From the NCBI RefSeq assembly GCF_016463645.1, contig NZ_JAEMQX010000007.1, forward strand, positions 19,553-83,552: a DNA stretch of 64,000 nt, given 5' to 3'. Under the pieces are notes generated by a model. It was not told the origin of the DNA. It saw nothing but the letters and a program-made list of their open reading frames with translations, and did no database searches. A program made the position numbers and the translations under genes. This DNA comes from Sphingopyxis sp. (GTDB taxonomy: Bacteria > Pseudomonadota > Alphaproteobacteria > Sphingomonadales > Sphingomonadaceae). The stretch's first letter is position 1; every line of letters begins with the position of its first letter. Of this stretch, positions 1 through 64,000 are shown piece by piece.

Positions 1-553
1 ACTGGATGCGGATCGCACCCTTCGAATAGCCGTCCACCGCGACGTCGCGGATCGTCAGCCCGGAGATCGTCGCGCTGGCATTGGCCCCCGACACCATATT
101 GTCGAAGAAACGCGAGACGTTCGCGGCGTCGACATGCTCGATCGTCAGGTTGCGCACATCGGCACCGACACGAAAGGCCGTTCCGACATTTTCGAAGGCC
201 AGATCGCTGAAGCGCAGATTGTCGGCACCACTCAGCAGCCGAAAGACTTCCTCTCCCGAGGGATTGGCCGGGTCGAAAGACTCCGGCCGCGTCCCGGCGA
301 TCGTCGCCGCCATCGCGTTGCCCGCGCTGTCGACCCCGCGGATCGTCACGGGCGCACTCGCCGTGCCTCCCCCGACGATCGCCAGCGCTCCGGTCGGCGC
401 AGTATAGGCCCCCTGGTCGGCGAGCAGCAGCACCTGCCCGCCCGGCCCGGCCGCCGCAATCAACTGTGGCAAATCCTCCAGCATCGCGGCGTTCGCGGCG
501 CTCGATCCGTCGCCCGAACCGCTGCCGGTCGGTGAGATGTACAGCGTAGGCAT
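1..553 (-). CDS. Beta-helix repeat protein, N-terminal part (cut by window edge)
   Basis: An open frame runs on the minus strand from an ATG at 553 to the window edge with no stop, so the ORF track missed it. The visible 184 residues begin MPTLYISPTGSGSGDGSSAANA and continue with beta-rich, valine/isoleucine-spaced segments and Asn/Asp turns (for example VTIRGVDSAGNA, LRFSDLAFENVG, LTIEHVDAANVS). This is typical of right-handed parallel beta-helix (pectate-lyase-like) proteins. There is no Sec signal peptide at the start, which fits a substrate recognised by a C-terminal type I signal; that end lies outside the window. It is divergent from the type I exporter genes at 800-4344, so being their cargo is an inference from position and fold. 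Confidence 0.7.
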   Translation of the reverse strand, partial: MPTLYISPTGSGSGDGSSAANAAMLEDLPQLIAAAGPGGQVLLLADQGAYTAPTGALAIVGGGTASAPVTIRGVDSAGNAMAATIAGTRPESFDPANPSGEEVFRLLSGADNLRFSDLAFENVGTAFRVGADVRNLTIEHVDAANVSRFFDNMVSGANASATISGLTIRDVAVDGYSKGAIRIQ

Positions 554-799
554 GGCAAGGCTCCCGTCATAGGCCCAAAAAGTCACCCCCGCGCAATCGC
601 GACCAAACAGCCCGCGATGGCACCCGGGTCAACCATATGCTGCACCTGCGAAAGCCGAATTGCCCCTTTGCTCCGACGACCGGAGCCACGGCGCCTTCGC
701 TCTCCGGGCTTTGGCCGCTACCAAGGTTCGTGCCGGACGATTCAGGTTGCCGCACCCCGCAGATTGTCAACGCCTCAAGAATCCGATCGGAGACCCACC

Positions 800-2953
800 G
801 TGCAGCAGGACCTGTCCCTCGGGACGCCGGAGCCGCCCGTGGATAACGGGCTCGCCGCCTTCGCCCTGATCCTCGCCATGCACCGTATCGCGGCGGACCC
901 GGCCGAATTGCGCCACAGCCTGGGCCATTCCGACTCCGTCGCGGCATCCGATCTGGTCCGCCTGGCAAAACGCATCGATGGCGTCCGCGCTCGCGCCACA
1001 ACCGGCGATTTCGAGCGGTTGCGGCGTCTTCCCATGCCGGTGATGGCTGGCGGTGTCGACGGCTGGTTCGTGATCGGCCGCGTCGGGGAGGATGCCGTGG
1101 CCATCCAGCGCCCCGGTGCGGCGATCGAACGCTGGGACCGCACCGCGCTGGAGGCCCGGTGGTCGGGCGATCTGCTCCTCGTCGCGACCCGTGATTCCGC
1201 GCAGGTGGCTGCACCCGCCTTCGACATGACCTGGTTCGTTCCCCAGATCGTCAAATACCGGAAGCTGATCGGCGAGGTGCTGCTGATCACCCTCGCGCTC
1301 AACCTGCTCGGCCTCGCCGCGCCGCTGTTCTTCCAGAATGTCGTCGACAAGGTGCTCGCGCACAACAGCTTTGCCACCCTCCAAGTGCTCGCCATCGGGC
1401 TGGTGATCGTCTCGCTCTGGGAAGTCGCGTTCGGCTGGCTGCGCACCCGCCTCTATTCGGAGACGAGCCAGAAGCTGGACGTCGAACTGGGCAGCCGCCT
1501 CTTCCGCCACCTGCTCCGCCTGCCGCTCGCCTATTTCGAGAATCGCCGCGTCGGCGACACCGTTACCCGCGTCCGCGAGCTGGAGACGGTGCGCGAATTC
1601 ATGACCAATGCGTCGCTCACCGTCCTGATCGACCCGCTGTTCACGATCGTCTTCATGGCGGCGATGTGGCTCTATTCGCCGCTCCTTTTCGTCATCGTCG
1701 CACTCACTCTCCCCGCCTATGTGATCGTCTCGCTCGTCGTCACCGGTCCGTTGCGCCGCCGGCTCGACGAGAAGTTCGCGCGCGGCGCCGCAAACAACGC
1801 GCTGCTCGTCGAGAGCGTCTCGGGCATGCAAACGCTCAAGGCTGCGGCCGTCGAGCCGCAATGGCAGGACCGCTGGGAACGTCAGCTCGCCGCGTACAGC
1901 GCCGCCAACCAGCGCGTGATCAACCTCGGCAACTCAGGCAGTCAGGCGGTCCAGCTCATCTCCAAGCTGAGCCTCGCCGCGATATTGTTCTTCGGCGCGC
2001 AGCAGGTAATCGCCGGTGCGCTGACCATCGGCGGGCTGGTCGCGTTCAACATGTTCGCCCAGCGCGTCTCCGGCCCGGTCATCCGCATGGCCCAGCTCTG
2101 GCAGGATTTCCAGCAGGTCCGCCTCTCGGTTCAGCGGATGGGCGACATCCTCAACGCCGGCGCCGAGCCCGGCGCCGGATCGCGCACCGCCTTGCCCGCG
2201 CTCCAGGGCCATGTCCGCTTCGAAGGCGTCCGTTTCCGCTATGCGGCAGATGGCCCGTGGACTCTCGACGACATCGACCTCGACCTGCCCGCCGGCGCCA
2301 CGCTCGGGATCGCCGGGGCCTCGGGCTCGGGCAAGTCGACGCTCACCAAATTGCTCCAGCGCCTCTATCTGCCCGCGAGCGGCCGCGTGCTGATCGATGG
2401 CGTCGACATCGCGCAGGTCGACCCCGCATGGCTGCGCCGCCAGATCGGCGTGGTGTTGCAGGAGAATATCCTGTTCAACCGCTCGATCCGCGAGAATATC
2501 GCGCTCGCCGATCCCGTCACGCCGATCGAGCAGGTCATGACCGCTGCCCGCCTCGCCGGCGCGCACGACTTCATCCTCGCGCTGCCCCGGGGCTATGACA
2601 CGATCGTCGAGGAGCGCGGTGTCAACTTCTCGGGCGGGCAGCGCCAACGCCTCGCCATCGCCCGCGCGCTGATCACCAACCCGCGCATCCTGATCCTCGA
2701 CGAGGCGACGTCGGCGCTCGATGCCGAGAGCGAGGAGATCGTCCAGCGCAATCTCAAGGCGATCGCCGCCGGCCGCACCGTGCTGATCATCGCGCATCGT
2801 CTCTCCGCGATCCGCCAGTGCGACCGCATCCTGACACTCGACAAGGGGCGCATCGTCGAGAGCGGCACACATGACGAACTGCTCGGCCTCGGCGGCCGCT
2901 ATGCCGCGCTCCATCACCGCCAGATCGGTGCTCAGGCGGGGGCTGCGGCATGA
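800..2953 (+). CDS. Type I secretion ABC transporter (HlyB/LapB-like permease-ATPase)
   Basis: Inner-membrane ATPase of a type I secretion system, 717 aa from the GTG at 800, which has GGAG seven bases upstream. The longer track ORF adds an unlikely 61-residue leader. Residues ~10-125 form a C39-like domain whose catalytic Cys is absent (DNGLAAFALI), as in RTX-type exporters that bind but do not cleave their cargo. A six-helix ABC membrane domain (~150-430) follows, then the ATPase with Walker A GASGSGKST, signature NFSGGQRQRL and Walker B ILILDEATSALD. The stop overlaps the start of the membrane-fusion gene (ATGA), so the two are translationally coupled. No outer-membrane TolC partner lies in the window. 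Confidence 0.92.
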   Translation: MQQDLSLGTPEPPVDNGLAAFALILAMHRIAADPAELRHSLGHSDSVAASDLVRLAKRIDGVRARATTGDFERLRRLPMPVMAGGVDGWFVIGRVGEDAVAIQRPGAAIERWDRTALEARWSGDLLLVATRDSAQVAAPAFDMTWFVPQIVKYRKLIGEVLLITLALNLLGLAAPLFFQNVVDKVLAHNSFATLQVLAIGLVIVSLWEVAFGWLRTRLYSETSQKLDVELGSRLFRHLLRLPLAYFENRRVGDTVTRVRELETVREFMTNASLTVLIDPLFTIVFMAAMWLYSPLLFVIVALTLPAYVIVSLVVTGPLRRRLDEKFARGAANNALLVESVSGMQTLKAAAVEPQWQDRWERQLAAYSAANQRVINLGNSGSQAVQLISKLSLAAILFFGAQQVIAGALTIGGLVAFNMFAQRVSGPVIRMAQLWQDFQQVRLSVQRMGDILNAGAEPGAGSRTALPALQGHVRFEGVRFRYAADGPWTLDDIDLDLPAGATLGIAGASGSGKSTLTKLLQRLYLPASGRVLIDGVDIAQVDPAWLRRQIGVVLQENILFNRSIRENIALADPVTPIEQVMTAARLAGAHDFILALPRGYDTIVEERGVNFSGGQRQRLAIARALITNPRILILDEATSALDAESEEIVQRNLKAIAAGRTVLIIAHRLSAIRQCDRILTLDKGRIVESGTHDELLGLGGRYAALHHRQIGAQAGAAA

Positions 2954-4344
2954 ACGCGATCACCCGTCACTGGACAGCGGTGCGCGATGCGCTCGACAAT
3001 GAGCGTGCGCAGTCGCGGGGAGTTCTGCGCACCGAGGAGACGGACTTCCTTCCAGCCGCGCTCGAAGTGGTCGAGAGTCCCGTGTCGCCAACCGCGCGGG
3101 TCACGTCCTGGCTATTGCTCAGCCTGCTCGCAGTCGCGCTGCTCTGGCTGGTCCTCGGCCGGGTCGACGTCGTCGCCTCGGCGCCGGGCAAGCTGGTCCC
3201 CGCCGACGACGTCAAGCTGATCCAGCCCGGCGCAGCAGGGATCGTCCACGCCATACTGGTCCGCGACGGTCAGCGCGTCCGCGCCGGCCAGCCGCTGGTC
3301 GAACTCGATCCGACCGTCTCGGACGCCGACACGGCGCAAGCCGGCAAAGCGCTGGAGGCGGTCGCGCTCGACGCCGCGCGGCTGCGCGCCATATTGTCCG
3401 CGCTCGACGGACGGGGTCTGCACTTCACCCCGCCCGCCGGAACCACGGCCGACGTCGCCGCTACCCAGCTCGCGCTCGCCCGCGCCCAGCTGGCCGAGAT
3501 ACGGGCGGGTGGCCAGACGCGCGCCGCCGACACCGAATCCGCGCGTGCGGCCCGGGCCGAAGCGCAAATCCAGGCAGCCAAGCTCAACGAAACCCTGCCG
3601 CTGCTCGACGAACAGATCGCCGCCAACGAGAAATTGCTCGAGAAAGGCTATGTTTCCAAGCTGCGCGTGATCGAAATGCGCCGCCAGCGCCTCGTCGCCG
3701 AGCGCGACCGCGACGCCGCGCTCGCCACCGCCCGCAAGGCACAGGCGCAGATCGCGGTGGCGGGCGGCAACTCGAGCCAATCCATCGCCGAGGCACGCGC
3801 GCGCATCCTCGCCGACCTTGCCAGAGCCGAGAGCGACGCGCGGCTGCGCAAGGAGGAGCTGACCAAGGCGACGAAACGCAGCAGTCTCCAGCGCCTCGTC
3901 AGCCCGGTCGACGGCACGGTCACACAGCTTGCCGTCCACACCGTCGGCGGCGTGGTCGAGGCAGCGAAGCCGATCATGGTAATCGTGCCCGCGCGCGGGA
4001 AGCTGGTCGCCGAAGTGGCGATCGCCAACAAGGATGTCGGCTTCGTCCGCGCCGGCCAGCCGGTCGCGCTCAAGATCGAGGCCTTTCCCTTCACCCGCTA
4101 TGGCGCCGTGCCGGGCAGGCTCGAACAGATCAGCTCGGACGCGGTGCAGGACGAGAAGCGCGGCCTCATTTACACCGCGCGAGTGGCGCTGGACCGCGCG
4201 ACGATCCGACGCGACGGTGCGACGATCCCCCTCACCCCCGGCATGGCGGTCACCGCCGACATCCGCACTGGCCGCCGTTCGCTCGCCTCCTATCTGCTGA
4301 GCCCGATCGACGAGATTCGTACGACGGCCGTGCGCGAGCGCTAA
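2950..4344 (+). CDS. Type I secretion membrane-fusion protein (HlyD family)
   Basis: Periplasmic adaptor linking the ABC exporter to an outer-membrane channel; 464 aa, a normal HlyD length. It has a cytoplasmic N-terminus, one membrane helix (WLLLSLLAVALLWLVLG, ~residues 55-71), a first lipoyl half-motif (VHAILVRDGQRVRAGQPLVELD), a long Ala/Arg/Glu-rich coiled-coil hairpin (~120-310), the second lipoyl half (VSPVDGTVTQLAVHTVGG) and the HlyD beta-barrel end (PGMAVTADIRTGRRSLASYLLSPI). The start overlaps the end of the ABC gene by four bases. The pair forms one operon and probably exports the beta-helix protein encoded divergently at the left edge. Confidence 0.92.
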   Translation: MNAITRHWTAVRDALDNERAQSRGVLRTEETDFLPAALEVVESPVSPTARVTSWLLLSLLAVALLWLVLGRVDVVASAPGKLVPADDVKLIQPGAAGIVHAILVRDGQRVRAGQPLVELDPTVSDADTAQAGKALEAVALDAARLRAILSALDGRGLHFTPPAGTTADVAATQLALARAQLAEIRAGGQTRAADTESARAARAEAQIQAAKLNETLPLLDEQIAANEKLLEKGYVSKLRVIEMRRQRLVAERDRDAALATARKAQAQIAVAGGNSSQSIAEARARILADLARAESDARLRKEELTKATKRSSLQRLVSPVDGTVTQLAVHTVGGVVEAAKPIMVIVPARGKLVAEVAIANKDVGFVRAGQPVALKIEAFPFTRYGAVPGRLEQISSDAVQDEKRGLIYTARVALDRATIRRDGATIPLTPGMAVTADIRTGRRSLASYLLSPIDEIRTTAVRER

Positions 4345-4668
4345 CGTCTTCGCTGTTCTGGAGAACGGTAGCGGCGCGCATTTTCAACCTTGCAGTCAGT
4401 TCAGGAATGTCCAGCACTGCAGCGCCGCCGACCTGCCCGTAAACATTCGTTATCAGCGTGATAGCGAATGGATCAGCCCGCCTTCGACAGGACTACCCCA
4501 CTTGTTCACAAGCCCCGCCGCAAGGTGCACGACGTGGTGCATCCGTGTTGCGCGGAGGCGCCGCAGCATGGAGAAAATCGACGAAAAGATCGATGGAGAA
4601 CGATGAATCGCGCAGGCACCTGACGAGCCAGAACACTGATCCAAGTCGCTGATAAATGAGATTATTTC
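4345..4668. other. Intergenic stretch between hlyD-like gene and element end
   Basis: About 320 bases without a supportable gene; the short ORFs here have no family features or good ribosome sites. It becomes AT-richer just before the attachment repeat at 4669. This is the last chromosomal sequence before the element. Confidence 0.5.
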
Positions 4669-4686
4669 TTGGTAGCGGAGGAGGGA
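4669..4686 (+). repeat. attL: 18-bp copy of the tRNA-Met 3' end
   Basis: Identical over 18 bases to 55135-55152 at the 3' end of tRNA-Met; identity stops at 4687 (T versus C). It marks the distal junction of the element. Confidence 0.9.
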
Positions 4687-4827
4687 TTCACACGAAAAAC
4701 ATAAGATACTGATTTATAACAACGTTCTTGATCGTCGTGCCGATAATTCCGCTCAATCCACCCCCAATTTTACCCCTTCGCGACAGGCCGTGCCGAAATA
4801 TCGACAGGCCGACATGCGCGATCCCTG

Positions 4828-5061
4828 CTACGCCCGAGAACGCGGCTGTTTACAGTGTGATCGCAGAAAGGACCGCAGACTATCGACAAACACCACGGTT
4901 GCACGGCCGACCTTGGCTGCCTCGATGTCGCCGGAAGCGATGAGCTGGTAGATCTTGGATTTGCTGAGCCCCGTCATCCGTACTGCGTCGGGAATGCGAA
5001 CGCTTATCGGCCCAATCGGGGGCGCGTCGTCGCCATTCGTTGCAGGCTGCCGGGCCGACAT
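4828..5061 (-). CDS. AlpA-like helix-turn-helix protein, excisionase candidate
   Basis: A 77-residue protein from the ATG at 5061. The track ORF starts upstream but its extra leader overlaps the neighbouring gene and lacks homology-like features. The core VRIPDAVRMTGLSKSKIYQLIASGDIEAAKVGRATVVF is a MerR/AlpA-type winged helix-turn-helix (~residues 22-60), the fold of small recombination directionality factors. It is the gene nearest the attL end, opposite the integrase, which is where an Xis would be brought close to attachment DNA. It lies just downstream of the DUF2274 gene with a 4-bp gap, so it may also be the tail of the trb operon. A simple transcriptional regulator is the alternative. 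Confidence 0.75.
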   Translation of the reverse strand: MSARQPATNGDDAPPIGPISVRIPDAVRMTGLSKSKIYQLIASGDIEAAKVGRATVVFVDSLRSFLRSHCKQPRSRA

Positions 5062-5065
5062 CGGA

Positions 5066-5278
5066 CTATTTCTTACGTGCCCGGCTGAACGAGCGGTCGC
5101 TCGCCAGGAAGCCGCTAAGCATGAATGGAATGAGGTCCGGTACGGACTCGCGTCGGCCGTAGGCCGCCTCATAGGCCTCGGCGTAGTCGTTCAGCGCTTC
5201 GATGAGATCCGGCATGACGTTGATCGTGATCTTAGCCGGCGTCCGATCGGGCAGCCTTGGCAGCTTCAAATCAGCCAT
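5066..5278 (-). CDS. DUF2274 family protein of the trb operon
   Basis: A 70-residue protein starting at the ATG at 5278; the track ORF is over-extended through the end of trbI. The sequence (KITINVMPDLIEALNDYAEAYEAAYG...VPDLIPFMLSGFLASDRSF) matches the small DUF2274 proteins that commonly follow trbI in alphaproteobacterial conjugation operons. The beta-strand followed by two helices suggests a ribbon-helix-helix type protein. It overlaps the trbI stop by eight bases, indicating coupled translation. Its role in transfer is not established. Confidence 0.85.
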   Translation of the reverse strand: MADLKLPRLPDRTPAKITINVMPDLIEALNDYAEAYEAAYGRRESVPDLIPFMLSGFLASDRSFSRARKK

Positions 5279-6509
5279 GACGGCCTCCCCAGGGTCCGGG
5301 CAATATGATGTCTTTGTGCACGACCACCCGTAGCGGCCAGCCGGGACGCACGCGCAAGGTCGGCTGGATATTGAGATTGCGCGTGACGAGCTGATCGCCG
5401 GCGCGCGCGCCGCTCTGCTGCGCTGACTCGCGGATCGCCCGGACAAGGTCGCTTTCGGTGCTGCCGAAGCTCAATTCAGTGCCGACGCCCAGCAGTGTCG
5501 ACAGGGCGACGCCCTTCAGAAGTTGCCAAGTATGCCGGTCGATCCGGTCGGACAGACCCGCATAGCCCTGCGTATCGGTCGCCGGCACATTGTCGATACG
5601 AATCGACGAGCCGTCGGGCAGGATAATCCGCTGCCAGACGACCAGCGCACGGCTCTGCCCAAACGCTACAACGCTGTCGTAGCTGCCGATCAGCCGCGAT
5701 CCTTGCGGAATGAGCAGACCGCGCCCGGTCACACTGTCATAGACGTTCTCCGTGATCTGCGCGGTGACGAGCCCGGGAAGATCCGAGTTGAGCCCGGTTA
5801 TGAGGCTCGCGGCAATGATGCTGCCGGCCTGCAAGGTCCAAGGCGATACGGACTGCGCCAGCGCGTGCGGATTGATGTCGTCGTCGCGATTGGCGTGGCC
5901 GACCAATTCGTTCTTGCGCCCCTGGGCGTTAGGATCTCGGTCAGGGTCGAGGAGCGGCTTGGCAGTCTCGGCCGATGCTGGCGGAACACTTGCATCGGTA
6001 GTCACCGGTGCAGGGGCGGCGGCGCGACCGCCGCCCGCCAATTGCAGCATGACGCCAGACTCGCGTGCGGCCTTCTGCTCAGCGGCGATGCGCTGGCGCT
6101 CGGCTTCGGCTTCCTGCGCGGCCCGGCTCACCGCATCGGCAGCGGGGTCAGGGGGAACCATCCCGCCAAGCTGCCGCTGGCGCTCGAGGATCGGCCGCCC
6201 GAGATCACCGGGAAGCGGTAGCCCGAGCTTCGGCACGTCGCCATAGCTCGTCGGCGCGCCCGCGAGCGCATCAGGCGGCGCCTTCGCGCCAACCAGCTTT
6301 TCATCGCTTCGTGCGATCAGGCTCAGGGTCGCGGGCTTGAGCGCCAGCCAGGCGACGCCGATGATCGCGGTCGAGCCGGCGGCAGCGATGGCGACGATCG
6401 CACCGCGGCGAAAACGGGTGACGCGGCCCGGCGCCGCGCGCAGAACGAGCGTTTCGGGGTCGGCTTTGGGCGCCGCGATCGGCGCGGAAGAAGCGGTTGG
6501 ATCGGTCAC
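5271..6509 (-). CDS. trbI: TrbI, VirB10-like type IV secretion channel protein
   Basis: Scaffold that spans the inner membrane and contributes to the outer-membrane core of the conjugation channel; 412 aa. It has a short cytoplasmic N-terminus, one membrane helix (AIVAIAAAGSTAIIGVAWLAL, ~35-55), a proline/alanine-rich periplasmic linker and the conserved C-terminal TrbI domain (GLLIPQGSRLIGSYDSVVAFGQSRALVVWQRI, then DRIDRHTWQLLKGVALSTLLG). The start overlaps the trbG stop by four bases. Final channel gene of the trbBCDEJLFGI series. Confidence 0.95.
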   Translation of the reverse strand: MTDPTASSAPIAAPKADPETLVLRAAPGRVTRFRRGAIVAIAAAGSTAIIGVAWLALKPATLSLIARSDEKLVGAKAPPDALAGAPTSYGDVPKLGLPLPGDLGRPILERQRQLGGMVPPDPAADAVSRAAQEAEAERQRIAAEQKAARESGVMLQLAGGGRAAAPAPVTTDASVPPASAETAKPLLDPDRDPNAQGRKNELVGHANRDDDINPHALAQSVSPWTLQAGSIIAASLITGLNSDLPGLVTAQITENVYDSVTGRGLLIPQGSRLIGSYDSVVAFGQSRALVVWQRIILPDGSSIRIDNVPATDTQGYAGLSDRIDRHTWQLLKGVALSTLLGVGTELSFGSTESDLVRAIRESAQQSGARAGDQLVTRNLNIQPTLRVRPGWPLRVVVHKDIILPGPWGGRHG

Positions 6510-7357
6510 GCGCCCCTCCCGGCCTTGCGCTGCCGGCTCTTCGGCTGGGCGGCGGTGATACGGACAATCTGCTGTTTCTTGCCGCCAAGGCGCAGCTCGG
6601 CGACACCGAACAGGCGGTCGACCACATAATAGCGGCCGGCGACGCGATAGTTGACGAGCTGGGCCTCGCCATCCTCGCCAATCACGAACAGCGGGGGCGC
6701 CTCACCCACGGCGATCGCAGGCGAGAACTCGATGTAGGTCTGCCGCCCATCGTCGAACGCGCGCAGCGGCCGCCAGGCCGGCTTGTCGCCCGAGATCGCA
6801 TAGTTGAAGTTGAGGCTTTCGACCGAGAGGCCCGACGCGATCGGCGTCGCCGCCACGGCTGCATCGCGCTGACGCCGGAGCGCGATCAGCTCGTCATGTG
6901 GATAGGTCCAGGAGATCGCCGCCATCGCGGTCGCGGGCGTGCTTTCGAGCTGGAGATGGTAGGTCCGGCGATCGGTAGCAATGACAAGGTTTGTGCGTAG
7001 GCCCGCCGAAAACGGCTTGACGAGGATGTGCACGCGCTTGCTTTCGCCGATGCCGCTGGTGGTATCGCCGACAGTCCAGCGCACGGTGTCGCCGGCGGCG
7101 ACGGACACAATCGTTTCGCCCGGCTGCAAGGCAATGTCGGTGATGCGCTCGGGCGCGGCATAGAGCCGGTAGAGCACGCCTTCCGCCCAGGGATAGACCT
7201 GGACGGCATATATATATCCCGCGCTCGACGGCTCGCGCAGTGCCGCCCGGTTGGCGGCAGTGACGCGCGCGGTGGGTGACGCGGGTTCGCGGCTCTGCGC
7301 AGCGACGCCCATGGCAAGCGCCATCGCGCTCGCCGCCAGGATGAGGGCACGGATCAT
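6506..7357 (-). CDS. trbG: TrbG, VirB9-like outer-membrane core protein
   Basis: Periplasmic/outer-membrane ring component of the conjugation channel; 283 aa with a cleavable signal peptide (MIRALILAASAMALAMGVAAQS). The N-terminal beta domain (VYPWAEGVLYRLYAAPERITDIALQPGETI) and the C-terminal region (LNFNYAISGDKPAWRPLRAFDDGRQTYIEFSP) are the two diagnostic VirB9/CagX segments. It overlaps both trbF and trbI by four bases, so the three are tightly coupled. Confidence 0.95.
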   Translation of the reverse strand: MIRALILAASAMALAMGVAAQSREPASPTARVTAANRAALREPSSAGYIYAVQVYPWAEGVLYRLYAAPERITDIALQPGETIVSVAAGDTVRWTVGDTTSGIGESKRVHILVKPFSAGLRTNLVIATDRRTYHLQLESTPATAMAAISWTYPHDELIALRRQRDAAVAATPIASGLSVESLNFNYAISGDKPAWRPLRAFDDGRQTYIEFSPAIAVGEAPPLFVIGEDGEAQLVNYRVAGRYYVVDRLFGVAELRLGGKKQQIVRITAAQPKSRQRKAGRGA

Positions 7358-8196
7358 TGGTCGGTCCTTTCGGGGGATGGTGCGGCTGCGGGTTGAGCAA
7401 GGGTCGGATCGAGCGGCGAGCCCAGCGGAATGTCGGTGGGCGGCGCGACCGGGAGTGATTGTGCGGGATCGGGCACGGCCGATGGTTGCGGCGAAGGCGG
7501 CCGGTCCTGAGGCGTTTCCAGTTCGCGGCTCCAGTCGATCGCGTCAACATAGAGACCGAGCGGGTTTTTTCGGAGCACATCGGCCAAGCGCGGCGGCTTG
7601 ATCTTCACCGTGAGCATCGCCGTCCAGCGTGACGTGCTGGCGAGGCTTCCCCGCTCATATTGCTGCTCGGTCCATTTGACCTGGAAGCTCGTATCCGACG
7701 CGCGGACGACGCTCGTCACCTGCACCGAAACCGTCTTGCGCCCGACATCGGCGAACGGATTGGAGGTGCGGGCATATTCGCCGAGGAACAGTGACGCACG
7801 TTCGGTCGCGAAATCATAGGCTGATAGCCAGTTTTCACGCATCAATACCGGATCGAGCGAGCGCGCTCGAACGCCGGTGATGAACCGGCCGAGGAACCAT
7901 GCGATCTGCGGATCGGTCGGCCGATAGTCCTTGGCGGCAGGCGCGACGGCCTGTGCTTGCCCGAGTGCATCGACCTCGACCACATAGGGCACGACGCGGC
8001 TTTGCATCGATTGCCAGACCAGCGCGCCCGACAGACCAGTGGTCAGGAACAGGCCGCCGAAGGCCATCAGCCGCCAGTTCTTCGCCTGTGCGCGAGCCGA
8101 GCCGATACGCTCATCCCAAAGCTGGCCCGCTCGTTGGTAGGGTGTCTCGGGTTCGGGCGTTCGCCCATAGCGCTGCAATGCGCGTCGAAATTTCAT
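7354..8196 (-). CDS. trbF: TrbF, VirB8-like assembly protein
   Basis: Bitopic inner-membrane protein that nucleates channel assembly; 280 aa. A cytoplasmic N-terminus (~45 residues) leads to one membrane helix (WRLMAFGGLFLTTGLSGALVW) and a periplasmic VirB8 fold (VVPYVVEVDALGQAQAV...WFLGRFITGVRARSLDP...YERGSLASTSRWTAMLTVKI). The C-terminus is proline-rich. It lies between trbL and trbG, as in RP4-type operons, with a 4-bp overlap to trbG. Confidence 0.95.
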   Translation of the reverse strand: MKFRRALQRYGRTPEPETPYQRAGQLWDERIGSARAQAKNWRLMAFGGLFLTTGLSGALVWQSMQSRVVPYVVEVDALGQAQAVAPAAKDYRPTDPQIAWFLGRFITGVRARSLDPVLMRENWLSAYDFATERASLFLGEYARTSNPFADVGRKTVSVQVTSVVRASDTSFQVKWTEQQYERGSLASTSRWTAMLTVKIKPPRLADVLRKNPLGLYVDAIDWSRELETPQDRPPSPQPSAVPDPAQSLPVAPPTDIPLGSPLDPTLAQPAAAPSPERTDQ

Positions 8197-8199
8197 CGC

Positions 8200-9507
8200 T
8201 CAGTCCCTTTCCTTGATGTCTGGAGTGGCGCCAGCGCCGCCGCGGTCGCCGCCCTGGATTGCGTGGATCGCCATCTGGCGGCGGTGGCGAGCATTCTGGC
8301 TGGCATGAAGCTTCTGCGCCCAGGCGGGTGTTCCTTCAGCTGCGCCTATCGGCGCGGCTGCGGGGGCGGCGCCGCCGGCACGGGTGCTTCCTGCTTCCCA
8401 TGCGGCGCGCTGCCCACGATCGGCGGCAGCGCTAACGCCGAGACCGCCGCTCATCCGGTTGGCAGCCGCGCCGCGCATGGCGGTCGCAACGCCGCCGAGG
8501 CCCGCGCCGACGCTGGTCGAGCCCGAGGTTTCCTGCCCGAGCTTGTAGGCAGTGGATGCGGCAGACCCCATCGATGTACCGGCGCGGATCGCGCCGAGAC
8601 CGGCCCCCGCGAGACCGCGTGCCGCGCCGACGGCGCCAGCGCCTGCCATCGCAAGACCTCCGCCGGCAAGCACGGTAGTGGCGATCACCGATCCGGCGCC
8701 GAGCTGCGGCGCGCCGGCGACGAGGCCGGATGCGATTCCCGGGCCGAAGATGGAGAGGCCAAAGATCGCGAGGCTCGCGAGCATCAGCGACACGGCCTGT
8801 TCGATCGACACCTCGTCGCCGGTGATCGCACTGGTGAAGTCGGCGAAATAGTTAGAGCCGATGCCGACGATGACCGCGAGCACCATGACCTTGATGCCCG
8901 AACTGACGACGTTCCCGAGCACCCGTTCGGCGAGGAACGACGTGCGGTTCCACAGCGCAAAGGGCACGAGCACGAAGCCGGCGAGCGAAGTAAGCTTGAA
9001 TTCGAGGATTGTGATGAAAAGCTGGATCGCGAGGATGAAAAAGGCGGCGATGACGACGACCCAGGCGATCACCAGCACGGCGATCTCGATGAAATTGTCG
9101 AAGAAGGCGATCGGGCCAACCAACTCCTTCGCCTGCTCGAGGAGCGGCCATGCTGCCTCGAAGCCGGTCCCGGCCAGCTTGCCGGGTCGCAATAAATCGT
9201 CAGCCGTAATCGCGCTGCCCCCTGCGGTGAGGCCGAGGCCGGCGAAGCTGCGAAAGATGATATCGGACAGTGTCGAGAAGCTGTTGAGGATCAGGGCGAA
9301 GACGCCGACATAGAGGATCTTTTTGAGGAACTTGGCGATGACGTCGTCTTCGCCGCCGAGCGCCCAGAACAGCCCGGCGAGCGTGATGTCGATGCCGATC
9401 AGGATCGTGGTCAGGAAACCGACGTCACCGCCCAACAGGCCGAACCCGCTGTCGATGTAGGAGGCGAAGGCCTCCATGAACTGATCGATGACATTCAGGT
9501 CATCCAT
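8200..9507 (-). CDS. trbL: TrbL, VirB6-like polytopic channel protein
   Basis: Inner-membrane channel component; 435 aa from the ATG at 9507 (MDDLNVIDQFMEAF). The track ORF carries 21 extra residues that read through the intergenic gap. Several hydrophobic helices occupy ~25-300 (for example VGFLTTILIGIDITLAGLFWAL, IAVLVIAWVVVIAAFFILAIQLFI), followed by a long Gly/Ala-rich tail, as in TrbL. A 136-bp gap separates it from trbJ upstream, where trbK often sits; see findings. Confidence 0.93.
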   Translation of the reverse strand: MDDLNVIDQFMEAFASYIDSGFGLLGGDVGFLTTILIGIDITLAGLFWALGGEDDVIAKFLKKILYVGVFALILNSFSTLSDIIFRSFAGLGLTAGGSAITADDLLRPGKLAGTGFEAAWPLLEQAKELVGPIAFFDNFIEIAVLVIAWVVVIAAFFILAIQLFITILEFKLTSLAGFVLVPFALWNRTSFLAERVLGNVVSSGIKVMVLAVIVGIGSNYFADFTSAITGDEVSIEQAVSLMLASLAIFGLSIFGPGIASGLVAGAPQLGAGSVIATTVLAGGGLAMAGAGAVGAARGLAGAGLGAIRAGTSMGSAASTAYKLGQETSGSTSVGAGLGGVATAMRGAAANRMSGGLGVSAAADRGQRAAWEAGSTRAGGAAPAAAPIGAAEGTPAWAQKLHASQNARHRRQMAIHAIQGGDRGGAGATPDIKERD

Positions 9508-9643
9508 ATGGGCGGGTTCCTGCTTGAAGTTGAAAGGTGTCGCGGGGACCGGCGGCCATGAGAGGGGCAAGCCCTACGGCCCCCGCGACGAGACAGGTTC
9601 GGACCCGGGGGGAGCTGGGGGCGCGGTCCTCGCCTGCCTCAGC

Positions 9644-10396
9644 TCATTGGCGTGGCGTGTAAGCCTTGCCGTCGCCGAGGAAGCGGCGCGTCGACTCGCG
9701 TGCCTCGCGCGCGATCTGGCCCCGCTGCGCCTGCTCGACCGATTCCGCCCGGAACTGCGCCGCCATCATTTGCTGAAGCTGGAGCTGCTGCTTGGCGGTG
9801 AGCGCGAGAAGCTGGTTCGTGGCCTGCTGCGCCTGAAGCGAGCCTTCCGCGCCCTGGCTGCGCGCGACGATGTCGGCGAGCGCCTGCGTGTCGCTCCGTA
9901 CGTTGTCGACGATGCGGTTCTGGACCCCCATCGTCTGGCGAAACGCGGACATCGCGGTATCGAGTTGATCGCGTGCGCGAGCCACACGCTGATCGCGGCG
10001 GAACACCTGATCGAACTCCTGCGGGTAGAGCTGGCGGAAGCGCTCGTCGAGCTGATCGATGCGGAAGTCGACGCCCTGCGCCTGGCCCATGAGCTGGTCG
10101 ATCTGCTGGAGGCGCTGGCGAAGCTCCTGAAGTTGCGGGAAATCGATCCGGGACAGGTTCTTGCCCTGGTTGATCAGCATCTGCGCTTCGTTCTGGAGAC
10201 TCTGGATCTGGTTGTTGATCTGGGCAAGCGTGCGCGCGGCGGTGAGCAGGTTTTGCGAATAGTTCGATGGATCGAACACACTGAGCTGGGCCGCGACGGG
10301 CGTCGAGGTCAACGCGATGCCGATACCGAGCGAGCCGACGGCGCCGAGCGCGAGAGCGGAGAGGCACGCATATTTGCGGATAGGGATACGGGGCAC
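9644..10396 (-). CDS. trbJ: TrbJ, VirB5-like pilus-associated protein
   Basis: Secreted minor pilus/adhesin-type component; 250 aa with a signal peptide (MPRIPIRKYACLSALALGAVGSLGIGIALTSTPVAAQ) and a helical, glutamine-rich mature part (LAQINNQIQSLQNEAQMLINQGKNL, ELRQRLQQIDQLMGQ), characteristic of the TrbJ/VirB5 helical bundle. The next gene upstream is trbE with a six-base gap. Confidence 0.93.
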   Translation of the reverse strand: MPRIPIRKYACLSALALGAVGSLGIGIALTSTPVAAQLSVFDPSNYSQNLLTAARTLAQINNQIQSLQNEAQMLINQGKNLSRIDFPQLQELRQRLQQIDQLMGQAQGVDFRIDQLDERFRQLYPQEFDQVFRRDQRVARARDQLDTAMSAFRQTMGVQNRIVDNVRSDTQALADIVARSQGAEGSLQAQQATNQLLALTAKQQLQLQQMMAAQFRAESVEQAQRGQIAREARESTRRFLGDGKAYTPRQ

Positions 10397-10402
10397 GGGA
10401 AA

Positions 10403-12871
10403 TTACTCCTTGTCTTCTGGGGGGCGGGCGGCAGGGTGACGCCCAAGCAGGTCGGCCGCCCAATCGAGGCCGGCTTGGGAGAGAAAGGTCGCGGCGAAGT
10501 CGGCCTGGCCCTTTTCGGCCAGCACCGCGTCTATGCGCTTCTGGCTGTCGGGATCGGACGCGCCGCACAACGCCAGCGCGATCGGGCCTAGCCCAAGCTC
10601 GAACAGCCGGTTGCCGCGCGCTGATTGCAGATAATATTGCCGCTTGGGCGTCGCGCGGCTGACCAGTTCGATCTGGCGCGCGTTGAGACCGAAGCGGACG
10701 TAGACCGTCTGGCCCTGCGGCTCGATCGCCCGATCATTGGGCAGCAAGATGCGCTGCGGACAGCTTTCGATGATGGCCGGCGCGATCGTGCTGTCGGCGA
10801 TATCGGCTAGGCTCTGTGTCGCGAACACGACGCTGACGTTCTTCTTGCGCAGCACCTTCAGCCACTCACGGATGCGCGCGGCGAACAGCGGGTGGTCGAG
10901 GAACACCCAGGCTTCATCCAGTACGAGAAGCGTCGGCCGCCCGGTGAAGCGCTCCTCGAGACGATGGAACAGGTAGGTCAGCACGGGCGCAACGACGCCC
11001 GCCTGCCCCATCAGCGCTTCAGTCTCGAAGCACTGCACGTCGGCGATCGCTAGATCGTCTTCGGCGGCGTCGAGCAGGCGGCCGAACGATCCTTCGAGCG
11101 TATAGGGCGCGAGCGCCGATCGCAGCGGTGCCGATTGCAGCAGCAGCGACAGGCCGGTGAGCGTGCGTTCCTCGATCGGGGCGGTCGCGAGATTGGTGAG
11201 CGCCGACCAGACGGCCTCCTTGATCTCGGGTGTGACCAGTACTTTCTCATGGGCGAGCAGCGCGCCGATCCATTCGGTCGCCCAGGCGCGTGCGTTGGAG
11301 CGATCGATGTGGCGCAGCGGCTGGAAGGCGATCGTTCGCCCGCCCACGTCATCGGCATGACCGCTCTCACCGCCAAGCCCGAGCGCGTGATGCGCGCCGC
11401 CCATCGCCAGCACGGCCGCGCGCGCCGAAAATCCCTTGTCGAAGACATAGACCTGGGAGTCTGGATATCGCCGGAACTGAAGCGCGAGCATTGCGAGCAG
11501 CACCGACTTTCCGGCCCCGGTGGGTCCGACGATCAGCATATGACCGACGTCGCCGACATGCGTGCTGAGACGGAACGGCGTCGAGCCGCTGGTTTCCGCA
11601 TAAAGCAGCGGCGGACCGTCGAGGTGCGGATTACGCGCCGGTCCTGCCCATACCGAGGACAGCGGCATGAGATGCGCGAGATTCAGGGTGTGGACGATCG
11701 GTTGCCGGACGTTCGCATAGACATGGCCCGGCAGGCTCGACAGCCACGCCTCGACCACATTCATGCCCTCGCGGATGCAGGTGAAGCCGAGCCCGTTGAC
11801 GATGCGCTCGACCGCGCGGACCTTTTCCTCGACGCGGGCGCGGTCGATATCGGCAACGGTGATCGTCGTCGTCAGATAGCCGAACGCGACATGATCGCCG
11901 CCGAGCGCCTGCAAGGCGAGGTCGGCATCGACCACCTTGTTGTCGGCATCGCTGTCGAGAAGCTGGACCGGCTGGTTGTAGATGACTTCGCGCAGCAGCG
12001 CGGTGATCGACTTGCGCTTGTTGAACCACTGCCGCCGCAGGCGAGTGAGCGCTTTGGTTGCGTCGGTCTTGTCGAGCGCAATGAAGCGCGTCACCCAGCG
12101 ATAGCCAAAATCCTCATGGTTGAGTCCGTCGAGGATGCCGGGACGGCTCGCGTTCGGAAATCCGAGGATGGTGAGCGTCCGCAGATGCTCGTCGCCGAGC
12201 ATCGGTTCGAGCCCGCCGGTCAGCGGCGTGTCGGCGAGCAGCCCGTCCAGATAGATGGGCGTTTCGGGCACGGCGACGACATGGCGGCGCGCGGAGATCG
12301 CACCGTGGAGAAAGGTCAGCATTTCGCTGTCGCCGAGCGCGCGCACCTCGGGCATGAAGCCTCTGAACAGGTCAAGCGCACGATCCGTCTCGGCGATGAA
12401 GCCGGCAAGCGCTTGTCGCCAGTCGCGGCCCTTCGCGTCGTCGCTGCGCTCGATCAGCGCTCGGCCCGCCGTGTCCGCCTGATCGGGCGGAGGCAGGAGG
12501 GTGAGCGTCAGATAATAGCGGCTCTCGAAATGCGCGCCCGCGCTTTCGAACGCCGCGCGCCGTTCCTCATCGACCAGCCACGACGCCGCATCGGGAAAGC
12601 TGCTGTCGGGATAACCCAGCGCTTCGCGCCGCTCGGCCTCGAAATGGAGTGCCCAGCCCGAGCCGAAGCGCTTCAGGACATTGTTCGCCCGCGCGCAGGC
12701 GGCGACAAGCTCGGCTTCGGTGGCGGATTCTAGATCGGGGCCGCGGAACCTGAGGACGCGCAAAAAGCTGCCGTCCTTGTTGAGCACCACGCCGGGCGCG
12801 ACAAGCGCCGCCCATGGAAGATGATCGGCGAGCCGGTCGGCCTTCTGACGGTATTCGCGCAGATTCAGCAT
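10403..12871 (-). CDS. trbE: TrbE, VirB4-like secretion ATPase
   Basis: Large ATPase powering pilus biogenesis and DNA transfer; 822 aa from the ATG at 12871 (MLNLREYRQK). The 934-aa track ORF has a spurious leader overlapping trbD and trbC. Walker A (VGPTGAGKSVLLAML) lies at ~449-456 and Walker B in TLLVLDEAWVFLDHPLF near residue 650, followed by the VVFATQSLADI motif of VirB4/CagE ATPases. It overlaps trbD by seven bases. Length is normal for the family. Confidence 0.97.
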   Translation of the reverse strand: MLNLREYRQKADRLADHLPWAALVAPGVVLNKDGSFLRVLRFRGPDLESATEAELVAACARANNVLKRFGSGWALHFEAERREALGYPDSSFPDAASWLVDEERRAAFESAGAHFESRYYLTLTLLPPPDQADTAGRALIERSDDAKGRDWRQALAGFIAETDRALDLFRGFMPEVRALGDSEMLTFLHGAISARRHVVAVPETPIYLDGLLADTPLTGGLEPMLGDEHLRTLTILGFPNASRPGILDGLNHEDFGYRWVTRFIALDKTDATKALTRLRRQWFNKRKSITALLREVIYNQPVQLLDSDADNKVVDADLALQALGGDHVAFGYLTTTITVADIDRARVEEKVRAVERIVNGLGFTCIREGMNVVEAWLSSLPGHVYANVRQPIVHTLNLAHLMPLSSVWAGPARNPHLDGPPLLYAETSGSTPFRLSTHVGDVGHMLIVGPTGAGKSVLLAMLALQFRRYPDSQVYVFDKGFSARAAVLAMGGAHHALGLGGESGHADDVGGRTIAFQPLRHIDRSNARAWATEWIGALLAHEKVLVTPEIKEAVWSALTNLATAPIEERTLTGLSLLLQSAPLRSALAPYTLEGSFGRLLDAAEDDLAIADVQCFETEALMGQAGVVAPVLTYLFHRLEERFTGRPTLLVLDEAWVFLDHPLFAARIREWLKVLRKKNVSVVFATQSLADIADSTIAPAIIESCPQRILLPNDRAIEPQGQTVYVRFGLNARQIELVSRATPKRQYYLQSARGNRLFELGLGPIALALCGASDPDSQKRIDAVLAEKGQADFAATFLSQAGLDWAADLLGRHPAARPPEDKE

Positions 12872-13149
12872 GACAGATGCCCCTTCTGGCGAAGGTGGCG
12901 GACAAGGACCGGGGCGAAGTCGGGATCGCGCTTGGCGGCGAACACCGCGAGAGTGTGCCCGAACGCCCACATGGCCAGCCCGGCGATCCACTGCTGGAGA
13001 CCGAGTCCGAGCGCGGCCGCGATCGTACCATTGACGATCGCGATCGCTCGCGGCGCCCCGCCAAGCAGGATCGGCTCGGCAAGCGCGCGGTGCATCGGCG
13101 CCTCGAACCCCTCGATATGGCTGGCGCCATAGGAATTTGGCGCGTTCAC
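12865..13149 (-). CDS. trbD: TrbD, VirB3-like inner-membrane protein
   Basis: A 94-aa protein starting with a GTG at 13149 that overlaps the trbC stop (GTGA). This start was chosen because the upstream extension in the track is the shadow of trbC. The sequence SHIEGFEAPMHRALAEPILLGGAPRAIAIVNGTIAAALGLGLQQWIAGLAMW has the conserved N-terminal motif followed by two close membrane helices typical of VirB3/TrbD. It acts with TrbE at the inner membrane during pilus assembly. Confidence 0.92.
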   Translation of the reverse strand: MNAPNSYGASHIEGFEAPMHRALAEPILLGGAPRAIAIVNGTIAAALGLGLQQWIAGLAMWAFGHTLAVFAAKRDPDFAPVLVRHLRQKGHLSC

Positions 13150-13499
13150 GAGATGAGCGCCCCGCCGCCGAAGCTGAAGAAGCTGAGGAAGAAGCTCGAC
13201 GCCGCAAACGCGATCGACAGGCCGAAGATGATCTGGATGAGGCGCCGGAACCCGCCTGCCGTCTCGCCGAACGCGAGCGTCAAACCGGTGACGATGATGA
13301 TGATCACCGCGACGATCTTGGCGACAGGACCCTGGACCGATTCGAGGACCTGCTGAAGCGGTTCCTCCCACGGCATGCCCGAGCCGGCGGCCTGCGCGGT
13401 GGCGGCGAGCGCAAGCCCGAGGCCGATGGCGGCGCCGGTGAGGAAGATGCTCCGACGATCGGGAATACGGGCAGGAATACGGGACAAGCGCATGGTCAT
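13146..13499 (-). CDS. trbC: TrbC, VirB2-like conjugative pilin precursor
   Basis: Major pilin of the conjugation pilus; 117 aa. It has a long signal region (SIFLTGAAIGLGLALAATAQAAGSG), a short polar segment, and two hydrophobic helices (VAKIVAVIIIIVTGLTLAF and IIFGLSIAFAASSFFLSFFSF). In RP4 the TrbC precursor is processed and cyclised by the TraF peptidase; a traF gene is present at 32364-32885 of this element. It overlaps trbB by four bases. Confidence 0.94.
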   Translation of the reverse strand: MTMRLSRIPARIPDRRSIFLTGAAIGLGLALAATAQAAGSGMPWEEPLQQVLESVQGPVAKIVAVIIIIVTGLTLAFGETAGGFRRLIQIIFGLSIAFAASSFFLSFFSFGGGALIS

Positions 13500-14518
13500 T
13501 CTCCTTGGGGTTCGAGGGCGTGGTCGGGAGTAAGGTCGAGGACGGCGTAGCCGCCGTCGGGATCGAGGCCGGCGACGCGCGCGATCGTGTCGACGCGGCG
13601 CGCGAGGCCGCGCCCGGCGATGAACACGATCATGTCGATGGCGTCGGCGATCAGCCGGCGCGGAACGGTGACGACGCTTTCCTGCACGAGCTGCTCGAGC
13701 CGGTAGAGCGCCGACACTGCCGAATTGGCGTGGACGGTTGCGATGCCGCCCGGATGCCCGGTGTTCCAGGCTTTGAGCATGTCGAGCGCTTCGCGCCCGC
13801 GCACCTCGCCAACGACGATGCGATCGGGGCGGAGCCGCAATGTCGAGCGGACAAGATCAGCCATCGTGACGCCGCCGGCTCCGGCAGTGCCAATCGTACG
13901 CGTGCGCAGCCCCACCACGTCGGGCGCGGCGCATTGCAACTCACGCGTGTCTTCAATGATGATGACGCGTTCGTCGAGGTGCGCCATCTCGGCGAGCAGC
14001 GCGTTGGCAAGCGTCGTCTTGCCCGAACTGGTGCCACCCGCGACCAGGATGTTCTTGCGCTCGACCACGGCCATCGACAGCAGTCGCGCCGTGTCGGCGG
14101 GCATGATGCCGTCCCGCACATAGTCGAGCAAAGTGTAGATGCGCGCCGCGGGCTTGCGGATCGAGAAGCACGGCGCGAGGCTGACCGGCGGCAGGATACC
14201 CTCGAACCGCTCGCCCGCGCCTTCGCCGTGCGGTGGCAGCTCGGCTGACACGATCGGCGCATTGCCATGAACCTCTGTCCGTGCGTGGCTGGCAACCAGG
14301 CGGATGATCCGCTCGACCTGCGCGGGCTCATATTTGGTGCCGGTATCGATCCGGCCTTCGCCGAGTCGATCAAGGCGCAACACGCCGTCCGGGTTCACCA
14401 TGATCTCGATGACCACCGGATCGGCCAGCGCTGCGGCGATGGTCGGCCCCATCGCGGTGCGCAGCATCGCGCGCCGACGCCCTGCGGAATTATCGGAGCC
14501 GAAAAGCGTGTCGCTCAT
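13496..14518 (-). CDS. trbB: TrbB, VirB11-like hexameric ATPase
   Basis: Traffic ATPase of the type IV secretion system; 340 aa. It has an N-terminal domain (~1-145), Walker A ILVAGGTSSGKTTLANALLAE (~165), the Asp box VIIIEDTRELQ, Walker B region RIVVGEVRGREALDMLKAWNTGHPGG and the conserved His box IATVHANS. All catalytic motifs are intact. First gene of the trb block proper, overlapping the ribbon-helix-helix gene upstream by four bases. Confidence 0.97.
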   Translation of the reverse strand: MSDTLFGSDNSAGRRRAMLRTAMGPTIAAALADPVVIEIMVNPDGVLRLDRLGEGRIDTGTKYEPAQVERIIRLVASHARTEVHGNAPIVSAELPPHGEGAGERFEGILPPVSLAPCFSIRKPAARIYTLLDYVRDGIMPADTARLLSMAVVERKNILVAGGTSSGKTTLANALLAEMAHLDERVIIIEDTRELQCAAPDVVGLRTRTIGTAGAGGVTMADLVRSTLRLRPDRIVVGEVRGREALDMLKAWNTGHPGGIATVHANSAVSALYRLEQLVQESVVTVPRRLIADAIDMIVFIAGRGLARRVDTIARVAGLDPDGGYAVLDLTPDHALEPQGE

Positions 14519-14940
14519 CGCCCACCTCCATTGTCTTTCGCGGAGGCAGCAAGCGTGCGCTGGCCGCTGGCGAGCGCTTCGCCGACGCGGGCAATGAACG
14601 CCTCGAAGCGGTCTCGGCCGATCGCACGCGCCGCTTCGTCGGCTTCGGCCAAAGGGGCCTGCACCATCAGTTCATAGCGGATGAACAGCGCCAGGCTCTC
14701 GAGCAGCACATGCCCGTCACGCTCGACACGCCCCAGCGCGAGCGACATGCGATCGAGCCGCTGGCTGAACTTGTTCTCCAGCTCGCTCGCCGCCTGCCGG
14801 TTGAGCCAGGCGGTGAGCGCGTCGGTGAGGATCGCCGATTTGGACGCGCCGGGCTGGCTCGCCAGCGCCTCGAAGCGGTGGCTCAGATCTTCGGGCAGGA
14901 AGAGCTGGTAGCGGACGCGGTTGGGTTTGATCGCGGCCAT
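14515..14940 (-). CDS. CopG/ribbon-helix-helix protein between traG and trbB
   Basis: A 141-aa protein. The N-terminus (RVRYQLFLPEDLSHRFEALASQPGASKSAILTDALTAWLN) is a ribbon-helix-helix DNA-binding domain (~8-50). The C-terminal half is helical (SLALFIRYELMVQAPLAEADEAARAIGRDRFEAFIARVGEAL). Similar CopG-like genes often sit between traG and trbB in these operons. The 2-bp gap to traG and 4-bp overlap with trbB place it in the same transcript. An autoregulator of the transfer operon is the likely role, inferred from domain and position. Confidence 0.85.
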   Translation of the reverse strand: MAAIKPNRVRYQLFLPEDLSHRFEALASQPGASKSAILTDALTAWLNRQAASELENKFSQRLDRMSLALGRVERDGHVLLESLALFIRYELMVQAPLAEADEAARAIGRDRFEAFIARVGEALASGQRTLAASAKDNGGGR

Positions 14941-14942
14941 TG

Positions 14943-16988
14943 TCAGAAGTCCGGCAGCATGTCGGCGCTGCGACCCTGATTGATCGCGTGAGCGCGGATC
15001 AGCGTGCCGGTGGCGCCGGCGCGGTCCATCGCGTGCTTGTCGGCGATCGTGTCGGTGTCGTCGCTGTCCAGGCCGAGCAGGTCGAGCTGCTTTGGCGGCT
15101 CGGGTTTTTTGGCGGGTTCTTCGCCGAGGCCGGGGTGGCGCTGCTGTTGCAAGCCGCCGTCCTCATCCGCCTTCGCATCGTCATCGGGCTTGCCGAGCCG
15201 GGTATCGGGCGCGCGGACCAGTCCGCTCCAGTCGTTGGGGCGTGCCTGCGGCCGGTCGGGATAGTCTCCGGGCGCGGGCTGCGGCGGCGGTGCGATCCGC
15301 TCGCGGAAATTGCGGTCCTCGTAATAGCGCAGCTTCCTCGCGCGGATCGGGGCCATGCCGGAGACAAGGACAAGCTCATCCTTGGGCGGGAGCTGCATCA
15401 CCTCGCCGGTGGTCAGGAGTGGCCGGGCGGTCTCCTGCCGGCTGACCATGACGTGCGCCAGCCAGGGCGCGAGCCGGTGGCCGGCATAGTTGCGCATCGC
15501 GCGCTGTTCGGTGGCGATGCCGAGCGCGTCCGAAATCCGCCGCGCCGTGCGCTCGTCGTTGGTCGCAAACGCGACGCGGACATGGCAGTTGTCGAGGATC
15601 GAGTTGTGCTCGCCATAAGCCTTCTCGATCTGGTTCAAGGACTGCGCGATCAGGAAGGCGCGCACTCCATAGCCCGCGAGAAAGGCAAGACTGGTCTCGA
15701 AGAAGTCGAGCCGCCCCAATGCCGGGAACTCGTCGAGCATCATCAGGAGCTTGTGCTTGCCCGCCCTGGCGGGATCGGCATCGAGCTTTTCGGTGAGGCG
15801 GCGGCCGATCTGGTTGAGCACCAACCGCACCAGCGGCTTGGTGCGGCTGATGTCCGATGGCGGGATGACAAGGTAGAGCGAGACCGGATGGCCGGCCTCG
15901 ACGAGATCGGCGATCCGCCAGTCGCAGCGCGATGTCACCGCGGCGACGGTCGGGTCGCGATAGAGCCCGAGAAACGACATTGCGGTGGAGAGGACGCCGC
16001 TGCGCTCGTTCTCGCTCTTGTTGAGCACCTCGCGCGCCGCCGAGGCGACGACGGGATGGATCTGCGGCGCATCCTTCGTGCCGAGGTGATTGGTGGTCAT
16101 CATCCGCCGGAGCGTGGCGGTGAACGGCCGCTGCGGGTCCGACAGGAATGTGGCTACCCGTGCGAGCGTCTTTTCTTCCTCCGCATAAAGGACGTGGAGG
16201 ATCGCGCCGACCAGGAGCGAATGGGAGGTTTTCTCCCAGTGGTTGCGCCGTTCGAGCGCGCCTTCGGGATCGACCAGGATGTCGGCGATGTTCTGGACGT
16301 CGCGGACCTCATGCTCGCCGCGCCGGACCTCCAGCAGCGGGTTGTATTTGGCGGAAGCGGGATCGGTCGGATTGAACAGCAGGACGTGGGAGAAGCGCGC
16401 GCGCCAGCCGGCGGTGAGCTGCCAGTTCTCGCCCTTGATGTCGTGAACCACGGCGCTGCCGGTCCAGCCAAGCAGTGTCGGTATGACCAGCCCGACGCCC
16501 TTGCCCGAACGGGTTGGCGCGAACGCCATGATATGTTCGGGGCCGTCATGCCGGAGATAGCGGCCGCGCGAGCGGCCCAGGAATACGCCGGCATCACCGT
16601 AAAGGCCGGCCCGCTCGATCTCGTTCGGCCTGGCCCAGCGCGCCGAACCATAGGTGGTGACGTGACGCGACTGCCGCGCGCGCCAGAGCGAGCCTGCGAT
16701 CGCCGCGCCGCAGCCGATGAAACCGCTCGCGCCGGCGAGCGCGCCGGCCTTGTCGAAAACATGCGGCGCATAGGCATCGTAGTGATACCACCAGGGGAAG
16801 AGCGCCCAGGGACGATAGACCGGCGTGCTTCCAGCCATGAACCAGGCCGGACCAAGTTCGGGCTGGTAGGCGAGCATCGCCGCCGCCCATTGGGTCGCCG
16901 CCCAGAGGCCCGCGATCACGATTGCGAACACGACAAGGATCTGGCCGATGAGCAATTTGGTCGGGGTCACGTTGAAGCTCCCGCCCAT
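14943..16988 (-). CDS. traG: TraG/VirD4 type IV coupling protein
   Basis: Couples the relaxase-DNA complex to the secretion channel; 681 aa. Two N-terminal membrane segments (LIGQILVVFAIVIAGLWAATQ at ~14-34 and a second around 80-100) precede the RecA-like domain. Walker A is MAFAPTRSGKGVGLVIPTLL (~157-164), Walker B KLLMMLDEFPALGRLDFFE. The tail is acidic and proline-rich. It is the promoter-proximal gene of the traG-trbI operon, so transcription of the whole transfer operon probably begins in the 324-bp gap upstream. Confidence 0.97.
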   Translation of the reverse strand: MGGSFNVTPTKLLIGQILVVFAIVIAGLWAATQWAAAMLAYQPELGPAWFMAGSTPVYRPWALFPWWYHYDAYAPHVFDKAGALAGASGFIGCGAAIAGSLWRARQSRHVTTYGSARWARPNEIERAGLYGDAGVFLGRSRGRYLRHDGPEHIMAFAPTRSGKGVGLVIPTLLGWTGSAVVHDIKGENWQLTAGWRARFSHVLLFNPTDPASAKYNPLLEVRRGEHEVRDVQNIADILVDPEGALERRNHWEKTSHSLLVGAILHVLYAEEEKTLARVATFLSDPQRPFTATLRRMMTTNHLGTKDAPQIHPVVASAAREVLNKSENERSGVLSTAMSFLGLYRDPTVAAVTSRCDWRIADLVEAGHPVSLYLVIPPSDISRTKPLVRLVLNQIGRRLTEKLDADPARAGKHKLLMMLDEFPALGRLDFFETSLAFLAGYGVRAFLIAQSLNQIEKAYGEHNSILDNCHVRVAFATNDERTARRISDALGIATEQRAMRNYAGHRLAPWLAHVMVSRQETARPLLTTGEVMQLPPKDELVLVSGMAPIRARKLRYYEDRNFRERIAPPPQPAPGDYPDRPQARPNDWSGLVRAPDTRLGKPDDDAKADEDGGLQQQRHPGLGEEPAKKPEPPKQLDLLGLDSDDTDTIADKHAMDRAGATGTLIRAHAINQGRSADMLPDF

Positions 16989-17312
16989 ACCGCCGGATGC
17001 GGTCGGGGCGCGGCTTCAAGACTCGGCTATGGGCCGCCCGAAATGAACGGAGCCGCTGGGGGCTGGTGGGTGACCGAAGGAGATCACTCGTCGGCGACTG
17101 ACTCAATATTCCAGCTCTGTTCTTTTGATCGAGCTATGACCCGAGTTGATGATTCTGCCCTGTCGTTGTCCCTCGAGGTGGCACTGACCACCACACCGCA
17201 CCGCCGATGACCCGCTACACCCTGCAAAAATCCGAGCTGCAAATTCGGGCTTGCGTGTCGGATTATCAGACATTATATCGCATTTAATGTAGTGAAATCG
17301 TGCGAGGCATGC
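16989..17312. other. Divergent intergenic region between traG and the ACP-like gene
   Basis: No convincing gene. It must hold the promoters of the minus-strand transfer operon and of the plus-strand protease cluster. AT-rich sequence lies at ~17265-17300 (GGATTATCAGACATTATATCGC), a plausible promoter for the plus-strand genes; I see no clear sigma-70 consensus for traG. Confidence 0.5.
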
Positions 17313-17651
17313 ATGGCGACAATCGCTCCTCCGCAGCCCGCGGCAACCGCGTTTCCCAAAGCCGACGCCATTAGGGCGTTGGTCGACGAACTGCTGCAAG
17401 TGGCCAGGGCTGAGGCACAGGTGCGCGGAATTGCCCTGCCTCCGGAAAACCCGAAGATCATCCAGGCGCCCGTGCCACTCGACTCCTTGTCCGTGGTCGA
17501 CACGCTTTGCGCGGTGGAGCAGGTCCTCGACATCGAGCTTCGCGACAGCATCGTCCGCACCGGCGGCTACAATTCGATCGAGAAGGCGATTGACGACCTC
17601 CTCCCTAAGATCGAACGCGTCTGGGTTAAGAAGAAAGGGTCGAAGCCATGA
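17313..17651 (+). CDS. Acyl-carrier-protein-like small protein, first gene of the protease cluster
   Basis: A 112-aa protein. The ATG at 17313 is preferred over the track GTG at 17292 because GAGG lies five bases before it. Residues ~54-100 (PVPLDSLSVVDTLCAVEQVLDIELRDSI...YNSIEKAIDDLLPKI) match the acyl-carrier-protein pattern, including an Asp-Ser-Leu motif whose Ser58 would carry phosphopantetheine and the amphipathic helix III. The N-terminal ~45 residues are helical and unassigned. The stop overlaps the start of the XRE gene (ATGA), so it belongs to the same transcript. Function unknown; the ACP resemblance is read by eye from the motif pattern. Confidence 0.7.
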   Translation: MATIAPPQPAATAFPKADAIRALVDELLQVARAEAQVRGIALPPENPKIIQAPVPLDSLSVVDTLCAVEQVLDIELRDSIVRTGGYNSIEKAIDDLLPKIERVWVKKKGSKP

Positions 17652-18022
17652 CCAATCTCGCACTCCGCCAGGAAGGCGACGAGCAGGAGCGGCGGCGCTT
17701 GGGCGACCGTCTGCGCGAAGCACGGAAATATCTCGGCCTCAAGCAGGAAGAAGTTGCTGCCTATCTCAAGATTCCCCGGACCGCGCTTACCGATATCGAG
17801 AATGGCCAGCGCCGCGTTGAAGCGATCGAACTGACGCGGCTTGCCCGTCTTTACCGCCAGTCGGTGGCCTATTTTACCGGCGAAGACGAGGCCTCCGCGA
17901 GCCTTCCCGCCGATGTCGCCCATCTGGCGCGACGCGTTGCGGCCTTGTCGACTGAGGACCGGGCCGAGCTGAGCCGGTTTGCCGAATATCTCCGCTCGCG
18001 GTCTGGCGGCGAACGGAGCTGA
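17648..18022 (+). CDS. XRE-family helix-turn-helix regulator
   Basis: A 124-aa protein with a Cro/C1-type HTH at ~22-78 (LGDRLREARKYLGLKQEEVAAYLKIPRTALTDIENGQRRVEAIELTRLARLYRQSVAYF) and a short helical tail. It overlaps the ACP-like gene by four bases and lies three bases before the ImmA/IrrE peptidase gene. XRE repressor plus ImmA/IrrE peptidase is a known pairing in which the metallopeptidase can inactivate the repressor (ImmR/ImmA of ICEBs1, DdrO/IrrE). By analogy this protein probably represses the cluster; this is inference. Confidence 0.88.
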   Translation: MTNLALRQEGDEQERRRLGDRLREARKYLGLKQEEVAAYLKIPRTALTDIENGQRRVEAIELTRLARLYRQSVAYFTGEDEASASLPADVAHLARRVAALSTEDRAELSRFAEYLRSRSGGERS

Positions 18023-18025
18023 TCG

Positions 18026-19036
18026 ATGGCGTCGGATTATGCGAGCGCGGTTCGCGCTGGTACGATGGCAGCGGGCCGCCTGCATCGCGAACTCGATACG
18101 CGCGCACTGATCGAGACCCAAGGCGGCAGCGTCGATGTCTTCGGCGCGATCCATGCCGTGGGTCTACCCTTGCTGCTTCGTCCTCTGAAAGGCCTGCTCG
18201 GCGCCTATCTCAGCGCACCTGCTCCTGGCGTTCTCGTCACGACGGAACGACCGATGAGCATCCAGCGCTTCACGGCCGCGCACGAACTCGGGCATTTTTC
18301 GATGCGACACGAGCCGAGCCTCGACGATGAGAGCATCCTGCGCCGGATGCCGATGTCGCCCGAACCGGGAAACAACTTCGAGGAAACCGAAGCCGACGCC
18401 TTTGCGATCGCCTTCATGATGCCGAAATGGCTGGTGCTCGCGCACAGCGCGCGACAAGGATGGCAGATCGATCATTTCCGGCGCCCCAATGTCGTCTATC
18501 AGCTCTCGCTGCGGATCGGCGCCAGCTATGAGGCGACGTGCCGCACCCTGGTTCGCTACAATCTGATTTCGCCATCGGTGATGACCGACCTGCTCCGGAC
18601 GCAGCCGCGCAGCCTGAAGGTCGATCTCCTCAAGGACTATCGGCCCGACAACTATCGCGGCGACGTCTGGCTGCTGACCGAGCGCGATGCCGGCTCGCGG
18701 ATCGATGGCAGTCGCAATGATCTTTTCGTGCTGCAGCTCGAAGAACATAGCGGCGGTGGGTATCTCTGGGATCTCGACCAACTGATCGCCAGCGGCTTCG
18801 CCGTCGTTCGAGACGAGCGTGAGGCAATCGACGGCGATGGCATCGGTGGTCCCGTTGTCCGCCGTGTCACCGCGGCGCCCGATGCGCCGCGGCGCGGCCG
18901 CATGTCGCTCGACGAGCGGCGGCCGTGGCAGCCTGCGCCGGCCCTCACCAGCCTGACGCTCGATTTCGACCTCACCGGCCCGGAACAGACGGGCCTGTCG
19001 CGCGCCGAACGGCGGCACCTGCTCGAGGCCGCCTGA
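18026..19036 (+). CDS. ImmA/IrrE-type zinc peptidase fused to a chagasin-like inhibitor domain
   Basis: A 336-aa protein of two parts. Residues ~25-195 are an ImmA/IrrE metallopeptidase: SIQRFTAAHELGHFSMRHE supplies the HExxH zinc site (86-90) and NNFEETEADAFAIAFMMP the downstream acidic ligand helix. Residues ~211-318 resemble the chagasin/I42 papain-inhibitor fold: a beta-strand leading to SGGGYLWDL (canonical TTGYxW loop) and, ~50 residues later, DERRPWQP (canonical RPWE loop). The next gene encodes a papain-like peptidase, the target class of chagasins, which strengthens the reading. Such a fusion could tie regulator cleavage to release of the neighbouring protease. The peptidase call is secure; the inhibitor domain is from motif spacing only. 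Confidence 0.85.
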   Translation: MASDYASAVRAGTMAAGRLHRELDTRALIETQGGSVDVFGAIHAVGLPLLLRPLKGLLGAYLSAPAPGVLVTTERPMSIQRFTAAHELGHFSMRHEPSLDDESILRRMPMSPEPGNNFEETEADAFAIAFMMPKWLVLAHSARQGWQIDHFRRPNVVYQLSLRIGASYEATCRTLVRYNLISPSVMTDLLRTQPRSLKVDLLKDYRPDNYRGDVWLLTERDAGSRIDGSRNDLFVLQLEEHSGGGYLWDLDQLIASGFAVVRDEREAIDGDGIGGPVVRRVTAAPDAPRRGRMSLDERRPWQPAPALTSLTLDFDLTGPEQTGLSRAERRHLLEAA

Positions 19037-19042
19037 CGCCCC

Positions 19043-19723
19043 ATGATCGATATCGTCCGTGACCTTCGGCCGCTGTTCGGGCCTGCGCGCGATCAAGGCG
19101 CGCGGCCGACATGCCTCGCATTCGCCGCGAGCGACACCCACGCCGGGCTTCGCGACGGCTGGGCACCGCTGTCGTGTGAATTCGCCTTTTATGCCGCGCA
19201 GAAACGGGCGGGCAGACCGCCGACGAGCGGCGCACTGCTATCCACAATGCTGGACGCGCTACGGCTCGATGGCCAACCCGACGAGAAAGGCTGGCCGTAT
19301 CTGGCAGCGGTTCCAGCCGATCATCGACTGTGGACGCCGCCGGCGACCGTTGGCCCGCTCTATGGCCGCAACGGACAGAGGGATGGAACCGACCTGTCAT
19401 CCATCCTTGCCGCGCTGGATCGTGACACGCCGGTGCTCATGCTGACGATGCTGTCACGGTCTTTCTTCCAGCCGCGCGGTGATGGCGTCGTCGATCCGGC
19501 GAACGACGAACTCCCCGAGCCAGCGCAACGGCACGCGGTCGTCGCGGTCGGGCATGGAACCGTGGACGGCACCCCGGCCATTCTCATCCGCAACAGCTGG
19601 GGACCAGGTTGGGGCTTGGAAGGCCACGCCTGGCTTACTGAGCGCTTTCTAGCGCCGCGCCTTTTCGCCACGGCAAATTTGACGGAGGAAGTCGATGTAT
19701 CTTCCCATACCGCCGCAGCCTGA
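19043..19723 (+). CDS. Papain-like (C1) cysteine peptidase, cytoplasmic
   Basis: A 226-aa protein with a complete papain active site: oxyanion Gln18 and nucleophile Cys24 in RDQGARPTCLAFAAS, His164 in AQRHAVVAVGHG and Asn184 in LIRNSWGPGWGLEGHAWL. It has no signal peptide and no pro-domain, so it would act in the cytoplasm and must be controlled some other way; the chagasin-like domain encoded just upstream is a candidate inhibitor. It starts six bases after that gene and its last 29 bases overlap the thymidylate-synthase-like gene. A toxic effector of the cluster is possible. Confidence 0.85.
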   Translation: MIDIVRDLRPLFGPARDQGARPTCLAFAASDTHAGLRDGWAPLSCEFAFYAAQKRAGRPPTSGALLSTMLDALRLDGQPDEKGWPYLAAVPADHRLWTPPATVGPLYGRNGQRDGTDLSSILAALDRDTPVLMLTMLSRSFFQPRGDGVVDPANDELPEPAQRHAVVAVGHGTVDGTPAILIRNSWGPGWGLEGHAWLTERFLAPRLFATANLTEEVDVSSHTAAA

Positions 19724-20474
19724 CTGCGTTGCTGGCTGGCGCGAGGCGGTCCGGCTCGTCGACCTCGCCACCGGACACCAGGCGCAGAATGTCGTCATCT
19801 CCGTGGCCGAGCCGACTGCGCGCGCAACACTCGCCGATCCCGTCGTGGCGGAAGTCGATGCCTTCCTTTCGGGCCATGGCAAGAAGCCCATCGAGACGGT
19901 CGCCAACACGATTTTTCCGGCAGCGCTGTACAGGCGCTACGGCGCGCCGCAATTCTTCGACCGGTTTCGCGACAACGTGCTGCCGAAGGTCCGGAGGTCG
20001 GGCGCTTGGTCGGGCTATTATTTCGAACGGATGATGGAATTGCCCCGCGCCGACGGCCAGCCAATCAATCAAATCTGGGGCATCGTCGAGCGCCTGCGCA
20101 ACCCGAACGTCCGAGCGCTCAACAAATTCGAACTGCTGATCTTCGACCCCGCCCGCGACGTGAATGACTCGCCCTACGGCGGTCAGTGCCTGAGCTTTGC
20201 CAGTCTCAAGCTGATCGGCAAGGGCGACGATCGTCGCCTCGGCATGACCGCGCTCTACCGCAATCACTACTATATCGAAAAACTGCTCGGCAATCTGATC
20301 GGCCTCGGCCGTCTGCTCGAATTCATCGCCAAGGAAGGCGGGGTCGCGCTGGGTCCGCTCACGATCGTCTCGACCAACGCCACGGTCGACACCGCCAACT
20401 GGAACCGCGGCGATCTTAAGCAACTCTTTGAACGCTGCGATCAGGCGAGCGCACATCTCCGTGCTGCGGCGTGA
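19695..20474 (+). CDS. Thymidylate-synthase-like protein
   Basis: A 259-aa protein with a strong GGAGG site just before the ATG at 19695, inside the end of the peptidase gene. The C-terminal half follows the thymidylate synthase/dCMP-hydroxymethylase pattern: a Cys at 165 in YGGQCLSFASLKLIG, then LGMTALYRNHYYIEKLLGNLIGLGRLLEFIAKEGGVALG, resembling the RS.D...G.P.N....A.L....A...G...G stretch, then TIVSTNAT where synthases have the GDAHIY strand. The N-terminal ~120 residues do not look like a canonical synthase. It may modify or sense pyrimidine nucleotides. The assignment is by pattern and is moderate. Confidence 0.6.
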   Translation: MYLPIPPQPDCVAGWREAVRLVDLATGHQAQNVVISVAEPTARATLADPVVAEVDAFLSGHGKKPIETVANTIFPAALYRRYGAPQFFDRFRDNVLPKVRRSGAWSGYYFERMMELPRADGQPINQIWGIVERLRNPNVRALNKFELLIFDPARDVNDSPYGGQCLSFASLKLIGKGDDRRLGMTALYRNHYYIEKLLGNLIGLGRLLEFIAKEGGVALGPLTIVSTNATVDTANWNRGDLKQLFERCDQASAHLRAAA

Positions 20475-21145
20475 GGCGCGCCCAACGGCAGTTCTAGCGG
20501 CTCATCGTTGTCATCCGCGACACCGTACAGGCTGAACATGCCCTCGATGAACTCGCGCTGCCCGCCGTAGCTCGGATGGCGGACCGCGGTGGTCGGAATG
20601 TCGAGACCGTCCAGCGCCAGGTGAGCGTCGCGCCCGATCGCGACGATCTGGCGGGGCCGGATCATTGACACGAGGGCTTGCAATATCGGCCAGGTCGCCT
20701 CGCGCTCGCTTCGCGTGTGGCATCGGTTCGACATCGGATCATCCGCTTCATGGGGATGGAACGGGAAAACGTTCCAGAGCATGACAGGCTGACCGATCCG
20801 CTCTAGCACACGCCAGACGATCGCCGCGGTGCGCTCCGCCACGGCGGGTCCCTGCGTCGCACGTTCAAATGCGATGCCGCCCATCAGCGTGCCGGCATGT
20901 CCGAGGTGAATTTCGTCGGTCAGCGGTACGCCCGTACGCCGCCCCCCGCGATAGCCGAGATCACGCGCGATCCAGATCGTTTCGACGCGATGATCAAGCG
21001 CCGCGGTGAGCAGCATTTCGAGATTGTCGCGGCGCCGGGCGGCGGCGTCGCTGCGGTCATGGACCGTGCAGCGATCGCGCCAGGGATTGAACACTGAGGG
21101 AAGTTCGGTCGCCGCCAGGGTGGACACAAAGGATTTCGGGGTCAT
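20441..21145 (-). CDS. Uracil-DNA-glycosylase superfamily protein
   Basis: A 234-aa protein from the ATG at 21145; the track leader is the shadow of the MazG-like gene. Superfamily signatures: an N-terminal FNPWRD, the RDLGYRGGRRTGVPLTDEIHLG loop (resembling the GEAPGYRGARRTGIPFTSE motif of UDG-like proteins), MLWNVFPFHPH, PRQIVAIGRDAHLAL and a C-terminal VRHPSYGGQREF with the conserved His. It overlaps mazG by four bases and its 3' end overlaps the convergent synthase-like gene by 34 bases. It could excise or bind uracil or a modified base. Enzyme specificity cannot be set from sequence. Confidence 0.8.
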   Translation of the reverse strand: MTPKSFVSTLAATELPSVFNPWRDRCTVHDRSDAAARRRDNLEMLLTAALDHRVETIWIARDLGYRGGRRTGVPLTDEIHLGHAGTLMGGIAFERATQGPAVAERTAAIVWRVLERIGQPVMLWNVFPFHPHEADDPMSNRCHTRSEREATWPILQALVSMIRPRQIVAIGRDAHLALDGLDIPTTAVRHPSYGGQREFIEGMFSLYGVADDNDEPLELPLGAPHAAARRCALA

Positions 21146-22320
21146 GACGGCAATTCCTTGATACGCAGGCGGCGATTGGCGAAGTCGATCAGGACGCGGC
21201 CGCGCCGATGCTCCTGAAGGAAGCGGAAAGCCGTATAGCCCTGGAGGATCGCTTCCTCCCAAAGCCACAGCGGACAGCGTTCTGATTCGTAGCCGGCGAC
21301 GAACTGGCGGACATGCTTCAGCATGTCCAGCGGAAGGCCACCGCGCTTCACGTTTTCAAAGTACCGGAGTTGCTGCGCTTGTCCGAAAATCCAGGAAGTT
21401 ATGCCCTCTTCGATGAGAATCGCCCGAGCACCGTCTTCGGCGTCGTCGAGTTTCGGATCGCTCTTGCGCTTGAGACGGAGCAGCGCACGCAGCACTGGCG
21501 ACCAGCCAAGCACCGCGACATAAGCGTAGTGAAAGACATCGTGGAAACGATAGTCGTCGGGTTCGAGCGCGTTGTCGGTGAGCCGGTCGCCGACATACAC
21601 ACCGCTTGAGCGTTGATACACGAATGTCTGCCCGCGAACGGTGCGTTCATAGACGTCGATCGCCATCCGCCGCGGCAATTGCTCTTCTGGGTCGAGCGCC
21701 GCATCGGTCGGCGCCGGATAGATGCGCTCGCGCGGCCAGCGATCGAAGATCTTGTGAAGATTCTTCACGGCGGCAGCCTCGATGGTAACACCGGATTCGT
21801 TTGCCGCCTGGATCAACCGGCGCATGACCGCGACCAGCCGGCCCGCGAGTGCTTCGCGGTCCTTCGCAAGACCGCCCGCCTGGAAATCGTTGATGAGCAG
21901 CCCAACGTCGCCTGCCAGCGCGAGCAGGCTATGCTCGAACTGCGGCATCGGTGCCTTGGCAAGCGGAATGTGCTGCGGCTGCAGCGCATGGAAACTGAGC
22001 GTTTCGTTGCCGCCCGTCTGCCATTGTCCGCCGTTTGTCGCCGCGGCGGCAGCGATGTCGCTGAGCGCCATGCGGCTGCGCCGTGCGATCGCCGCCAGAT
22101 ACCAAAGGACGTCACCAAGCTCTTCCGCGACGGCGTGAGCGTAACCCAGGTAGGAGGCATCGTCGCGCTGCTTTTTCTTGGCCTCACTGAGCAAGCTGCC
22201 GACTTCGCCGAAAAGGCCAAGCATCGAGAAGCCCAGTGCGCGGCCACCGCTGCGTTGATCAGTCCGCGCGGCCTGCTTCGCATAATCCGCAACAGTGAGA
22301 GCTTCGAAATCCTCGCTCAT
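21142..22320 (-). CDS. MazG-like nucleotide pyrophosphohydrolase with an extra C-terminal domain
   Basis: A 392-aa protein. Residues ~1-120 form a MazG-type helical domain with metal-binding acidic residues (MLGLFGEVGSLLSEAKKKQ, then VAEELGDVLWYLAAIARRS, i.e. E..E ... E..D). Such domains hydrolyse (d)NTPs to monophosphates. The middle holds a second helical stretch. The C-terminal ~170 residues (DDYRFHDVFHYAYVAVLGWSPV, AILIEEGITSWIFGQAQQL, LWLWEEAILQGYTAFRFL) are conserved-looking, His/Glu-rich and unassigned. It overlaps the small RHH gene upstream and the UDG-like gene downstream by four bases each, forming a minus-strand operon. Confidence 0.8.
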   Translation of the reverse strand: MSEDFEALTVADYAKQAARTDQRSGGRALGFSMLGLFGEVGSLLSEAKKKQRDDASYLGYAHAVAEELGDVLWYLAAIARRSRMALSDIAAAAATNGGQWQTGGNETLSFHALQPQHIPLAKAPMPQFEHSLLALAGDVGLLINDFQAGGLAKDREALAGRLVAVMRRLIQAANESGVTIEAAAVKNLHKIFDRWPRERIYPAPTDAALDPEEQLPRRMAIDVYERTVRGQTFVYQRSSGVYVGDRLTDNALEPDDYRFHDVFHYAYVAVLGWSPVLRALLRLKRKSDPKLDDAEDGARAILIEEGITSWIFGQAQQLRYFENVKRGGLPLDMLKHVRQFVAGYESERCPLWLWEEAILQGYTAFRFLQEHRRGRVLIDFANRRLRIKELPS

Positions 22321-22517
22321 CGCCTGCCCTTCCGGCGATCCGATATCGCGTCTGCGGGGACGCTCACGCCATAGGCTTCAAGTGCCCGCAGTACGATCAT
22401 CCGGATCGGCTCGCGGGAATCGAGCGACCGTTGACCGAGATCGCGTTTCGTAACGGCAGGAATCTGCACCTGAAGATGCTCGTCGCCGACATCGGTTTGC
22501 GCTGCGATATTTTTCAT
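22317..22517 (-). CDS. Small ribbon-helix-helix-like protein, start of mazG operon
   Basis: A 66-aa protein if started at the ATG at 22517 (MKNIAAQTDVGDEHLQVQIPAVTKRDLGQRSLDSREPIRMIVLRALEAYGV); the track start at 22541 adds eight residues and is also possible. The strand-helix-helix pattern is that of short RHH repressors. Three TTTCATG-type dyads overlap its start, consistent with autorepression. The stop overlaps the mazG-like start by four bases. The relaxase gene ends 28-52 bases upstream, so read-through from relaxase is possible. Confidence 0.65.
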   Translation of the reverse strand: MKNIAAQTDVGDEHLQVQIPAVTKRDLGQRSLDSREPIRMIVLRALEAYGVSVPADAISDRRKGRR

Positions 22518-22546
22518 GAATCCATGAAAACATAATTTCATGAAAA
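22512..22546. promoter_or_regulatory. Clustered TTTCATGAAA dyads at the RHH gene start
   Basis: TTTCATGAA (22512-22520), CATGAAAA (22523-22530) and ATTTCATGAAAAT (22535-22547) form overlapping palindromes around the RHH start codons. They look like an operator for the RHH protein controlling its own mazG/UDG operon. Confidence 0.55.
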
Positions 22547-22568
22547 TAGAAAGCCCGAATCCTCCGGA

Positions 22569-24533
22569 TCAGGAGACGCTCGGCCCGCTGCGCTGCCGCC
22601 CGAGTGTCCAGTTGATCCCGCCGTCGCGCATGATGCCCGAGACCGATTTACCGACATGGCGATCGAGAACAGAGCGCCACGGCACCAGCGTGAAATCGCG
22701 CGACCGTTCGATGAGCGCATGGCGACCACTCGTCATCTCGACTGCGCGCACGAGCCTGCCTTGAACAGCCTCCCCCTCTCTGGCCTCGGCGAACGGAACG
22801 CCTAACTTGTCGGAGAGCTGGCGGGCGACACGCAGCAATTCTCGCCGCTGGAGCGCGGCGAGCATCCCTCGCCGATAGACCGTCTGCCCATCCTGTTCGT
22901 CTGCAAGCTGTTCGGTGATCAGCCATTGCCGTCGCATCGCCTGCGCTGAACGAACCTCGTGCCCGAACCCAGCATCGCGCACTGGCACCGGCGCTTCGGC
23001 GACCAGCTCGCGATCGAGCCAGGTCGCGGCATCGGTTCCCGGTAATTTGTCGAGCGGGATCGCCGACAGGGTTTCAATGGCAACGGGGTGGTCGCGGAAC
23101 TGCATGGCTTCGAACCTCTCGACCCTGGCGAGATGGTCCGGCGCGATGATCCAGCTTCCGTCGGGCTCGCGCTCGACGACGCCCGAGATTTTTCGCATCG
23201 CTTCAAGCCGCCGGACATGCGTTTCGGCGAAGCGTTCGCTGGCGGTCGGATCGTGCTTCAGATGGGCGTCGATCGAATAGCGCCCGCCGTTCGCCGCCGC
23301 GATCTCGTCGATCGTCCGATCGACGGCGCGAATGCCGCCCTCGCGTGGCGCGATCCGGACGATGGCATTTTCGGGGATCGTGTCGACCAGCTCGCCCTTG
23401 CCGATCTCGGCATAATGGGTGCGCCCGTCGATGCCGTCGACCAGCAGATAATGACGGTCTTCATGTTCGTCGGCGAGCCCGCGCATCACGACGCGGCCGA
23501 TGATCGGCGTCGCCTCCTTCGCGACCGGGTCGTAGATGACGCGATCGACCGCAGCACGATCGAGCTTCCGCGCGGTCAGCTCGCGCTGCATGGTGCGGAT
23601 GATGTCGCCGCGCTCGCCGATCTGGCGCAGTGTGTTCGCAAGGTCGGGCTCAAGCCGCCAGGTGCCGTTGCCGACATGCGAGGCGAGTCCCATGCGCCCG
23701 AGTTTCTGCAGGCGACCGACGCGAAGCGATTGCTGGAAGGGATCGCCATCGCTCGCGCTGACCAGCCGCGCGGTATCCATGTCGCGGATCAGCCGTCTGT
23801 CGATCGCGGTCAGCCGCTCGGCACCCGTATCGCTGCGAAGCCGCTCTTCGATTTCAAGGTCGGTGCGCGGCCCCAGGTCGAGGTTGACGATCTCGATCGC
23901 CCGCTGCCGGCTCCCGTGCGAGATATACTCGCGCGCGATCAGCAGATTCTCACCCCGATCGTTTACGCCGCGCACCACGATATGCGTGTGCGGATGGCCG
24001 GTATTGAAATGGTCGACCGCCACCCAATCGAGCTTTGTCCCAAGATCCTGCTCCATCTGCGTCATCAGCCGGCGCACGAACGGCTTCAAGTCGGGATACT
24101 GGTCGGCGTCCTCGGCCGACACGATGAACCGGAACTGGCGGCGGTCGCCGTCACACCGTTCGAGGAACGCCTTGCCATCGGCGACGTCGCTGTCGGGCGA
24201 GTAGAGCGCACCAGCCTCGCCCTCACGGGTCACGCCGTCGCGCTGAATATAGCGAAGGTGCGCCTTCGCACCGCCCATGCCTTTCCCGCCAAGGCCGACA
24301 GGCCGTATCTTGACGATCACGCGGCGCGACCGGAACGCGCCCAATCGGTCGCGCGATCTGAGCACCCGCGCAACACTCGCGCCGCGCCCGATCCGGCTGC
24401 CGTCGAAACGGCCGCGCCTGCCCGTTTTCATGCCGGCCCGCTTTGCCGCTTTCACGACGCGGCTCAGGTAGCGCTGCTCCTTGCCCCGGCCGCGCATCCG
24501 GCCCAGCTGCGGTTCGAACTCATCATCGCGCAT
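22569..24533 (-). CDS. VirD2-like MOB-P relaxase (DUF3363 type)
   Basis: A 654-aa relaxase from the ATG at 24533 (MRDDEFEPQLGRMRGRG); the track start adds a leader running through the intergenic oriT region. N-terminal nickase motifs: AKAHLRYIQRDG with candidate catalytic Tyr95, RQFRFIVSAEDA, and the His triad VDHFNTGHPHTHIVVRG (~180-184). The C-terminal ~350 residues are the DUF3363-type region (PEDLANTLRQIGERGDIIRTMQRELT and later helices). It would nick oriT and pilot the strand through TraG. The oriT candidate lies 190 bases upstream of its start. Confidence 0.95.
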   Translation of the reverse strand: MRDDEFEPQLGRMRGRGKEQRYLSRVVKAAKRAGMKTGRRGRFDGSRIGRGASVARVLRSRDRLGAFRSRRVIVKIRPVGLGGKGMGGAKAHLRYIQRDGVTREGEAGALYSPDSDVADGKAFLERCDGDRRQFRFIVSAEDADQYPDLKPFVRRLMTQMEQDLGTKLDWVAVDHFNTGHPHTHIVVRGVNDRGENLLIAREYISHGSRQRAIEIVNLDLGPRTDLEIEERLRSDTGAERLTAIDRRLIRDMDTARLVSASDGDPFQQSLRVGRLQKLGRMGLASHVGNGTWRLEPDLANTLRQIGERGDIIRTMQRELTARKLDRAAVDRVIYDPVAKEATPIIGRVVMRGLADEHEDRHYLLVDGIDGRTHYAEIGKGELVDTIPENAIVRIAPREGGIRAVDRTIDEIAAANGGRYSIDAHLKHDPTASERFAETHVRRLEAMRKISGVVEREPDGSWIIAPDHLARVERFEAMQFRDHPVAIETLSAIPLDKLPGTDAATWLDRELVAEAPVPVRDAGFGHEVRSAQAMRRQWLITEQLADEQDGQTVYRRGMLAALQRRELLRVARQLSDKLGVPFAEAREGEAVQGRLVRAVEMTSGRHALIERSRDFTLVPWRSVLDRHVGKSVSGIMRDGGINWTLGRQRSGPSVS

Positions 24534-24879
24534 AGCGGCGTCCTTCCATGCCGGAATGACGCTCCCCGCCGATAAGAATGGCGCGTCCTCGCCAGAGCGC
24601 AAGGAGTCTCGCGATTGGGATCGGAAAAGCCCAGAAAACCGCCACTCCTGGTAACCCTGTCTCGCACTCAAAGGGCGAGTCTCGCAAAAGCCTTCAAAAA
24701 ACGATGTGCAGACAAACACTTACAAAATCGCGAGATTTTGCCTCTATCTTGCCATCGAGCCCGACTGCCACCTGCCGCCCCAGACGCCCGCTTTGCCTTC
24801 CCGCCTTCCCGATCAAAAAAGGGGAGCGGCGCCATGCGGCACCACTCCCGCGAACCTGCCCCTTCAACAGCGCATCGCC
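24534..24879. other. Intergenic region upstream of relaxase, holding oriT candidate
   Basis: About 345 bases without a gene. It contains a direct repeat TCTCGCA (24658-24664 and ~24679-24685), an AAAATC-GCGA-GATTTT hairpin and a TATCTTGCC nick-like sequence, then GC-rich DNA. It is also the likely site of the relaxase promoter. Confidence 0.6.
24724..24753 (+). other. Candidate oriT core (hairpin plus nick-like site)
   Basis: A perfect 6-bp inverted repeat AAAATC/GATTTT with a GCGA loop (24724-24739) is followed five bases later by TATCTTGCC (24745-24753). This is one base from the RP4/T-DNA-border nick consensus TATCCTG|CC. Its position directly upstream of the relaxase gene fits MOB-P systems. 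The nick would lie between 24751 and 24752. Confidence 0.55.
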
Positions 24880-25041
24880 TTATTGCCAGCCTGCCTGTTC
24901 GGCCTGACGCAGCGCCCGATTGCACCGCTTCAGCCTCTTCTCAGCGGCCCTTAATTCGGCTTCGATCTGCCGCCGTTCTCCCGCGTCATCGCACCATGAA
25001 AGCTCCGCGCGAAGCTCCTCGATCTGTTGTTCAACCGACAT
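24880..25041 (-). CDS. Small coiled-coil protein between oriT and DUF736
   Basis: A 53-aa ORF too short for the track: MSVEQQIEELRAELSW...ERRQIEAELRAAEKRLKRCNRALRQAEQAGWQ. The AGGAGG site six to ten bases before the ATG at 25041 is near-perfect, and the heptad-like pattern of Leu/Ala with alternating charge predicts a coiled coil. It lies beside the oriT region, downstream of DUF736 on the same strand, so a relaxosome or regulatory accessory role is conceivable but unproven. Confidence 0.7.
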   Translation of the reverse strand: MSVEQQIEELRAELSWCDDAGERRQIEAELRAAEKRLKRCNRALRQAEQAGWQ

Positions 25042-25373
25042 CTCATCCTCCTGATACAAGCGAAAGATGAGCCATCGCCCGGCGGGGAGCGGGCGGGGTC
25101 AACCACCGCGCAGCGGCCGCGAAGCGGGCGACGGGGGAGCCGATTTTCTCGTCGCCGGAGTGGAGCGAAGCGGAACGCAGGTGGCGTGAAAATTGGGGGA
25201 ACCGTCGATGGTTGAGGCGGTCCGTTCGCCGCCGGATACTCGGTGCTTGCTGAGCGGATTTCTTCCTCTCTGCAGGCCCGCAAGCGCGTTCCGGTGCAGG
25301 AAAAGGCCCACGCCAAGCCCTCAAGGCATGAGGAAAGCCCCGCGCCGGGTGACCGGCGCGGGGCCGATCCGGC
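25042..25373. other. GC-rich intergenic region
   Basis: About 330 bases with only shadow ORFs. It contains GCGAAGCGG-type short repeats that recur near 25780-25860. No gene, terminator or site could be supported. Confidence 0.4.
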
Positions 25374-25694
25374 TCAGTCGCCGGGGTTCCAGATAACGGC
25401 GAACGCGTCGTCGTCGTCCTGCCCGGCGGCGCGGCCGAGATTGGCGTAGAGGGTGCGGCCGCCAAGTTCGGGGGCCGACATGGCGAGGCGGACATATTCG
25501 CGCTGGCTCACCTCGCCGGTGCGGATCCAGCCGCCGCCCAGTTCGACGCCGTTCGACAGCACGCGGTAGTCGGGCTGGTCCCCGGTCTTACTGCGGTTGG
25601 GGATGATGGCGATCTCGGCATTGACCGAAAGCGTCTTCAAGGCGCCCCGGAACGAACCGTCGTTCTGGCGCTGGACATGACCGATTGAGGGCAT
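25374..25694 (-). CDS. DUF736 family protein
   Basis: A 106-aa protein. MPSIGHVQRQNDGSFRGALKTLSVNAEIAIIPNRSK...PDYRVLSNGVELGGGWIRTGEVSQREYVRLAMSAPEL is a full-length DUF736 protein: a beta-rich fold with the conserved G.F.G.L.TL and YRV....ELG.GW segments. DUF736 genes are common in the oriT-parB region of alphaproteobacterial plasmids and ICEs. The biochemical role is unknown; single-stranded-DNA-related functions have been guessed from context. Confidence 0.9.
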   Translation of the reverse strand: MPSIGHVQRQNDGSFRGALKTLSVNAEIAIIPNRSKTGDQPDYRVLSNGVELGGGWIRTGEVSQREYVRLAMSAPELGGRTLYANLGRAAGQDDDDAFAVIWNPGD

Positions 25695-26054
25695 TTCTCG
25701 TCTCCTTGCACATTCGCCCGACCCGATGCCGGGCGATGGGCGGACCGAAGGGACGGCCCTTGAGCGCGCTGCGAACCGCAGGCCGAAGCGAAGCGGAGGA
25801 CCGGAAGCGCGGGGCTGATTTGGAGCGAAGCGGCCGCGAGGAGCGCCGCCAAAGCGGCGCGGGGAAATCAGTTCCGCGCGATGGTTTCGCGAGGCGCGCG
25901 GCCGTCCCAGGTCATGCGCCCAAGGAGCCGGCGACGGGTTGGTGAGACACGAAAGGACGAGATGCGCGCGCGGACAGGAAGCCCAGTCCGGCGTCTTTCC
26001 GGGAAGCCATGATTGCTTTCGCGGCCACGAGGCCGCGGCTATAGCCTCACGGCG
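25695..26054. other. GC-rich intergenic region between DUF736 and plus-strand small gene
   Basis: About 360 bases. Only overlapping shadow ORFs are present, plus short GAAGCGG-type repeats. The promoters of the divergent DUF736 and 26055 genes must lie here; no consensus could be picked with confidence. Confidence 0.4.
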
Positions 26055-26282
26055 ATGAACGAAGGAACGACGATTGCGGGGCAGATCGAACGGCTGATCG
26101 TGCGGCTGGACGGCGCGGCGGTGTGCGATGCCTGCGTGACTGACCGGCTCAACCTGTCGGTTACCGCACAGGCCAATGTCGTCACCTGCGCGCTCGGCGG
26201 CACGCGCGGATTCGAGCGGCAGAAGGACGAATGCACGTTATGCGGAAGCGCCCGGACGGTGATCCGCCGCACCGCCCGGTAG
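26055..26282 (+). CDS. Small zinc-ribbon-like hypothetical protein
   Basis: A 75-aa protein from the ATG at 26055 (MNEGTTIAGQIERLIVRLDGAAVCDACVTDRLNL...FERQKDECTLCGSARTVIRR). Two CxxC pairs (CDAC and CTLC) about 40 residues apart suggest a zinc ribbon, and the N-terminal helix could be a small winged-helix element. It is the only plus-strand gene in the 22.3-36 kb backbone. Similar small proteins are frequent in sphingomonad transfer regions, from memory; function unknown. Confidence 0.65.
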   Translation: MNEGTTIAGQIERLIVRLDGAAVCDACVTDRLNLSVTAQANVVTCALGGTRGFERQKDECTLCGSARTVIRRTAR

Positions 26283-26335
26283 GTCAGGCGGCAGGGGTTT
26301 TCGGCACGCGAGCGCGCAGTGCGGCGCGATTTGGG

Positions 26336-26839
26336 CTAGTTGCCGTCGCCCGCGAGCGCGCGCGACAGCGCCTCGTTGGTCGCGTCGATCTCGATGCGGT
26401 CTGCGAAAATCGCGCACCAGCCGCCACCGAACTCCCCGATGCGGGGCTTGGAACAGGTCATGGCCCATTCAAAGCCGATCGGCCCCTTGGCGAGCGTTTC
26501 GGGGCAACATCGCTGGATCACCACCGCGATGGCAGCGGCATCGAAATCGTCCATGCTGGCGAAACACACGATCCGCGCGGATGGATCGTCGGGGCAGGTT
26601 TCAGCGATGAAATCGGCTCCGATGGTGGGAAATTCGGGATCGTTGAACGCCTCGCGAAACCCGCTCCACCGCGCGTTCGCATCGTCCGGCGGAAAGGCTG
26701 CGAGCAGCGCCGCGCTCGGCGGATCGGGCGCGTCGTCATTCGCTAGCGCGTAGCCAGCGTTTGCGACTTCCTCGATCAGCGCGCACTCGGCGGCGGTGCA
26801 GCGAAAGGCGAAGCTGCCCTGAATCCAGATGTCAGCCAT
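26336..26839 (-). CDS. Hypothetical protein of the backbone
   Basis: A 167-aa acidic protein from the ATG at 26839 (MADIWIQGSFAFRCTAAECALIEEVANAGYAL). The track ORF is extended through the next gene and should be ignored upstream. It contains a beta-alpha pattern and the segment IVCFASMDDFDAAAIAVVIQRCCPETLAKGPIGFEWAMTCSKPRIGEFGGGWCAIF. No known domain was recognised. Its start overlaps the end of 26832-27299 by eight bases, and both proteins begin with similar MAD...I.G.. strands, hinting at related folds and joint function. Confidence 0.75.
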   Translation of the reverse strand: MADIWIQGSFAFRCTAAECALIEEVANAGYALANDDAPDPPSAALLAAFPPDDANARWSGFREAFNDPEFPTIGADFIAETCPDDPSARIVCFASMDDFDAAAIAVVIQRCCPETLAKGPIGFEWAMTCSKPRIGEFGGGWCAIFADRIEIDATNEALSRALAGDGN

Positions 26840-27299
26840 TGCTCGCCTCCTCCCGTTCGGGCGTGATGACAAGCGGGGGCACCGCGAAGTCGGCCGCATC
26901 GAAATGCGCGATGATCGCCGCATAGCTGCCCAATCGCTCGGCGGTGCAGCGCCCCATGAGGATATAGTCGTCCTCGTCGGCAGCGTAGCTTTGCGGTTCG
27001 CCGCTGCCGGTGAACACGGTGCGTTCCGCACCCCACTGGCAGGCATAGGCGCCCGACCAGCGCGCGAAGAAAAGCCCATGCGCGATGCAGAAGGCTTCGA
27101 GTCCCTCGAACCGCCCCCAGGCGACCTCGTGCGCCATGAGCGCCAAGGGCTCGCCCTCGGGCAGATCGCCGAGCGCGAAGGGTTCGCCGTCCCATTCGGT
27201 GGACAGCCCTTCGTTCGCGATGGCCTCGGCGAAGGCGGGAAGCTGGCTGGCGGGGAGCGTCCCGCCGATGGTGATGGATGCCGAAACACGGTCGGCCAT
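26832..27299 (-). CDS. Hypothetical protein of the backbone, partner of 26336-26839
   Basis: A 155-aa acidic protein (MADRVSASITIGGTLPASQLPAFAEAIANEGLSTEW...LMAHEVAWGRFEGLEAFCIAHGLFFARWSGAYACQWGAERTVFTG). The N-terminal strand-helix pattern resembles that of the downstream protein. No catalytic motif is evident. It is translationally coupled to the downstream gene and lies downstream of parB on the same strand with a 110-base gap. Not recognised. Confidence 0.75.
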   Translation of the reverse strand: MADRVSASITIGGTLPASQLPAFAEAIANEGLSTEWDGEPFALGDLPEGEPLALMAHEVAWGRFEGLEAFCIAHGLFFARWSGAYACQWGAERTVFTGSGEPQSYAADEDDYILMGRCTAERLGSYAAIIAHFDAADFAVPPLVITPEREEASNG

Positions 27300-27409
27300 G
27301 ACAAGTCTCCTGTCTGAAATCCGCGCCGCGAGGGCCGCTTGCGGCCGAGCGGCGCGGCGATTTTATGGGGGACGGAACGGGCGGCGGGTGCGCCGCCGCC
27401 CGTCCAGTT

Positions 27410-29221
27410 TCATGCGGCTTCGCGCTCGGGCTGTTCCTGCGGCTCGGCCTTGGCAGGGGCCGGAAGCGCAATCACCGCGCCGGGGCCGGTCGGTTCCGGC
27501 TCGCGGTCGGGGCGCGCCGCGAGCACCTTGGCATGAGCCGCGACGGTGCCGACGCCGCCGCGCGCCGTATAGGTAGCGGGCGGGAACGCCATCCATTTCG
27601 GCACCCAACCCTCGACCTTGGGCCGCCCGTTCGCACCCTCCAGATGGTCGCGGACGATGCGCTTCAAGACCTTGCCCGGTTCCTTCGCATTGGCGGCGGC
27701 GACAGGTTCGCCCGCCACCTCGGCGACGATGCGGGTCAGCACCTCCTTGTCGCGGACACACTCGAAAAAGGCGTCGTCGGCCTGCCAGTAGCGGGCCATA
27801 TCGACGCCGATCTCGCCGCCGACCGCCTCGATGGCGGCGCTGCCGCTGGCGAGCGTTTCGCCCATGACGATGACGATCACGTCCATTACGGCGCGGTCGG
27901 GCACGTCGAGCAAGCGCAGGAACACGCCGACCAGTCCGAAGTCGTCGCCGTTGCCGCCTGTGACGGTCGGTTCCTCGGGCGAGAAGCCGAGAAGGTCCAA
28001 TACGGCGCGGCGCTTCGCGTCGAAGTCGGTTTCCGCGCGGCAAGTTTCGACGCTTTCGCGCACATCGTCGTTGCGCGCGGTCTGCGGCTCGGGCTTGACC
28101 GTCCACAGTGGCGACCCGACGATGACATGGGCGACCATCAAGCGCAGCGCGACCTTGGGATGACGGGTCAGCGAGGCGCGGACAGCGGCATGACGGTGCA
28201 GGTTGATATAGGTCTGCATCGTGCTCGTCACTTCGGGGCGCGGCACTTTGGGGCCGGTTTCGATTGCCTCGCCGCGTTCGAGCCGCTTGGCCTCCTTGCT
28301 CGTCACATAGCCTTCGTGGACCTCGACCTCGCCGCTTTCGCGCACATCTATATACACGCGCCCGCCCTTGCGCTTGGGTGCCTTGGCGAACTCATAGCGG
28401 TAGAAATATTCGCCGGGCGGGACGATCACCACGTCGAACCATCCGGCATCCAGATAGTCCTCCTTGCGCGCGTCGATTACGGCGTTCTGCGCGGTCCAGA
28501 ACGCGTCGGCATCTGCAAAATAGCGGTCTTCGCCGAACAGATCGGCGACGATCGCAAGGCCGCTCGCATCGACGTCGAACAGGGCATGTTCGACCTTGAT
28601 CGACTGCCCGCCGAACAGCCATGCCTTCAATTGCTGGCCGGTCGGGCAATAGGCGTCGTCATCGTCGTAGAGCGCCAGCCATGCCTTCTGCTGCTGCTTG
28701 CTCGCCAGCGTCAGATGCCGGACGGTCGCCGCGTTGATCTTCTCCTTGCGGTAAAGATCGCGGATGCGCGGAAGCAGGTTGCCGAGCGCTAGGATACGCT
28801 TCACGCCAAGCTCGGGAATGCCGAACGTCGCGGAGATATCCGCAATGTCGCGGCCCTCCTTGACCAGCCGTGCGAAGGTTTCCCATCGCGTCACCTCGTC
28901 GGGATCGAGCCGGGTGTTCTCGAGAAGCGATGCCTCGATGGCGTCGGCGTCGTCCCCGGCGTCGAGGATGGCGACGGGAAGCGGGCCGTGGTCGATGCCC
29001 TCGACAAGCGCGATGGCGTTCGCCGTCCAGCGCCGCCGCCCGGCGACGATTTCGTGGACGCCATTATCGTTGCCCGCCTGCGGGCGCACGATCAGCGGCA
29101 CGATGACACCGCGCTTGCGGATCGAGGGCAGAATGTCGCCCACGTCCGGGGGCTTGGGTCCGTGCCGCATGTTCACCTTGGACGGAACCAGCTTGCTATG
29201 GTCGATAAAGTCGAGTTTCAT
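27410..29221 (-). CDS. ParB/Srx-domain DNA-binding protein, long form
   Basis: A 603-aa protein from the ATG at 29221 (MKLDFIDHSKLVPSKVNMRHGPKPPDVGDILPSI). The N-terminal ParB domain carries VIVPLIVRPQ, HEIVAGRRRWTANAIAL and AIEASLLENTRLDPDEVTRWETFARLV. A KorB/ParB helix-turn-helix follows (DISATFGIPELGVKRILALGNLLPRIRDLYRKEKI). About 350 further residues are unlike chromosomal ParB, which is near 300 aa. No ParA lies beside it. Roles in element maintenance or transcription control are both plausible. The C-terminus is Ala/Pro/Glu-rich. Confidence 0.9.
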   Translation of the reverse strand: MKLDFIDHSKLVPSKVNMRHGPKPPDVGDILPSIRKRGVIVPLIVRPQAGNDNGVHEIVAGRRRWTANAIALVEGIDHGPLPVAILDAGDDADAIEASLLENTRLDPDEVTRWETFARLVKEGRDIADISATFGIPELGVKRILALGNLLPRIRDLYRKEKINAATVRHLTLASKQQQKAWLALYDDDDAYCPTGQQLKAWLFGGQSIKVEHALFDVDASGLAIVADLFGEDRYFADADAFWTAQNAVIDARKEDYLDAGWFDVVIVPPGEYFYRYEFAKAPKRKGGRVYIDVRESGEVEVHEGYVTSKEAKRLERGEAIETGPKVPRPEVTSTMQTYINLHRHAAVRASLTRHPKVALRLMVAHVIVGSPLWTVKPEPQTARNDDVRESVETCRAETDFDAKRRAVLDLLGFSPEEPTVTGGNGDDFGLVGVFLRLLDVPDRAVMDVIVIVMGETLASGSAAIEAVGGEIGVDMARYWQADDAFFECVRDKEVLTRIVAEVAGEPVAAANAKEPGKVLKRIVRDHLEGANGRPKVEGWVPKWMAFPPATYTARGGVGTVAAHAKVLAARPDREPEPTGPGAVIALPAPAKAEPQEQPEREAA

Positions 29222-29306
29222 TGGTCTGCTCCTTCTGGAGCGCCGGTCCCGTTTGTCTTGCTGGATGGGCGGGACCGGCACTCAATGCGGCGAAACGCGC
29301 CGCGCG

Positions 29307-29741
29307 TCATCCGGCCCCTCGATCATCAAGAGGCGGCGGAAGCTCGTTGCCGTTCCGGCTATCGGTGATGCGGCGAAGTTCGGCTTCGGCCAGAACGATT
29401 GCACCCATGCGCCGCGCGGTATCGGACCATAGCGAAAGCGGGGCCAGCGGCTCGAAATGCTCGTCGCGCTCGATGAACAGGCCGAAGGGCAAGCGGACGC
29501 CCGCAATCTCGGTAAGCGAGAACACGCCCATTTCCGGGCATCCGAACCCCAAGTCGGCGAGGCCGAACAGCGTGTCTCCATCGTCGTAAAGCTCGGTGGC
29601 GATCCACGTCGCCGCGCCGACCGGATTGAAGAATTTGACCACCGGGAACGGGTCGAACCGTTCGTCGCGCTGCTCGTGGAGGCGGCTGGCGCGCGCATTC
29701 GCGCGCAGCGCCGAAAGGATCGCATGGGGGAGCGTAATCAT
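29307..29741 (-). CDS. DUF2958 family protein
   Basis: A 144-aa protein (MITLPHAILSALRANARASRLHEQRDERFDPFPVVKFFNPVGAATWIATELYDDGDTLFGLADLGFGCPEMGVFSLTEI). The PVVKFFNP..ATW...E...DGDTLFGLADLG.G.PE.G core is the DUF2958 signature. These genes typically sit next to ardC and parB in alphaproteobacterial mobile elements. It overlaps the ardC stop by four bases. Function unknown. Confidence 0.88.
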   Translation of the reverse strand: MITLPHAILSALRANARASRLHEQRDERFDPFPVVKFFNPVGAATWIATELYDDGDTLFGLADLGFGCPEMGVFSLTEIAGVRLPFGLFIERDEHFEPLAPLSLWSDTARRMGAIVLAEAELRRITDSRNGNELPPPLDDRGAG

Positions 29742-30709
29742 GCCGCTTCCCTCCCTTCGTCCTGCGTCTCGGCGTAGCGGGCAAGCAGCCAATCGGCGGC
29801 CTTGCTCGCCTGACTGGCCGCGCGAAAGATCGCGCGATTGTCCTCGCGCAGCACGTCGAGCCATGATGCCAGATAATCGGCGTGACGAACGGTCGGCACG
29901 ATGCCGAGCGCGGCGCAAAGGAAGGCCGATCCCATCTCGGCGATCAATTCTTCGCGCGCATAGTCCTTGCTGCCGAACGCATTGCGCAGATTGCGATTGA
30001 GGCGCGACGGGTGGCCGCTGGCATGACAGAGTTCGTGCAGCGCCGTCCGGTAGAAATTGATCTGTTCGTGGAAGGCCGGTTGCGGGGGCACCTGCACATA
30101 GTCGGCGCTCGGGACATAGTAGGCCTTGTCCCCACCGATGCGGAAATCGACGCCCGATGCCGCAATGACCGCTTCGGCGATCGGCACGACTTGGCGTTCG
30201 GGAAGCGGTGCGGGGTCGGTGGCAAGGCCGGGGCGCAAGCCTTCGCACTGTGCGACGTTGAACACGGTGAAGCGTTTGAGGAACGGCACCGCGCGGGCTT
30301 CGCCGCCGGTCTGGCGCGCGCGTTCCTTCTCGGCTTCGGGGGTGAAGCGGTCGGCATAGACAACCCTTGTCCCGCGCTCGCCTTTCCTGACATTGCCGCC
30401 CGCCTCCAAGGCTTGGCGGAAGGTCAGCCACGATTGCGACGGATAGCCGTTCTCGATCACTGCTCCCCACAGGATCAGGACATTGACGCCGCTGTAATTG
30501 CGGCTGGTGAGCCCGTTGCGCGGGAGGCCGGGGGCGGCGGAGAAGCCTTGACCATTGGGGCGGCCCCAAGGCTGGACCCAAGGGAAGCGGCCCGCCTCAA
30601 GTTCGGAAACAATGCGGCCCGTCACCTCGTCGTAAAGATTGGCGCGCTCCGCCGGGGGCTGGCGTTTGCTGCCCTCTGCGCGCGCGCGTTGGCTGCCGGT
30701 CTGGTGCAT
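29738..30709 (-). CDS. ardC: ArdC-type antirestriction protein
   Basis: A 323-aa protein from the ATG at 30709 (MHQTGSQRARAEGSKR); the 91-residue track leader is intergenic. The N-terminal ssDNA-binding domain (LYDEVTGRIVSELEAGRFPWVQPWG...GLTSRNYSGVNVLILWGA) is followed by an M78-like zincin with FYRTALHELCHASGHPSRLNR (HExxH). ArdC proteins protect incoming single-stranded DNA from restriction, which fits a conjugative element entering a new host. The AGGATAGCC just before the ATG is a usable ribosome site. Confidence 0.9.
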   Translation of the reverse strand: MHQTGSQRARAEGSKRQPPAERANLYDEVTGRIVSELEAGRFPWVQPWGRPNGQGFSAAPGLPRNGLTSRNYSGVNVLILWGAVIENGYPSQSWLTFRQALEAGGNVRKGERGTRVVYADRFTPEAEKERARQTGGEARAVPFLKRFTVFNVAQCEGLRPGLATDPAPLPERQVVPIAEAVIAASGVDFRIGGDKAYYVPSADYVQVPPQPAFHEQINFYRTALHELCHASGHPSRLNRNLRNAFGSKDYAREELIAEMGSAFLCAALGIVPTVRHADYLASWLDVLREDNRAIFRAASQASKAADWLLARYAETQDEGREAA

Positions 30710-31224
30710 GGCTATCCTCCAATGCCGCCCCAAAAACCCCAGGGCCTCCCCCGGAGCGGGGGTGGGCGGCGAATTGCGACCTGCCGGGCGCGGCCAGGAG
30801 GCGGTCCGCACCCGCAGGGCCGAAATGCAATGGAGGAGCCGGACCCGAGCGCAGTCGAAGGCCGGCTTGCGGGACGCCGGGCCGGGCCCAGAAGGGAGCG
30901 CCGCCCACCCGCGCGACGAGGGGAAGGCCCAACGAAAAATGCCGCCGCGCCGGTCAGGCGCGGCGACGACAGGCCGGAGCAAGGCTCCGGCATCCCGCCA
31001 GTCCGATCGTCACCTTTGGCCGGGACGCGCGAAGCGTGGCCCGGTGGAGCTTGGCGAACGGATGTGAGCCTAGCGGAATAGAGCGGCGGTCGCGCCGCAG
31101 GCGCGAGGCGCCTGAAAACCCGGATGCGTCAGGTCAGACCCTGCCGTCTTGAAGCACTCTCGTCGTGGTCGCCATGCGCGCGGTGACACGAGGAGCGAGC
31201 ACTCGGCCCACTGGCCCCAACAGA
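30710..31224. other. GC-rich intergenic region
   Basis: About 515 bases between ardC and the membrane-protein gene. ORFs here are shadows without ribosome sites. It is rich in GCCGG/GAAGG repeats and contains the probable ardC promoter. No RNA gene was recognised. Confidence 0.4.
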
Positions 31225-31680
31225 TCAACCGTGCAGCGGGGATCCGTTCGAACCGGTGCAAGCGGTCATCGCGGGCAACAGGCTCATCATGGCGGCACCG
31301 GCGATGATGATCGCGCCGACCGCCGCGGCGATGCCGGTCGCGGTCGGCCCCGCACCGCCGAGCTGCATCAGGCTGGAGACGACACTGCCGCCGGCGATCC
31401 CGGCGGGCACGGCGAAGAGAAGCGCGATCGCTCCGCGAAGCGGAACGGGCAACCGCGACGCGATGAGCATGCGTCCGATCAGCAAGACCGCGACGCCGAC
31501 GACGAGGCCGAGAAGCAGACCGAGCAACGGCCCCAGTTCGCCACCCCCCGCCCACAGAAATGCGGCCGCACCGAGCCCGACCGGGAGTGCGAAGACGGCG
31601 AGCCGGAACATCGCCCAGGCGAAGAGGACGATGCCGGTGGCGGACAGGATCAGACCGAGCAACATCACGACCAACTCCAT
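31225..31680 (-). CDS. Small multi-pass membrane protein of the transfer region
   Basis: A 151-aa protein from the ATG at 31680. Four or more hydrophobic helices cover almost the whole chain (MELVVMLLGLILSATGIVLFAWAMF, VFALPVGLGAAAFLWAG, LGPLLGLLLGLVVGVAVLLIG, GAIALLFAVPAGIAGG, IAAAVGAIIIAGAAMM). No enzymatic motif. It is downstream of the lytic transglycosylase and traF on the same strand, so a role in the transfer apparatus or in surface/entry exclusion is possible by context only. Confidence 0.7.
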   Translation of the reverse strand: MELVVMLLGLILSATGIVLFAWAMFRLAVFALPVGLGAAAFLWAGGGELGPLLGLLLGLVVGVAVLLIGRMLIASRLPVPLRGAIALLFAVPAGIAGGSVVSSLMQLGGAGPTATGIAAAVGAIIIAGAAMMSLLPAMTACTGSNGSPLHG

Positions 31681-31734
31681 AGGCTCGGAACATAGCAGAA
31701 ACACGATTCGGCATGAAGCCCCGATCGGCTCGCA

Positions 31735-32376
31735 CTATGGGCGGTCTGGCGCGTTCTTCTCGGGCGACGTCGATCGCAGCGCGACGAACAGCGTGGCCGC
31801 ACCGGCTTCGCTCCGGCCGGCAGGGGGCCGGTCGCCGATCGCGAAGAAGATGGCATTGACGGTACGCGGCGTTGCACTGGCGGCCGTGACAGCCGACCGG
31901 GAATTGACGGGCACTCCGGCGACGCTCGCGAGATAGGCGCGGGTCTCACCGGGCAGCGCGCGGCCGGTCCGCACGTGCTCGGCATAGCGTGCCGGTCCCG
32001 CGTTATAGGCTGCGAACAGTCCGGGATAACCGAAGCGGTCATACATCAGACGAAGATAGAGCGTCCCCGCCAATATGTTGTCGCGCGGGCTATGGGGATC
32101 ACGTCCGAGCCCGAGCCGCGCGCGCATTTCGGACCAGGTGCCGGGCATGAGCTGCATCAGTCCCATCGCGCCGGCGTGGCTGGTAATCGGGCGCCCGTCC
32201 AGCACCGTGCGCCCGCCGCTCTCGGCGCGCATGACGCGCTCGATCCATTCTACCGGCACGCCGAAACGCGCCGAGGCTGCCTCGATATAGGGCCGCCAGT
32301 GAACGACCGACTGCGCGTCAGCCGGTGCCGCCGCCAGCAGCGCCAGGGCGGTGATGGCGACCCTCAGCCCAGCCAC
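31735..32376 (-). CDS. Lytic transglycosylase (SLT/VirB1-like)
   Basis: A 213-aa exported muramidase from the GTG at 32376, which overlaps the traF stop (GTGGCTGGGCTGA); the longer track ORF is the traF shadow. It has a signal peptide (GLRVAITALALLAAAPADAQ) and an SLT domain with catalytic Glu in IERVMRAESGGRTV, then AMGLMQLMPGTW, LAGTLYLRLMYDRFG and FAAYNAGPARY. It would open the peptidoglycan for pilus assembly. Coupled translation with traF supports a transfer role. Confidence 0.93.
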   Translation of the reverse strand: MAGLRVAITALALLAAAPADAQSVVHWRPYIEAASARFGVPVEWIERVMRAESGGRTVLDGRPITSHAGAMGLMQLMPGTWSEMRARLGLGRDPHSPRDNILAGTLYLRLMYDRFGYPGLFAAYNAGPARYAEHVRTGRALPGETRAYLASVAGVPVNSRSAVTAASATPRTVNAIFFAIGDRPPAGRSEAGAATLFVALRSTSPEKNAPDRP

Positions 32377-32885
32377 AGCAGTCGCACCTCGCCGATGACG
32401 TCGCCGCGCGATGTCGGTCCGAAATAACGCCCATCGAACGAATCCGGGCTGTCCATCAGCAGGAACAATGCGCCCGAACGCAACATCACGCAGCCATTCC
32501 ACCACGGCATCGGACGGTCGCGGCCATCGGCTTCGCGGCGTTCGGCCACCGGGTGGCCGTTGACATAGATCTCCCGCCCGCGCGCACAGACGCGATCGCC
32601 GGGCGCGGCCGCGACGCGCTTGACCAGCGGGATATTGATCGGAATGTAGCGCCGCTCGGCGGCGAGCCGGCGCCAGCGGTCGGGCACCCGGACCAGCACC
32701 ATGTCGCCCGATGCGATGTCCTGCCGTCCGCTGACGGCATAGAGACCGATCGGCGCGCTGGCCGATGCGTTCCAGACCAGCCACGGCGTTGGCGGCAGCG
32801 CGATCGTGGTCGCCAGCGCGGCCGCGCCGAGACCGATCAGCGCGGTGGGTTTAGCCGGCAGACGGGAGGGTAGCAGCCTAGCCAT
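32364..32885 (-). CDS. traF: TraF, conjugal pilin-maturation peptidase (S26 family)
   Basis: A 173-aa protein from the ATG at 32885. A membrane anchor (ALIGLGAAALATTIALPPTPWLVWN) is followed by the catalytic Ser motif SASAPIGLYAV, the Lys motif PLVKRVAAAPGDRV and the MDSPDSFDGRYFGPTSRGDVIG box. RP4 TraF is a signal-peptidase homologue that cyclises TrbC pilin; here trbC is present. It overlaps the HTH gene upstream by eight bases and the transglycosylase downstream. Confidence 0.95.
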   Translation of the reverse strand: MARLLPSRLPAKPTALIGLGAAALATTIALPPTPWLVWNASASAPIGLYAVSGRQDIASGDMVLVRVPDRWRRLAAERRYIPINIPLVKRVAAAPGDRVCARGREIYVNGHPVAERREADGRDRPMPWWNGCVMLRSGALFLLMDSPDSFDGRYFGPTSRGDVIGEVRLLWLG

Positions 32886-33189
32886 TGCCTCCCTCCCGCA
32901 TGTTCGCGCGCGACCAGGCCTCGATATCGTCGATATGGTAGCGCCAGACGGTGCCATGCTTTCGGCACGGCGGGCCGCGCCGCTCCCGGCGCATCTTCTT
33001 GAGCGTGTCCCCCGCGAGACCGAGATGGAACGCGGCCTGCTTGGTTGTCAGAAACGGGCAATGCTCGCGTGCCCGCCGAGCGCGCTCCGCGGCCGACGAC
33101 GCCGTGGCTCCACCGTCCACAGCGGATGAATCCGCCTCGATCCGTGTTCGCGCGCCGCCGCCTGCTTCGGGGTTTGGATCGTGTGTCAT
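32878..33189 (-). CDS. Helix-turn-helix DNA-binding protein upstream of traF
   Basis: A 103-aa protein. The N-terminal ~45 residues are low-complexity and charged. The C-terminal FLTTKQAAFHLGLAGDTLKKMRRERRGPPCRKHGTVWRYHIDDIEAW is an AlpA/MerR-type winged helix. It overlaps traF by eight bases. Such genes commonly precede traF in sphingomonad elements; regulator of the traF operon or a second directionality factor are both possible. Confidence 0.8.
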   Translation of the reverse strand: MTHDPNPEAGGGARTRIEADSSAVDGGATASSAAERARRAREHCPFLTTKQAAFHLGLAGDTLKKMRRERRGPPCRKHGTVWRYHIDDIEAWSRANMREGGNG

Positions 33190-33219
33190 GAGTGCAGCGC
33201 CCGGTCCGACGAACCCGCG

Positions 33220-34095
33220 TTACCCGCCGATCAGGCCCGCACGCGCGGCTTCCTGTTCGGCGACATAGGCATCCAGCATGTCGGCCTGGCCGGGGAGCAG
33301 CGCGTCGATCGCAGGGAGGCCGTCGATATCGTCCCGGTGAAGCAGCACGGACGGGCACTGGCCTTCGACATTGCCGAGATTGGGGCGATGCTGGGCATAG
33401 CCGATGAGCGCGGCCAGATCGGGATCGAACGCTCGAGCGATGGCGGGCGGATAGACGAGATACTGATTCTCGAACGTCCGCAGCCATCCGAGGCAATAGG
33501 AGGTGATGACCGCGCGGCGCACATGATCGGACTGGTTAGCGCCGGCACCATGCAGGATCGATCCGAGGAACAGCAGCGCGGAGCCGGGTGGCATTTCGGC
33601 GGCGACCGGACGTGCATCGCCCGGTTGCGATGCCGCATCGTGATGGCTGCCCGGCCAGACCAGCGTCGCGCCACTCTCCAGCGTGAACGGATCGATCGGC
33701 CAGATGACGTTGATCTGATAGTGCATCCCGGTCTTGACGCCGCCCCAGAGATCCTGGTCGCGGTGCGGCACCTGCGCGAGCGCGCCGGGATGGATTTCGA
33801 TCGCCTGGGTGAGGTTGAGAACGATACGATCGCACCATTCCCCGAGCACCGTTTCGGCGATACCGCGGATGATCGGGTGCAGCACAAGGCCGGCGATATG
33901 CCGTGAACGCCGCAACAACGCGCCAAAGCGCTTGGTGCGGGCTCCGTAGAATCCGCCTTCGCAAAAGGGCGTGGCGACGAAGCGCGGTGCGAGTTCGGCT
34001 TCGAGCGCGGTGATTAGCTCGGTCGGCACGGCGTTATCGACAATGACATAACCGTCGGCGAGCAGCATCGCGGCGAGGCGGGCGGGGTCGTGCAT
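33220..34095 (-). CDS. Phytanoyl-CoA-dioxygenase-family protein (PhyH) linked to luxI
   Basis: A 291-aa protein. I choose the ATG at 34095 because AAGG lies eight bases upstream; the ATG at 34101 is too close to it. Fe(II)/2-oxoglutarate dioxygenase ligands are seen: the HxD motif in VPHRDQDLWGG and the distal His plus Arg in ILHGAGANQSDHVRRAVITSY. The gene follows luxI by 11 bases on the same strand. A phyH-type gene next to luxI is a recurring arrangement in Sphingomonadaceae (recalled, not checked). It may modify the signal or a metabolite under quorum control; the substrate is unknown. Confidence 0.85.
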   Translation of the reverse strand: MHDPARLAAMLLADGYVIVDNAVPTELITALEAELAPRFVATPFCEGGFYGARTKRFGALLRRSRHIAGLVLHPIIRGIAETVLGEWCDRIVLNLTQAIEIHPGALAQVPHRDQDLWGGVKTGMHYQINVIWPIDPFTLESGATLVWPGSHHDAASQPGDARPVAAEMPPGSALLFLGSILHGAGANQSDHVRRAVITSYCLGWLRTFENQYLVYPPAIARAFDPDLAALIGYAQHRPNLGNVEGQCPSVLLHRDDIDGLPAIDALLPGQADMLDAYVAEQEAARAGLIGG

Positions 34096-34106
34096 CGCCA
34101 TTCCCT

Positions 34107-34721
34107 TCACGCGGCTCTTGCCGCCGCATCGGGAGTGATCGCACCCGGTACATAGATGCCGTTCGACGCCAGCAGCGCAGGCGTACCGGCGCAGATCTCG
34201 ATGCGGAACGCTCCAAGGAACGCGCCATCGATGCGGCGCGCGGGGCCGAGCGGCGCTGCGCGCCAGCCCATCGCCAAAACCTCCTCGCGAAAAGCAGCGG
34301 TCACGACGCCGGTTAGCATGGTGATTCCGCTGCCGAGCGCATGATCGACCATCGCCGAGATGAGCCGGTTGCGGACACGCAGGCGTCCGGGGGCGCCCAA
34401 TCGTTGCGGCAGGCAAAGTCGCGTAATCTCGCGAACCTGCTCCCCCCGGGGCGCATCGCACTCGCAGAGCGACGCGAAACGATCGGCGAGAAGATGTGCG
34501 CCCTCTGTCGATAGCAGCCGCATCGACCCCTGGTGAATGCAGCCATCGTCGGTGGCGATCAGATAGACCGCCTTGTCGCCGTCATAGCTGTCGATTTCAT
34601 AGCGGCCGCCGACGACCGGAACATCCCAGCCCAGCAGATCGACGAACAGGGTCTTGCGGTCCTCGAACATCGAGGCGGCGCGCGCATCGGTAAGCGAGCA
34701 CCCTTTGACAATATGGATCAT
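34107..34721 (-). CDS. LuxI-family acyl-homoserine-lactone synthase
   Basis: A 204-aa autoinducer synthase. Conserved LuxI residues are visible: Arg22, Phe26 and Trp32 in FEDRKTLFVDLLGWDVPV, Asp44 and Asp47 in YEIDSYDGD, Arg68 in GSMRLLST, then Phe82, Glu98 and Arg101 in EITRLC. Length and motifs are normal, so it should make an acyl-HSL from SAM and acyl-ACP. It lies 92 bases downstream of luxR and upstream of phyH, all on the minus strand. A GTTCAAATTGAAC palindrome sits just before its ribosome site. Confidence 0.93.
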   Translation of the reverse strand: MIHIVKGCSLTDARAASMFEDRKTLFVDLLGWDVPVVGGRYEIDSYDGDKAVYLIATDDGCIHQGSMRLLSTEGAHLLADRFASLCECDAPRGEQVREITRLCLPQRLGAPGRLRVRNRLISAMVDHALGSGITMLTGVVTAAFREEVLAMGWRAAPLGPARRIDGAFLGAFRIEICAGTPALLASNGIYVPGAITPDAAARAA

Positions 34722-34734
34722 GGCAGTAGCTCCC

Positions 34735-34747
34735 GTTCAAATTGAAC
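34735..34747. promoter_or_regulatory. Palindrome GTTCAAATTGAAC in front of luxI
   Basis: A perfect 6-bp inverted repeat around one base, 14-26 bases before the luxI start. It is too close to the start for a classical activator lux box, so a repressor-type operator is more likely. A second dyad, TCAATATTGA, lies at 34787-34796. Confidence 0.45.
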
Positions 34748-34813
34748 AGTCGCGAAGGGAGCAGAGATGAAGGGCTCAAACAGTCGTCAATATTGAGGAT
34801 GCGGCGATCCCGC

Positions 34814-35560
34814 TCAGAACCGCGGGACGATCTCCTCGATGCAGACGATTCCGCAGGCGAGCGCGATCGCCGGGAGCTGCGCGCGGGAATAGATTCCGAA
34901 ATGTTCGCGCAGGTCACGCATGTAGGTGCGCACTGTCGTCGGGGCGATGTTCATCATGATCCCGATCTCGACGTCGCTCTTGCCCATCGCCGCCAAGCGA
35001 AAGCATTCGAGCCGCTTTGGGCTGAGATGGGGTAATTTCAGCGGGCGCGCCGGAAAGCCGTGCAAGCGCCGCGCCTCGGTAAACGCCTCGCTCGCCATCA
35101 GCGTCGCGATCCGGCAGATATGCGATGGCGGCAATTGCCCGTCGCGCGTTGCGAACGTACAGCATCCGGGCGGCTCGCCGGCGACGCCAATCGGAACGGT
35201 GAGGCCGTTGCGCAGGCCATGACGCGCGGCTTCGCGCACGATGCGCGCCTGTCGCCGCGTGAAGCCGCCCAGCAGTCGCTCCATTTCGTGCCAGCAGAAC
35301 GCCCGGCTTGTCGAGCGCGCCGCGAGCAAGGCGGGATCGTCGCGGTAATAGCCTTCGGCGACGAAAACGTCGCCCCAGCTCTGGAAATTGTCCATGCGGA
35401 AATATCGCCCACCGGGCTGAAAGAAGGCCATGCTCTGGACGATCGCGAGCCATGGGAGGCCGAGCTGGCGTGCGGCGGCCTCGCTGCAACTGAACAGCTC
35501 GCGATCACTGTTCGCGCGCCTGGCCTGCTTAATATAGGCATCGAGGTCGCGAAACGGCAC
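34814..35560 (-). CDS. LuxR-family quorum-sensing regulator
   Basis: A 248-aa regulator starting at a GTG (35560) with AGGAG eight bases before it. The N-terminal autoinducer-binding domain contains WLAIVQSM...YFRMDNFQSWGDVFVAEGYYRDDPALLAAR. The C-terminal LuxR HTH is LSPKRLECFRLAAMGKSDVEIGIMMNIAPTTVRTYMRDLREHFGIYSRAQL (~178-230). It is tandem with luxI rather than convergent. It probably binds the acyl-HSL made by the neighbouring LuxI and controls luxI-phyH, and possibly transfer or cargo genes of the element. Confidence 0.93.
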   Translation of the reverse strand: MPFRDLDAYIKQARRANSDRELFSCSEAAARQLGLPWLAIVQSMAFFQPGGRYFRMDNFQSWGDVFVAEGYYRDDPALLAARSTSRAFCWHEMERLLGGFTRRQARIVREAARHGLRNGLTVPIGVAGEPPGCCTFATRDGQLPPSHICRIATLMASEAFTEARRLHGFPARPLKLPHLSPKRLECFRLAAMGKSDVEIGIMMNIAPTTVRTYMRDLREHFGIYSRAQLPAIALACGIVCIEEIVPRF

Positions 35561-35646
35561 CGAGGGGCACTCCTTTCGACGCGCGCGTTGCGGGCGCGTC
35601 TATCGGGCGCGTGGTTCCAGCCCACGCGCGTGCAGCCCCCGATGAT

Positions 35647-35973
35647 TTACTTGGTCTTGCTCGGCCGCCCCGTCGGCTTGTGCGGATGGCGCCGGAGCGT
35701 CACCGCCGGGCGCGCCAGTATCGCGCCGATTTCCAGTTCGTCGTCCGAAACGATCGAGATCGATATCCGGCCGGACAAGAGATAGACGGCATTAACGCCG
35801 AGTGCCTTCGCGAGCCGCTCCATTGCTTTCAGCGTCGGGCTCGACCGGCCATTTTCGATCGCACTCAGATAAGAGCTGCTCGTGCCCGCATCATGGGCGA
35901 GCGCTTCTTGCGTGATGCGCATCGCAAGCCGCAATTTCCTGAGATTCAAACTGAAGGACTTCGACGCATCCAT
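35647..35973 (-). CDS. XRE-family regulator upstream of luxR
   Basis: A 108-aa protein with an N-terminal Cro/C1 HTH (SFSLNLRKLRLAMRITQEALAHDAGTSSSYLSAIENGRSSPTLKAMERLAKALGVNAVYLL, ~6-66) and a short basic tail (RRHPHKPTGRPSKTK). It is followed by luxR 87 bases downstream on the same strand. Inverted repeats at 35976-35993 and 36004-36029 precede its start. It could be the repressor that keeps the quorum module or element functions off. Confidence 0.88.
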   Translation of the reverse strand: MDASKSFSLNLRKLRLAMRITQEALAHDAGTSSSYLSAIENGRSSPTLKAMERLAKALGVNAVYLLSGRISISIVSDDELEIGAILARPAVTLRRHPHKPTGRPSKTK

Positions 35974-35975
35974 AA

Positions 35976-36029
35976 GGGCGTAAGTTCACGCCCTGCGACC
36001 ATTACTCCACACTGGATACAGGTTGGAGT
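35976..36029. promoter_or_regulatory. Two inverted repeats upstream of the XRE gene
   Basis: GGGCGT-N6-ACGCCC (35976-35993) abuts the XRE start, and ACTCCA-N14-TGGAGT (36004-36029) lies just upstream in an AT-rich stretch that may be the promoter. Likely autoregulatory operators. Confidence 0.5.
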
Positions 36030-36460
36030 TATTATCTATATTATTACGTTTTTACAAATATTTAAATGAGATTCCCGAACAACGCGCACTCAACTCTGAT
36101 GCGGATTCTCAGGCGCGCCAAAAGACCGCATTCGGACGGTCGAATCGGTCGATGACCGAAGCCCTCACGCCAGGACATTGGCCGTGGACGCCGCAGTGGA
36201 AATCCCATCGGCGTCGTCACATCCGGGGCGAGCATTGATTTCAAGCGCCGAGCGAATCACGATGCGAACAACGTCCCGTGGACACGTCCGCAATCGCCGT
36301 TCCGGCGTGGCGTACAGGAATCATCGGATAGTTTGACGTGCCTGTGTGTCGTTGTCTCCTTTGATTTGAATGCAGCGCAGCGAAGCGGAGCGTCGCATTG
36401 GTTCATAGTTATGAAATCACCGTTCGTGTCGGGCCGCTGGCCGCCCACCATGCCAACCGA
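36030..36460. other. Intergenic junction between quorum module and catabolic cargo
   Basis: About 430 bases without a supportable gene. It starts AT-rich (ATTATCTATATTATTACG) and becomes mixed. Short ORFs here lack ribosome sites and family features. It probably marks a joint between separately acquired modules; no IS end or terminal repeat could be recognised. Confidence 0.45.
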
Positions 36461-37606
36461 CTACTCGCAACAGTCGGTTCTGGCGGTAATCCCGCAGCGG
36501 TCCGGTTTGCTCCAGCCCCGCCGAATTGTACTCGGATCTTCATGATGCAGCGGGATCGGTCCGGGGATCGGTAGTGACGAGCCCGAAAAACGTGGCGCCG
36601 GCATTGCCTGGAGGATATTGTCGATCTCCCGATAGACGCCTCGCGCTGCCATATGAGGATGGCGCGCCGCTTCGTCCGGATCAAGCACGGGGGCAAAGCA
36701 GGCATCGCTGCCTTCCAGCAGTGTGCGCCATTCTTCCCGTGTCCGCATGGCGAATATCTCGCTAAAACGCTGCTTGAGCTCGGGCCAGGCATCACGATCA
36801 TAGCCGTCGTCAAAACTGCTATCGCCGGCCAACCCCAGCTTTTTGCAAAGCAGCGCATAGAACTTGGGCTCGAGTGATCCGACTGAGATGAAATTCCCGT
36901 CGGCGCACCGATAGGTCGAGTACCAGTGAGGGCCGTCAAGGATGCTGCAGCCGCGTATGCTGGCAACCTGGCCGGCGGCCTTCAGGCTCAGGAGCAAGTT
37001 CATCATGTGAGCGCTCCCATCGACGATCGCGGCGTCAACCACTTGCCCATTCCCGGTATCCCGCGCGTGCATTGCCGCTGCGAGGACGCCGATGGCCAAA
37101 TAGAGCGCTCCACCCCCAATATCGCCTACCAGGCTTGGCGGCGCCATTGGCGGTTCACCGGGATGCCCAGCATACCAAAGGGCTCCTGACAGCGCGATAT
37201 AGTTGATGTCATGGCCGGCCGCTTGGGCGAGAGGTCCCTGCTGCCCCCAACCCGTCATGCGACCGAATACAAGGCGGGGGTTACGCGCTAGGCAAACCTC
37301 GGGACCAAGGCCGAGCCTCTCCATCACCCCAGGCCGCATGCCTTCGATCAGTACATCGCCCCTTTGGACGAGATCCAGGACATGCGCGACGCCTTCGGGG
37401 GACTTCAGATCCAAGGCAATTACACGTTTCCCGCGGTTCACAATGGCGCCGCTGCCAAGATCGATATTTTCGGAGTTAGGGCTTACGCGTTCAATGACGA
37501 CGACATCGGCGCCAAGGTCGGCCAACAGCATTCCGCAAAACGGCGCCGGGCCGATGCCCGCAATTTCGAGTATTTTGAGGCCTGCAAGCGGACCAGTTTT
37601 CGTCAT
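36461..37606 (-). CDS. Alpha-methylacyl-CoA racemase / CaiB-type CoA-transferase family protein
   Basis: A 381-aa class III CoA-transferase-family protein most like alpha-methylacyl-CoA racemase. It shows ADLGADVVVIERV, RGKRVIALDLKSPEG, LVFGRMTGWGQQGPLAQAAGHDINYIALSGAL (active-site His in GHDINY), SLVGDIGGGALYL (partner Asp) and HWYSTYRCADGNFISVGSLEPKFY. Racemases interconvert 2R and 2S methyl-branched acyl-CoAs so that S-specific dehydrogenases can act. It is divergent from the lysR gene with a copy of the 42-bp motif between them, so it is a probable direct target of that regulator. Confidence 0.85.
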   Translation of the reverse strand: MTKTGPLAGLKILEIAGIGPAPFCGMLLADLGADVVVIERVSPNSENIDLGSGAIVNRGKRVIALDLKSPEGVAHVLDLVQRGDVLIEGMRPGVMERLGLGPEVCLARNPRLVFGRMTGWGQQGPLAQAAGHDINYIALSGALWYAGHPGEPPMAPPSLVGDIGGGALYLAIGVLAAAMHARDTGNGQVVDAAIVDGSAHMMNLLLSLKAAGQVASIRGCSILDGPHWYSTYRCADGNFISVGSLEPKFYALLCKKLGLAGDSSFDDGYDRDAWPELKQRFSEIFAMRTREEWRTLLEGSDACFAPVLDPDEAARHPHMAARGVYREIDNILQAMPAPRFSGSSLPIPGPIPLHHEDPSTIRRGWSKPDRCGITARTDCCE

Positions 37607-37733
37607 TCAGGCATACCTGCGTCTGAGACCTTGGCGCTTTGATCCAGGCCGTTTCGCCGCTCCAGATTTCGAGACGGGTTGCAGTCGTGCTGGGCGGCAG
37701 TGTCGAAAGTAAGATTGGCAAAATGACCTTGAT

Positions 37734-37775
37734 TCGCCTAATTCATTCTCTGGAGCAATTATTCCTGTGGGGCAT
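37734..37775. promoter_or_regulatory. 42-bp regulon motif, copy 1 (lysR / racemase intergenic)
   Basis: Aligns without gaps to 41079-41120, 47196-47237 and 53240-53281. Read toward the racemase gene it contains GAATA-N14-TGAATT followed by xGxCGA. It lies 127 bases before the racemase start and just before the lysR start, the classical place for a LysR-type operator. Confidence 0.75.
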
Positions 37776-37779
37776 GTCC

Positions 37780-38688
37780 ATGCTCGATTCTCGCCTCAAG
37801 CATGCCGTCGCGGTTGGTCAGCTTCGTTCCTTCTCCAGGGCAGCGGATGCGGTTGGTGTCACGCAGTCGGCGGTGACCAAGAGTGTCGCTGAACTCGAAC
37901 GGCATCTTGGCTATTCCCTTTTCCATCGGACCTCACGGGGCGCGATGCCGACAGAGGAGGGACGCGAATTTATTGATCGCGCAGCGCGCTTGCTTGCCGA
38001 CGCAGCTGAACTACTCGGAGATACAGCCCGCCGCGCCGACGCCTATGCGGGCCCGCTTCGAATCGGACTGTTCCCAGGGTCAATCGACTGGTTGCTCACC
38101 CAACCTCTGGTTTCTTTGCTGCGGCGCCATCCGGCAGTGCGCGTCGAAGTCGTTTCGGGCAACAGCGAAAGGGGCGTGCGACTCCTGTCGCGCGGCGATA
38201 TCGATGTCGCCTTTGGACTTGAAGCGGCCTTTGCACGCTGGCCGGAATTCAAGTGCGAGCGGGTCGCCTCGATCGAAATACTGCCTTTTGTGCGGAACAA
38301 TCATCCCATTCTGGGGATAAACCCGACCAGCAAGGAGCCGCTGGTCCAGTTCGAATTCGTAGTGCCCTCATCTTCCGAACCCTACACATCGATCATTCAG
38401 CAGATGTACGAAAAAAGCGGTAAGCGTCCCGCTGACTGGATCCACATGACAGACTATTTTCAATTGGTTCGACGGATCGTTGCCACATCCGATGCTATCG
38501 GGATGGTTGCAAAACAGTTCACCGAGAACTCATGGTTTCGCGCCAATTTCGTGGCCTTGGAGGGAATCGGTTTATTCGATCCATTGACGCTTTGTTATGC
38601 TGTGCGTAGCCGCTGGCAGGTAAAACCGGCTGGCCGTGCGCTCGTCAGCCTTGTTCGTCAGGCATGGCGCACCGCATCATCGGATTAA
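37780..38688 (+). CDS. LysR-family transcriptional regulator of the catabolic cargo
   Basis: A 302-aa regulator. The ATG at 37780 (MLDSRLKHAVAVGQLRSFSRAADAVGVTQSAVTKSVAELERHLGYSLFHRTSRGAMPTEEGREF) has GGGG about eight bases upstream; earlier in-frame starts would place coding sequence across the operator. The N-terminal winged HTH is typical and the substrate-binding domain runs from ~90. It is the only plus-strand gene in the cargo and the only regulator within it. It probably senses a pathway CoA ester or acid and acts at the 42-bp motifs. Confidence 0.9.
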   Translation: MLDSRLKHAVAVGQLRSFSRAADAVGVTQSAVTKSVAELERHLGYSLFHRTSRGAMPTEEGREFIDRAARLLADAAELLGDTARRADAYAGPLRIGLFPGSIDWLLTQPLVSLLRRHPAVRVEVVSGNSERGVRLLSRGDIDVAFGLEAAFARWPEFKCERVASIEILPFVRNNHPILGINPTSKEPLVQFEFVVPSSSEPYTSIIQQMYEKSGKRPADWIHMTDYFQLVRRIVATSDAIGMVAKQFTENSWFRANFVALEGIGLFDPLTLCYAVRSRWQVKPAGRALVSLVRQAWRTASSD

Positions 38689-38740
38689 CGGCAAGGGGGC
38701 GGGGTGCGATCGGAAATCCGCTGCATCCGTCGCGATCAGC

Positions 38741-38792
38741 TAGAGCATTTCGCGCAGAAGTGGGAACCGGCTTTCCGGCAGGAAATGCTCTA
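38741..38792. repeat. Palindromic intergenic element (TAGAGCATTTC ... GAAATGCTCTA)
   Basis: Perfect 11-bp inverted arms at 38741-38751 and 38782-38792 enclose GCGCAGAAGTGGGAACCGG-type sequence. This looks like the RIME/REP-like palindromes scattered in alphaproteobacterial genomes. It sits between the convergent lysR and TonB-receptor genes and may act as a bidirectional terminator. Confidence 0.65.
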
Positions 38793-38852
38793 GCAAATTG
38801 ATCTTGGGCATTTTCCGAGTTGGCGGGTGATTCCACTCGCCTCGAAAATGGC

Positions 38853-41014
38853 CTAGAAGCTAATCGCCACTTCTCCGCCGATGACGCGCCCCCTGTTTAG
38901 CGGTGAAAGGCTTGCACCCGTGCCCCCGAAGGCCGCCGGCAAAGGTGTATCGCCGCCAATCGTCACCTCATTCAGGAGGTTTCGGCCATAGATGGAGAAG
39001 CGCCAGTGCTTGTTGTCGGTCGCCAATGTGAGGCTCGCATCGAGCATATCGGCGCCCTGAAGGAAGCCGACGTTGTTGTCGGTGAATGCCGCCTTGTCGC
39101 GATGCGTGAAGCTGACACGCGCCGTTGCTGTCCCCAATTCGCCAAGCTGCTGATCATAAGTCAGCCCCACGCCATAGGTCCATGGCGACAGCCTTGGCAA
39201 TTTGAGCGCACGATCCACATCGTTGATGACGCCATCACCGCTGAGGTCGAACTGGACGTTGCGATACTGGCCATTCACGTAGCCGAGCTGACCCGAAATC
39301 ACGAGGTTGGACAAAAGAAAAAACTGCCCCTCGGCCTCGACGCCTTTGATTGTGGCGTCGGCGGTGTTCCGTATGACCTGGCTGACGCCAAGCGGTCCGG
39401 GCAGGTTGATCTCGCGCTGCAGGTCCTTCATGCGATTGTAGAAGGCCGCCAGGTTGATCCGGTGGCGCCCGAATTGCTTCTTGGCGCCGAGTTCGAAACT
39501 GTCCTGGGTCTCTTGATTGAATGGCCCCGGCGGCACAGCGGGATCGGTGTTGCGCAAATTATATCCGCCGCTGCGGAACCCGCGCGTGTAAAGGCCATAA
39601 ATCTGCGTGTCGTCATCCGGCTTCCACTGAAGGCCGATTTTCGGCGTAAACCCTCGCCATTTTGCCGCGTCGGCGAAATTGGTTGCACAGATCAGCGTGT
39701 CTAGATTGCAACCATTTGCGCGTAAGGCCGAGACCCGAACGGCTTTGCGTTCCCAACTATACCGCGCGCCGAGATTCAAGGTCAGCGTATCGGTGAAATG
39801 CCAGTCGGTCGAAGCAAAAATGCCCCATGTTGTCTGGTCTTGCGTACCCCCACCGGAAACGATCCGAGCACCGCCCAAAAGATTCCGCAGCTCGGCGTAA
39901 CGAAGATCCTGGGAAAAATAGTATAGACCGGTTGTCAATTCGACGTCACCGAACCTTCCGGCATAACGAAGTTCGTCGCTGAGTTGATCCTGGTCGATTT
40001 CGAAAAAGGCATGAAAGAAGGACTGTGGTGTTCCATCGATATCAGCGCCCGCGGAGGATCGGAATTTCCGATAGCCAGCGATGTTGGTGAAGACGCCTTC
40101 GCCCAGACCGACATCGATGTTGGTTTCCACGATCGCCTGGTCCCATTTGGCATCATAGAAACCTGGGAAATTGATCGAAAACCTGAAGCTGTCGCGGGAA
40201 ACAGCGCGTGACTCTGGACAGGGGCTCCATCGCTTTCGACATCGCCATGCTCATAGCGGAGATCCATTCGGAAGCGGTCGCCACCCTTGAGCGAAAGTGC
40301 CGGGCGAATGATAAGGTCATGTGATTTACCGAAGCTGCGATTGTCGAAGCGGTTGCGAAACCAGCCATTGTCGTCGCTGTAGTAGACGGCCAATTTGGCA
40401 GCCAAAACGTCATCGACGATAGGTCCGGTAACCGTGCCGCTTACGGTCTTTTTCAGTCCCGTTTCAATGGATAGCTTGGCTTTGGCTCCAAAATCGAAGC
40501 TGGGCCGCGTGGTCCGCACAACCACGGCACCGCCGGTAACGTTGCGACCGAAAAGCAAGCCTTGCGGTCCACGCAGAACTTCGATCCCCTCAAGGTCGAA
40601 GTTGTCCAGCACGACACCAGCGTTGATGCCGAGGTAAATACCGTCAGTGAAAACGCCTACGGTGGGGTCGATCGATGGGATCGTGCTGTTGATGCCGAGG
40701 CCCCGGATAGTGAAATTGGCATAGCCCGGTGCCGTACCCACATCCTCGAGCTGGACGTTGGGAACGTCGTAGCTCAGACTTTGAAGATTCTGGACGAACT
40801 TGGCATCCAGCTGCGCTTCACCAAAAGCCGTGACCGCCATCGGTACTTTCTGCACGCTTTCGCCATAGCCCTTTTTGGTGGCGGTAACGACAATGTCCTC
40901 AGCCAGCGCTTCCGTGGCGCTCCCGGTTTGGTCGTTCGCCTGGGGCGTTGCTTCCTGGGCAAATGCTGTTCCCGAGCACAACAACGCGGCAGAAGCCAAT
41001 AGACATCCTCTCAT
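38853..41014 (-). pseudogene. TonB-dependent receptor, disrupted by a frameshift
   Basis: One receptor gene in two frames. The N-terminal frame starts at the ATG at 41014 (MRGCLLASAALLCSGTAFAQ signal peptide), then plug-domain motifs DIVVTATKKGYGESVQKVPMAVTAF, NFTIRGLGINS and GIEVLRGPQGLLFGRNVTGGAVVV. The C-terminal frame covers the barrel (DELRYAGRFGDVELTTGLYYF...YGLYTRGFRSGGYNLRN) to the terminal GGEVAISF. The reading frame changes between ~40190 and 40253: DGAPVQSHALF continues in sense as RFSINFPGFYDAKWDQ in another frame. A one-base error or mutation is the simplest cause. If real, only the second receptor (50572-53181) remains to import the substrate. Confidence 0.8.
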
Positions 41015-41078
41015 GGCTGATCCTCTCTTCCCAGGAGATATTGTGTAGTTCATGCCGTTTGGCGGCATTTGAGGGCCG

Positions 41079-41120
41079 TCGTCCAATTCAATTCGCTGCA
41101 GAACTATTCCTGCTGCTCAT
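41079..41120 (-). promoter_or_regulatory. 42-bp regulon motif, copy 2 (before first TonB receptor)
   Basis: Gapless match to the other three copies, 64 bases upstream of the receptor start, between it and the SDR gene. It includes GAATA-N14-TGAATT in the direction of transcription. Confidence 0.75.
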
Positions 41121-41196
41121 CGATATCTGGCGGCAGCACGACGCCATCGGCAGCCCGACGGCCGCTCAAAAATATCATGGTAATTCATCGGGTTGA

Positions 41197-42099
41197 TTAC
41201 GCTCTCAGCGCCCGTTCTACCGCCTCAAGGCTGTCATTCAGCCCGAGCGGGTGCTCGGCATCCGTGAAGTCGACAATTCTACCCCAGTGCCGGGCGACAT
41301 CATCGAGCGTGAACGCCCTGTCCGCTCCGAAGGCGTGCCCAAGCGCGCGCTCCCACCTAAGCTTGGCGATATAGCCGGCTCCAACTTCAAAAAGCCCTTT
41401 GGTTTCGCTGCAATTCTCGTGCGCAAGCCAACCGACCAATGGACTGATCGCTTCCGCTCTGAGATTGGCGAGAAACTCTTGTGGAAAGGCAGTCGCGGTC
41501 ATACGCGATGCGGCGATTGGGGCGATCGTATTAACCTGGATGTTTCTGGACCGCCCCTCCTCCGCCAGCGCGTTCGCAAGCCCCAATATTCCGAGCTTGG
41601 CTGCGGCATAGTTGGCCTGACCGAAGTTGCCGTAGATTGCGGCTGCAGACGTGGTCATGACGATGCGGCCATAGCCCTTGTCGCGCAGTATCGGCCATGC
41701 TGCCTGCGTCACTGCCCGCGTCCCATTCAGATGGACCCGCTGAAGCAGTGTCCAGTCTTCGTCGGTCATTTTGTGGAAGCTCACATCGCGCAGGATGCCG
41801 GCATTGTTGATGACGACGTCAACGGTTCCGAAGTTGTCAACCGCGGCTTGGATGATCAGCGCGCCCTCCTCGACCGACGCATAATTTGCCACCGCCTGAC
41901 CGCCCGTGGCTCGAATTTCGTCGACCACATTGTCAGCGGCTGTGGAGCAGCTGCCGCTCCCTTTCTCGTCGCCACCCAGATCATTCACCACCACCTTGGC
42001 TCCGCGCCCGCCAAACATCAGCGCGTACTGGCGCCCAAGTCCGCCTCCGGCTCCGGTCACAACCACTACCCTGCCATCGAAACGAAGCTCTTCGTCCAT
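41197..42099 (-). CDS. Short-chain dehydrogenase, MFE-2-type 3-hydroxyacyl-CoA dehydrogenase
   Basis: A 300-aa SDR from the ATG at 42099. NAD site VVVTGAGGGLGRQYALMF, NNAGILRD and catalytic Ser/Tyr/Lys in MTTSAAAIYGNFGQANYAAAKLGI. The VVNDLGGD insertion after the Rossmann start and the C-terminal ISPLVGWLAHENCSETKGLFEVGAGYIAKLRWER extension are the hallmarks of peroxisomal multifunctional-enzyme-2 dehydrogenase domains, which oxidise (3R)-hydroxyacyl-CoAs. It fits the third beta-oxidation step of the cargo pathway. Confidence 0.88.
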   Translation of the reverse strand: MDEELRFDGRVVVVTGAGGGLGRQYALMFGGRGAKVVVNDLGGDEKGSGSCSTAADNVVDEIRATGGQAVANYASVEEGALIIQAAVDNFGTVDVVINNAGILRDVSFHKMTDEDWTLLQRVHLNGTRAVTQAAWPILRDKGYGRIVMTTSAAAIYGNFGQANYAAAKLGILGLANALAEEGRSRNIQVNTIAPIAASRMTATAFPQEFLANLRAEAISPLVGWLAHENCSETKGLFEVGAGYIAKLRWERALGHAFGADRAFTLDDVARHWGRIVDFTDAEHPLGLNDSLEAVERALRA

Positions 42100-42204
42100 C
42101 GCTTGTCTGCCTCTTTTACCTGAGCGACGCATCTGCGCATTTGATCCTGTGCGAGTCAGGCACGCGGCTCCATTTCCGTCGACGCTGTCGTTTTCGTCTG
42201 AGCC

Positions 42205-43350
42205 TTACCGAAAGGCTTGAATGCCGGTCAGGGCGCGCGAAACAACAAGCTTTTGAATCTCCGTCGTGCCATCGGGGATGGGGCAAATGATCGCCTCACG
42301 CACCAGCCGCTCAACGATGAATTCGCGGGTGACGCCGTTGCCGCCATGGATCTGAAGCGCATCGCGCGTCGCTTCGATCGCCATTTCGGTGGCGTACCAC
42401 TTGGCCATCGAGCATTCCGTCTCTGCGCGCGTGCCCGCCTGGACGAGGGATATTGCCCGGTGCGTCAACAGACGGGCTGCGTCGATCTTGGTCGCCATGA
42501 TGGCGATCTTGTCGGCGATCAGCTGATGGCCGGCGATCTTCTTGCCATGCTGCGCGCGATCGCGAGCGTACGCGATCGCCTCATCCATTGCTCGCCGTGC
42601 GATGCCGATACTCCACATCGCCATATGGCAGCGGGCAATCTCGAACACTTGCAACGTATTGCGCAATCCATCGCCGACCCGGCCGATCGTGTTTGCCACC
42701 GGTACGCGGCAATCGGACAGGAATATCTGTGCAGTCGATTGGCCGTTGAGCGCCATCTTCTGGATATCGCGCACCTCATACTCACTCTCGTCACGATCGA
42801 CCAGGATGTGAGTGACTTCATTTTCGCCAGTCTTGCACGTACAGATGAAGATGTCCGAGTAGGCTCCGTTGGTGATCCAGGTCTTTTCGCCATTGATGAC
42901 CCAGAAATCGCCGTCTCGTACGGCGCGTGTCTTGATGGCGGCGACGTCCGAGCCGACATCGGGCTCCGAGATGCCGAGCGAAACGAACTTCTCGGCCGCG
43001 ACGAGGTCGGCAAGATAGCGTTGCTTGATCGTCTCCGGGGCGAAGCGGCGGATGAGTTCTGCGCCAACCGCGTTGATGAAGCCGGGTATGGCCACATCGA
43101 GCGAGGAATAGGCGATCTCCTCGAAAATGAGCAGATGAGTGAGCCATCCCATATCAAGCCCGCCCCATTGCTCCTGATGCGGTGCGGTAATATGGCCATA
43201 GCCGGTCAGTGCTTGAGTCCATTCCTTCATGAGCGGTTTGGGGATGAATCGCTCCCCATGCCGGCGGATTTCCGGCTCAAGCTTGTTGTCGAGAAAGCGG
43301 CGGACGGTTTCCACCGCCATGCGTTGTTCATCGGACAGCTCAAAGTTCAT
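42205..43350 (-). CDS. Acyl-CoA dehydrogenase, atypical catalytic residue
   Basis: A 381-aa FAD enzyme from the ATG at 43350 (MNFELSDEQRMAVETVRRFL); the track leader overlaps the thiolase gene. Family motifs: SLGISEPDVGSDVAAIKTRAVRDGDFWVINGEKTWITNGAYSDI, QIHGGNGVTREFIVERLVREA and GTTEIQKLVVSR. Where most acyl-CoA dehydrogenases have the catalytic Glu (YEGT.EIQ), this protein reads PDGTTEIQ, i.e. Asp. Activity may rely on Asp or on another Glu, as in isovaleryl-CoA dehydrogenase. It would insert the alpha-beta double bond. Confidence 0.9.
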   Translation of the reverse strand: MNFELSDEQRMAVETVRRFLDNKLEPEIRRHGERFIPKPLMKEWTQALTGYGHITAPHQEQWGGLDMGWLTHLLIFEEIAYSSLDVAIPGFINAVGAELIRRFAPETIKQRYLADLVAAEKFVSLGISEPDVGSDVAAIKTRAVRDGDFWVINGEKTWITNGAYSDIFICTCKTGENEVTHILVDRDESEYEVRDIQKMALNGQSTAQIFLSDCRVPVANTIGRVGDGLRNTLQVFEIARCHMAMWSIGIARRAMDEAIAYARDRAQHGKKIAGHQLIADKIAIMATKIDAARLLTHRAISLVQAGTRAETECSMAKWYATEMAIEATRDALQIHGGNGVTREFIVERLVREAIICPIPDGTTEIQKLVVSRALTGIQAFR

Positions 43351-43387
43351 ATCGTGACCCCGTGTTTCCCTAGGCGCGCTCTGACAA

Positions 43388-44626
43388 CTACCGGCCCAGG
43401 ATCGTGACGGCGACCACCGCCTCTTCCACCCCGATGACACCTCCGCCGTTCTGCGCGATCGCGAACCGGGCATTCGGAACCTGTCGATCTTCCGCCTCGC
43501 CGCGCAATTGCAGCGCAAGCTCGTAGATTTGGCCGAGCCCGGTGGCGCCGATCGGATGTCCCTTGCATTCAAGCCCGCCCGACGTGTTTACCGGAATACG
43601 CCCACCCAGCGCCGTCTCACCGCGCTCTGCCGCGAGTCCGCCCTCGCCAGGCGGCGTCAGGCCGAGCGCCTCGATTTCAATGATCTCGCCAACCGCCGTG
43701 GCGTCATGCACCTCCGCGACGCCAATATCTTCTGGCCCCACGCCGGCCATCGCATAGGCCCGGTTCGCCGCAAGGCGGCTGACATGGTGGTCATAATCAA
43801 AGGGATCGCGCGCGGCGCCGGTTTGCAGCACAGACGCCAGGATTCTTAGCGCCCTGTCCGGGGCTGCCGACAGTTTGCGCCGACCGGCTTCGCTGCAGAT
43901 GATCGCAGCGGCGGCGCCGTCGCTGATCGGGGAGCACATCGGCAGTGTGAACGGGTAAACGATCGGAGGCGCAGCGAGTACACTTTCGACGGTATATGGG
44001 AGGCGATACTGGGCAAGCAGATTGCGCGTCGAATGCATGTGATTTTTCGCCGAGACGGCCGCGATTTGCGCTTGCGTCGAGCCGTAGGTCTTCATGTGCG
44101 CGCGTGCCATCGCGGCGTATACATCCATGAAAACGCTGTAAGGCTGACTCGATGTCGTTCCTTCCGGAACATCGACGCCATTGCCCATGGCCAGCAGCTG
44201 CGCGCGGCCCGACTCGGTTTCATGCACGTCCCAAGCGCCATCGAATGCACTGAACATGAGCGCCTTGTCGGGCGAGTACATCTTCTCCGCGCCGAGCGCG
44301 AGTACGACATCCGCTGCCCCCGATCGAACATAGGCGGCGGCCATGTGCAAGGCCGTGGAAGCCGTCGCACATGCGTTTTCGACATTCACCACGGGAACGC
44401 TTGAGATGCCCATCGCTCGCGCCACGATTTCGCCGCGGATCATGTCCTGGCCCTCCATATGCCCCTGGACGCAATTGCCGAAGAAGATGGCTTCGACATC
44501 GCCGGCGGTGCATCCTGCGTCGGAAAAGGCCTGCGACGAAGCTTCGGCGCAGAGCATTTTCAGGCTCTTGTCGAACTGTTTTCCGAACGGGGTCATCCCA
44601 ACCCCCATGACGAATATGTCGGTCAT
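43388..44626 (-). CDS. SCP-x-type thiolase
   Basis: A 412-aa thiolase from the ATG at 44626 (MTDIFVMGVGMTPFGKQFDKSL); the ATG at 44638 is an alternative, as neither has ideal ribosome-site spacing. Nucleophile Cys in VNVENACATASTALHMAA and the C-terminal GLECKGHPIGATGLGQIYEL His motif are intact. The FVMGVGMTPFGK start and ENACAT motif are typical of sterol-carrier-protein-x / acetyl-CoA acetyltransferase-like thiolases that cleave branched 3-ketoacyl-CoAs. It is the last step of the proposed beta-oxidation. Confidence 0.88.
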   Translation of the reverse strand: MTDIFVMGVGMTPFGKQFDKSLKMLCAEASSQAFSDAGCTAGDVEAIFFGNCVQGHMEGQDMIRGEIVARAMGISSVPVVNVENACATASTALHMAAAYVRSGAADVVLALGAEKMYSPDKALMFSAFDGAWDVHETESGRAQLLAMGNGVDVPEGTTSSQPYSVFMDVYAAMARAHMKTYGSTQAQIAAVSAKNHMHSTRNLLAQYRLPYTVESVLAAPPIVYPFTLPMCSPISDGAAAAIICSEAGRRKLSAAPDRALRILASVLQTGAARDPFDYDHHVSRLAANRAYAMAGVGPEDIGVAEVHDATAVGEIIEIEALGLTPPGEGGLAAERGETALGGRIPVNTSGGLECKGHPIGATGLGQIYELALQLRGEAEDRQVPNARFAIAQNGGGVIGVEEAVVAVTILGR

Positions 44627-44669
44627 TCGTTGATCCATTCTTCCAATGTGTTCCGCATCCGATCAGGTC

Positions 44670-45464
44670 TCACCGGTCGGAAAAATCGGGCTTCCGCTTC
44701 TCCCGGAATGCCGCCAGTCCTTCGACAATGTCGTTGGACAAGGCGTAAGCAGCCATGGTTTCGAGTTCCTGACGCAGCCCGACTTCGAGCGAGCTATCCT
44801 GCGCAGCGCGGACTAGCTGCTTCATGTAGGCGAGCCCTGGCCGGCTCTTTTCTGCAAGAGATTCTACCAGCGCTTGCGCTGCCGCAATGAGATCCTCGGG
44901 AGCAACCAGTTGGGTCACGAGTCCGGCTTCCTTCATCTCGGCAGCCGAGATGGTCCCGCCGGTCATCATCAGATGTTTCGCACGCGCTTCGCCGATCTTC
45001 CTAGGGAGTCGAACCGACCCTCCACCGCCGGGCAACAGGCCGTAATTTGCATGGGCGTCGCCAAATCTGGCCGGGTGCGCGGCAATGACGAGATCACAGC
45101 ACAACACCAGTTCCAAGCCGCCGGCGAGCGTAAGGCCGTTGACCGCCGCAATTATCGGAAGGCGCGACGTCTCGATCCTGTTAAAAGCCTGACCGAGCGG
45201 CGGCAGAAACAGATTTAAGCGTTCGGCGAGAGTTTGTCCGCCTGTTCCATCGCCAATTGCGAGCAGATCCGCGCCAGCGCAAAACGCCCGTCCGGCGCCG
45301 GTAAGAATGCAAGCGCGCACCGTCGCATCTGCTTCCGCTGCCTCGATCGCTGCGGCGAGTTCCTCGGCCAAAGCCAACGACAGACTGTTCAACGCTGCCG
45401 GCCGGTTGAGGGTCACCCAAAGCGCTGGGCCGCGTTGCTCAACCAGGATGTATTCATAGTCCAT
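44670..45464 (-). CDS. Crotonase-family enoyl-CoA hydratase/isomerase, one Glu replaced
   Basis: A 264-aa crotonase. Oxyanion-hole segments ILTGAGRAFCAGADLLAIG and VNGLTLAGGLELVLCCDLVIAA are present, the latter with the first catalytic Glu (GLEL). The second catalytic Glu, in FGQPE of classical hydratases, is replaced by His (FGDAHANYGLLPGGGGS). A standard syn-hydratase reaction is therefore uncertain; isomerase or hydrolase activity is possible. Its position between thiolase and acyl-CoA ligase supports a role in the same pathway. Confidence 0.88.
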   Translation of the reverse strand: MDYEYILVEQRGPALWVTLNRPAALNSLSLALAEELAAAIEAAEADATVRACILTGAGRAFCAGADLLAIGDGTGGQTLAERLNLFLPPLGQAFNRIETSRLPIIAAVNGLTLAGGLELVLCCDLVIAAHPARFGDAHANYGLLPGGGGSVRLPRKIGEARAKHLMMTGGTISAAEMKEAGLVTQLVAPEDLIAAAQALVESLAEKSRPGLAYMKQLVRAAQDSSLEVGLRQELETMAAYALSNDIVEGLAAFREKRKPDFSDR

Positions 45465-45530
45465 TGCAGTCTCCCGCGCGCCGGCAGGCGGTCACCGGAA
45501 TAGAGGATGTGGCTAGGATGGCTGCGTCGG

Positions 45531-47075
45531 TCATGCCCCCGAAATGCGCCGGTCCTGGCCCGCCCAATAGGGCTCTCGAAGCTTTGAACGAAGCACCTTT
45601 CCGACATTGCTCAACGGCAGTGGCTCGGCGGTAAAAACGACCTTGCTTGGCTTTTTTGCGGAGCCCAGACGCTGGCGCACCAAATCTATTATCTCGGTCT
45701 CCGTGATTTGTGCTCCGGGCTTGACACGCACCATTGCAAGCGGCGTTTCACCCCATTTTTCATGGGGCACGCCAAAGACCGCGACCTCGAGTACACCGGG
45801 ATGGTCGGCAATTACGTTTTCGATTTCGGTGGGATAGATATTGAAGCCGCCTGACACGATCATGTCGTTGTTGCGATCGAGCAGATACAAAAATCCGTTT
45901 GTGTCGATCATGCCGACATCGCCGGTTTTGACCCAGCCATCTTCCATGCGCCGGGCGGTTTCCTCCGGATCGTTCCAGAATTCCTCCATCTGGCCATTTT
46001 CGAACCGTGCGACGATCTCGCCGGGCTCGTTTGGTCCCAGCACCTTTCCGTCCTCGTTACGGATTTCGATATCGGCGCCACTCATGGGACGTCCGACCGC
46101 CCGAATTGGGGCAGAACCTTCAAATTCGCCGAACCACTCGTTGGGCCCCATAGACGCGATGGGCAGGATTTCGGTCTGTCCATAGCCCGAATGAAGAACA
46201 TGATTCCCGAATATCTGGCACGACTTGCGAAGCGTCGGCTCGGAGATCGGCGCTGAAGCACTCAGCAGAAACTTCAAATTCGGAAAGTGGCGGCCATATG
46301 CCCCGTCGTGATGCACTATGGCATTGAGCATGGTGGGGGCTACAAAGGCATGGCTGATCCGTTCCTGCTCGAGAGTGTCAAGAAAGGACGCTGGATCGAA
46401 GCCGTCCATCATCACGTTGCGGGCGCCGCAATACCAGGCCGGCACGAACAGGAAGCCCGATGCATGGGACAACGGGCCGACATGCAGAATGGCATCCCCT
46501 GGGGCCACTTGGGGGCCGATGCTGAAAAATGCGGCGGAGATCGTCATCCATGAACGGTGCCGATAGGCAACGCCCTTGGGTTTGCCCGTCGTGCCGCCGG
46601 TGTGGCGGATGACACAATAGTCCTCCGGCGCGACGACGGGATCAGGATCCCGGTCCGAGGCTGTCGCCAACCAATTCTCATAGTTGTGATCGCGGATAAT
46701 GATCCGCTCAAGCGTCGGAGCTTGGGCATCCAGCCCCGCCAACTCCGAAGCCAATGCCTCATCGACCAGCGCCAACCGAGATCCGGTACTCGCGATCATA
46801 TGGGCGTGCGCTTCACATCGGTTGCGCGCATAGAGAGGAACACGCGTATAGTTTCCAATGGCAGCCGCCAGTATGATGTCGGCGGCCTCGATGGAGTTCT
46901 TCTCCAGCGTAGCAATCCGGTCACCCGGTTGAAGGCCGCACTCCGCAAGAGCATTTGCGAGCTTCACGCCGCGCAACCAGGCTTCCGAGAAAGTCAACCG
47001 CCTGTGGCCGTGAACGAGAGCCTCTTGCTGGGCGAAATAACGTGCGGCGCGACGTATTTGCGTACGGACGTCCAT
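45531..47075 (-). CDS. AMP-forming acyl-CoA ligase
   Basis: A 514-aa adenylate-forming enzyme from the ATG at 47075 with GAGGAG nine bases upstream. P-loop IRHTGGTTGKPKGVAYRHRS, LHSGYGQTE, KTGDVGMIDTNGFLYLLDRNNDMIVSGGFNIYPTEIE and the catalytic Lys in LSNVGKVLRSKLRE are all present. It would convert the acid made by the GMC and aldehyde dehydrogenases to its CoA ester. A 42-bp regulon motif lies 120 bases upstream, within the end of the GMC gene. Confidence 0.92.
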   Translation of the reverse strand: MDVRTQIRRAARYFAQQEALVHGHRRLTFSEAWLRGVKLANALAECGLQPGDRIATLEKNSIEAADIILAAAIGNYTRVPLYARNRCEAHAHMIASTGSRLALVDEALASELAGLDAQAPTLERIIIRDHNYENWLATASDRDPDPVVAPEDYCVIRHTGGTTGKPKGVAYRHRSWMTISAAFFSIGPQVAPGDAILHVGPLSHASGFLFVPAWYCGARNVMMDGFDPASFLDTLEQERISHAFVAPTMLNAIVHHDGAYGRHFPNLKFLLSASAPISEPTLRKSCQIFGNHVLHSGYGQTEILPIASMGPNEWFGEFEGSAPIRAVGRPMSGADIEIRNEDGKVLGPNEPGEIVARFENGQMEEFWNDPEETARRMEDGWVKTGDVGMIDTNGFLYLLDRNNDMIVSGGFNIYPTEIENVIADHPGVLEVAVFGVPHEKWGETPLAMVRVKPGAQITETEIIDLVRQRLGSAKKPSKVVFTAEPLPLSNVGKVLRSKLREPYWAGQDRRISGA

Positions 47076-47195
47076 CAGCCGCGCTCCTCTAAGGCGCTCG
47101 CCCACAATGGCGCAGTCGACACATAATAAACTGACATGCGATAGGCCTCTCCGGACTTCTTTTCGTAAGCATCTGTGTCTGCAGCATTGATCCAA

Positions 47196-47237
47196 TCGTC
47201 CAATTCAATATTCTGCGATGCTATTCTTGCTGCTCAT
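47196..47237 (-). promoter_or_regulatory. 42-bp regulon motif, copy 3 (before acyl-CoA ligase)
   Basis: Gapless match to the other copies. It overlaps the last ten codons and stop of the GMC gene, 120 bases before the ligase start, so the coding end of one gene doubles as the probable operator of the next. Confidence 0.7.
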
Positions 47238-48839
47238 ATTATCGTGCCGGATCATGTCGGCGGCTTTCTCGCCGATCATGATGCAGGTTGCATTGGTGTT
47301 GCCGTTGACGACTGATGGCATGATCGAGGCATCGGCCACGCGGATATTTGCGAGGCCGTGAACGCGCAGGCGGTTGTCGACCACCGCCATCTCGTCGGTG
47401 CCCATCTTGCATGTTCCCACCGGATGATAAGCATGATTGGCTTCTGCCCGGATATAGGCGTCGATCTCTTCATCAGTTTCAAGGTAGCGGTCAGGATAGA
47501 GAGGCCGTTTCATCATCGCCTTCATGCGATCCGAATGCAGGATCTCCTGCACGACACGGAAGGCATTGCGCAACGTCTTGAGGTCGTCGGGATGACTCAA
47601 GAGATTGAGGTCCATCTTGGGATCGGATTCGGGGTTTGAGTCATGTAAGGCAACCCAGCCGCGGCTCTTTGGGCGCCCAATATTGAGAATGATCGTATAG
47701 CCCCATTTCGTCATCAGCTTGTAGTCGCGCGCATGGTCGCGATAGGCGAGCGGCACGACATGGACCTGGCAGTCCGCCCGGTTCTGCCCCGGCGCGGATC
47801 GCAAGAAACCGCCTGCAGCCGTGGGCGGCGATGCCAGCCAGCTTTTCCTTTGCGTGAGATACTGGAATAGGTCTCGCACGGTCTTGAGCGCGCCAACGAC
47901 ATTGAGTGCGATCCCGAGCCGCTTCTTCGACTGGTAGACCAGCATCAGGTCAGGATGGTCGTGAAGATTCTGGCCGACACCGGGAATATCATGAATCACT
48001 TCGATTCCATGCTTCTCCAACTCATCACGCGGTCCGATACCGGAAAGCATCAACAGTTGGGGCGAATTATAGGCGCCGCCGCTGACAATGACTTCCTTTT
48101 CGCACGGGATCGTCTTCAACTGCCCGTCCTGGGAATACTCGACTGCCACCGCGCGGTTGCCCTCAAACCTGATACGATGGACGCGGGCATGTACTTCGAC
48201 GCGGAGGTTGCCGCGCCTGCCCATCACCGGATCAAGGTAACACGCCTTCACGCTGGCGCGCTTCCCGTCCTTCACGGTAAACTGATAGATGCCGACACCT
48301 TCCTGGCTGGCACCATTGAAGTCCGGATTGGCTTGATGGCCCAGTCCAGTCGCCGCCTCGATGAAAGCATCATAGACATCGAATTCGCGCTTGCCGTTGG
48401 ATACGTGAAGCGGTCCCGACGAGCCGTGAAACTCATCCTCACCGCGCTCATTATTCTCAGCCTTGCGGAAATAGGACAGGACATCGTTGTAACCCCAGCC
48501 GTCGTTGCCGAGTTCGGCCCAGTGGTCGAAATCCGACCGGTCGCCGCGGATATAGACCATCCCGTTCATACCGCTCGATCCACCCAGCATCTTCCCGCGC
48601 GGATTGTAGAGGCGGCGGTCGTTGAGCGCCTTTGAAGGGTCGGTGTTGAACCGCCAGTTGAGCGTATTGATCCGATAGTCTTGGATCAGCGCCGCAAAAG
48701 CGCCGGGCGTGGACACAAGCGGCGAGGTGCCTGGGCCGCCTGCCTCGAGCAGGCAAACGGTGACATCGGGGTCCTCGGACAACCGGCTGGCGATAACGCC
48801 GCCCGACGACCCACCTCCAATAATTACATAGTCAGCCAT
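47205..48839 (-). CDS. GMC-family alcohol oxidoreductase (FAD)
   Basis: A 544-aa flavoenzyme. FAD-binding GxGxxG in YVIIGGGSSGGVIASRL (5-18), GMC signature 1 around RGKMLGGSSGMNGMVYIRGD, signature 2 GAYNSPQLLMLSGIG, the active-site His in HAYHPVGTCKMG and Asn in VNGNTNATCIMIGE. Relatives include alcohol/choline dehydrogenases and the polyethylene-glycol dehydrogenase of sphingomonads. It should oxidise the imported alcohol to an aldehyde, handing it to the aldehyde dehydrogenase encoded 76 bases upstream. Confidence 0.93.
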   Translation of the reverse strand: MADYVIIGGGSSGGVIASRLSEDPDVTVCLLEAGGPGTSPLVSTPGAFAALIQDYRINTLNWRFNTDPSKALNDRRLYNPRGKMLGGSSGMNGMVYIRGDRSDFDHWAELGNDGWGYNDVLSYFRKAENNERGEDEFHGSSGPLHVSNGKREFDVYDAFIEAATGLGHQANPDFNGASQEGVGIYQFTVKDGKRASVKACYLDPVMGRRGNLRVEVHARVHRIRFEGNRAVAVEYSQDGQLKTIPCEKEVIVSGGAYNSPQLLMLSGIGPRDELEKHGIEVIHDIPGVGQNLHDHPDLMLVYQSKKRLGIALNVVGALKTVRDLFQYLTQRKSWLASPPTAAGGFLRSAPGQNRADCQVHVVPLAYRDHARDYKLMTKWGYTIILNIGRPKSRGWVALHDSNPESDPKMDLNLLSHPDDLKTLRNAFRVVQEILHSDRMKAMMKRPLYPDRYLETDEEIDAYIRAEANHAYHPVGTCKMGTDEMAVVDNRLRVHGLANIRVADASIMPSVVNGNTNATCIMIGEKAADMIRHDNMSSKNSIAEY

Positions 48840-48915
48840 TTGCTTCCCTTGTCATTCGACCCATGCTGGCGACCCGGCGTCATGCAACATGCCAGCATCA
48901 ACCGCCGCAGCCACG

Positions 48916-50340
48916 TCAGAGGATCTTTTCGAAGATGTTGAGTAGTCCTTCGGTCTTGCTCGAATAGGGTGGCAGAAGTTGACCAAGCAGGCTGAGTTTC
49001 GGCTGAGAGAACACCGGCTTGTAATGAGTGAAGCGCTCGAAACTGGCGACGCCGGTATAGGCACCGATGCCGCTCTGTCCGATGCCACCGAAAGGCAGCC
49101 GGCGCTGGAAGACGTGCATGACCGTGCCGTTGAGAGTCACGCCGCCAGCGTGCGTTTCGGAAATGATCTTGCGCCGTTCCTCACTTTCGTCGCCAAAATA
49201 ATAGAGCGCCAGCGGGCGCTCATGCCGGTTTACGTAGCGAATGAGCTCGTCTTCGGAGCGATATGGCATGATCGGCAGGATCGGTCCGAAAATCTCCTCC
49301 TGCATCATCGCCATGTCATCGGTAACGTCGAGAACCGCCAACGGCACGATCCGATGCCGTTCAGGAAGCGTTCCATCGCCGTTGTCCGAGAGGTTGAGCA
49401 CCGTCGCGCCCTTGGCTTCGGCATCATCGAGCAAACCTTGGAGCCGCGCGAACTGTCGGTCATTGATGATACTGGTGAAATCGGGGTTGCTTGCCGCGTT
49501 GGGGTAGCATTTGGCAACCTGAGCGCGGAGTGCGGCGACGAAGCTTTCCATCTGATCGACATGGACGAAGGCATAGTCAGCGGCGATGCAGGTCTGGCCG
49601 GCGTTGAGCAGCTTGCCGAACACTAAGCTTTCACAGACTTGTGCAAGCGATGCACCCTTGCCCACGATGGCAGGGCATTTGCCGCCAAGTTCCAGAGTAA
49701 CAGGTGTAAGGTTGGCAGCCGCCGCTTCATAGACTTTGCGGCCAACCGCGGGTGAACCGGTGAAGAGAATATGGTCGAAAGGTAGGGCCGTCATCGCCTG
49801 TGCCATGTCGGGCCCGCCCTGGACAATCGCGAATTCCTCTTCGGCGAAATACCGGCGCACAAGCCGCTCGCTGGCTTCGGCGGCGTTGGCGGAAACTTCG
49901 CTCGGCTTTGCGATCACGCGGTTGCCGGCCGCCAATGCACCGGCCGCGCCAACGAATATGGTGCCGAGCGGATAGTTCCACGTGCCGAGAACGCCCACCA
50001 CACCTAGGGGCTGGGGGACCAGGCGCGATGAACCGGGAAGGCCGAAGATGTCAGTCTTCACCCGCCGCGGCCTCAGCCACGTCTTCAGATTGCGGCGCGC
50101 AAATTTAATTTCCGATATGCCAAGCATCAGGTCGAGCAGGATAGTCTCGTAGCGGGATCGAATGCCGAAATCGGCGGCAACGGCATCGACCAATTCGTCT
50201 CTGTGCTGCTCAAATATCCGGCCAAGGCGCCCGAGCAGGTCCATGCGTTCTTCGTAGCTGCGCGAAACCTGCTCACGCGTCCCTTCGCGTTGGGTCGCGA
50301 AAATTCGTTCCAGCTCAGTTCTGTTCCGAGACGCATCCAC
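48916..50340 (-). CDS. Aldehyde dehydrogenase (coniferyl-aldehyde-dehydrogenase-like)
   Basis: A 474-aa NAD(P)-dependent aldehyde dehydrogenase of the short, membrane-associated class. PQPLGVVGVLGTWNYPLGTIFVGAAGALAAGN, HILFTGSPAVGRKVYEAAAANLTPVTLELGGKCPAIV (catalytic Glu), LNAGQTCIAADYAFV (catalytic Cys) and EEIFGPILPIMPY are intact. It follows a 47-codon ORF by one base and precedes the GMC gene, forming alcohol-to-acid chemistry in one block. Activity on medium- or long-chain aldehydes is likely; specificity is unknown. Confidence 0.92.
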   Translation of the reverse strand: MDASRNRTELERIFATQREGTREQVSRSYEERMDLLGRLGRIFEQHRDELVDAVAADFGIRSRYETILLDLMLGISEIKFARRNLKTWLRPRRVKTDIFGLPGSSRLVPQPLGVVGVLGTWNYPLGTIFVGAAGALAAGNRVIAKPSEVSANAAEASERLVRRYFAEEEFAIVQGGPDMAQAMTALPFDHILFTGSPAVGRKVYEAAAANLTPVTLELGGKCPAIVGKGASLAQVCESLVFGKLLNAGQTCIAADYAFVHVDQMESFVAALRAQVAKCYPNAASNPDFTSIINDRQFARLQGLLDDAEAKGATVLNLSDNGDGTLPERHRIVPLAVLDVTDDMAMMQEEIFGPILPIMPYRSEDELIRYVNRHERPLALYYFGDESEERRKIISETHAGGVTLNGTVMHVFQRRLPFGGIGQSGIGAYTGVASFERFTHYKPVFSQPKLSLLGQLLPPYSSKTEGLLNIFEKIL

Positions 50341-50341
50341 G

Positions 50342-50485
50342 TTAAATCGTCCGGAGGCGCGCTGGCCGCTCGGCGCTGCTCGCCTGGGCGGTGCTTTCAG
50401 CTGCGCCGATCTCAGTGATCACAGCGCGCTCGATTCTGTACGCCGTGCCGATGAATGAGGGACCGTTGCCGGTGGAACGCATCAT
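50342..50485 (-). CDS. Small ORF immediately before the aldehyde dehydrogenase
   Basis: A 47-codon ORF too short for the track, starting MMRSTGNGPSFIGTAYRIER and ending one base before the aldehyde dehydrogenase start. GAGGAG precedes the first ATG at a good distance. No family resemblance was seen. It may be a leader that couples translation to the dehydrogenase after the terminator at 50514-50558, or a chance ORF. Confidence 0.4.
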   Translation of the reverse strand: MMRSTGNGPSFIGTAYRIERAVITEIGAAESTAQASSAERPARLRTI

Positions 50486-50513
50486 GGATACTCCTCGGTC
50501 TGAAAGTCAGGTC

Positions 50514-50558
50514 GAAAAAATCGGGGGCAGCGGGCGGGAGAGGATGCCCGCCGCCCCC
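50514..50558 (-). terminator. Rho-independent terminator after the second TonB receptor
   Basis: In the minus-strand direction a 13-bp GC stem (GGGGGCGGCGGGC with GCCCGCTGCCCCC, one G-T pair) is followed by GATTTTTT. It starts 14 bases after the receptor stop and should insulate the receptor from the dehydrogenase genes or attenuate read-through. Confidence 0.85.
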
Positions 50559-50571
50559 GTCGCAGCAGCGA

Positions 50572-53181
50572 TCAGAACTTGACTGTCGCTTCGACGCCAT
50601 AAGTGCGCGGCATGCCGCGGTTCAGATAATCGTAGCCGAACACGTTGAGGTTGAGGCCGTAGGTGTAGTAATATTTGTCGAACAGATTCTTCGCCCACAA
50701 GCTAACCGACATATTGTCGTGCGCATAGGTTAATCGCGCATTGGCGAGCCAGTAGCCCGGATTTGCGCATGTAATCGCCTTACCCGCGAGCGTTATGTTC
50801 GATCCCGCTGGGGGTGTATCGCACGGTGTCTGCCCATAATTCTTGAACGGATCAAAATAGTACTTGCCCATGTAGGACGCATCACCGCGCAAGGTCAGCT
50901 TGTTGGTGCCGTCATCGATCATATCCCAGTCGAATCCGGCCTGGAACGTAACCTCCGGCGCGTTCGGGAAGGGATTGCCGTTGACGTTCAATGTCGGGCT
51001 GGCCGGGTTTGCCGGATCGATCACATTGCCTTTGTACTTGCTGTTGAGATAGCCCAGCGAAGCATCGAAACGCAACGTATCGGCCACCTGCCAGGCGAGT
51101 TCGGCCTCGCCACCGAACAGGCGACCATTGGCGCTGCGCGTGAAGGTTGTAGCGCCGACCACCTGCGTTACTTGGTGATTCGAATACTCGTAGTAGAAGC
51201 CCGCGAGGTTAAGTTGGACGCGGCGATCGAACAGCCGGGTTTTGAGCCCCGCCTCATATGCATTCACCTTTTCAGGCTGGATATAATAGACTTGATTGAC
51301 GCCCTGATAGGCAAGCCCGTTGAAGCTGCCGCTGCGGTAACCGCGACTGTACTGGAGATAGCCCATGATATCATCGGCGAACTCATAGCTGACATTGATA
51401 CGGCCGGTTAGCCTGTTTGCCTTTTCGCGCTGCTCAAGCGGCGCGAGATTGGGGTTGTATGGATTGCTGTAGGGGATCAGGTTGACAACCGGCGTCGTAC
51501 CGTCGAGCGCATAGAGGAAAGTGCTGCCGTTAAGGTAATTGACCTTATCCTGGGTGTAGCGTGCACCCACCGCCACGGTCAGCCGCTCGGTCGCTTTCCA
51601 GGTTACGTCGCCGTAGATCGCCTTCGAGGGGCGCGACACGTCAAAACGCTGTTCGCCGAGGATCGGGGTGAACGGAGGCGCGCCTGCCCCGGCGCAGCCC
51701 GCCGAAAAGCTACCCCCCATGCCGCCATTGCCCGTATTATTGATCGCGATGTCGGTCTGGAGTGCAATCAGCGAGCGTGCATCAAGGAAGCCGTTGGGAT
51801 TGATCTCGATCGCGTCGCAGAATCCGGCATCGCCAGGCCCCAACGCCGGATTGGCGGCAAAGGCTGGGATATAGCGGATCGCGTCGGGCGTTCCGATTGC
51901 GGCGTTATTGTAGCTGCCCGGAAGACCGGCGCCAAGCAGCAGCGGCCTCAGCGCCCCGAAAAAGTCCGGGTAGTTGACCGTCTTGACCTTGTCCCTGCCA
52001 TAATAAAGGCCGGCAATGATATCGAGGCGGTCGTTCGAATAGCTGAAACGCAGGTCCTGGTTGAAATTCTTGCTCGTCGACGTGTAGCCGATCGAGCAGA
52101 GATCGGCTGGGCCGCCATCGCAATCATCAGGATTGTTGATATAGTCGCCGGTGTCGTAGCCGGTAATCGAGGTGACGGAGAATTGGTCGCTGACATCCCA
52201 TTTGATGTTGAGGGCTATCCCTTTCGACTTGCTGATGTTCTTACCTACCCGATCAACTGCGACCTCATTGTCACGCAGCAACCGCCCGCCTAGGAAAGGT
52301 TGCGGATCGTAACGCGAATAGCCGAGCGCATCCTGCCCGCCCGCGAGTTGACCACCTGCATAGGGCGCGGTGCCCCATGGATCGTCCTTCGCGGCATAGA
52401 GCTTCAAATTGATGTCGAGATCGGGATCGGGCCGGAAGCGGATCGAGATGCGACCGCCGATCGTATCGGTGGTCCCTAGGTCGCGCTCATTCCCAGGCAG
52501 TACATTGCGCTGCCAACCATCCCCTTTTGCAAAAGTACCGGCGACGCGGACGCCCAAGATGTCGGGAACCAGCGTCGCTTCAGCGGCGCCCTGCACCGTG
52601 AAAGTGTCGTAATTGGCATAGCCGGCGGTCAGATAGCCATTGGCCTCTCCCAGATCCGGCTTGCGCGTGAAGAAGCTGATCGCGCCACCCGTGGTGTTGC
52701 GACCGTAGAGTGTTCCTTGCGGTCCGCGCAGTACCTCGACCCGGTCGATGTCATAGAGTTGCAGGCCATGGCTCGCCCGGAAGCTCTGATAGACTTCATC
52801 GACATAGACGCCAACCGGCGACGCAGTGGAGGCGGAAAATTCGTTCGCCACTGAAATCCCGCGCAGCGAGAAATTCGGTTGGGTGCGACCATAGGGAGTG
52901 GTGACTTGCAGGCTGGGGATCGCGCCCATCAAGTCTGAGGTCTCCGTGATGCCGCGCGTGCGCAGCGTCTCGCCGCCTATGGCGGAAACGGCGGCTGGAA
53001 CATCCTGCAAATTCTGTTCGCGCTTCTGCGCCGTGACGACGATTGTCTCAAGGCCACCTTCCTGCGCCTCGGGCTTTTCGCCCTGCGATGCAGCGTCCTG
53101 GGCATGTGCCGGCACTGCAAGCGCACACGCGATCGATAGCGCGGTGGCACAAAGCAAATTTGTCCTAAAGGCTGTGACCAT
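50572..53181 (-). CDS. TonB-dependent outer-membrane receptor of the catabolic cargo
   Basis: An 869-aa receptor from the ATG at 53181 with GGGAGG six bases upstream; the track leader runs through the operator. Signal peptide (ALSIACALAVPAHAQ), plug domain (LETIVVTAQKREQNLQDVPAAVSAIGGETLRTRG, PNFSLRGISVANEF, DRVEVLRGPQGTLYGRNTTGGAISFFTRKP) and a 22-strand-type barrel ending in the terminal aromatic (YGVEATVKF). Frame intact throughout. It probably imports the substrate oxidised by the downstream enzymes. A 42-bp regulon motif lies 58 bases upstream. Confidence 0.93.
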   Translation of the reverse strand: MVTAFRTNLLCATALSIACALAVPAHAQDAASQGEKPEAQEGGLETIVVTAQKREQNLQDVPAAVSAIGGETLRTRGITETSDLMGAIPSLQVTTPYGRTQPNFSLRGISVANEFSASTASPVGVYVDEVYQSFRASHGLQLYDIDRVEVLRGPQGTLYGRNTTGGAISFFTRKPDLGEANGYLTAGYANYDTFTVQGAAEATLVPDILGVRVAGTFAKGDGWQRNVLPGNERDLGTTDTIGGRISIRFRPDPDLDINLKLYAAKDDPWGTAPYAGGQLAGGQDALGYSRYDPQPFLGGRLLRDNEVAVDRVGKNISKSKGIALNIKWDVSDQFSVTSITGYDTGDYINNPDDCDGGPADLCSIGYTSTSKNFNQDLRFSYSNDRLDIIAGLYYGRDKVKTVNYPDFFGALRPLLLGAGLPGSYNNAAIGTPDAIRYIPAFAANPALGPGDAGFCDAIEINPNGFLDARSLIALQTDIAINNTGNGGMGGSFSAGCAGAGAPPFTPILGEQRFDVSRPSKAIYGDVTWKATERLTVAVGARYTQDKVNYLNGSTFLYALDGTTPVVNLIPYSNPYNPNLAPLEQREKANRLTGRINVSYEFADDIMGYLQYSRGYRSGSFNGLAYQGVNQVYYIQPEKVNAYEAGLKTRLFDRRVQLNLAGFYYEYSNHQVTQVVGATTFTRSANGRLFGGEAELAWQVADTLRFDASLGYLNSKYKGNVIDPANPASPTLNVNGNPFPNAPEVTFQAGFDWDMIDDGTNKLTLRGDASYMGKYYFDPFKNYGQTPCDTPPAGSNITLAGKAITCANPGYWLANARLTYAHDNMSVSLWAKNLFDKYYYTYGLNLNVFGYDYLNRGMPRTYGVEATVKF

Positions 53182-53239
53182 GACTGTCCTCCCCACGGCA
53201 TTTTTTGAGTTGGCGCCATTTGCCGCGCCTTGGGGCTCA

Positions 53240-53281
53240 TCGTCCAATTCAATTTGTTGGCGAACTATTCCTCCCACTCAT
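53240..53281 (-). promoter_or_regulatory. 42-bp regulon motif, copy 4 (before second TonB receptor)
   Basis: Gapless match to the other copies, 58 bases before the receptor start. It contains GAATA-N14-TGAATT then GGACGA, nearly identical in its conserved half to copies 2 and 3. Confidence 0.75.
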
Positions 53282-53619
53282 TGATTAAGGACTGATGAGC
53301 CTGCACCGCTGACGCTTCGTGGCGACGCAAATAACCCCATATATTTCATTGAATTAGTCACGCTGAGCGCGTCCATCGGGACGGATGCGCGCGTTCTGCT
53401 CGCCCCAATCGAGCCCTTCCAGACGATGTATCGGCGTAATTGGCGGTCCCGGCGGTTTCCCTTGTCGAGTTGCAAGGGGAATCAGCTATGATGAGATGTA
53501 GTGAGATACGGTTTCTTGGAGTTCATTCTACTATTCGCGGATGCATCTAAGTAGCTGATATTTCTAACAACTATGGCAGAAAACCGCGCCTCTAAATCGG
53601 CGGTTCTGACTTTTGAGGC
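53282..53619. other. Intergenic region between receptor promoter and integrase
   Basis: About 340 bases, AT-richer than the backbone, without a supportable gene. It marks the right limit of the cargo. No IS remnant could be recognised. Confidence 0.4.
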
Positions 53620-54945
53620 TCATCGCGAAGCCGCCCGAAGGGGGCGTTGCCAATACGGCTGTCTCTGGTCGCTTGGTGGCAGGTGCTGGATGGGAGCGGA
53701 ACAGCGCATGAATTGTGAGAACTCGATAGGATTCTTCTCGACATTCGACACTGCGGTTGCCGCGTCGATCACGTCGGCCCAGTCTTGGAGCATCCGCCTT
53801 CGCGGTGTGAGATAGAGCGCACTGTTGTAAGCGCCGCGCACCTCATCCTCGTCCTCGTGAGCGAGCGCCATCTCGATCCAATCCGGCTTGTAGCGTTCGG
53901 CTTCGTTCGCCCAGGTCGAGCCGAGCCCCCTAAACCCATGTACCGTCTGCCGATGGAGATACCCCATCCGATAACAGGCATAGATCATGGTGTTCTCGGA
54001 AATAGACTTTCCAGGCTTGGCTCCGGGAAAGAGGAACGCATCGTTCGTCGCCTGCAAGCGGCGCTGAACGATCATTGCGGCCTGGCGGGACAGCGGAACA
54101 AGATGCTCACGTTCCATCTTCATGCGCTCCGGCGACAGACGCCATAGCGGGTTCGGTCCATAGAGATCCTCGAACTCGTCCCTGGCCGCGAAGCGGGTTT
54201 CGCTGGTTCGGACCCATGTGAGCAAGGTGAACAGCAGCGCGTCACGGGTGATCTCGCGGCGGCGCGGCGTGTCCTCGCCGTCATAGGCGAAGATCGCTCG
54301 CACCAGCTTCGGAAACTCCGCGAGCGGCACGCGCGCCATGTGCCTGACGGGCGGCTTGGGCTTGAGCGCATCGTTGAGGCCGAGCGTCGGATCGATGGTC
54401 GCCCAGCCGCTCGCGATCGCGAAGCGATAGATCTGGCTGACGTTCTGCTTGAGGCGACGGGCGATATCGAGGGCGCCGCGCGCTTCGACCGCGCGGATCA
54501 TCTCGAGAATCTCGGGCGGGTCGATTTCCGTGATCGGACGCTTCCCGATGACCGGAAAGACGTCGCGCTCCATCCGGTTGATGACGCGCAGGGCATGGGC
54601 CGAGTCCAGCCCTTCAATACGATTGGCGTGCCAGGCCCGCGCAATCTCTTCGAACAGCTTGAGCGCGGCCCTCTGCTTCTTCGCCCGCTTCCTGGCCTCG
54701 GCGGGGTCCTCACCCTGATCGAGCAGCCGCTTGGCTTCGGTCCGCTTCTCGCGGGCGATCGCCAGCGTGACGGTCGGATATTTGCCGAAGCTCAGCAGTT
54801 TTTCCTTGCCGTCGAAGCGGTATTTCAGGCGCCAGAGCTTCGATCCGTTCGGCTGGACGAGCAGGTGCAGGCCTTCTCCATCGGACAGCTTGTAGGGGCG
54901 CTGCCGCTTGGTGGCGTATTTGACCTCAAGTTCTTTCAAAGCCAT
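53620..54945 (-). CDS. P4-type tyrosine integrase of the element
   Basis: A 441-aa recombinase from the ATG at 54945 (MALKELEVKYATKRQRPYKLSDGEGLHLLVQPNGSKLWRLKYRFDGKEK). The 61-residue track leader would be read through the arm-site region. It has an N-terminal DUF4102 domain, SAM-like core (~100-190), and catalytic residues Arg in LLTWVRTSETRFA, His-x-x-Arg in VHGFRGLGSTWANE, His in MALAHEDEDEVRGAYNSALY with the nucleophile Tyr there, ending in the usual RRRMLQDWADVID. It starts 190 bases from the tRNA and would catalyse attL x attR excision and integration at tRNA-Met. Confidence 0.96.
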   Translation of the reverse strand: MALKELEVKYATKRQRPYKLSDGEGLHLLVQPNGSKLWRLKYRFDGKEKLLSFGKYPTVTLAIAREKRTEAKRLLDQGEDPAEARKRAKKQRAALKLFEEIARAWHANRIEGLDSAHALRVINRMERDVFPVIGKRPITEIDPPEILEMIRAVEARGALDIARRLKQNVSQIYRFAIASGWATIDPTLGLNDALKPKPPVRHMARVPLAEFPKLVRAIFAYDGEDTPRRREITRDALLFTLLTWVRTSETRFAARDEFEDLYGPNPLWRLSPERMKMEREHLVPLSRQAAMIVQRRLQATNDAFLFPGAKPGKSISENTMIYACYRMGYLHRQTVHGFRGLGSTWANEAERYKPDWIEMALAHEDEDEVRGAYNSALYLTPRRRMLQDWADVIDAATAVSNVEKNPIEFSQFMRCSAPIQHLPPSDQRQPYWQRPLRAASR

Positions 54946-54946
54946 C

Positions 54947-55000
54947 TGGGGGTATCGCCTGTTTTGGGGACAGCCGAAAAATACCCCCAAAATACCCCCA
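54947..55000. repeat. TACCCCCA repeats beside integrase start, probable arm-type sites
   Basis: TACCCCCA occurs at 54982-54989 and 54993-55000 (11-bp spacing) and inverted at 54947-54954. A related pair, CACCCCCA (4759-4766) and TACCCC (4771-4776), lies 75-105 bases inside the other end. This fits integrase arm-binding sites at both ends of the element. Confidence 0.6.
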
Positions 55001-55134
55001 ATCCAAATCGCCGTGGGTGGCCGCAGCCGGTCGCACCGGGACGCCGGCGTACGCAACGGGACGCGAAAAATATTTGATTTTCCTCGAAAAATGTCTGCCA
55101 GTGGCCTCAGTGGGTCACTGGTGGACAATCCGGG

Positions 55135-55152
55135 TTGGTAGCGGAGGAGGGA
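55135..55152 (-). repeat. attR: element junction within tRNA-Met 3' end
   Basis: 18 bases identical to 4669-4686, covering the CCA end, acceptor-stem 3' strand and part of the T arm of tRNA-Met, so integration keeps the tRNA intact on this side. Confidence 0.9.
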
Positions 55153-55212
55153 CTCGAACCCCCGACACGCGGATTATGATTCCGCTGCTCTAACCTGCTG
55201 AGCTACTCCGCC
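55136..55212 (-). tRNA. tRNA-Met (CAT anticodon, elongator type)
   Basis: The reverse complement folds as a 77-nt cloverleaf with encoded CCA: acceptor GGCGGAG/CTCCGCT, D arm GCTCAGCAGGTTAGAGC, anticodon stem GCGGA with loop ATCATAA (anticodon CAT) and TCCGC, and T arm CGGGGGTTCGAGTCCCTC. The paired acceptor end with G1-U72 and lack of initiator-type C1-A72 mismatch favour elongator methionine; a lysidine-modified Ile-CAT tRNA is the less likely alternative. It is the integration target of the element. Confidence 0.95.
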
Positions 55213-55273
55213 CCGAAAGGCCGCCACGTCGGGCGAGCAGCGCCTATAGGCAGGCCTTCGCGCCGGGTCAACA

Positions 55274-55879
55274 TCATGCGCGCACGCCGCGAAAATTGCG
55301 TGCGAAAGCGGGCTGCCACGACCCGCCGAGATAATGATGCGCCGCCAGCCCGTCTATTTTCAACGCGCGTGCCTGAAAGTCCGCGGCGAGTTCGGCCAGC
55401 AACGCCTTCGCCTCGCGCGGCGCGACCTTGTTCTGGACGGTGATGTGCAGCCGCGGCGTCCCCCGGTCCTGCGCGCTCAGCATGCCCGCGAAATGATCGG
55501 CGATGCGGGCGCGGATGGCGAGCAGATCGGCGCTCTCGACCCGGAAGGCGGTCCCCTGCCCCAGCGAAAAGGCCTCGCGCAAATGCGCGGCGGGCGGCGG
55601 CGTGTCGGCGGCGATGCGGCGGACCAGCCGCTCAAGCTCGTCGAGGGACGACGGCGGCAGCTGGTGGAACAGCGTGATATGCGCTTTCAGATGGTTGCGA
55701 TCGGGCGGGAAATGCGCGGCGCGCAGGGCGTCGAAATAGCGCTGGTCCGCCGCACCCATCGTCGCGGTCACGATGATGGGCACGGCGCCAGCGGTCCGGT
55801 AGGGAGGGGGGAAGCCCGGGCCGGCTGATGCGAGAAGGGATGGACGGGGCAATTTCGGGGGAGGTTTGCCGTCGTCCAC
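55274..55879 (-). CDS. 2'-5' RNA ligase / 2H phosphoesterase family protein
   Basis: A 201-aa protein from the GTG at 55879 (AAGGG six bases upstream); the track ATG and a later GTG are alternatives. Two HxTx motifs mark the 2H fold: LKAHITLFHQLPPSS and PRLHITVQNKVAPREA. The region VPIIVTATMGAADQRYFDALRAAHFPPDRNHL is typical of the LigT-like group. It is the first chromosomal gene beyond the tRNA. Such enzymes act on RNA 2'-5' bonds or cyclic phosphates; the physiological substrate is unknown. Confidence 0.85.
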   Translation of the reverse strand: MDDGKPPPKLPRPSLLASAGPGFPPPYRTAGAVPIIVTATMGAADQRYFDALRAAHFPPDRNHLKAHITLFHQLPPSSLDELERLVRRIAADTPPPAAHLREAFSLGQGTAFRVESADLLAIRARIADHFAGMLSAQDRGTPRLHITVQNKVAPREAKALLAELAADFQARALKIDGLAAHHYLGGSWQPAFARNFRGVRA

Positions 55880-55988
55880 GGGACACCCTTTCTCGATAGC
55901 CCCTCTTTGCCGGGAATCGGCCGGGCGATCCAATCGATTAATCGGCTCAGAATGATCGGTCTGACCGATCAGTCACAAAACCCTGTAA

Positions 55989-56741
55989 TTACAACCGGCT
56001 CCAGAAGTCGCGGAGCGCCGCCGCCACCTCGGCGGGCCGCTCGGCGATCGCCCAATGCCCCGCGCCGCCAATCACCACCAGTGGCGTGTCCGTGTTCGCG
56101 GCATAACGCTGCGCGACCGCCAGTTCGACATAAGGGTCGCCTTCGCCCCATATCAGCGTCCCGTTTGCGGGCAGCCGTCCGATGTCGCGCGCCCAGTCAT
56201 GCGCGAAGCTCAAACCCCTGGCGGAGCGATAGAGGGTCAGGATCGCGCGGCGCTTGTCCTTGTTCCGCCACTGTTCGGCCTCTTCGCGAGCGATGTCGGC
56301 GGGCATGCCCTGCGTCGCGAGCCCGTCGGCGAGCCTGTCGGCCTTGCTCAGCGCCATGAAGATTTCGCCGAGCAAGGGCGTGTTCCAGATTCGCGCGATC
56401 CGGTGTCCGCGATATTCGGGCTCGATCACCGCGTTCGAGATCGCCCAGCTGCGGATCAGATCGGGGCGCAGCATCGCGACGCGCTGCGCGATCAGCGCCC
56501 CCCAGTCGTGGCCGACGATGTCGATCGGGCCGTGCACCGCGAACAAGGTCTCGGCCTCGGCCACCGCCCAGTCGGCATAGGCTTCCTTGGTCGCGGCGAA
56601 GCCGGCGGGGAGCGGTCCGGTGAAACCGGGCAGTGCCGGGACCGCAACCGGCGTATCGCCCAGGCCGAGTGCGGCCAGCAGCGGACGCCAGATGGCGGGA
56701 CTGTCGGGGACGCCGTGGATAAAAAGCTTGGCCGTCATCAT
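55989..56741 (-). CDS. Alpha/beta hydrolase, epoxide-hydrolase/dehalogenase-like
   Basis: A 250-aa alpha/beta hydrolase. Oxyanion region LFIHGVPDSPAIWRPLL, nucleophile elbow DIVGHDWGALIAQRVA with Asp as nucleophile, and catalytic His in VVIGGAGHWAIAERP. An Asp nucleophile points to epoxide hydrolase or haloalkane-dehalogenase-type chemistry rather than an esterase. It lies downstream of mltG on the same strand (40-base gap), but no functional link is evident. Confidence 0.85.
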   Translation of the reverse strand: MMTAKLFIHGVPDSPAIWRPLLAALGLGDTPVAVPALPGFTGPLPAGFAATKEAYADWAVAEAETLFAVHGPIDIVGHDWGALIAQRVAMLRPDLIRSWAISNAVIEPEYRGHRIARIWNTPLLGEIFMALSKADRLADGLATQGMPADIAREEAEQWRNKDKRRAILTLYRSARGLSFAHDWARDIGRLPANGTLIWGEGDPYVELAVAQRYAANTDTPLVVIGGAGHWAIAERPAEVAAALRDFWSRL

Positions 56742-56781
56742 TTCGTGCCCCCTCTGTCATTCCGGCGGTCGGCGAGGATCG

Positions 56782-57723
56782 TTATTCCATCTCCCCACGG
56801 TCGCGCCGAAGCTGGTACCATTTCTGCACATTGGCGTTGTGATCGGCGAGGGTGCGCGCGAAGACATGACCGCCATCGCCCCTGGCGACGAAGAAGAGAT
56901 AGTCGTTCGCTTCGGGATTGAGCACGGCGGCGATAGACGCCTTGCCAGGGTTCGCGATCGGCCCCTGCGGCAGCCCCGCCATCGCATAGGTGTTGTAGCC
57001 GTTCACGGCCTGGATTTCGGAGCGCAGAATGCGCCGACCGAGCGGCTTGCCCCTGGTGATCGGGTAGATGATCGTCGGGTCGGCCTGGAGCCGCATGCCG
57101 ACGGCGAGACGGTTGGTATAGACGCCCGCGACGGTGCGGCGCTCGTCTGCGACGCCGGTTTCCTTCTCGACGATCGACGCCAGCGTCATCGCCTGATTGC
57201 GGTCCCTGACCGCGGTACGCGGGGTGCGCTTTGCCCACAGTTCGTCGAACGCCTTGTCCATCGCCGCCTGCATCCGCTTCACGACGGCGGCGCGGCTTTC
57301 GCCCGTCGTGAAGGCATAGCTGTCGGGCAATATGCTGCCCTCGGCCGGGACCGGAATCTCGCCCTTCAGCCGCTTTTCGGCCATCAGCCGTTCCCACACC
57401 ATGATCGAGGGCATGCCTTCCGGGATCATGACCATCCGCTGGATCGTCTTGCCCGACTGGAAGAGGGTGAGGATGTCGCCGGCATCCATCCCCTTTTCGA
57501 TCCTGTATTCGCCGGGTTTGATCGGATCGTCCGAACCGAAGAAGCGCGCCTCGTTGCGGAAGCTCGACGCCGACACGAGCCCGGCCTCTTCGAGAATCTG
57601 TCCCGCCTTCGCGATGCTCGCACCCTGCGGGATCACAACCTCGGCATCCTTCGGCGCGCCGCCCGAGCAGCCGGCGAGAAGCAAGGCCAGGATCGCGATC
57701 GTCAGCCAGCGGAACGGATGCAC
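56782..57723 (-). CDS. mltG: MltG endolytic peptidoglycan transglycosylase
   Basis: A 313-aa protein from the GTG at 57723 (GGGAG six bases upstream); the track start one codon earlier is a TTG. The lipoprotein-like signal (LTIAILALLLAGCSGG) is followed by a LysM-like segment (VVIPQGASIAKAGQILEEAGLVS) and the YceG domain with LPDSYAFTTGESRAAVV, catalytic Glu in LASIVEKETGVADERRTVAGVYTNRL and YNTYAMAGLPQGPIANPGKASIAAVLNP. MltG cuts nascent glycan strands at the inner membrane. The order acpP-fabF-mltG is widely conserved. Confidence 0.95.
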   Translation of the reverse strand: MHPFRWLTIAILALLLAGCSGGAPKDAEVVIPQGASIAKAGQILEEAGLVSASSFRNEARFFGSDDPIKPGEYRIEKGMDAGDILTLFQSGKTIQRMVMIPEGMPSIMVWERLMAEKRLKGEIPVPAEGSILPDSYAFTTGESRAAVVKRMQAAMDKAFDELWAKRTPRTAVRDRNQAMTLASIVEKETGVADERRTVAGVYTNRLAVGMRLQADPTIIYPITRGKPLGRRILRSEIQAVNGYNTYAMAGLPQGPIANPGKASIAAVLNPEANDYLFFVARGDGGHVFARTLADHNANVQKWYQLRRDRGEME

Positions 57724-57750
57724 CAATCTCTCCCGTCAGTCGAATTCTCT

Positions 57751-57811
57751 GCCTAAAGCCACAAAAGACCCGCATGCGCAGCGCCTTTTTGTGTCCTTTG
57801 TGGCTTTAGGC
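57751..57811. repeat. Long intergenic hairpin between fabF and mltG
   Basis: Inverted arms GCCTAAAGCCACAAA (57751-57765) and TTTGTGGCTTTAGGC (57797-57811) are perfect over 15 bp and extend to about 19 with one mismatch. It lies upstream of mltG and downstream of fabF; it could be a processing hairpin, a partial terminator or a small palindromic repeat element. Confidence 0.7.
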
Positions 57812-57994
57812 GAAGCTTCGCCGAACCCCCTGCTGCTAGAGCATGGCGGCGCAATGTAGGAAAGAGGTTTCCACATCGCCATCGCGCGGCCCCGGCGATC
57901 GCAGGGGGAAGCCATTTCCAGTCATCATCCTGCCGCCACCCGGATGGCCGGAGATTGCTTCGACGCCACGCTCCCCGCAATGACGGGGCGCGTA

Positions 57995-59254
57995 TCAGTC
58001 GACCGCCTTGACGATCAGGCTGGCGTTGGTGCCGCCGAAACCGAAGCTGTTGTTGAGCGCGGCCTTGACCTCGCGCTTCTTCGCGACCTTCGGGACGAGG
58101 TCGGCGCCTTCGGTGCCTTCGTCGGGATTGTCGAGGTTGAGCGTCGGCGGGACGATCTGGTCGCGGATCGCGAGGATACAGAAGATTGTCTCGACCGCGC
58201 CGGCGCCGCCGAGCAGGTGGCCGATGGCCGACTTGGTCGAGCTCATCGAGACATTGGCGATTTCGTTGCCGAACAGGCGCTTCACCGCGCCGAGTTCGAT
58301 CGTGTCGGCCATCGTCGACGTGCCGTGCGCGTTGATATAGTCGATGTCGGCGGGGGTCATGCCCGCCTTCTTGAGCGCCGCCGCCATCGAGCGGTACGCG
58401 CCGTCCATTTCGGGATCGGGCGCGGTGACGTGGTACGCATCGCCCGACAGGCCGTAACCAACGACTTCGGCGTAGATTTTCGCGCCGCGCGCCTTGGCAT
58501 GCTCATATTCCTCGAGCACGACGACGCCCGCGCCCTCGCCCATCACAAAGCCGTCGCGGTCCTTGTCATAGGGGCGGCTCGCCTGTTCGGGACGGTCGTT
58601 GTAGCTCATGTTGAGCGCGCGCGCCTGCGCGAAGCCGGCGATGCCGATCGGACAGATCGTCGCCTCGGCGCCGCCGGCGAGCATGATGTCGGCGTCGTCG
58701 TCGCGGATCATCCGTGCAGCGTCGCCGATCGAATGGGCGCCGGTCGAGCAGGCGGTGACGACAGCGTGGTTCGGGCCCTTGAGGCCATATTTGATGCTGA
58801 CCTGCCCCGAGATCAGGTTGATCAGGCGGCCGTGGACGAAGTGCGGAGAAACGCGGCCGGGGCCCTTTTCGGCGAGCAGCAGGCTTTCGCTCTCGATGCC
58901 TGGCAGGCCACCGATGCCCGAACCGATCGAACAGCCGGCGCGCACTTTCTGCTCCTCGGTCATCTCGGTCAGGCCGGCATCCTCGAGCGCCTGGCCCGCC
59001 GCGTCGATGCCGAAGATGATGAAAGGGTCGACCTGGCGCTGGACCTTGTGATCGACGCGCTTCGACGGGTCGAAACCATATTCATGGTCGGGACCCTTGA
59101 CCTCGCACGCGATCGTGCATTTCTGATCCGACGCATCGAAATGGGTGATCGTGCCCGCGCCGGACTTGCCCGCGATCAGATTGGCCCATGTGGTTTCCAC
59201 ATCGGCGCCCAGCGGCGTCACCAAACCCAAACCCGTCACCACAACCCGGCGCAT
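57995..59254 (-). CDS. fabF: FabF, beta-ketoacyl-ACP synthase II
   Basis: A 419-aa condensing enzyme from the ATG at 59254 (MRRVVVTGLGLVTPLGADVETTW) with AAGGA upstream. The Cys-His-His triad is intact: VVTACSTGAHSIGDA, YINAHGTSTMADTIE and KSAIGHLLGGAGAVE; the tail is NNSFGFGGTNASLIVK. It elongates fatty acids in type II synthesis. acpP lies 170 bases upstream, with a terminator hairpin between them that would set the acpP:fabF ratio. Confidence 0.97.
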   Translation of the reverse strand: MRRVVVTGLGLVTPLGADVETTWANLIAGKSGAGTITHFDASDQKCTIACEVKGPDHEYGFDPSKRVDHKVQRQVDPFIIFGIDAAGQALEDAGLTEMTEEQKVRAGCSIGSGIGGLPGIESESLLLAEKGPGRVSPHFVHGRLINLISGQVSIKYGLKGPNHAVVTACSTGAHSIGDAARMIRDDDADIMLAGGAEATICPIGIAGFAQARALNMSYNDRPEQASRPYDKDRDGFVMGEGAGVVVLEEYEHAKARGAKIYAEVVGYGLSGDAYHVTAPDPEMDGAYRSMAAALKKAGMTPADIDYINAHGTSTMADTIELGAVKRLFGNEIANVSMSSTKSAIGHLLGGAGAVETIFCILAIRDQIVPPTLNLDNPDEGTEGADLVPKVAKKREVKAALNNSFGFGGTNASLIVKAVD

Positions 59255-59320
59255 AGTCGTTCCTTTCATCGGCCCCTGCCCCCGCAGGGCGCCGCGTCAT
59301 TTCAGAAGACGCATATCCAT

Positions 59321-59368
59321 AAAAAAAGCTTCCCGGCACCTGCGCGCGAACGCTCGGAACCGGGAAGC
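59321..59368 (-). terminator. Terminator downstream of acpP
   Basis: In the minus-strand direction the arms GCTTCCCGG and CCGGGAAGC (9 bp, 23-base loop) are followed immediately by seven Ts. It ends most acpP transcripts while allowing some read-through into fabF. Confidence 0.85.
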
Positions 59369-59423
59369 CGGAAACGCGTGGGCGGCGTCGCCGCCGCGTC
59401 CGGCTGCGCCGGACCGGGCCAAA

Positions 59424-59660
59424 TCAGCCCTTGTTCGCTTCGATATAGTCGATCGCGTCCTTGACGGTGGCGATCTTTTCCGCCGCATCGTCGGGGATTT
59501 CGACGCCGAATTCTTCTTCGAACGCCATCACCAGCTCGACGATATCGAGGCTGTCGGCGCCCAGATCGTCGATGAAGCTCGCTTCTTCGGTGACCTTGTC
59601 GGCTTCGACGCCCAGATGTTCGACAACGATCTTTTTAACCTTTTCGGCCGAATCGCTCAT
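59424..59660 (-). CDS. acpP: Acyl carrier protein AcpP
   Basis: A 78-aa acidic carrier protein ([78 protein letters not shown]). Ser37 in ADSLDIVEL carries phosphopantetheine. Full normal length. It is also the housekeeping ACP that would supply acyl groups to the LuxI synthase in the element. A useful internal reference for the diverged ACP-like protein at 17313-17651. Confidence 0.98.
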
Positions 59661-59705
59661 GCACAGTTCCTTTTTCTGACTATGTCGTGAATGTTGAAAA
59701 TTGCC

Positions 59706-60905
59706 CTAGTGCCCGTGGGCGGGGCTGGCAAGAGGGCTGGCATCGGCCGATCGGCGAAGCGCCGCATCGACCAGCCTTTCCTCCGCAGCGCTATAAGCCG
59801 ACCGTGTCCCTTTCTGCCCCTCCGGCACCTGGGTCACGAAATAGGCAATGCCCTCGCCGCCTTCAAGGTCGAACCACAGCCCGGAGCGCAATCCATAGGC
59901 ATCGCCCGAATGGCCGAGGCGCAGACGCGCGTCGCCGAACAGGTCGTCGCGGCAGGCCGGATCCGCGAGCGCCGGCCCACCCGTGCTGTGCATAGCTATG
60001 CCATATTCGCAGAAAAAGCCGCCGGTGCCCTCGCCGCTCGTCGGGCGGACGGGCGCCATCGCTTCAAGCCGCGCAAGGCTTTCGGGCTTGAGAAAGCTTT
60101 CGCCCCGACGCAGCAACATGACGCCGATGCGCGCAAGGCCGTTGGCAGAGATGCGGAGGCCGCCCTGCGGGCTGAACCCGGCGCCATGCCGGCCGAGCCG
60201 GTACGCGGCGACATCGCAACTGCCGTCAGTCGCCGGAACGACGGGGCAGGCCGGGCGCACGCCCTTCAGATCGTCGCGCACCACATTACCGTCGGCGCCG
60301 TACAGCACGACGGCGCGCGTCACCGCAGCGTCGCTGCACGTCGGCCAGTTGAAACAGGCGTCGAGGCCAAGTGGCCGGAAGACCAGCCGGGCCATCGCCT
60401 GGTCGAAACGCTCGCCGGTCGCCCCCTCGATCGCGGCCGCGACCACAGGATAGTTGAAATTGGCATAGGCGAAATCGCCGCCGGGCGCGCGTGCCCCGTC
60501 CCAGGCGGCTGGATTGCGCAGCGCGGTTTCGAGATCGGCGTCGAGCGGCAGCGCATAATCGGTGTCGTCATTCAGCCCCGACCGATGGCCGAGCAGTTGC
60601 GCGAGGCTGATCGGCCGATCGGGCCAAGCCGGATGGCGAAGCCGCCAGCCGAGATAATCCGACACATCGCGGTCGAGGTCGAGGCGTCCGGCCTCGACGA
60701 GGCGCAGGACGCCCAGCGCCACGACGAGCTTCGAAACCGAGGCGATGCGCACCGGATCGTCGGGCCCGATCGCCCTTCCATCCGCGCGATCGGCAAGCCC
60801 GGCGGCGACGCGCGTTTCGACCTTTCCATCGCGATCGAAATGCACTGCGACCGCCGCGGGCGGCGGCGATGCGGCGAGGGTCAGCAGGGCGAGCGCAGAG
60901 AACAT
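59706..60905 (-). CDS. Serine beta-lactamase-like hydrolase (class C/PBP-type)
   Basis: A 399-aa exported protein with a signal peptide (MFSALALLTLAASPPPA). Motifs: SxxK in VRIASVSKLVVALGVLRLVEAGRLDLDRDVSDYLGW, YxN in GDFAYANFNYPVVAAAIEGATG, LLGHRSGL, and HSG near LGHSGDAYGLRSG. This is the beta-lactamase/transpeptidase-like family that includes esterases and D-aminopeptidases; clinical beta-lactam resistance should not be assumed. It is downstream of the TPR gene with a 42-base gap. Confidence 0.88.
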   Translation of the reverse strand: MFSALALLTLAASPPPAAVAVHFDRDGKVETRVAAGLADRADGRAIGPDDPVRIASVSKLVVALGVLRLVEAGRLDLDRDVSDYLGWRLRHPAWPDRPISLAQLLGHRSGLNDDTDYALPLDADLETALRNPAAWDGARAPGGDFAYANFNYPVVAAAIEGATGERFDQAMARLVFRPLGLDACFNWPTCSDAAVTRAVVLYGADGNVVRDDLKGVRPACPVVPATDGSCDVAAYRLGRHGAGFSPQGGLRISANGLARIGVMLLRRGESFLKPESLARLEAMAPVRPTSGEGTGGFFCEYGIAMHSTGGPALADPACRDDLFGDARLRLGHSGDAYGLRSGLWFDLEGGEGIAYFVTQVPEGQKGTRSAYSAAEERLVDAALRRSADASPLASPAHGH

Positions 60906-60947
60906 CGCGCCACCCTGCGCGGCGTGCCGCGCGCGGTCAAGCCGCGG

Positions 60948-62714
60948 CTACCGCGCCGTCGCTTCGGCGGCGACGACGCCCGATTCGCGCAGCGCATCCG
61001 ACGCGCGCTGGATCACCACCGGCGTGATCATGAAGCGCCCAAGCACGCGTTCGGGCGTCGCGCCGGCCGGCTGGCGCGTGTAGGCGAGCAGCCGCTGCCA
61101 TTGCGCGCGCGCCTCTGCCACATGCCCCTGCCGCGCGAGCACGATCGCGCGCACCATCATATATTGCGGCTCCATATTGCTGGGCGACGGCATATGTTCG
61201 AGGATCCGCCACGCCTCGTCATGCTCGCCGCGCTGCGACAGGACGAAGGCCAGTGTGACCGCCGGAACGCCGGGGTAGGACGAATCGAGCTGCAGCGACC
61301 GGCGGAGCAGCGCCTCGCCCTCCGCCCCCTGTCCGCAGGTCAGCTTGAACAGACCGAGGAAACCGGACACATCGGGATCATAGGTGTTCAGCGCGAGGGC
61401 GGCATCGCCCATCGCGCTGCCGCCGGCGCAATTGCCCGCATAGAAATTGGCGCGCGCCATTGCGAACAGGCCCGCCGAGGAATTCGGACTGTTGTCGTAT
61501 GCGCTCTGCGCGAACGCGCGGGCTTCGGTCAGCGCTTCGCGGCCCGCGGCCGTCAGGCGCTGCGGTTGCCAGTCGCCATAGCGCACGAGCGACAGCGCGG
61601 CGAGCGCGACGGGGTCGCGCGGGTTCGCCTTGATCGTCGCCCGAAGGCAGGCGCCGACCTGGCTTGCACTCGCCGCGTTGCGCATCTGACGCATGCGGTT
61701 GAACTGCGCAAGGCATGGATAGCCGGGAGAGAAATTGTCGGGCTGGCGCTGGACCTGATCGCGTACGATCACGCCATAATCGCCCGCGAGCTGCGCGATC
61801 AGCGGCTCGATCGCGGTGAACTCGGGGGTCTCGTCGCTGGTGAGGCGCAGTTGCTGCGACCAGATCGCGCGCTGGTCGGCGACCCGGTTGAGCACGAGCG
61901 TGACGTCGGCGGCCCCCTCGACGGTCCGGACGATCGAGGTATCGAGCCGGTAGTCGCCGGTGCGTGCCGTGCTGGTGCCGGGTGCCTTCGAGCTTAAAAG
62001 GTCGATCAGATCGAAGCGGCGCAGTCCGTCGCGCAGCTTTCCGTCGAGCGCGCGCGCAAGCGCGCGCGATTGCGGCATATTGCCCGCCGCCGGCGGGCTG
62101 ACCTCGAGCAGCGGAACGGGCGCAGGGTCGCCGACGAACAGCCGGTCCGCCTCCCCCCGAAGCGTCCACAGGGTAAAGAGCGCAAGCGCAAGCAGGGCGA
62201 GCACGACGACCCAGCGGCCGAAATGCGGTCCCTGCCGACGCCGCGGGGACAATCCGCCCCCCGCAGGCGGACGAGCGGCGCCCGCGGGCTGGCCGGATGC
62301 CTTGACGTCACCATCGCCTTCGGGTTCGTCCGCCGGCCGCGACGATGGCGGCGCCGAGCGATATTGCACGACGACTTCGTAGCTGCCCTGCGGCACGCGC
62401 AACCGATGGACCCACGGCGTATCGGCATAATAACGATCGAGCAGGGTCCGCAATCGCCCGACCATGACGCGCGGATAGCTGTCGACGGCGGGGTCGAAAT
62501 CCTCGCTTCGGCCGAGCGCCTCGGTCGCGATCGCATAGGCCTTCGGCGAACTGCGCCCGCCACGAAGTCGATGTTCGACAAGGAATTGCAGCAGGCGCGA
62601 CAGGACCGGCGAGCGCGTGAACATCGGGGAATCGAGCAGTTTCCCGAGTTCCTCCGCGATGATCCGGTCGACCTCGCCGGGATCCTGTGTCTCGTTCGCT
62701 TTCGCCTGGTCCAT
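60948..62714 (-). CDS. Membrane-anchored TPR protein with N-terminal winged-helix-like domain
   Basis: A 588-aa protein from the ATG at 62714 (MDQAKANETQDPGEVDRIIAEELGKLLDS). Residues ~20-120 (SRLLQFLVEHRLRGGRSSPKAYAIATEALGR...VMVGRLRTLLDRYYADTPWVHRLRVPQGSYEVVV) resemble the DNA-binding-like domain found in alphaproteobacterial TPR/adenylate-cyclase-type regulators. One membrane helix (WVVVLALLALALFTLWTL, ~190-207) follows, then a periplasmic FlgO/TolB-like part and TPR repeats (~350-560). A CadC-like one-component signalling role is possible; the target is unknown. Confidence 0.75.
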   Translation of the reverse strand: MDQAKANETQDPGEVDRIIAEELGKLLDSPMFTRSPVLSRLLQFLVEHRLRGGRSSPKAYAIATEALGRSEDFDPAVDSYPRVMVGRLRTLLDRYYADTPWVHRLRVPQGSYEVVVQYRSAPPSSRPADEPEGDGDVKASGQPAGAARPPAGGGLSPRRRQGPHFGRWVVVLALLALALFTLWTLRGEADRLFVGDPAPVPLLEVSPPAAGNMPQSRALARALDGKLRDGLRRFDLIDLLSSKAPGTSTARTGDYRLDTSIVRTVEGAADVTLVLNRVADQRAIWSQQLRLTSDETPEFTAIEPLIAQLAGDYGVIVRDQVQRQPDNFSPGYPCLAQFNRMRQMRNAASASQVGACLRATIKANPRDPVALAALSLVRYGDWQPQRLTAAGREALTEARAFAQSAYDNSPNSSAGLFAMARANFYAGNCAGGSAMGDAALALNTYDPDVSGFLGLFKLTCGQGAEGEALLRRSLQLDSSYPGVPAVTLAFVLSQRGEHDEAWRILEHMPSPSNMEPQYMMVRAIVLARQGHVAEARAQWQRLLAYTRQPAGATPERVLGRFMITPVVIQRASDALRESGVVAAEATAR

Positions 62715-63117
62715 GCCACCCTCAAATGCGCCCGACGGGCGGTGCGCTAGATACGCCAATCGGCCAGCGCGGCCACCCATTGTTACTTTGACGTAACGGT
62801 AACAAGGAAACCTTGGGTCATATCAGAAGAAAATCTTCGCGCCAATCCGCAAGGAAAAAGGCGAAAGCCGGTTAAGGATTGGTTATCAAATGGCAACATC
62901 ATCGAATGTGACCCCTTGTAACTGCCGCGTGCCCGAAACTGTGGCATTCTTTCCATGTCGCGCTGTCCCTCCGGATAGCGCGGTGTGGAGCCAAAAGGCG
63001 AATGGTGCGAGCTGGTCCCTGGCACCTTTCGATCCCCCTCAGGCTTCATTTCAAGACTTCGCCGGGCGGCCCGACAGCCCCACCTGTTCTGTCGCCCGGC
63101 AAGTCGACCTTCCTCCA
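62715..63117. other. Intergenic region upstream of the TPR gene
   Basis: About 400 bases. It holds GTTAC-N6-GTAAC at ~62782-62797 (possible operator) and a GC-rich hairpin GCCGGGCG...CGCCCGGC at ~63061-63102 that may end the minus-strand MsrQ-like transcript. The track ORFs here are shadows. Confidence 0.5.
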
Positions 63118-63711
63118 TCATCCGGCGACGCGACGCCCTGGCCACAGCCGCAGCGCGAGCGCCGCGACCATGATCGATCCGAACAATATGCCGACGGCCC
63201 GCTTGTCCGGATCGGCGCCAAAGGCGCGCCCGGCGTAACTCGCGGTGAAGATGAACCAGATATAGTGGATGCCGAACAGGTGGAGGCGTCGCCACCACAG
63301 GCCGAGCCGCCGCTGCCACCCGTCGGTCGAGGTCAGCGCCATCAGATAGATGATGACATAGGCGAGCCCGCCGCCGATCAGCGACTGCCACGTCCTTCCC
63401 GGCGCATAGACGATCACATTGATGCCGAGCGCGACGAGATGGATCGTATGCGCGAGCGCGAAGCCCAATCCCCATTGGCGTCGCCGGCGGAGGAGCGCAC
63501 GCGATATCGGCGAGGGCCAGCGGTGCACCAGCGTCGAGGCGAGGAAGGCGACCAGGAACAGCGGCAAACCCGCCCGCGCCGTCCAGCGCGCAGCGAGCCC
63601 CGCCCGTTCGGCCGCGTCGCCACCCGCCAGCCATCCGGCCGCAACCGCAATCAGCCCGGCGGCAAGGCCGAGCAGCAGCGGAGTGGCGCGGCGGTCGAGC
63701 CAGCTGCTCAA
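63118..63711 (-). CDS. MsrQ/ferric-reductase-like heme membrane protein
   Basis: A 197-aa protein with about six membrane helices (PLLLGLAAGLIAVAAGWLAG, LPLFLVAFLASTLVH, WGLGFALAHTIHLVALGINVIVY, LAYVIIYLMALTS, RLHLFGIHYIWFIFTASY, VGILFGSIMVAALALRLWPG). Paired His in ALAHTIHLVAL and RLHLFGIHYIW fit b-type heme ligation as in the ferric reductase-like/MsrQ family. No MsrP gene is beside it, so the partner is unclear. Confidence 0.8.
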   Translation of the reverse strand: MSSWLDRRATPLLLGLAAGLIAVAAGWLAGGDAAERAGLAARWTARAGLPLFLVAFLASTLVHRWPSPISRALLRRRRQWGLGFALAHTIHLVALGINVIVYAPGRTWQSLIGGGLAYVIIYLMALTSTDGWQRRLGLWWRRLHLFGIHYIWFIFTASYAGRAFGADPDKRAVGILFGSIMVAALALRLWPGRRVAG

Positions 63712-63713
63712 GT

Positions 63714-63830
63714 TCAGGGCGCGCCGATACGAAAGAGCCAGTTGCCGCCGAAGCCGGACGGTGGCGCAAGCGGCGCGTCGACCTTCAGGCGCCCCGGATC
63801 ATCGGCTCCCATGGTGATATAGCCAGGCAT
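63714..63830 (-). CDS. Small hypothetical protein
   Basis: 38 codons from the ATG at 63830 (MPGYITMGADDPGRLKVDAPLAPPSGFGGNWLFRIGAP) with GAGGGGG upstream. The track start at 63896 lies inside a terminator hairpin and is unlikely. It ends two bases before the MsrQ-like start, suggesting coupling. Not recognised; it could be a chance ORF. Confidence 0.4.
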   Translation of the reverse strand: MPGYITMGADDPGRLKVDAPLAPPSGFGGNWLFRIGAP

Positions 63831-63864
63831 GTTCACGACCCCCTCTTTCGCTGCGTATACGAAA

Positions 63865-63900
63865 GGGGCGCCGGTTTCCACCGACGCCCCGATCATTTTT
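63865..63900 (-). terminator. Hairpin terminator after the partial right-edge gene
   Basis: GGGGCG(CCGGT)ttcc(ACCG)a CGCCCC stem at 63865-63890 lies 28 bases after the stop at 63918. The T-run is stronger on the plus strand (GATCATTTTT) and weak on the minus strand (TTTCGT), so it may be bidirectional. Confidence 0.6.
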
Positions 63901-63917
63901 CATCGAAGATGTATGAC

Positions 63918-64000
63918 TTAGGTCGTGGTCGCCGTCTTGCACGGACCGGTGTGGGTGCTGGTCATCTGCATGACCATTTCCATGTCGCCGCCGGTCGGGA
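63918..64000 (-). CDS. C-terminal end of a DUF3617-like protein (cut by window edge)
   Basis: Open frame at the right edge ending in TAA at 63918-63920; the last residues read PTGGDMEMVMQMTSTHTGPCKTATTT. The Met-rich stretch followed by a near-terminal Cys after GP is how many periplasmic DUF3617 proteins end. Too little is visible for certainty. Confidence 0.5.
   Translation of the reverse strand, partial: PTGGDMEMVMQMTSTHTGPCKTATTT

Follow-up and report, generated by a model that had tools for sequence, protein, structure and literature searches.

In both the CapH-CapP pair of CBASS and the ImmR-ImmA pair of ICEBs1, the gene of an XRE-family repressor adjoins that of an M78 peptidase. The cassette described here, found in a 64,000-nucleotide stretch of Sphingopyxis sp. 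DNA (the window), has this arrangement in common with them, but in its case an I42 domain is joined to the M78 peptidase, whose gene precedes that of a C1 peptidase, and none of the eight cassette proteins matched a CD-NTase or a CBASS effector. PADLOC assigned the XRE protein to capH and the M78 peptidase to capP (2e-12 each); since only these generic XRE/ImmA matches were obtained, an ordinary CBASS or other PADLOC system was rejected. With chagasin and amoebiasin, I42 inhibitors of papain-family peptidases, the cassette domain shares the fold and the positions of the inhibitory loops, whereas it is fused to an ImmA metallopeptidase and stands beside a C1 peptidase that has neither a propeptide nor an evident signal peptide.

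As regards nucleotide metabolism, an E. coli screen (DefensePredictor, 2026; PMC13092281) validated anti-phage units that contain TS and 5hmdU-kinase domains. The legend of Fig. 3C gives TS, dNMP kinase, 5hmdU DNA kinase and NMAD domains for the E. coli unit or units, MazG/MazG-C are predicted to be defensive, and Fig. 6F shows systems predicted to defend by nucleotide modification, with MazG, MazG-C, UDG, aGPT-PPlase and NMAD. Compared by description only, the E. coli unit(s) have a TS-type domain, as in our cassette, and a 5hmdU-kinase-type domain, as in its relatives; the passages describing them mention no ImmA, I42, C1, ACP, UDG or MazG_C. Relatives of Nmad (compare NMAD) adjoin the same MazG_C/HMUDK_hel module elsewhere. 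The predicted systems share MazG/MazG_C and UDG domains with the cassette, whereas ACP, XRE-ImmA-I42 and C1 are absent from the text and legend that present them. On the strength of these descriptions, the E. coli TS/5hmdU-kinase/NMAD system is the closest tested relative in kind. A 5-hmdU DNA kinase and an aGPT-PPlase are absent from the window cassette, and HMUDK_hel occurs only in other versions.

A further likeness is found in ThsB_TIR-Nmad2-MazG_C-UDG operons (loci L157, L158, L180-L182 and L192), which contain the same MazG_C and UDG families in the same order, with about 47% identity between the UDG proteins, but in which TIR plus Nmad2 replace the ACP-XRE-ImmA-C1-TS genes. The initial annotation did not know the whole combination as a named system and, in agreement with this, the architecture was found neither in PADLOC nor in the literature searched, which excluded Iyer 2013 and Burroughs 2015.

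Organisation and inheritance of the cassette

The cassette (Table 1) lies between the genes of a T4SS coupling protein (14946-16988, minus strand) and a relaxase (22572-24719, minus strand). A homologous cassette carried by another element (L061) aligned with 76.8% identity over exactly the limits given in the table, with unrelated flanks; a block of about 5.3 kb holds all the genes. The observation of the gene cluster itself is confirmed: the open reading frames were recovered in the order and with the spacing first described, and profile matches returned every family that had been named. All seven genes of that description are present, but there is an eighth, a small one retained by roughly half the loci; five of the eight are on the plus strand and three on the minus strand.

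Table 1. Features of the cassette (window positions)
Feature	Position	Strand	Details
Whole cassette	17240..22545		Limits by alignment with L061
Sigma70-like promoter	17251..17279	+	-35 TTGCGT 17251-17256, 17-bp spacer, -10 TATATC 17274-17279
Palindromic operator, putative XRE site	17256..17272		TGTCGGA-TTA-TCAGACA, fills promoter spacer
ACP-like protein P0001	17313..17651	+	D57-S58 attachment site
XRE-family repressor P0002	17648..18022	+	HTH_3/HTH_31 4e-11
ImmA/IrrE M78 peptidase with C-terminal I42, P0003	18026..19036	+	Peptidase_M78 4e-9, Inhibitor_I42 3.5e-5
C1 papain-like peptidase P0004	19043..19723	+	Peptidase_C1 7e-10; Q18-C24-H164-N184
Thymidylate-synthase-like P0005	19695..20474	+	TIGR03283 4e-10; C165, N200 kept
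UDG-superfamily protein P0006	20441..21148	-	UDG 4e-6; D63, N126, H191-P-S
MazG pyrophosphohydrolase with MazG_C, P0007	21142..22320	-	MazG_C 3e-78, MazG 4e-5
Small protein P0008, 74 aa	22317..22541	-	No Pfam match; CATGAAAT-type palindrome at start

Each of the seven main genes is under purifying selection (dN/dS 0.06-0.18), and the catalytic residues of the cassette enzymes are invariant among the loci compared. The plus-strand and minus-strand halves might, on the initial annotation's own terms, have turned out to be always separate. In fact, both arms are present in 77 of 80 related loci, which bears out the view of a single co-inherited system; two of the three exceptions are contig fragments. 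In a search of 72,556 plasmid records, 20 of 21 were common to the relatives of the TS-like protein and of ImmA, and 16 of those in common also contained C1. Distance correlations were 0.84-0.94 inside the plus arm and 0.74-0.84 between the two arms. Chance assembly and annotation artefact are therefore ruled out by the co-occurrence of the arms, the selection acting on the genes and the cassette boundaries.

The core of ACP, XRE, ImmA, TS and MazG was found in alpha- and betaproteobacteria, Streptomyces, cyanobacteria and one archaeon, Haloarcula, whose version has H576 in place of MazG_C. Gabija, Shedu, AbiE, caspase-like, TIR/SIR2 and CBASS genes occur near relatives; such defence neighbours are not dominant, conjugation genes being commoner.

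The putative XRE/ImmA switch and the papain-like protease

The XRE helix-turn-helix gene adjoins the gene of an M78 peptidase with an intact HExxH motif (HELGH at 86-90, and E120). The promoter layout is repeated in relatives as TTGCAT ... TATAAA/TATATT, and at the palindrome within it a score of at least 11/14 is reached by 27 of the 32 type A loci left after dereplication, as compared to a mean best score of 8.7 in shuffled sequence. No single operator common to both arms emerged, the palindromes of the minus arm being separate ones of the CATGAAAT type. For the proposal that ImmA senses nucleotides no specific support emerged, the ImmA part resembling instead CapP and IrrE/PprI, among the latter the structure with bound ssDNA, 8sln. 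Because of this resemblance, a trigger of the DNA-damage type would be at least as likely as nucleotide sensing.

The C-terminal I42 domain of the ImmA protein (about residues 214-310) is of the chagasin type, with a sequence match of 1e-8 to amoebiasin/chagasin and a TM score of 0.73-0.78 for its predicted fold. It has an Ig-like fold with three inhibitory loops: GGGYLW, VGGP and RPW sit where the L2, L4 and L6 loops of chagasin-type inhibitors belong (positions from PMC2607524). L2 is GGGYLW, not NPTTGY, and L4 and L6 (RPW) are kept. The active site of the neighbouring C1 peptidase (Q18, C24, H164, N184) is present in 42 of 42 loci, and in most copies the catalytic cysteine lies at residue 23-27; therefore the enzyme lacks an N-terminal propeptide of the zymogen type. 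C1 and I42 are both present in 32 and both absent in 9 of 41 dereplicated loci, with no mixed case. The adjacency of the genes, their joint presence or absence and the loops of the I42 domain strongly suggest that the I42 domain of the ImmA protein keeps the C1 peptidase inactive. On the TS tree the two change together a single time; the pairing is thus consistent and not replicated, and independent tree support for it was rejected.

The nine loci without C1 and I42 keep ACP-XRE-ImmA-TS-HMUDK_hel-MazG_C, which argues against the protease as a universal core. The logic originally proposed for the plus-strand genes, a repressor with its peptidase and a protease with its inhibitor, consequently stands in part: both pairings are real and co-vary, but the protease is not universal and the ACP, being kept where the protease is gone, does not belong to the protease half.

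The nucleotide arm and its partners

The ACP-like protein alone gave a weak match (0.008), and its family profile searched against the PDB matched hardly anything but ACPs (best 0.001). D57-S58 is invariant in 42 of 42 loci. In relatives a holo-ACP synthase or a phosphopantetheinyl transferase adjoins the locus (PPTase beside 8 of 41 dereplicated loci); no PPTase was seen within the window cassette. The TS-like protein has an invariant nucleophile, C165, and an invariant dUMP-binding asparagine, N200. Its folate-binding aspartate (E. coli D169) is not kept, position 192 being Y, F, H or Q in all but one sequence, and the histidine after the catalytic cysteine is absent (position 166 is L, with one M).

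The UDG gene overlaps the TS gene convergently at its 3' end. Mapped onto E. coli UDG by motif order, not by structure, the catalytic aspartate (D63), the base-reading asparagine (N126) and the HPS motif (H191-P-S) are present and invariant. MazG_C gave no significant PDB match; the weak similarity to dimeric dUTPase seen for this protein probably comes from the MazG part. H576, which replaces MazG_C in some loci, was rejected as a second MazG, as profile comparison showed no relation (probability 0.5%), and is recorded merely as an unnamed helical family. P0008 looks, by eye, like a ribbon-helix-helix regulator of the minus arm.

MazG_C or H576 occurs in every one of the 41 dereplicated loci, together with UDG (28) or HMUDK_hel (13) as base-recognition partner. 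In an even genome sample, MazG_C copies lie beside ACP-XRE-ImmA-(C1)-TS or else TIR-Nmad2, and have UDG or HMUDK_hel next to them wherever the contig is long enough. This agrees with the description of the minus half as a pyrimidine-nucleotide unit. The pairing of MazG_C and UDG/HMUDK_hel with a ThsB-type TIR and Nmad2 looks as if the effector had been swapped on the same nucleotide module.

Possible functions

We give about even chances to the reading of the cassette as an inducible conflict system on mobile DNA, most probably directed against phages or MGEs, switched by XRE/ImmA and composed of a caged papain and a pyrimidine-nucleotide arm. The gene content, co-inheritance, intact active sites, operator and module swaps are computed results, and the defensive role, trigger, substrates and order of events are what we infer. 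The absence from the phage records and the defence genes near relatives speak for this reading; the greater frequency of conjugation genes among the neighbours, the lost folate-binding aspartate of the TS-like protein, the single I42-C1 change on the TS tree and the viral contig L206 count against it. XRE, bound to the palindrome inside the promoter, would keep the ACP-XRE-ImmA-C1-TS operon low. By analogy with ImmA/ImmR, IrrE/DdrO and CapP/CapH, infection or DNA damage would lead ImmA to inactivate XRE and expression to rise, while the I42 domain on ImmA would hold the propeptide-less C1 inactive. A modified pyrimidine deoxynucleotide may be formed, removed or detected by MazG and the TS-like enzyme together with holo-ACP and UDG, whose place HMUDK_hel takes in relatives. 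If a phage upsets this nucleotide chemistry, the ImmA-I42/C1 complex might open, and the freed protease would bring the infection to an end, probably with a cost to the cell itself. The effectors would be interchangeable, as the protease-less relatives and the wiring of the same MazG_C and UDG/HMUDK_hel pair to TIR and Nmad2 suggest. A stricter version, which we find unlikely, is a two-lock immune system in which the zinc peptidase both lifts repression and cages the papain-like executioner through its fused chagasin domain, the gate being a pyrimidine nucleotide made by folate-free TS-like synthesis and carried on a dedicated ACP, and the same module driving TIR effectors elsewhere.

It is quite improbable that the cassette is an addiction module of plasmids and ICEs, with C1 as toxin, ImmA-I42 as antitoxin, XRE as autoregulator and the nucleotide genes as modulators. 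C1 and its inhibitor are never apart, the operator is like that of an autoregulator and the carriers are conjugative plasmids and ICEs, with the cassette between transfer genes; however, loci that share the ACP-XRE-ImmA-TS-MazG core but have no protease are widespread, and seven genes with intact active sites far exceed what such a module needs.

Equally improbable is a pathway in which TS, MazG, HMUDK_hel/UDG and ACP modify bases in the DNA of the element and so mark it for protection from restriction, as in the hypermodification of thymidine by phages. HMUDK_hel takes its name from the 5-hmdU DNA kinase of that pathway, dCTP deaminase-like and dTMP kinase-like genes lie near the cassette in relatives, and the cassette is set into a transfer region. 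Against this, the TS folate site is not conserved, kinase, aGPT-PPlase and polymerase are absent from the window cassette, the caged protease and the TIR-linked versions are left unexplained, and the system is nearly absent from phages. A phage hypermodification island was rejected, as 50,697 phage records gave no TS match and a single viral contig (L206, with a complete protease-less version) was found.

Very unlikely, finally, is a cargo for nucleotide-pool sanitation and repair, which would control dUTP/dCTP, remove uracil and aid the survival of conjugating ssDNA after damage induction via ImmA: the relation of MazG to dCTP pyrophosphatase/RS21-C6, the intact UDG active-site residues and the likeness of ImmA to damage-responsive IrrE/PprI would fit, but the C1/I42 pair, the ACP and the TIR/Nmad2 effector swap are not accounted for.

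Read as a conflict system, the cassette adds a cleanly delimited and widely shared member (Pseudomonadota, Actinomycetota, Cyanobacteriota and Halobacteria) to the predicted, almost untested class of nucleotide-modification immunity, in which one nucleotide module is combined with an exchangeable effector side: a caged papain, a TIR or none. It also provides a natural fusion of ImmA with an inhibitor, encoded beside the protease concerned, and a family of TS-like proteins that has lost its folate site.

Limits and gene content of the cassette

Eight ORFs were found at the cassette, confirming the layout proposed in the initial annotation, and its flanks in the window encode a T4SS coupling protein on one side and a relaxase on the other. 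In 12 Sphingomonadales loci of several genera (L042-L053; L-numbers denote related loci in other genomes) 13-16.8 kb of the surrounding element match with no or almost no differences, and six further loci show 96% identity to it. A stretch of at least 16.8 kb, 100% identical, occurs in Sphingopyxis, Aurantiacibacter, Sphingobium and Novosphingobium (L042-L054), sharing that, judged from sequence identity, indicates very recent, promiscuous transfer. The limits of the unit are fixed by L061, which belongs to a different element with unrelated flanks and whose homology (77% identity) is confined to the cassette. In Hankyongella ginsenosidimutans (L029/L043), frameshifts, probably sequencing errors, break ImmA and C1, plus MazG in L029, in a copy otherwise 99.8% identical.

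Coordinates of features in the window and in related loci
Feature	Sequence	Positions	Strand
Shared element stretch	window	11695-28471	
Cassette	window	17240-22545	
Promoter TTGCGT-17-TATATC, read from sequence	window	17251-17279	
Palindrome TGTCGGA-TTA-TCAGACA	window	in promoter spacer	
Eight ORFs	window	17313-22541	
MazG gene (P0007; MazG_C, residues 205-389)	window	21142-22320	-
H576	L015	3310-3885	
Complete protease-less version	L206	3139-7933	
Phosphoesterase with TS-like region, beside MazG_C + UDG	L156	3612-5801	-
Listed jointly with L156 (phosphoesterase or extra TS-like genes)	L022	8885-12140	
ThsB_TIR + Nmad2 + MazG_C + UDG	L157	4885-7778	
ThsB_TIR + Nmad2 + MazG_C + UDG	L158	4807-7700	

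Profile searches identified HTH_3, Peptidase_C1, UDG, MazG with MazG_C, a methanogen-type TS (TIGR03283) and one single protein combining Peptidase_M78 and Inhibitor_I42. PADLOC gave only generic XRE/ImmA similarity, with capH and capP as top matches. The ACP assignment is weak from the single protein; for the family it is good, considering that nearly all hits of the family profile are ACPs, D57-S58 is invariant (42/42 loci) and a holo-ACP synthase or PPTase adjoins the gene in relatives.

Conservation and architectures

When 72,556 plasmids were searched by tblastn, TS-like and ImmA each matched 21 records, 20 of them common to both; in L024, a plasmid record matched by ImmA only, TS nevertheless adjoins. 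C1 matched 19 records, 16 coinciding with TS/ImmA records. The genome scan found 209 relatives, of which 80 were retained, and the two arms, expected to recur together in other genomes, did so: 77 of the 80 contain the complete plus arm and the minus-arm pair, and 2 of the remaining loci are fragments. Pairwise gene distances correlate at 0.84-0.94 among plus-arm genes and at 0.74-0.84 across the two arms, and dN/dS is 0.06-0.18. We regard the cassette as a genuine, conserved unit whose genes almost certainly work as a single system.

After dereplication at 75% ImmA identity, 32 of 41 loci were type A, in which C1 accompanies an ImmA that carries an I42 domain, and nine were type B, lacking both C1 and I42 (Streptomyces, cyanobacteria, sphingomonads, other Pseudomonadota). 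Mapped onto the TS tree, I42 and C1 show a single, joint change; UDG (28 loci) and HMUDK_hel (13), which are mutually exclusive, exchange at least twice. All 41 have MazG_C or H576, and 40 have ACP and XRE, the lone exception being cut by a contig edge. H576 (L015, L023, L027, L150, L163, L120) is an unnamed helical family replacing MazG_C in some loci, without a clear Pfam match; profile comparison found no relation to MazG. A contig classed as viral (L206) carries MazG_C, ACP, XRE, ImmA, TS and HMUDK_hel. Optional genes encode a holo-ACP synthase/PPTase (8 loci) and a dCTP-deaminase-like protein (9 loci). Almost every full-length dCTP-deaminase-like copy has a C-terminal hydrophobic stretch; companions of this kind (L019, L020, L021, L023, L027, L036, L038, L040, L188) may act at the membrane, as effector or sensor.

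MazG_C occurred in 13 of 385 genomes sampled evenly from the class, and UDG or HMUDK_hel adjoined each copy whose contig extended far enough. The other partner was ACP-XRE-ImmA-(C1)-TS or Nmad2, the latter accompanied in almost all cases by a TIR protein. In Agrobacterium the partner is a calcineurin-type phosphoesterase with a TS-like region; these alternatives make the minus arm a reusable nucleotide module. The ThsB_TIR + Nmad2 + MazG_C + UDG operons (L157, L158, L180-L182, L192) seem to represent a sister system whose effector is a TIR protein. In S. fredii, extra TS-like genes directly follow the cassette.

Control, protease and nucleotide enzymes

Among dereplicated type A loci, 27 of 32 have the promoter-spacer palindrome at this position; in some divergent loci other palindromes take its spot. 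A different palindrome, adjoining the 74-aa gene, marks the minus-arm start. ImmR/ImmA and CapH/CapP are precedents for removal of an XRE repressor by an ImmA-type protein, and by analogy ImmA should remove XRE here.

The predicted ImmA-I42 structure (mean pLDDT 85) matches IrrE/PprI in its N-terminal part, including the ssDNA complex 8sln, and EhICP2/chagasin in its C-terminal part (TM 0.73-0.78 by target). The chagasin inhibitory motifs L4 (GXGG region) and L6 (RPW) (PMC2607524) are present in the I42 domain, with R299 and W301 of RPW conserved; its L2 loop reads GGGYLW. C1 has Q18-C24-H164-N184 and no propeptide. A born-active protease with an inhibitor domain in the preceding gene would fit caging of C1 by I42.

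MazG keeps its acidic residues and is closest to RS21-C6/dCTP pyrophosphatase among well-named relatives. MazG_C had no significant match among solved structures; its invariant motifs (FHDxFHYA-like and EEG) point to an enzyme. UDG keeps D63, N126 and H191; distant relatives (27-35% identity) lie on large plasmids (H146-H161; Pseudomonas, Variovorax and Marinobacter megaplasmids). TS keeps C165 and N200, but has Leu in place of the His after Cys, and Tyr, Phe, His or Gln at the folate-binding Asp position in all sequences except the archaeal one; for this reason, the usual covalent adduct may still form, but standard methylation is probably not performed. The dedicated holo-ACP could, as a guess, carry a thiol-bound partner.

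Relation to defence

The raw listing of relatives' neighbours includes Gabija, Shedu, AbiE, caspase-like proteins, TIR, SIR2 and CBASS phospholipase, conjugation genes being commoner than defence genes. The DefensePredictor paper (PMC13092281) counts TS and 5hmdU kinase among the defence domains that it newly validated, and places MazG/MazG-C, UDG, aGPT-PPlase and NMAD among the domains found in predicted systems. The gene combination had no match in the literature searched, leaving aside reference 59 of PMC13092281, which is the earlier bioinformatic study of greatest relevance. The complete mechanism outlined here is a proposal, as likely right as wrong; a role of the cassette in defence is likely.
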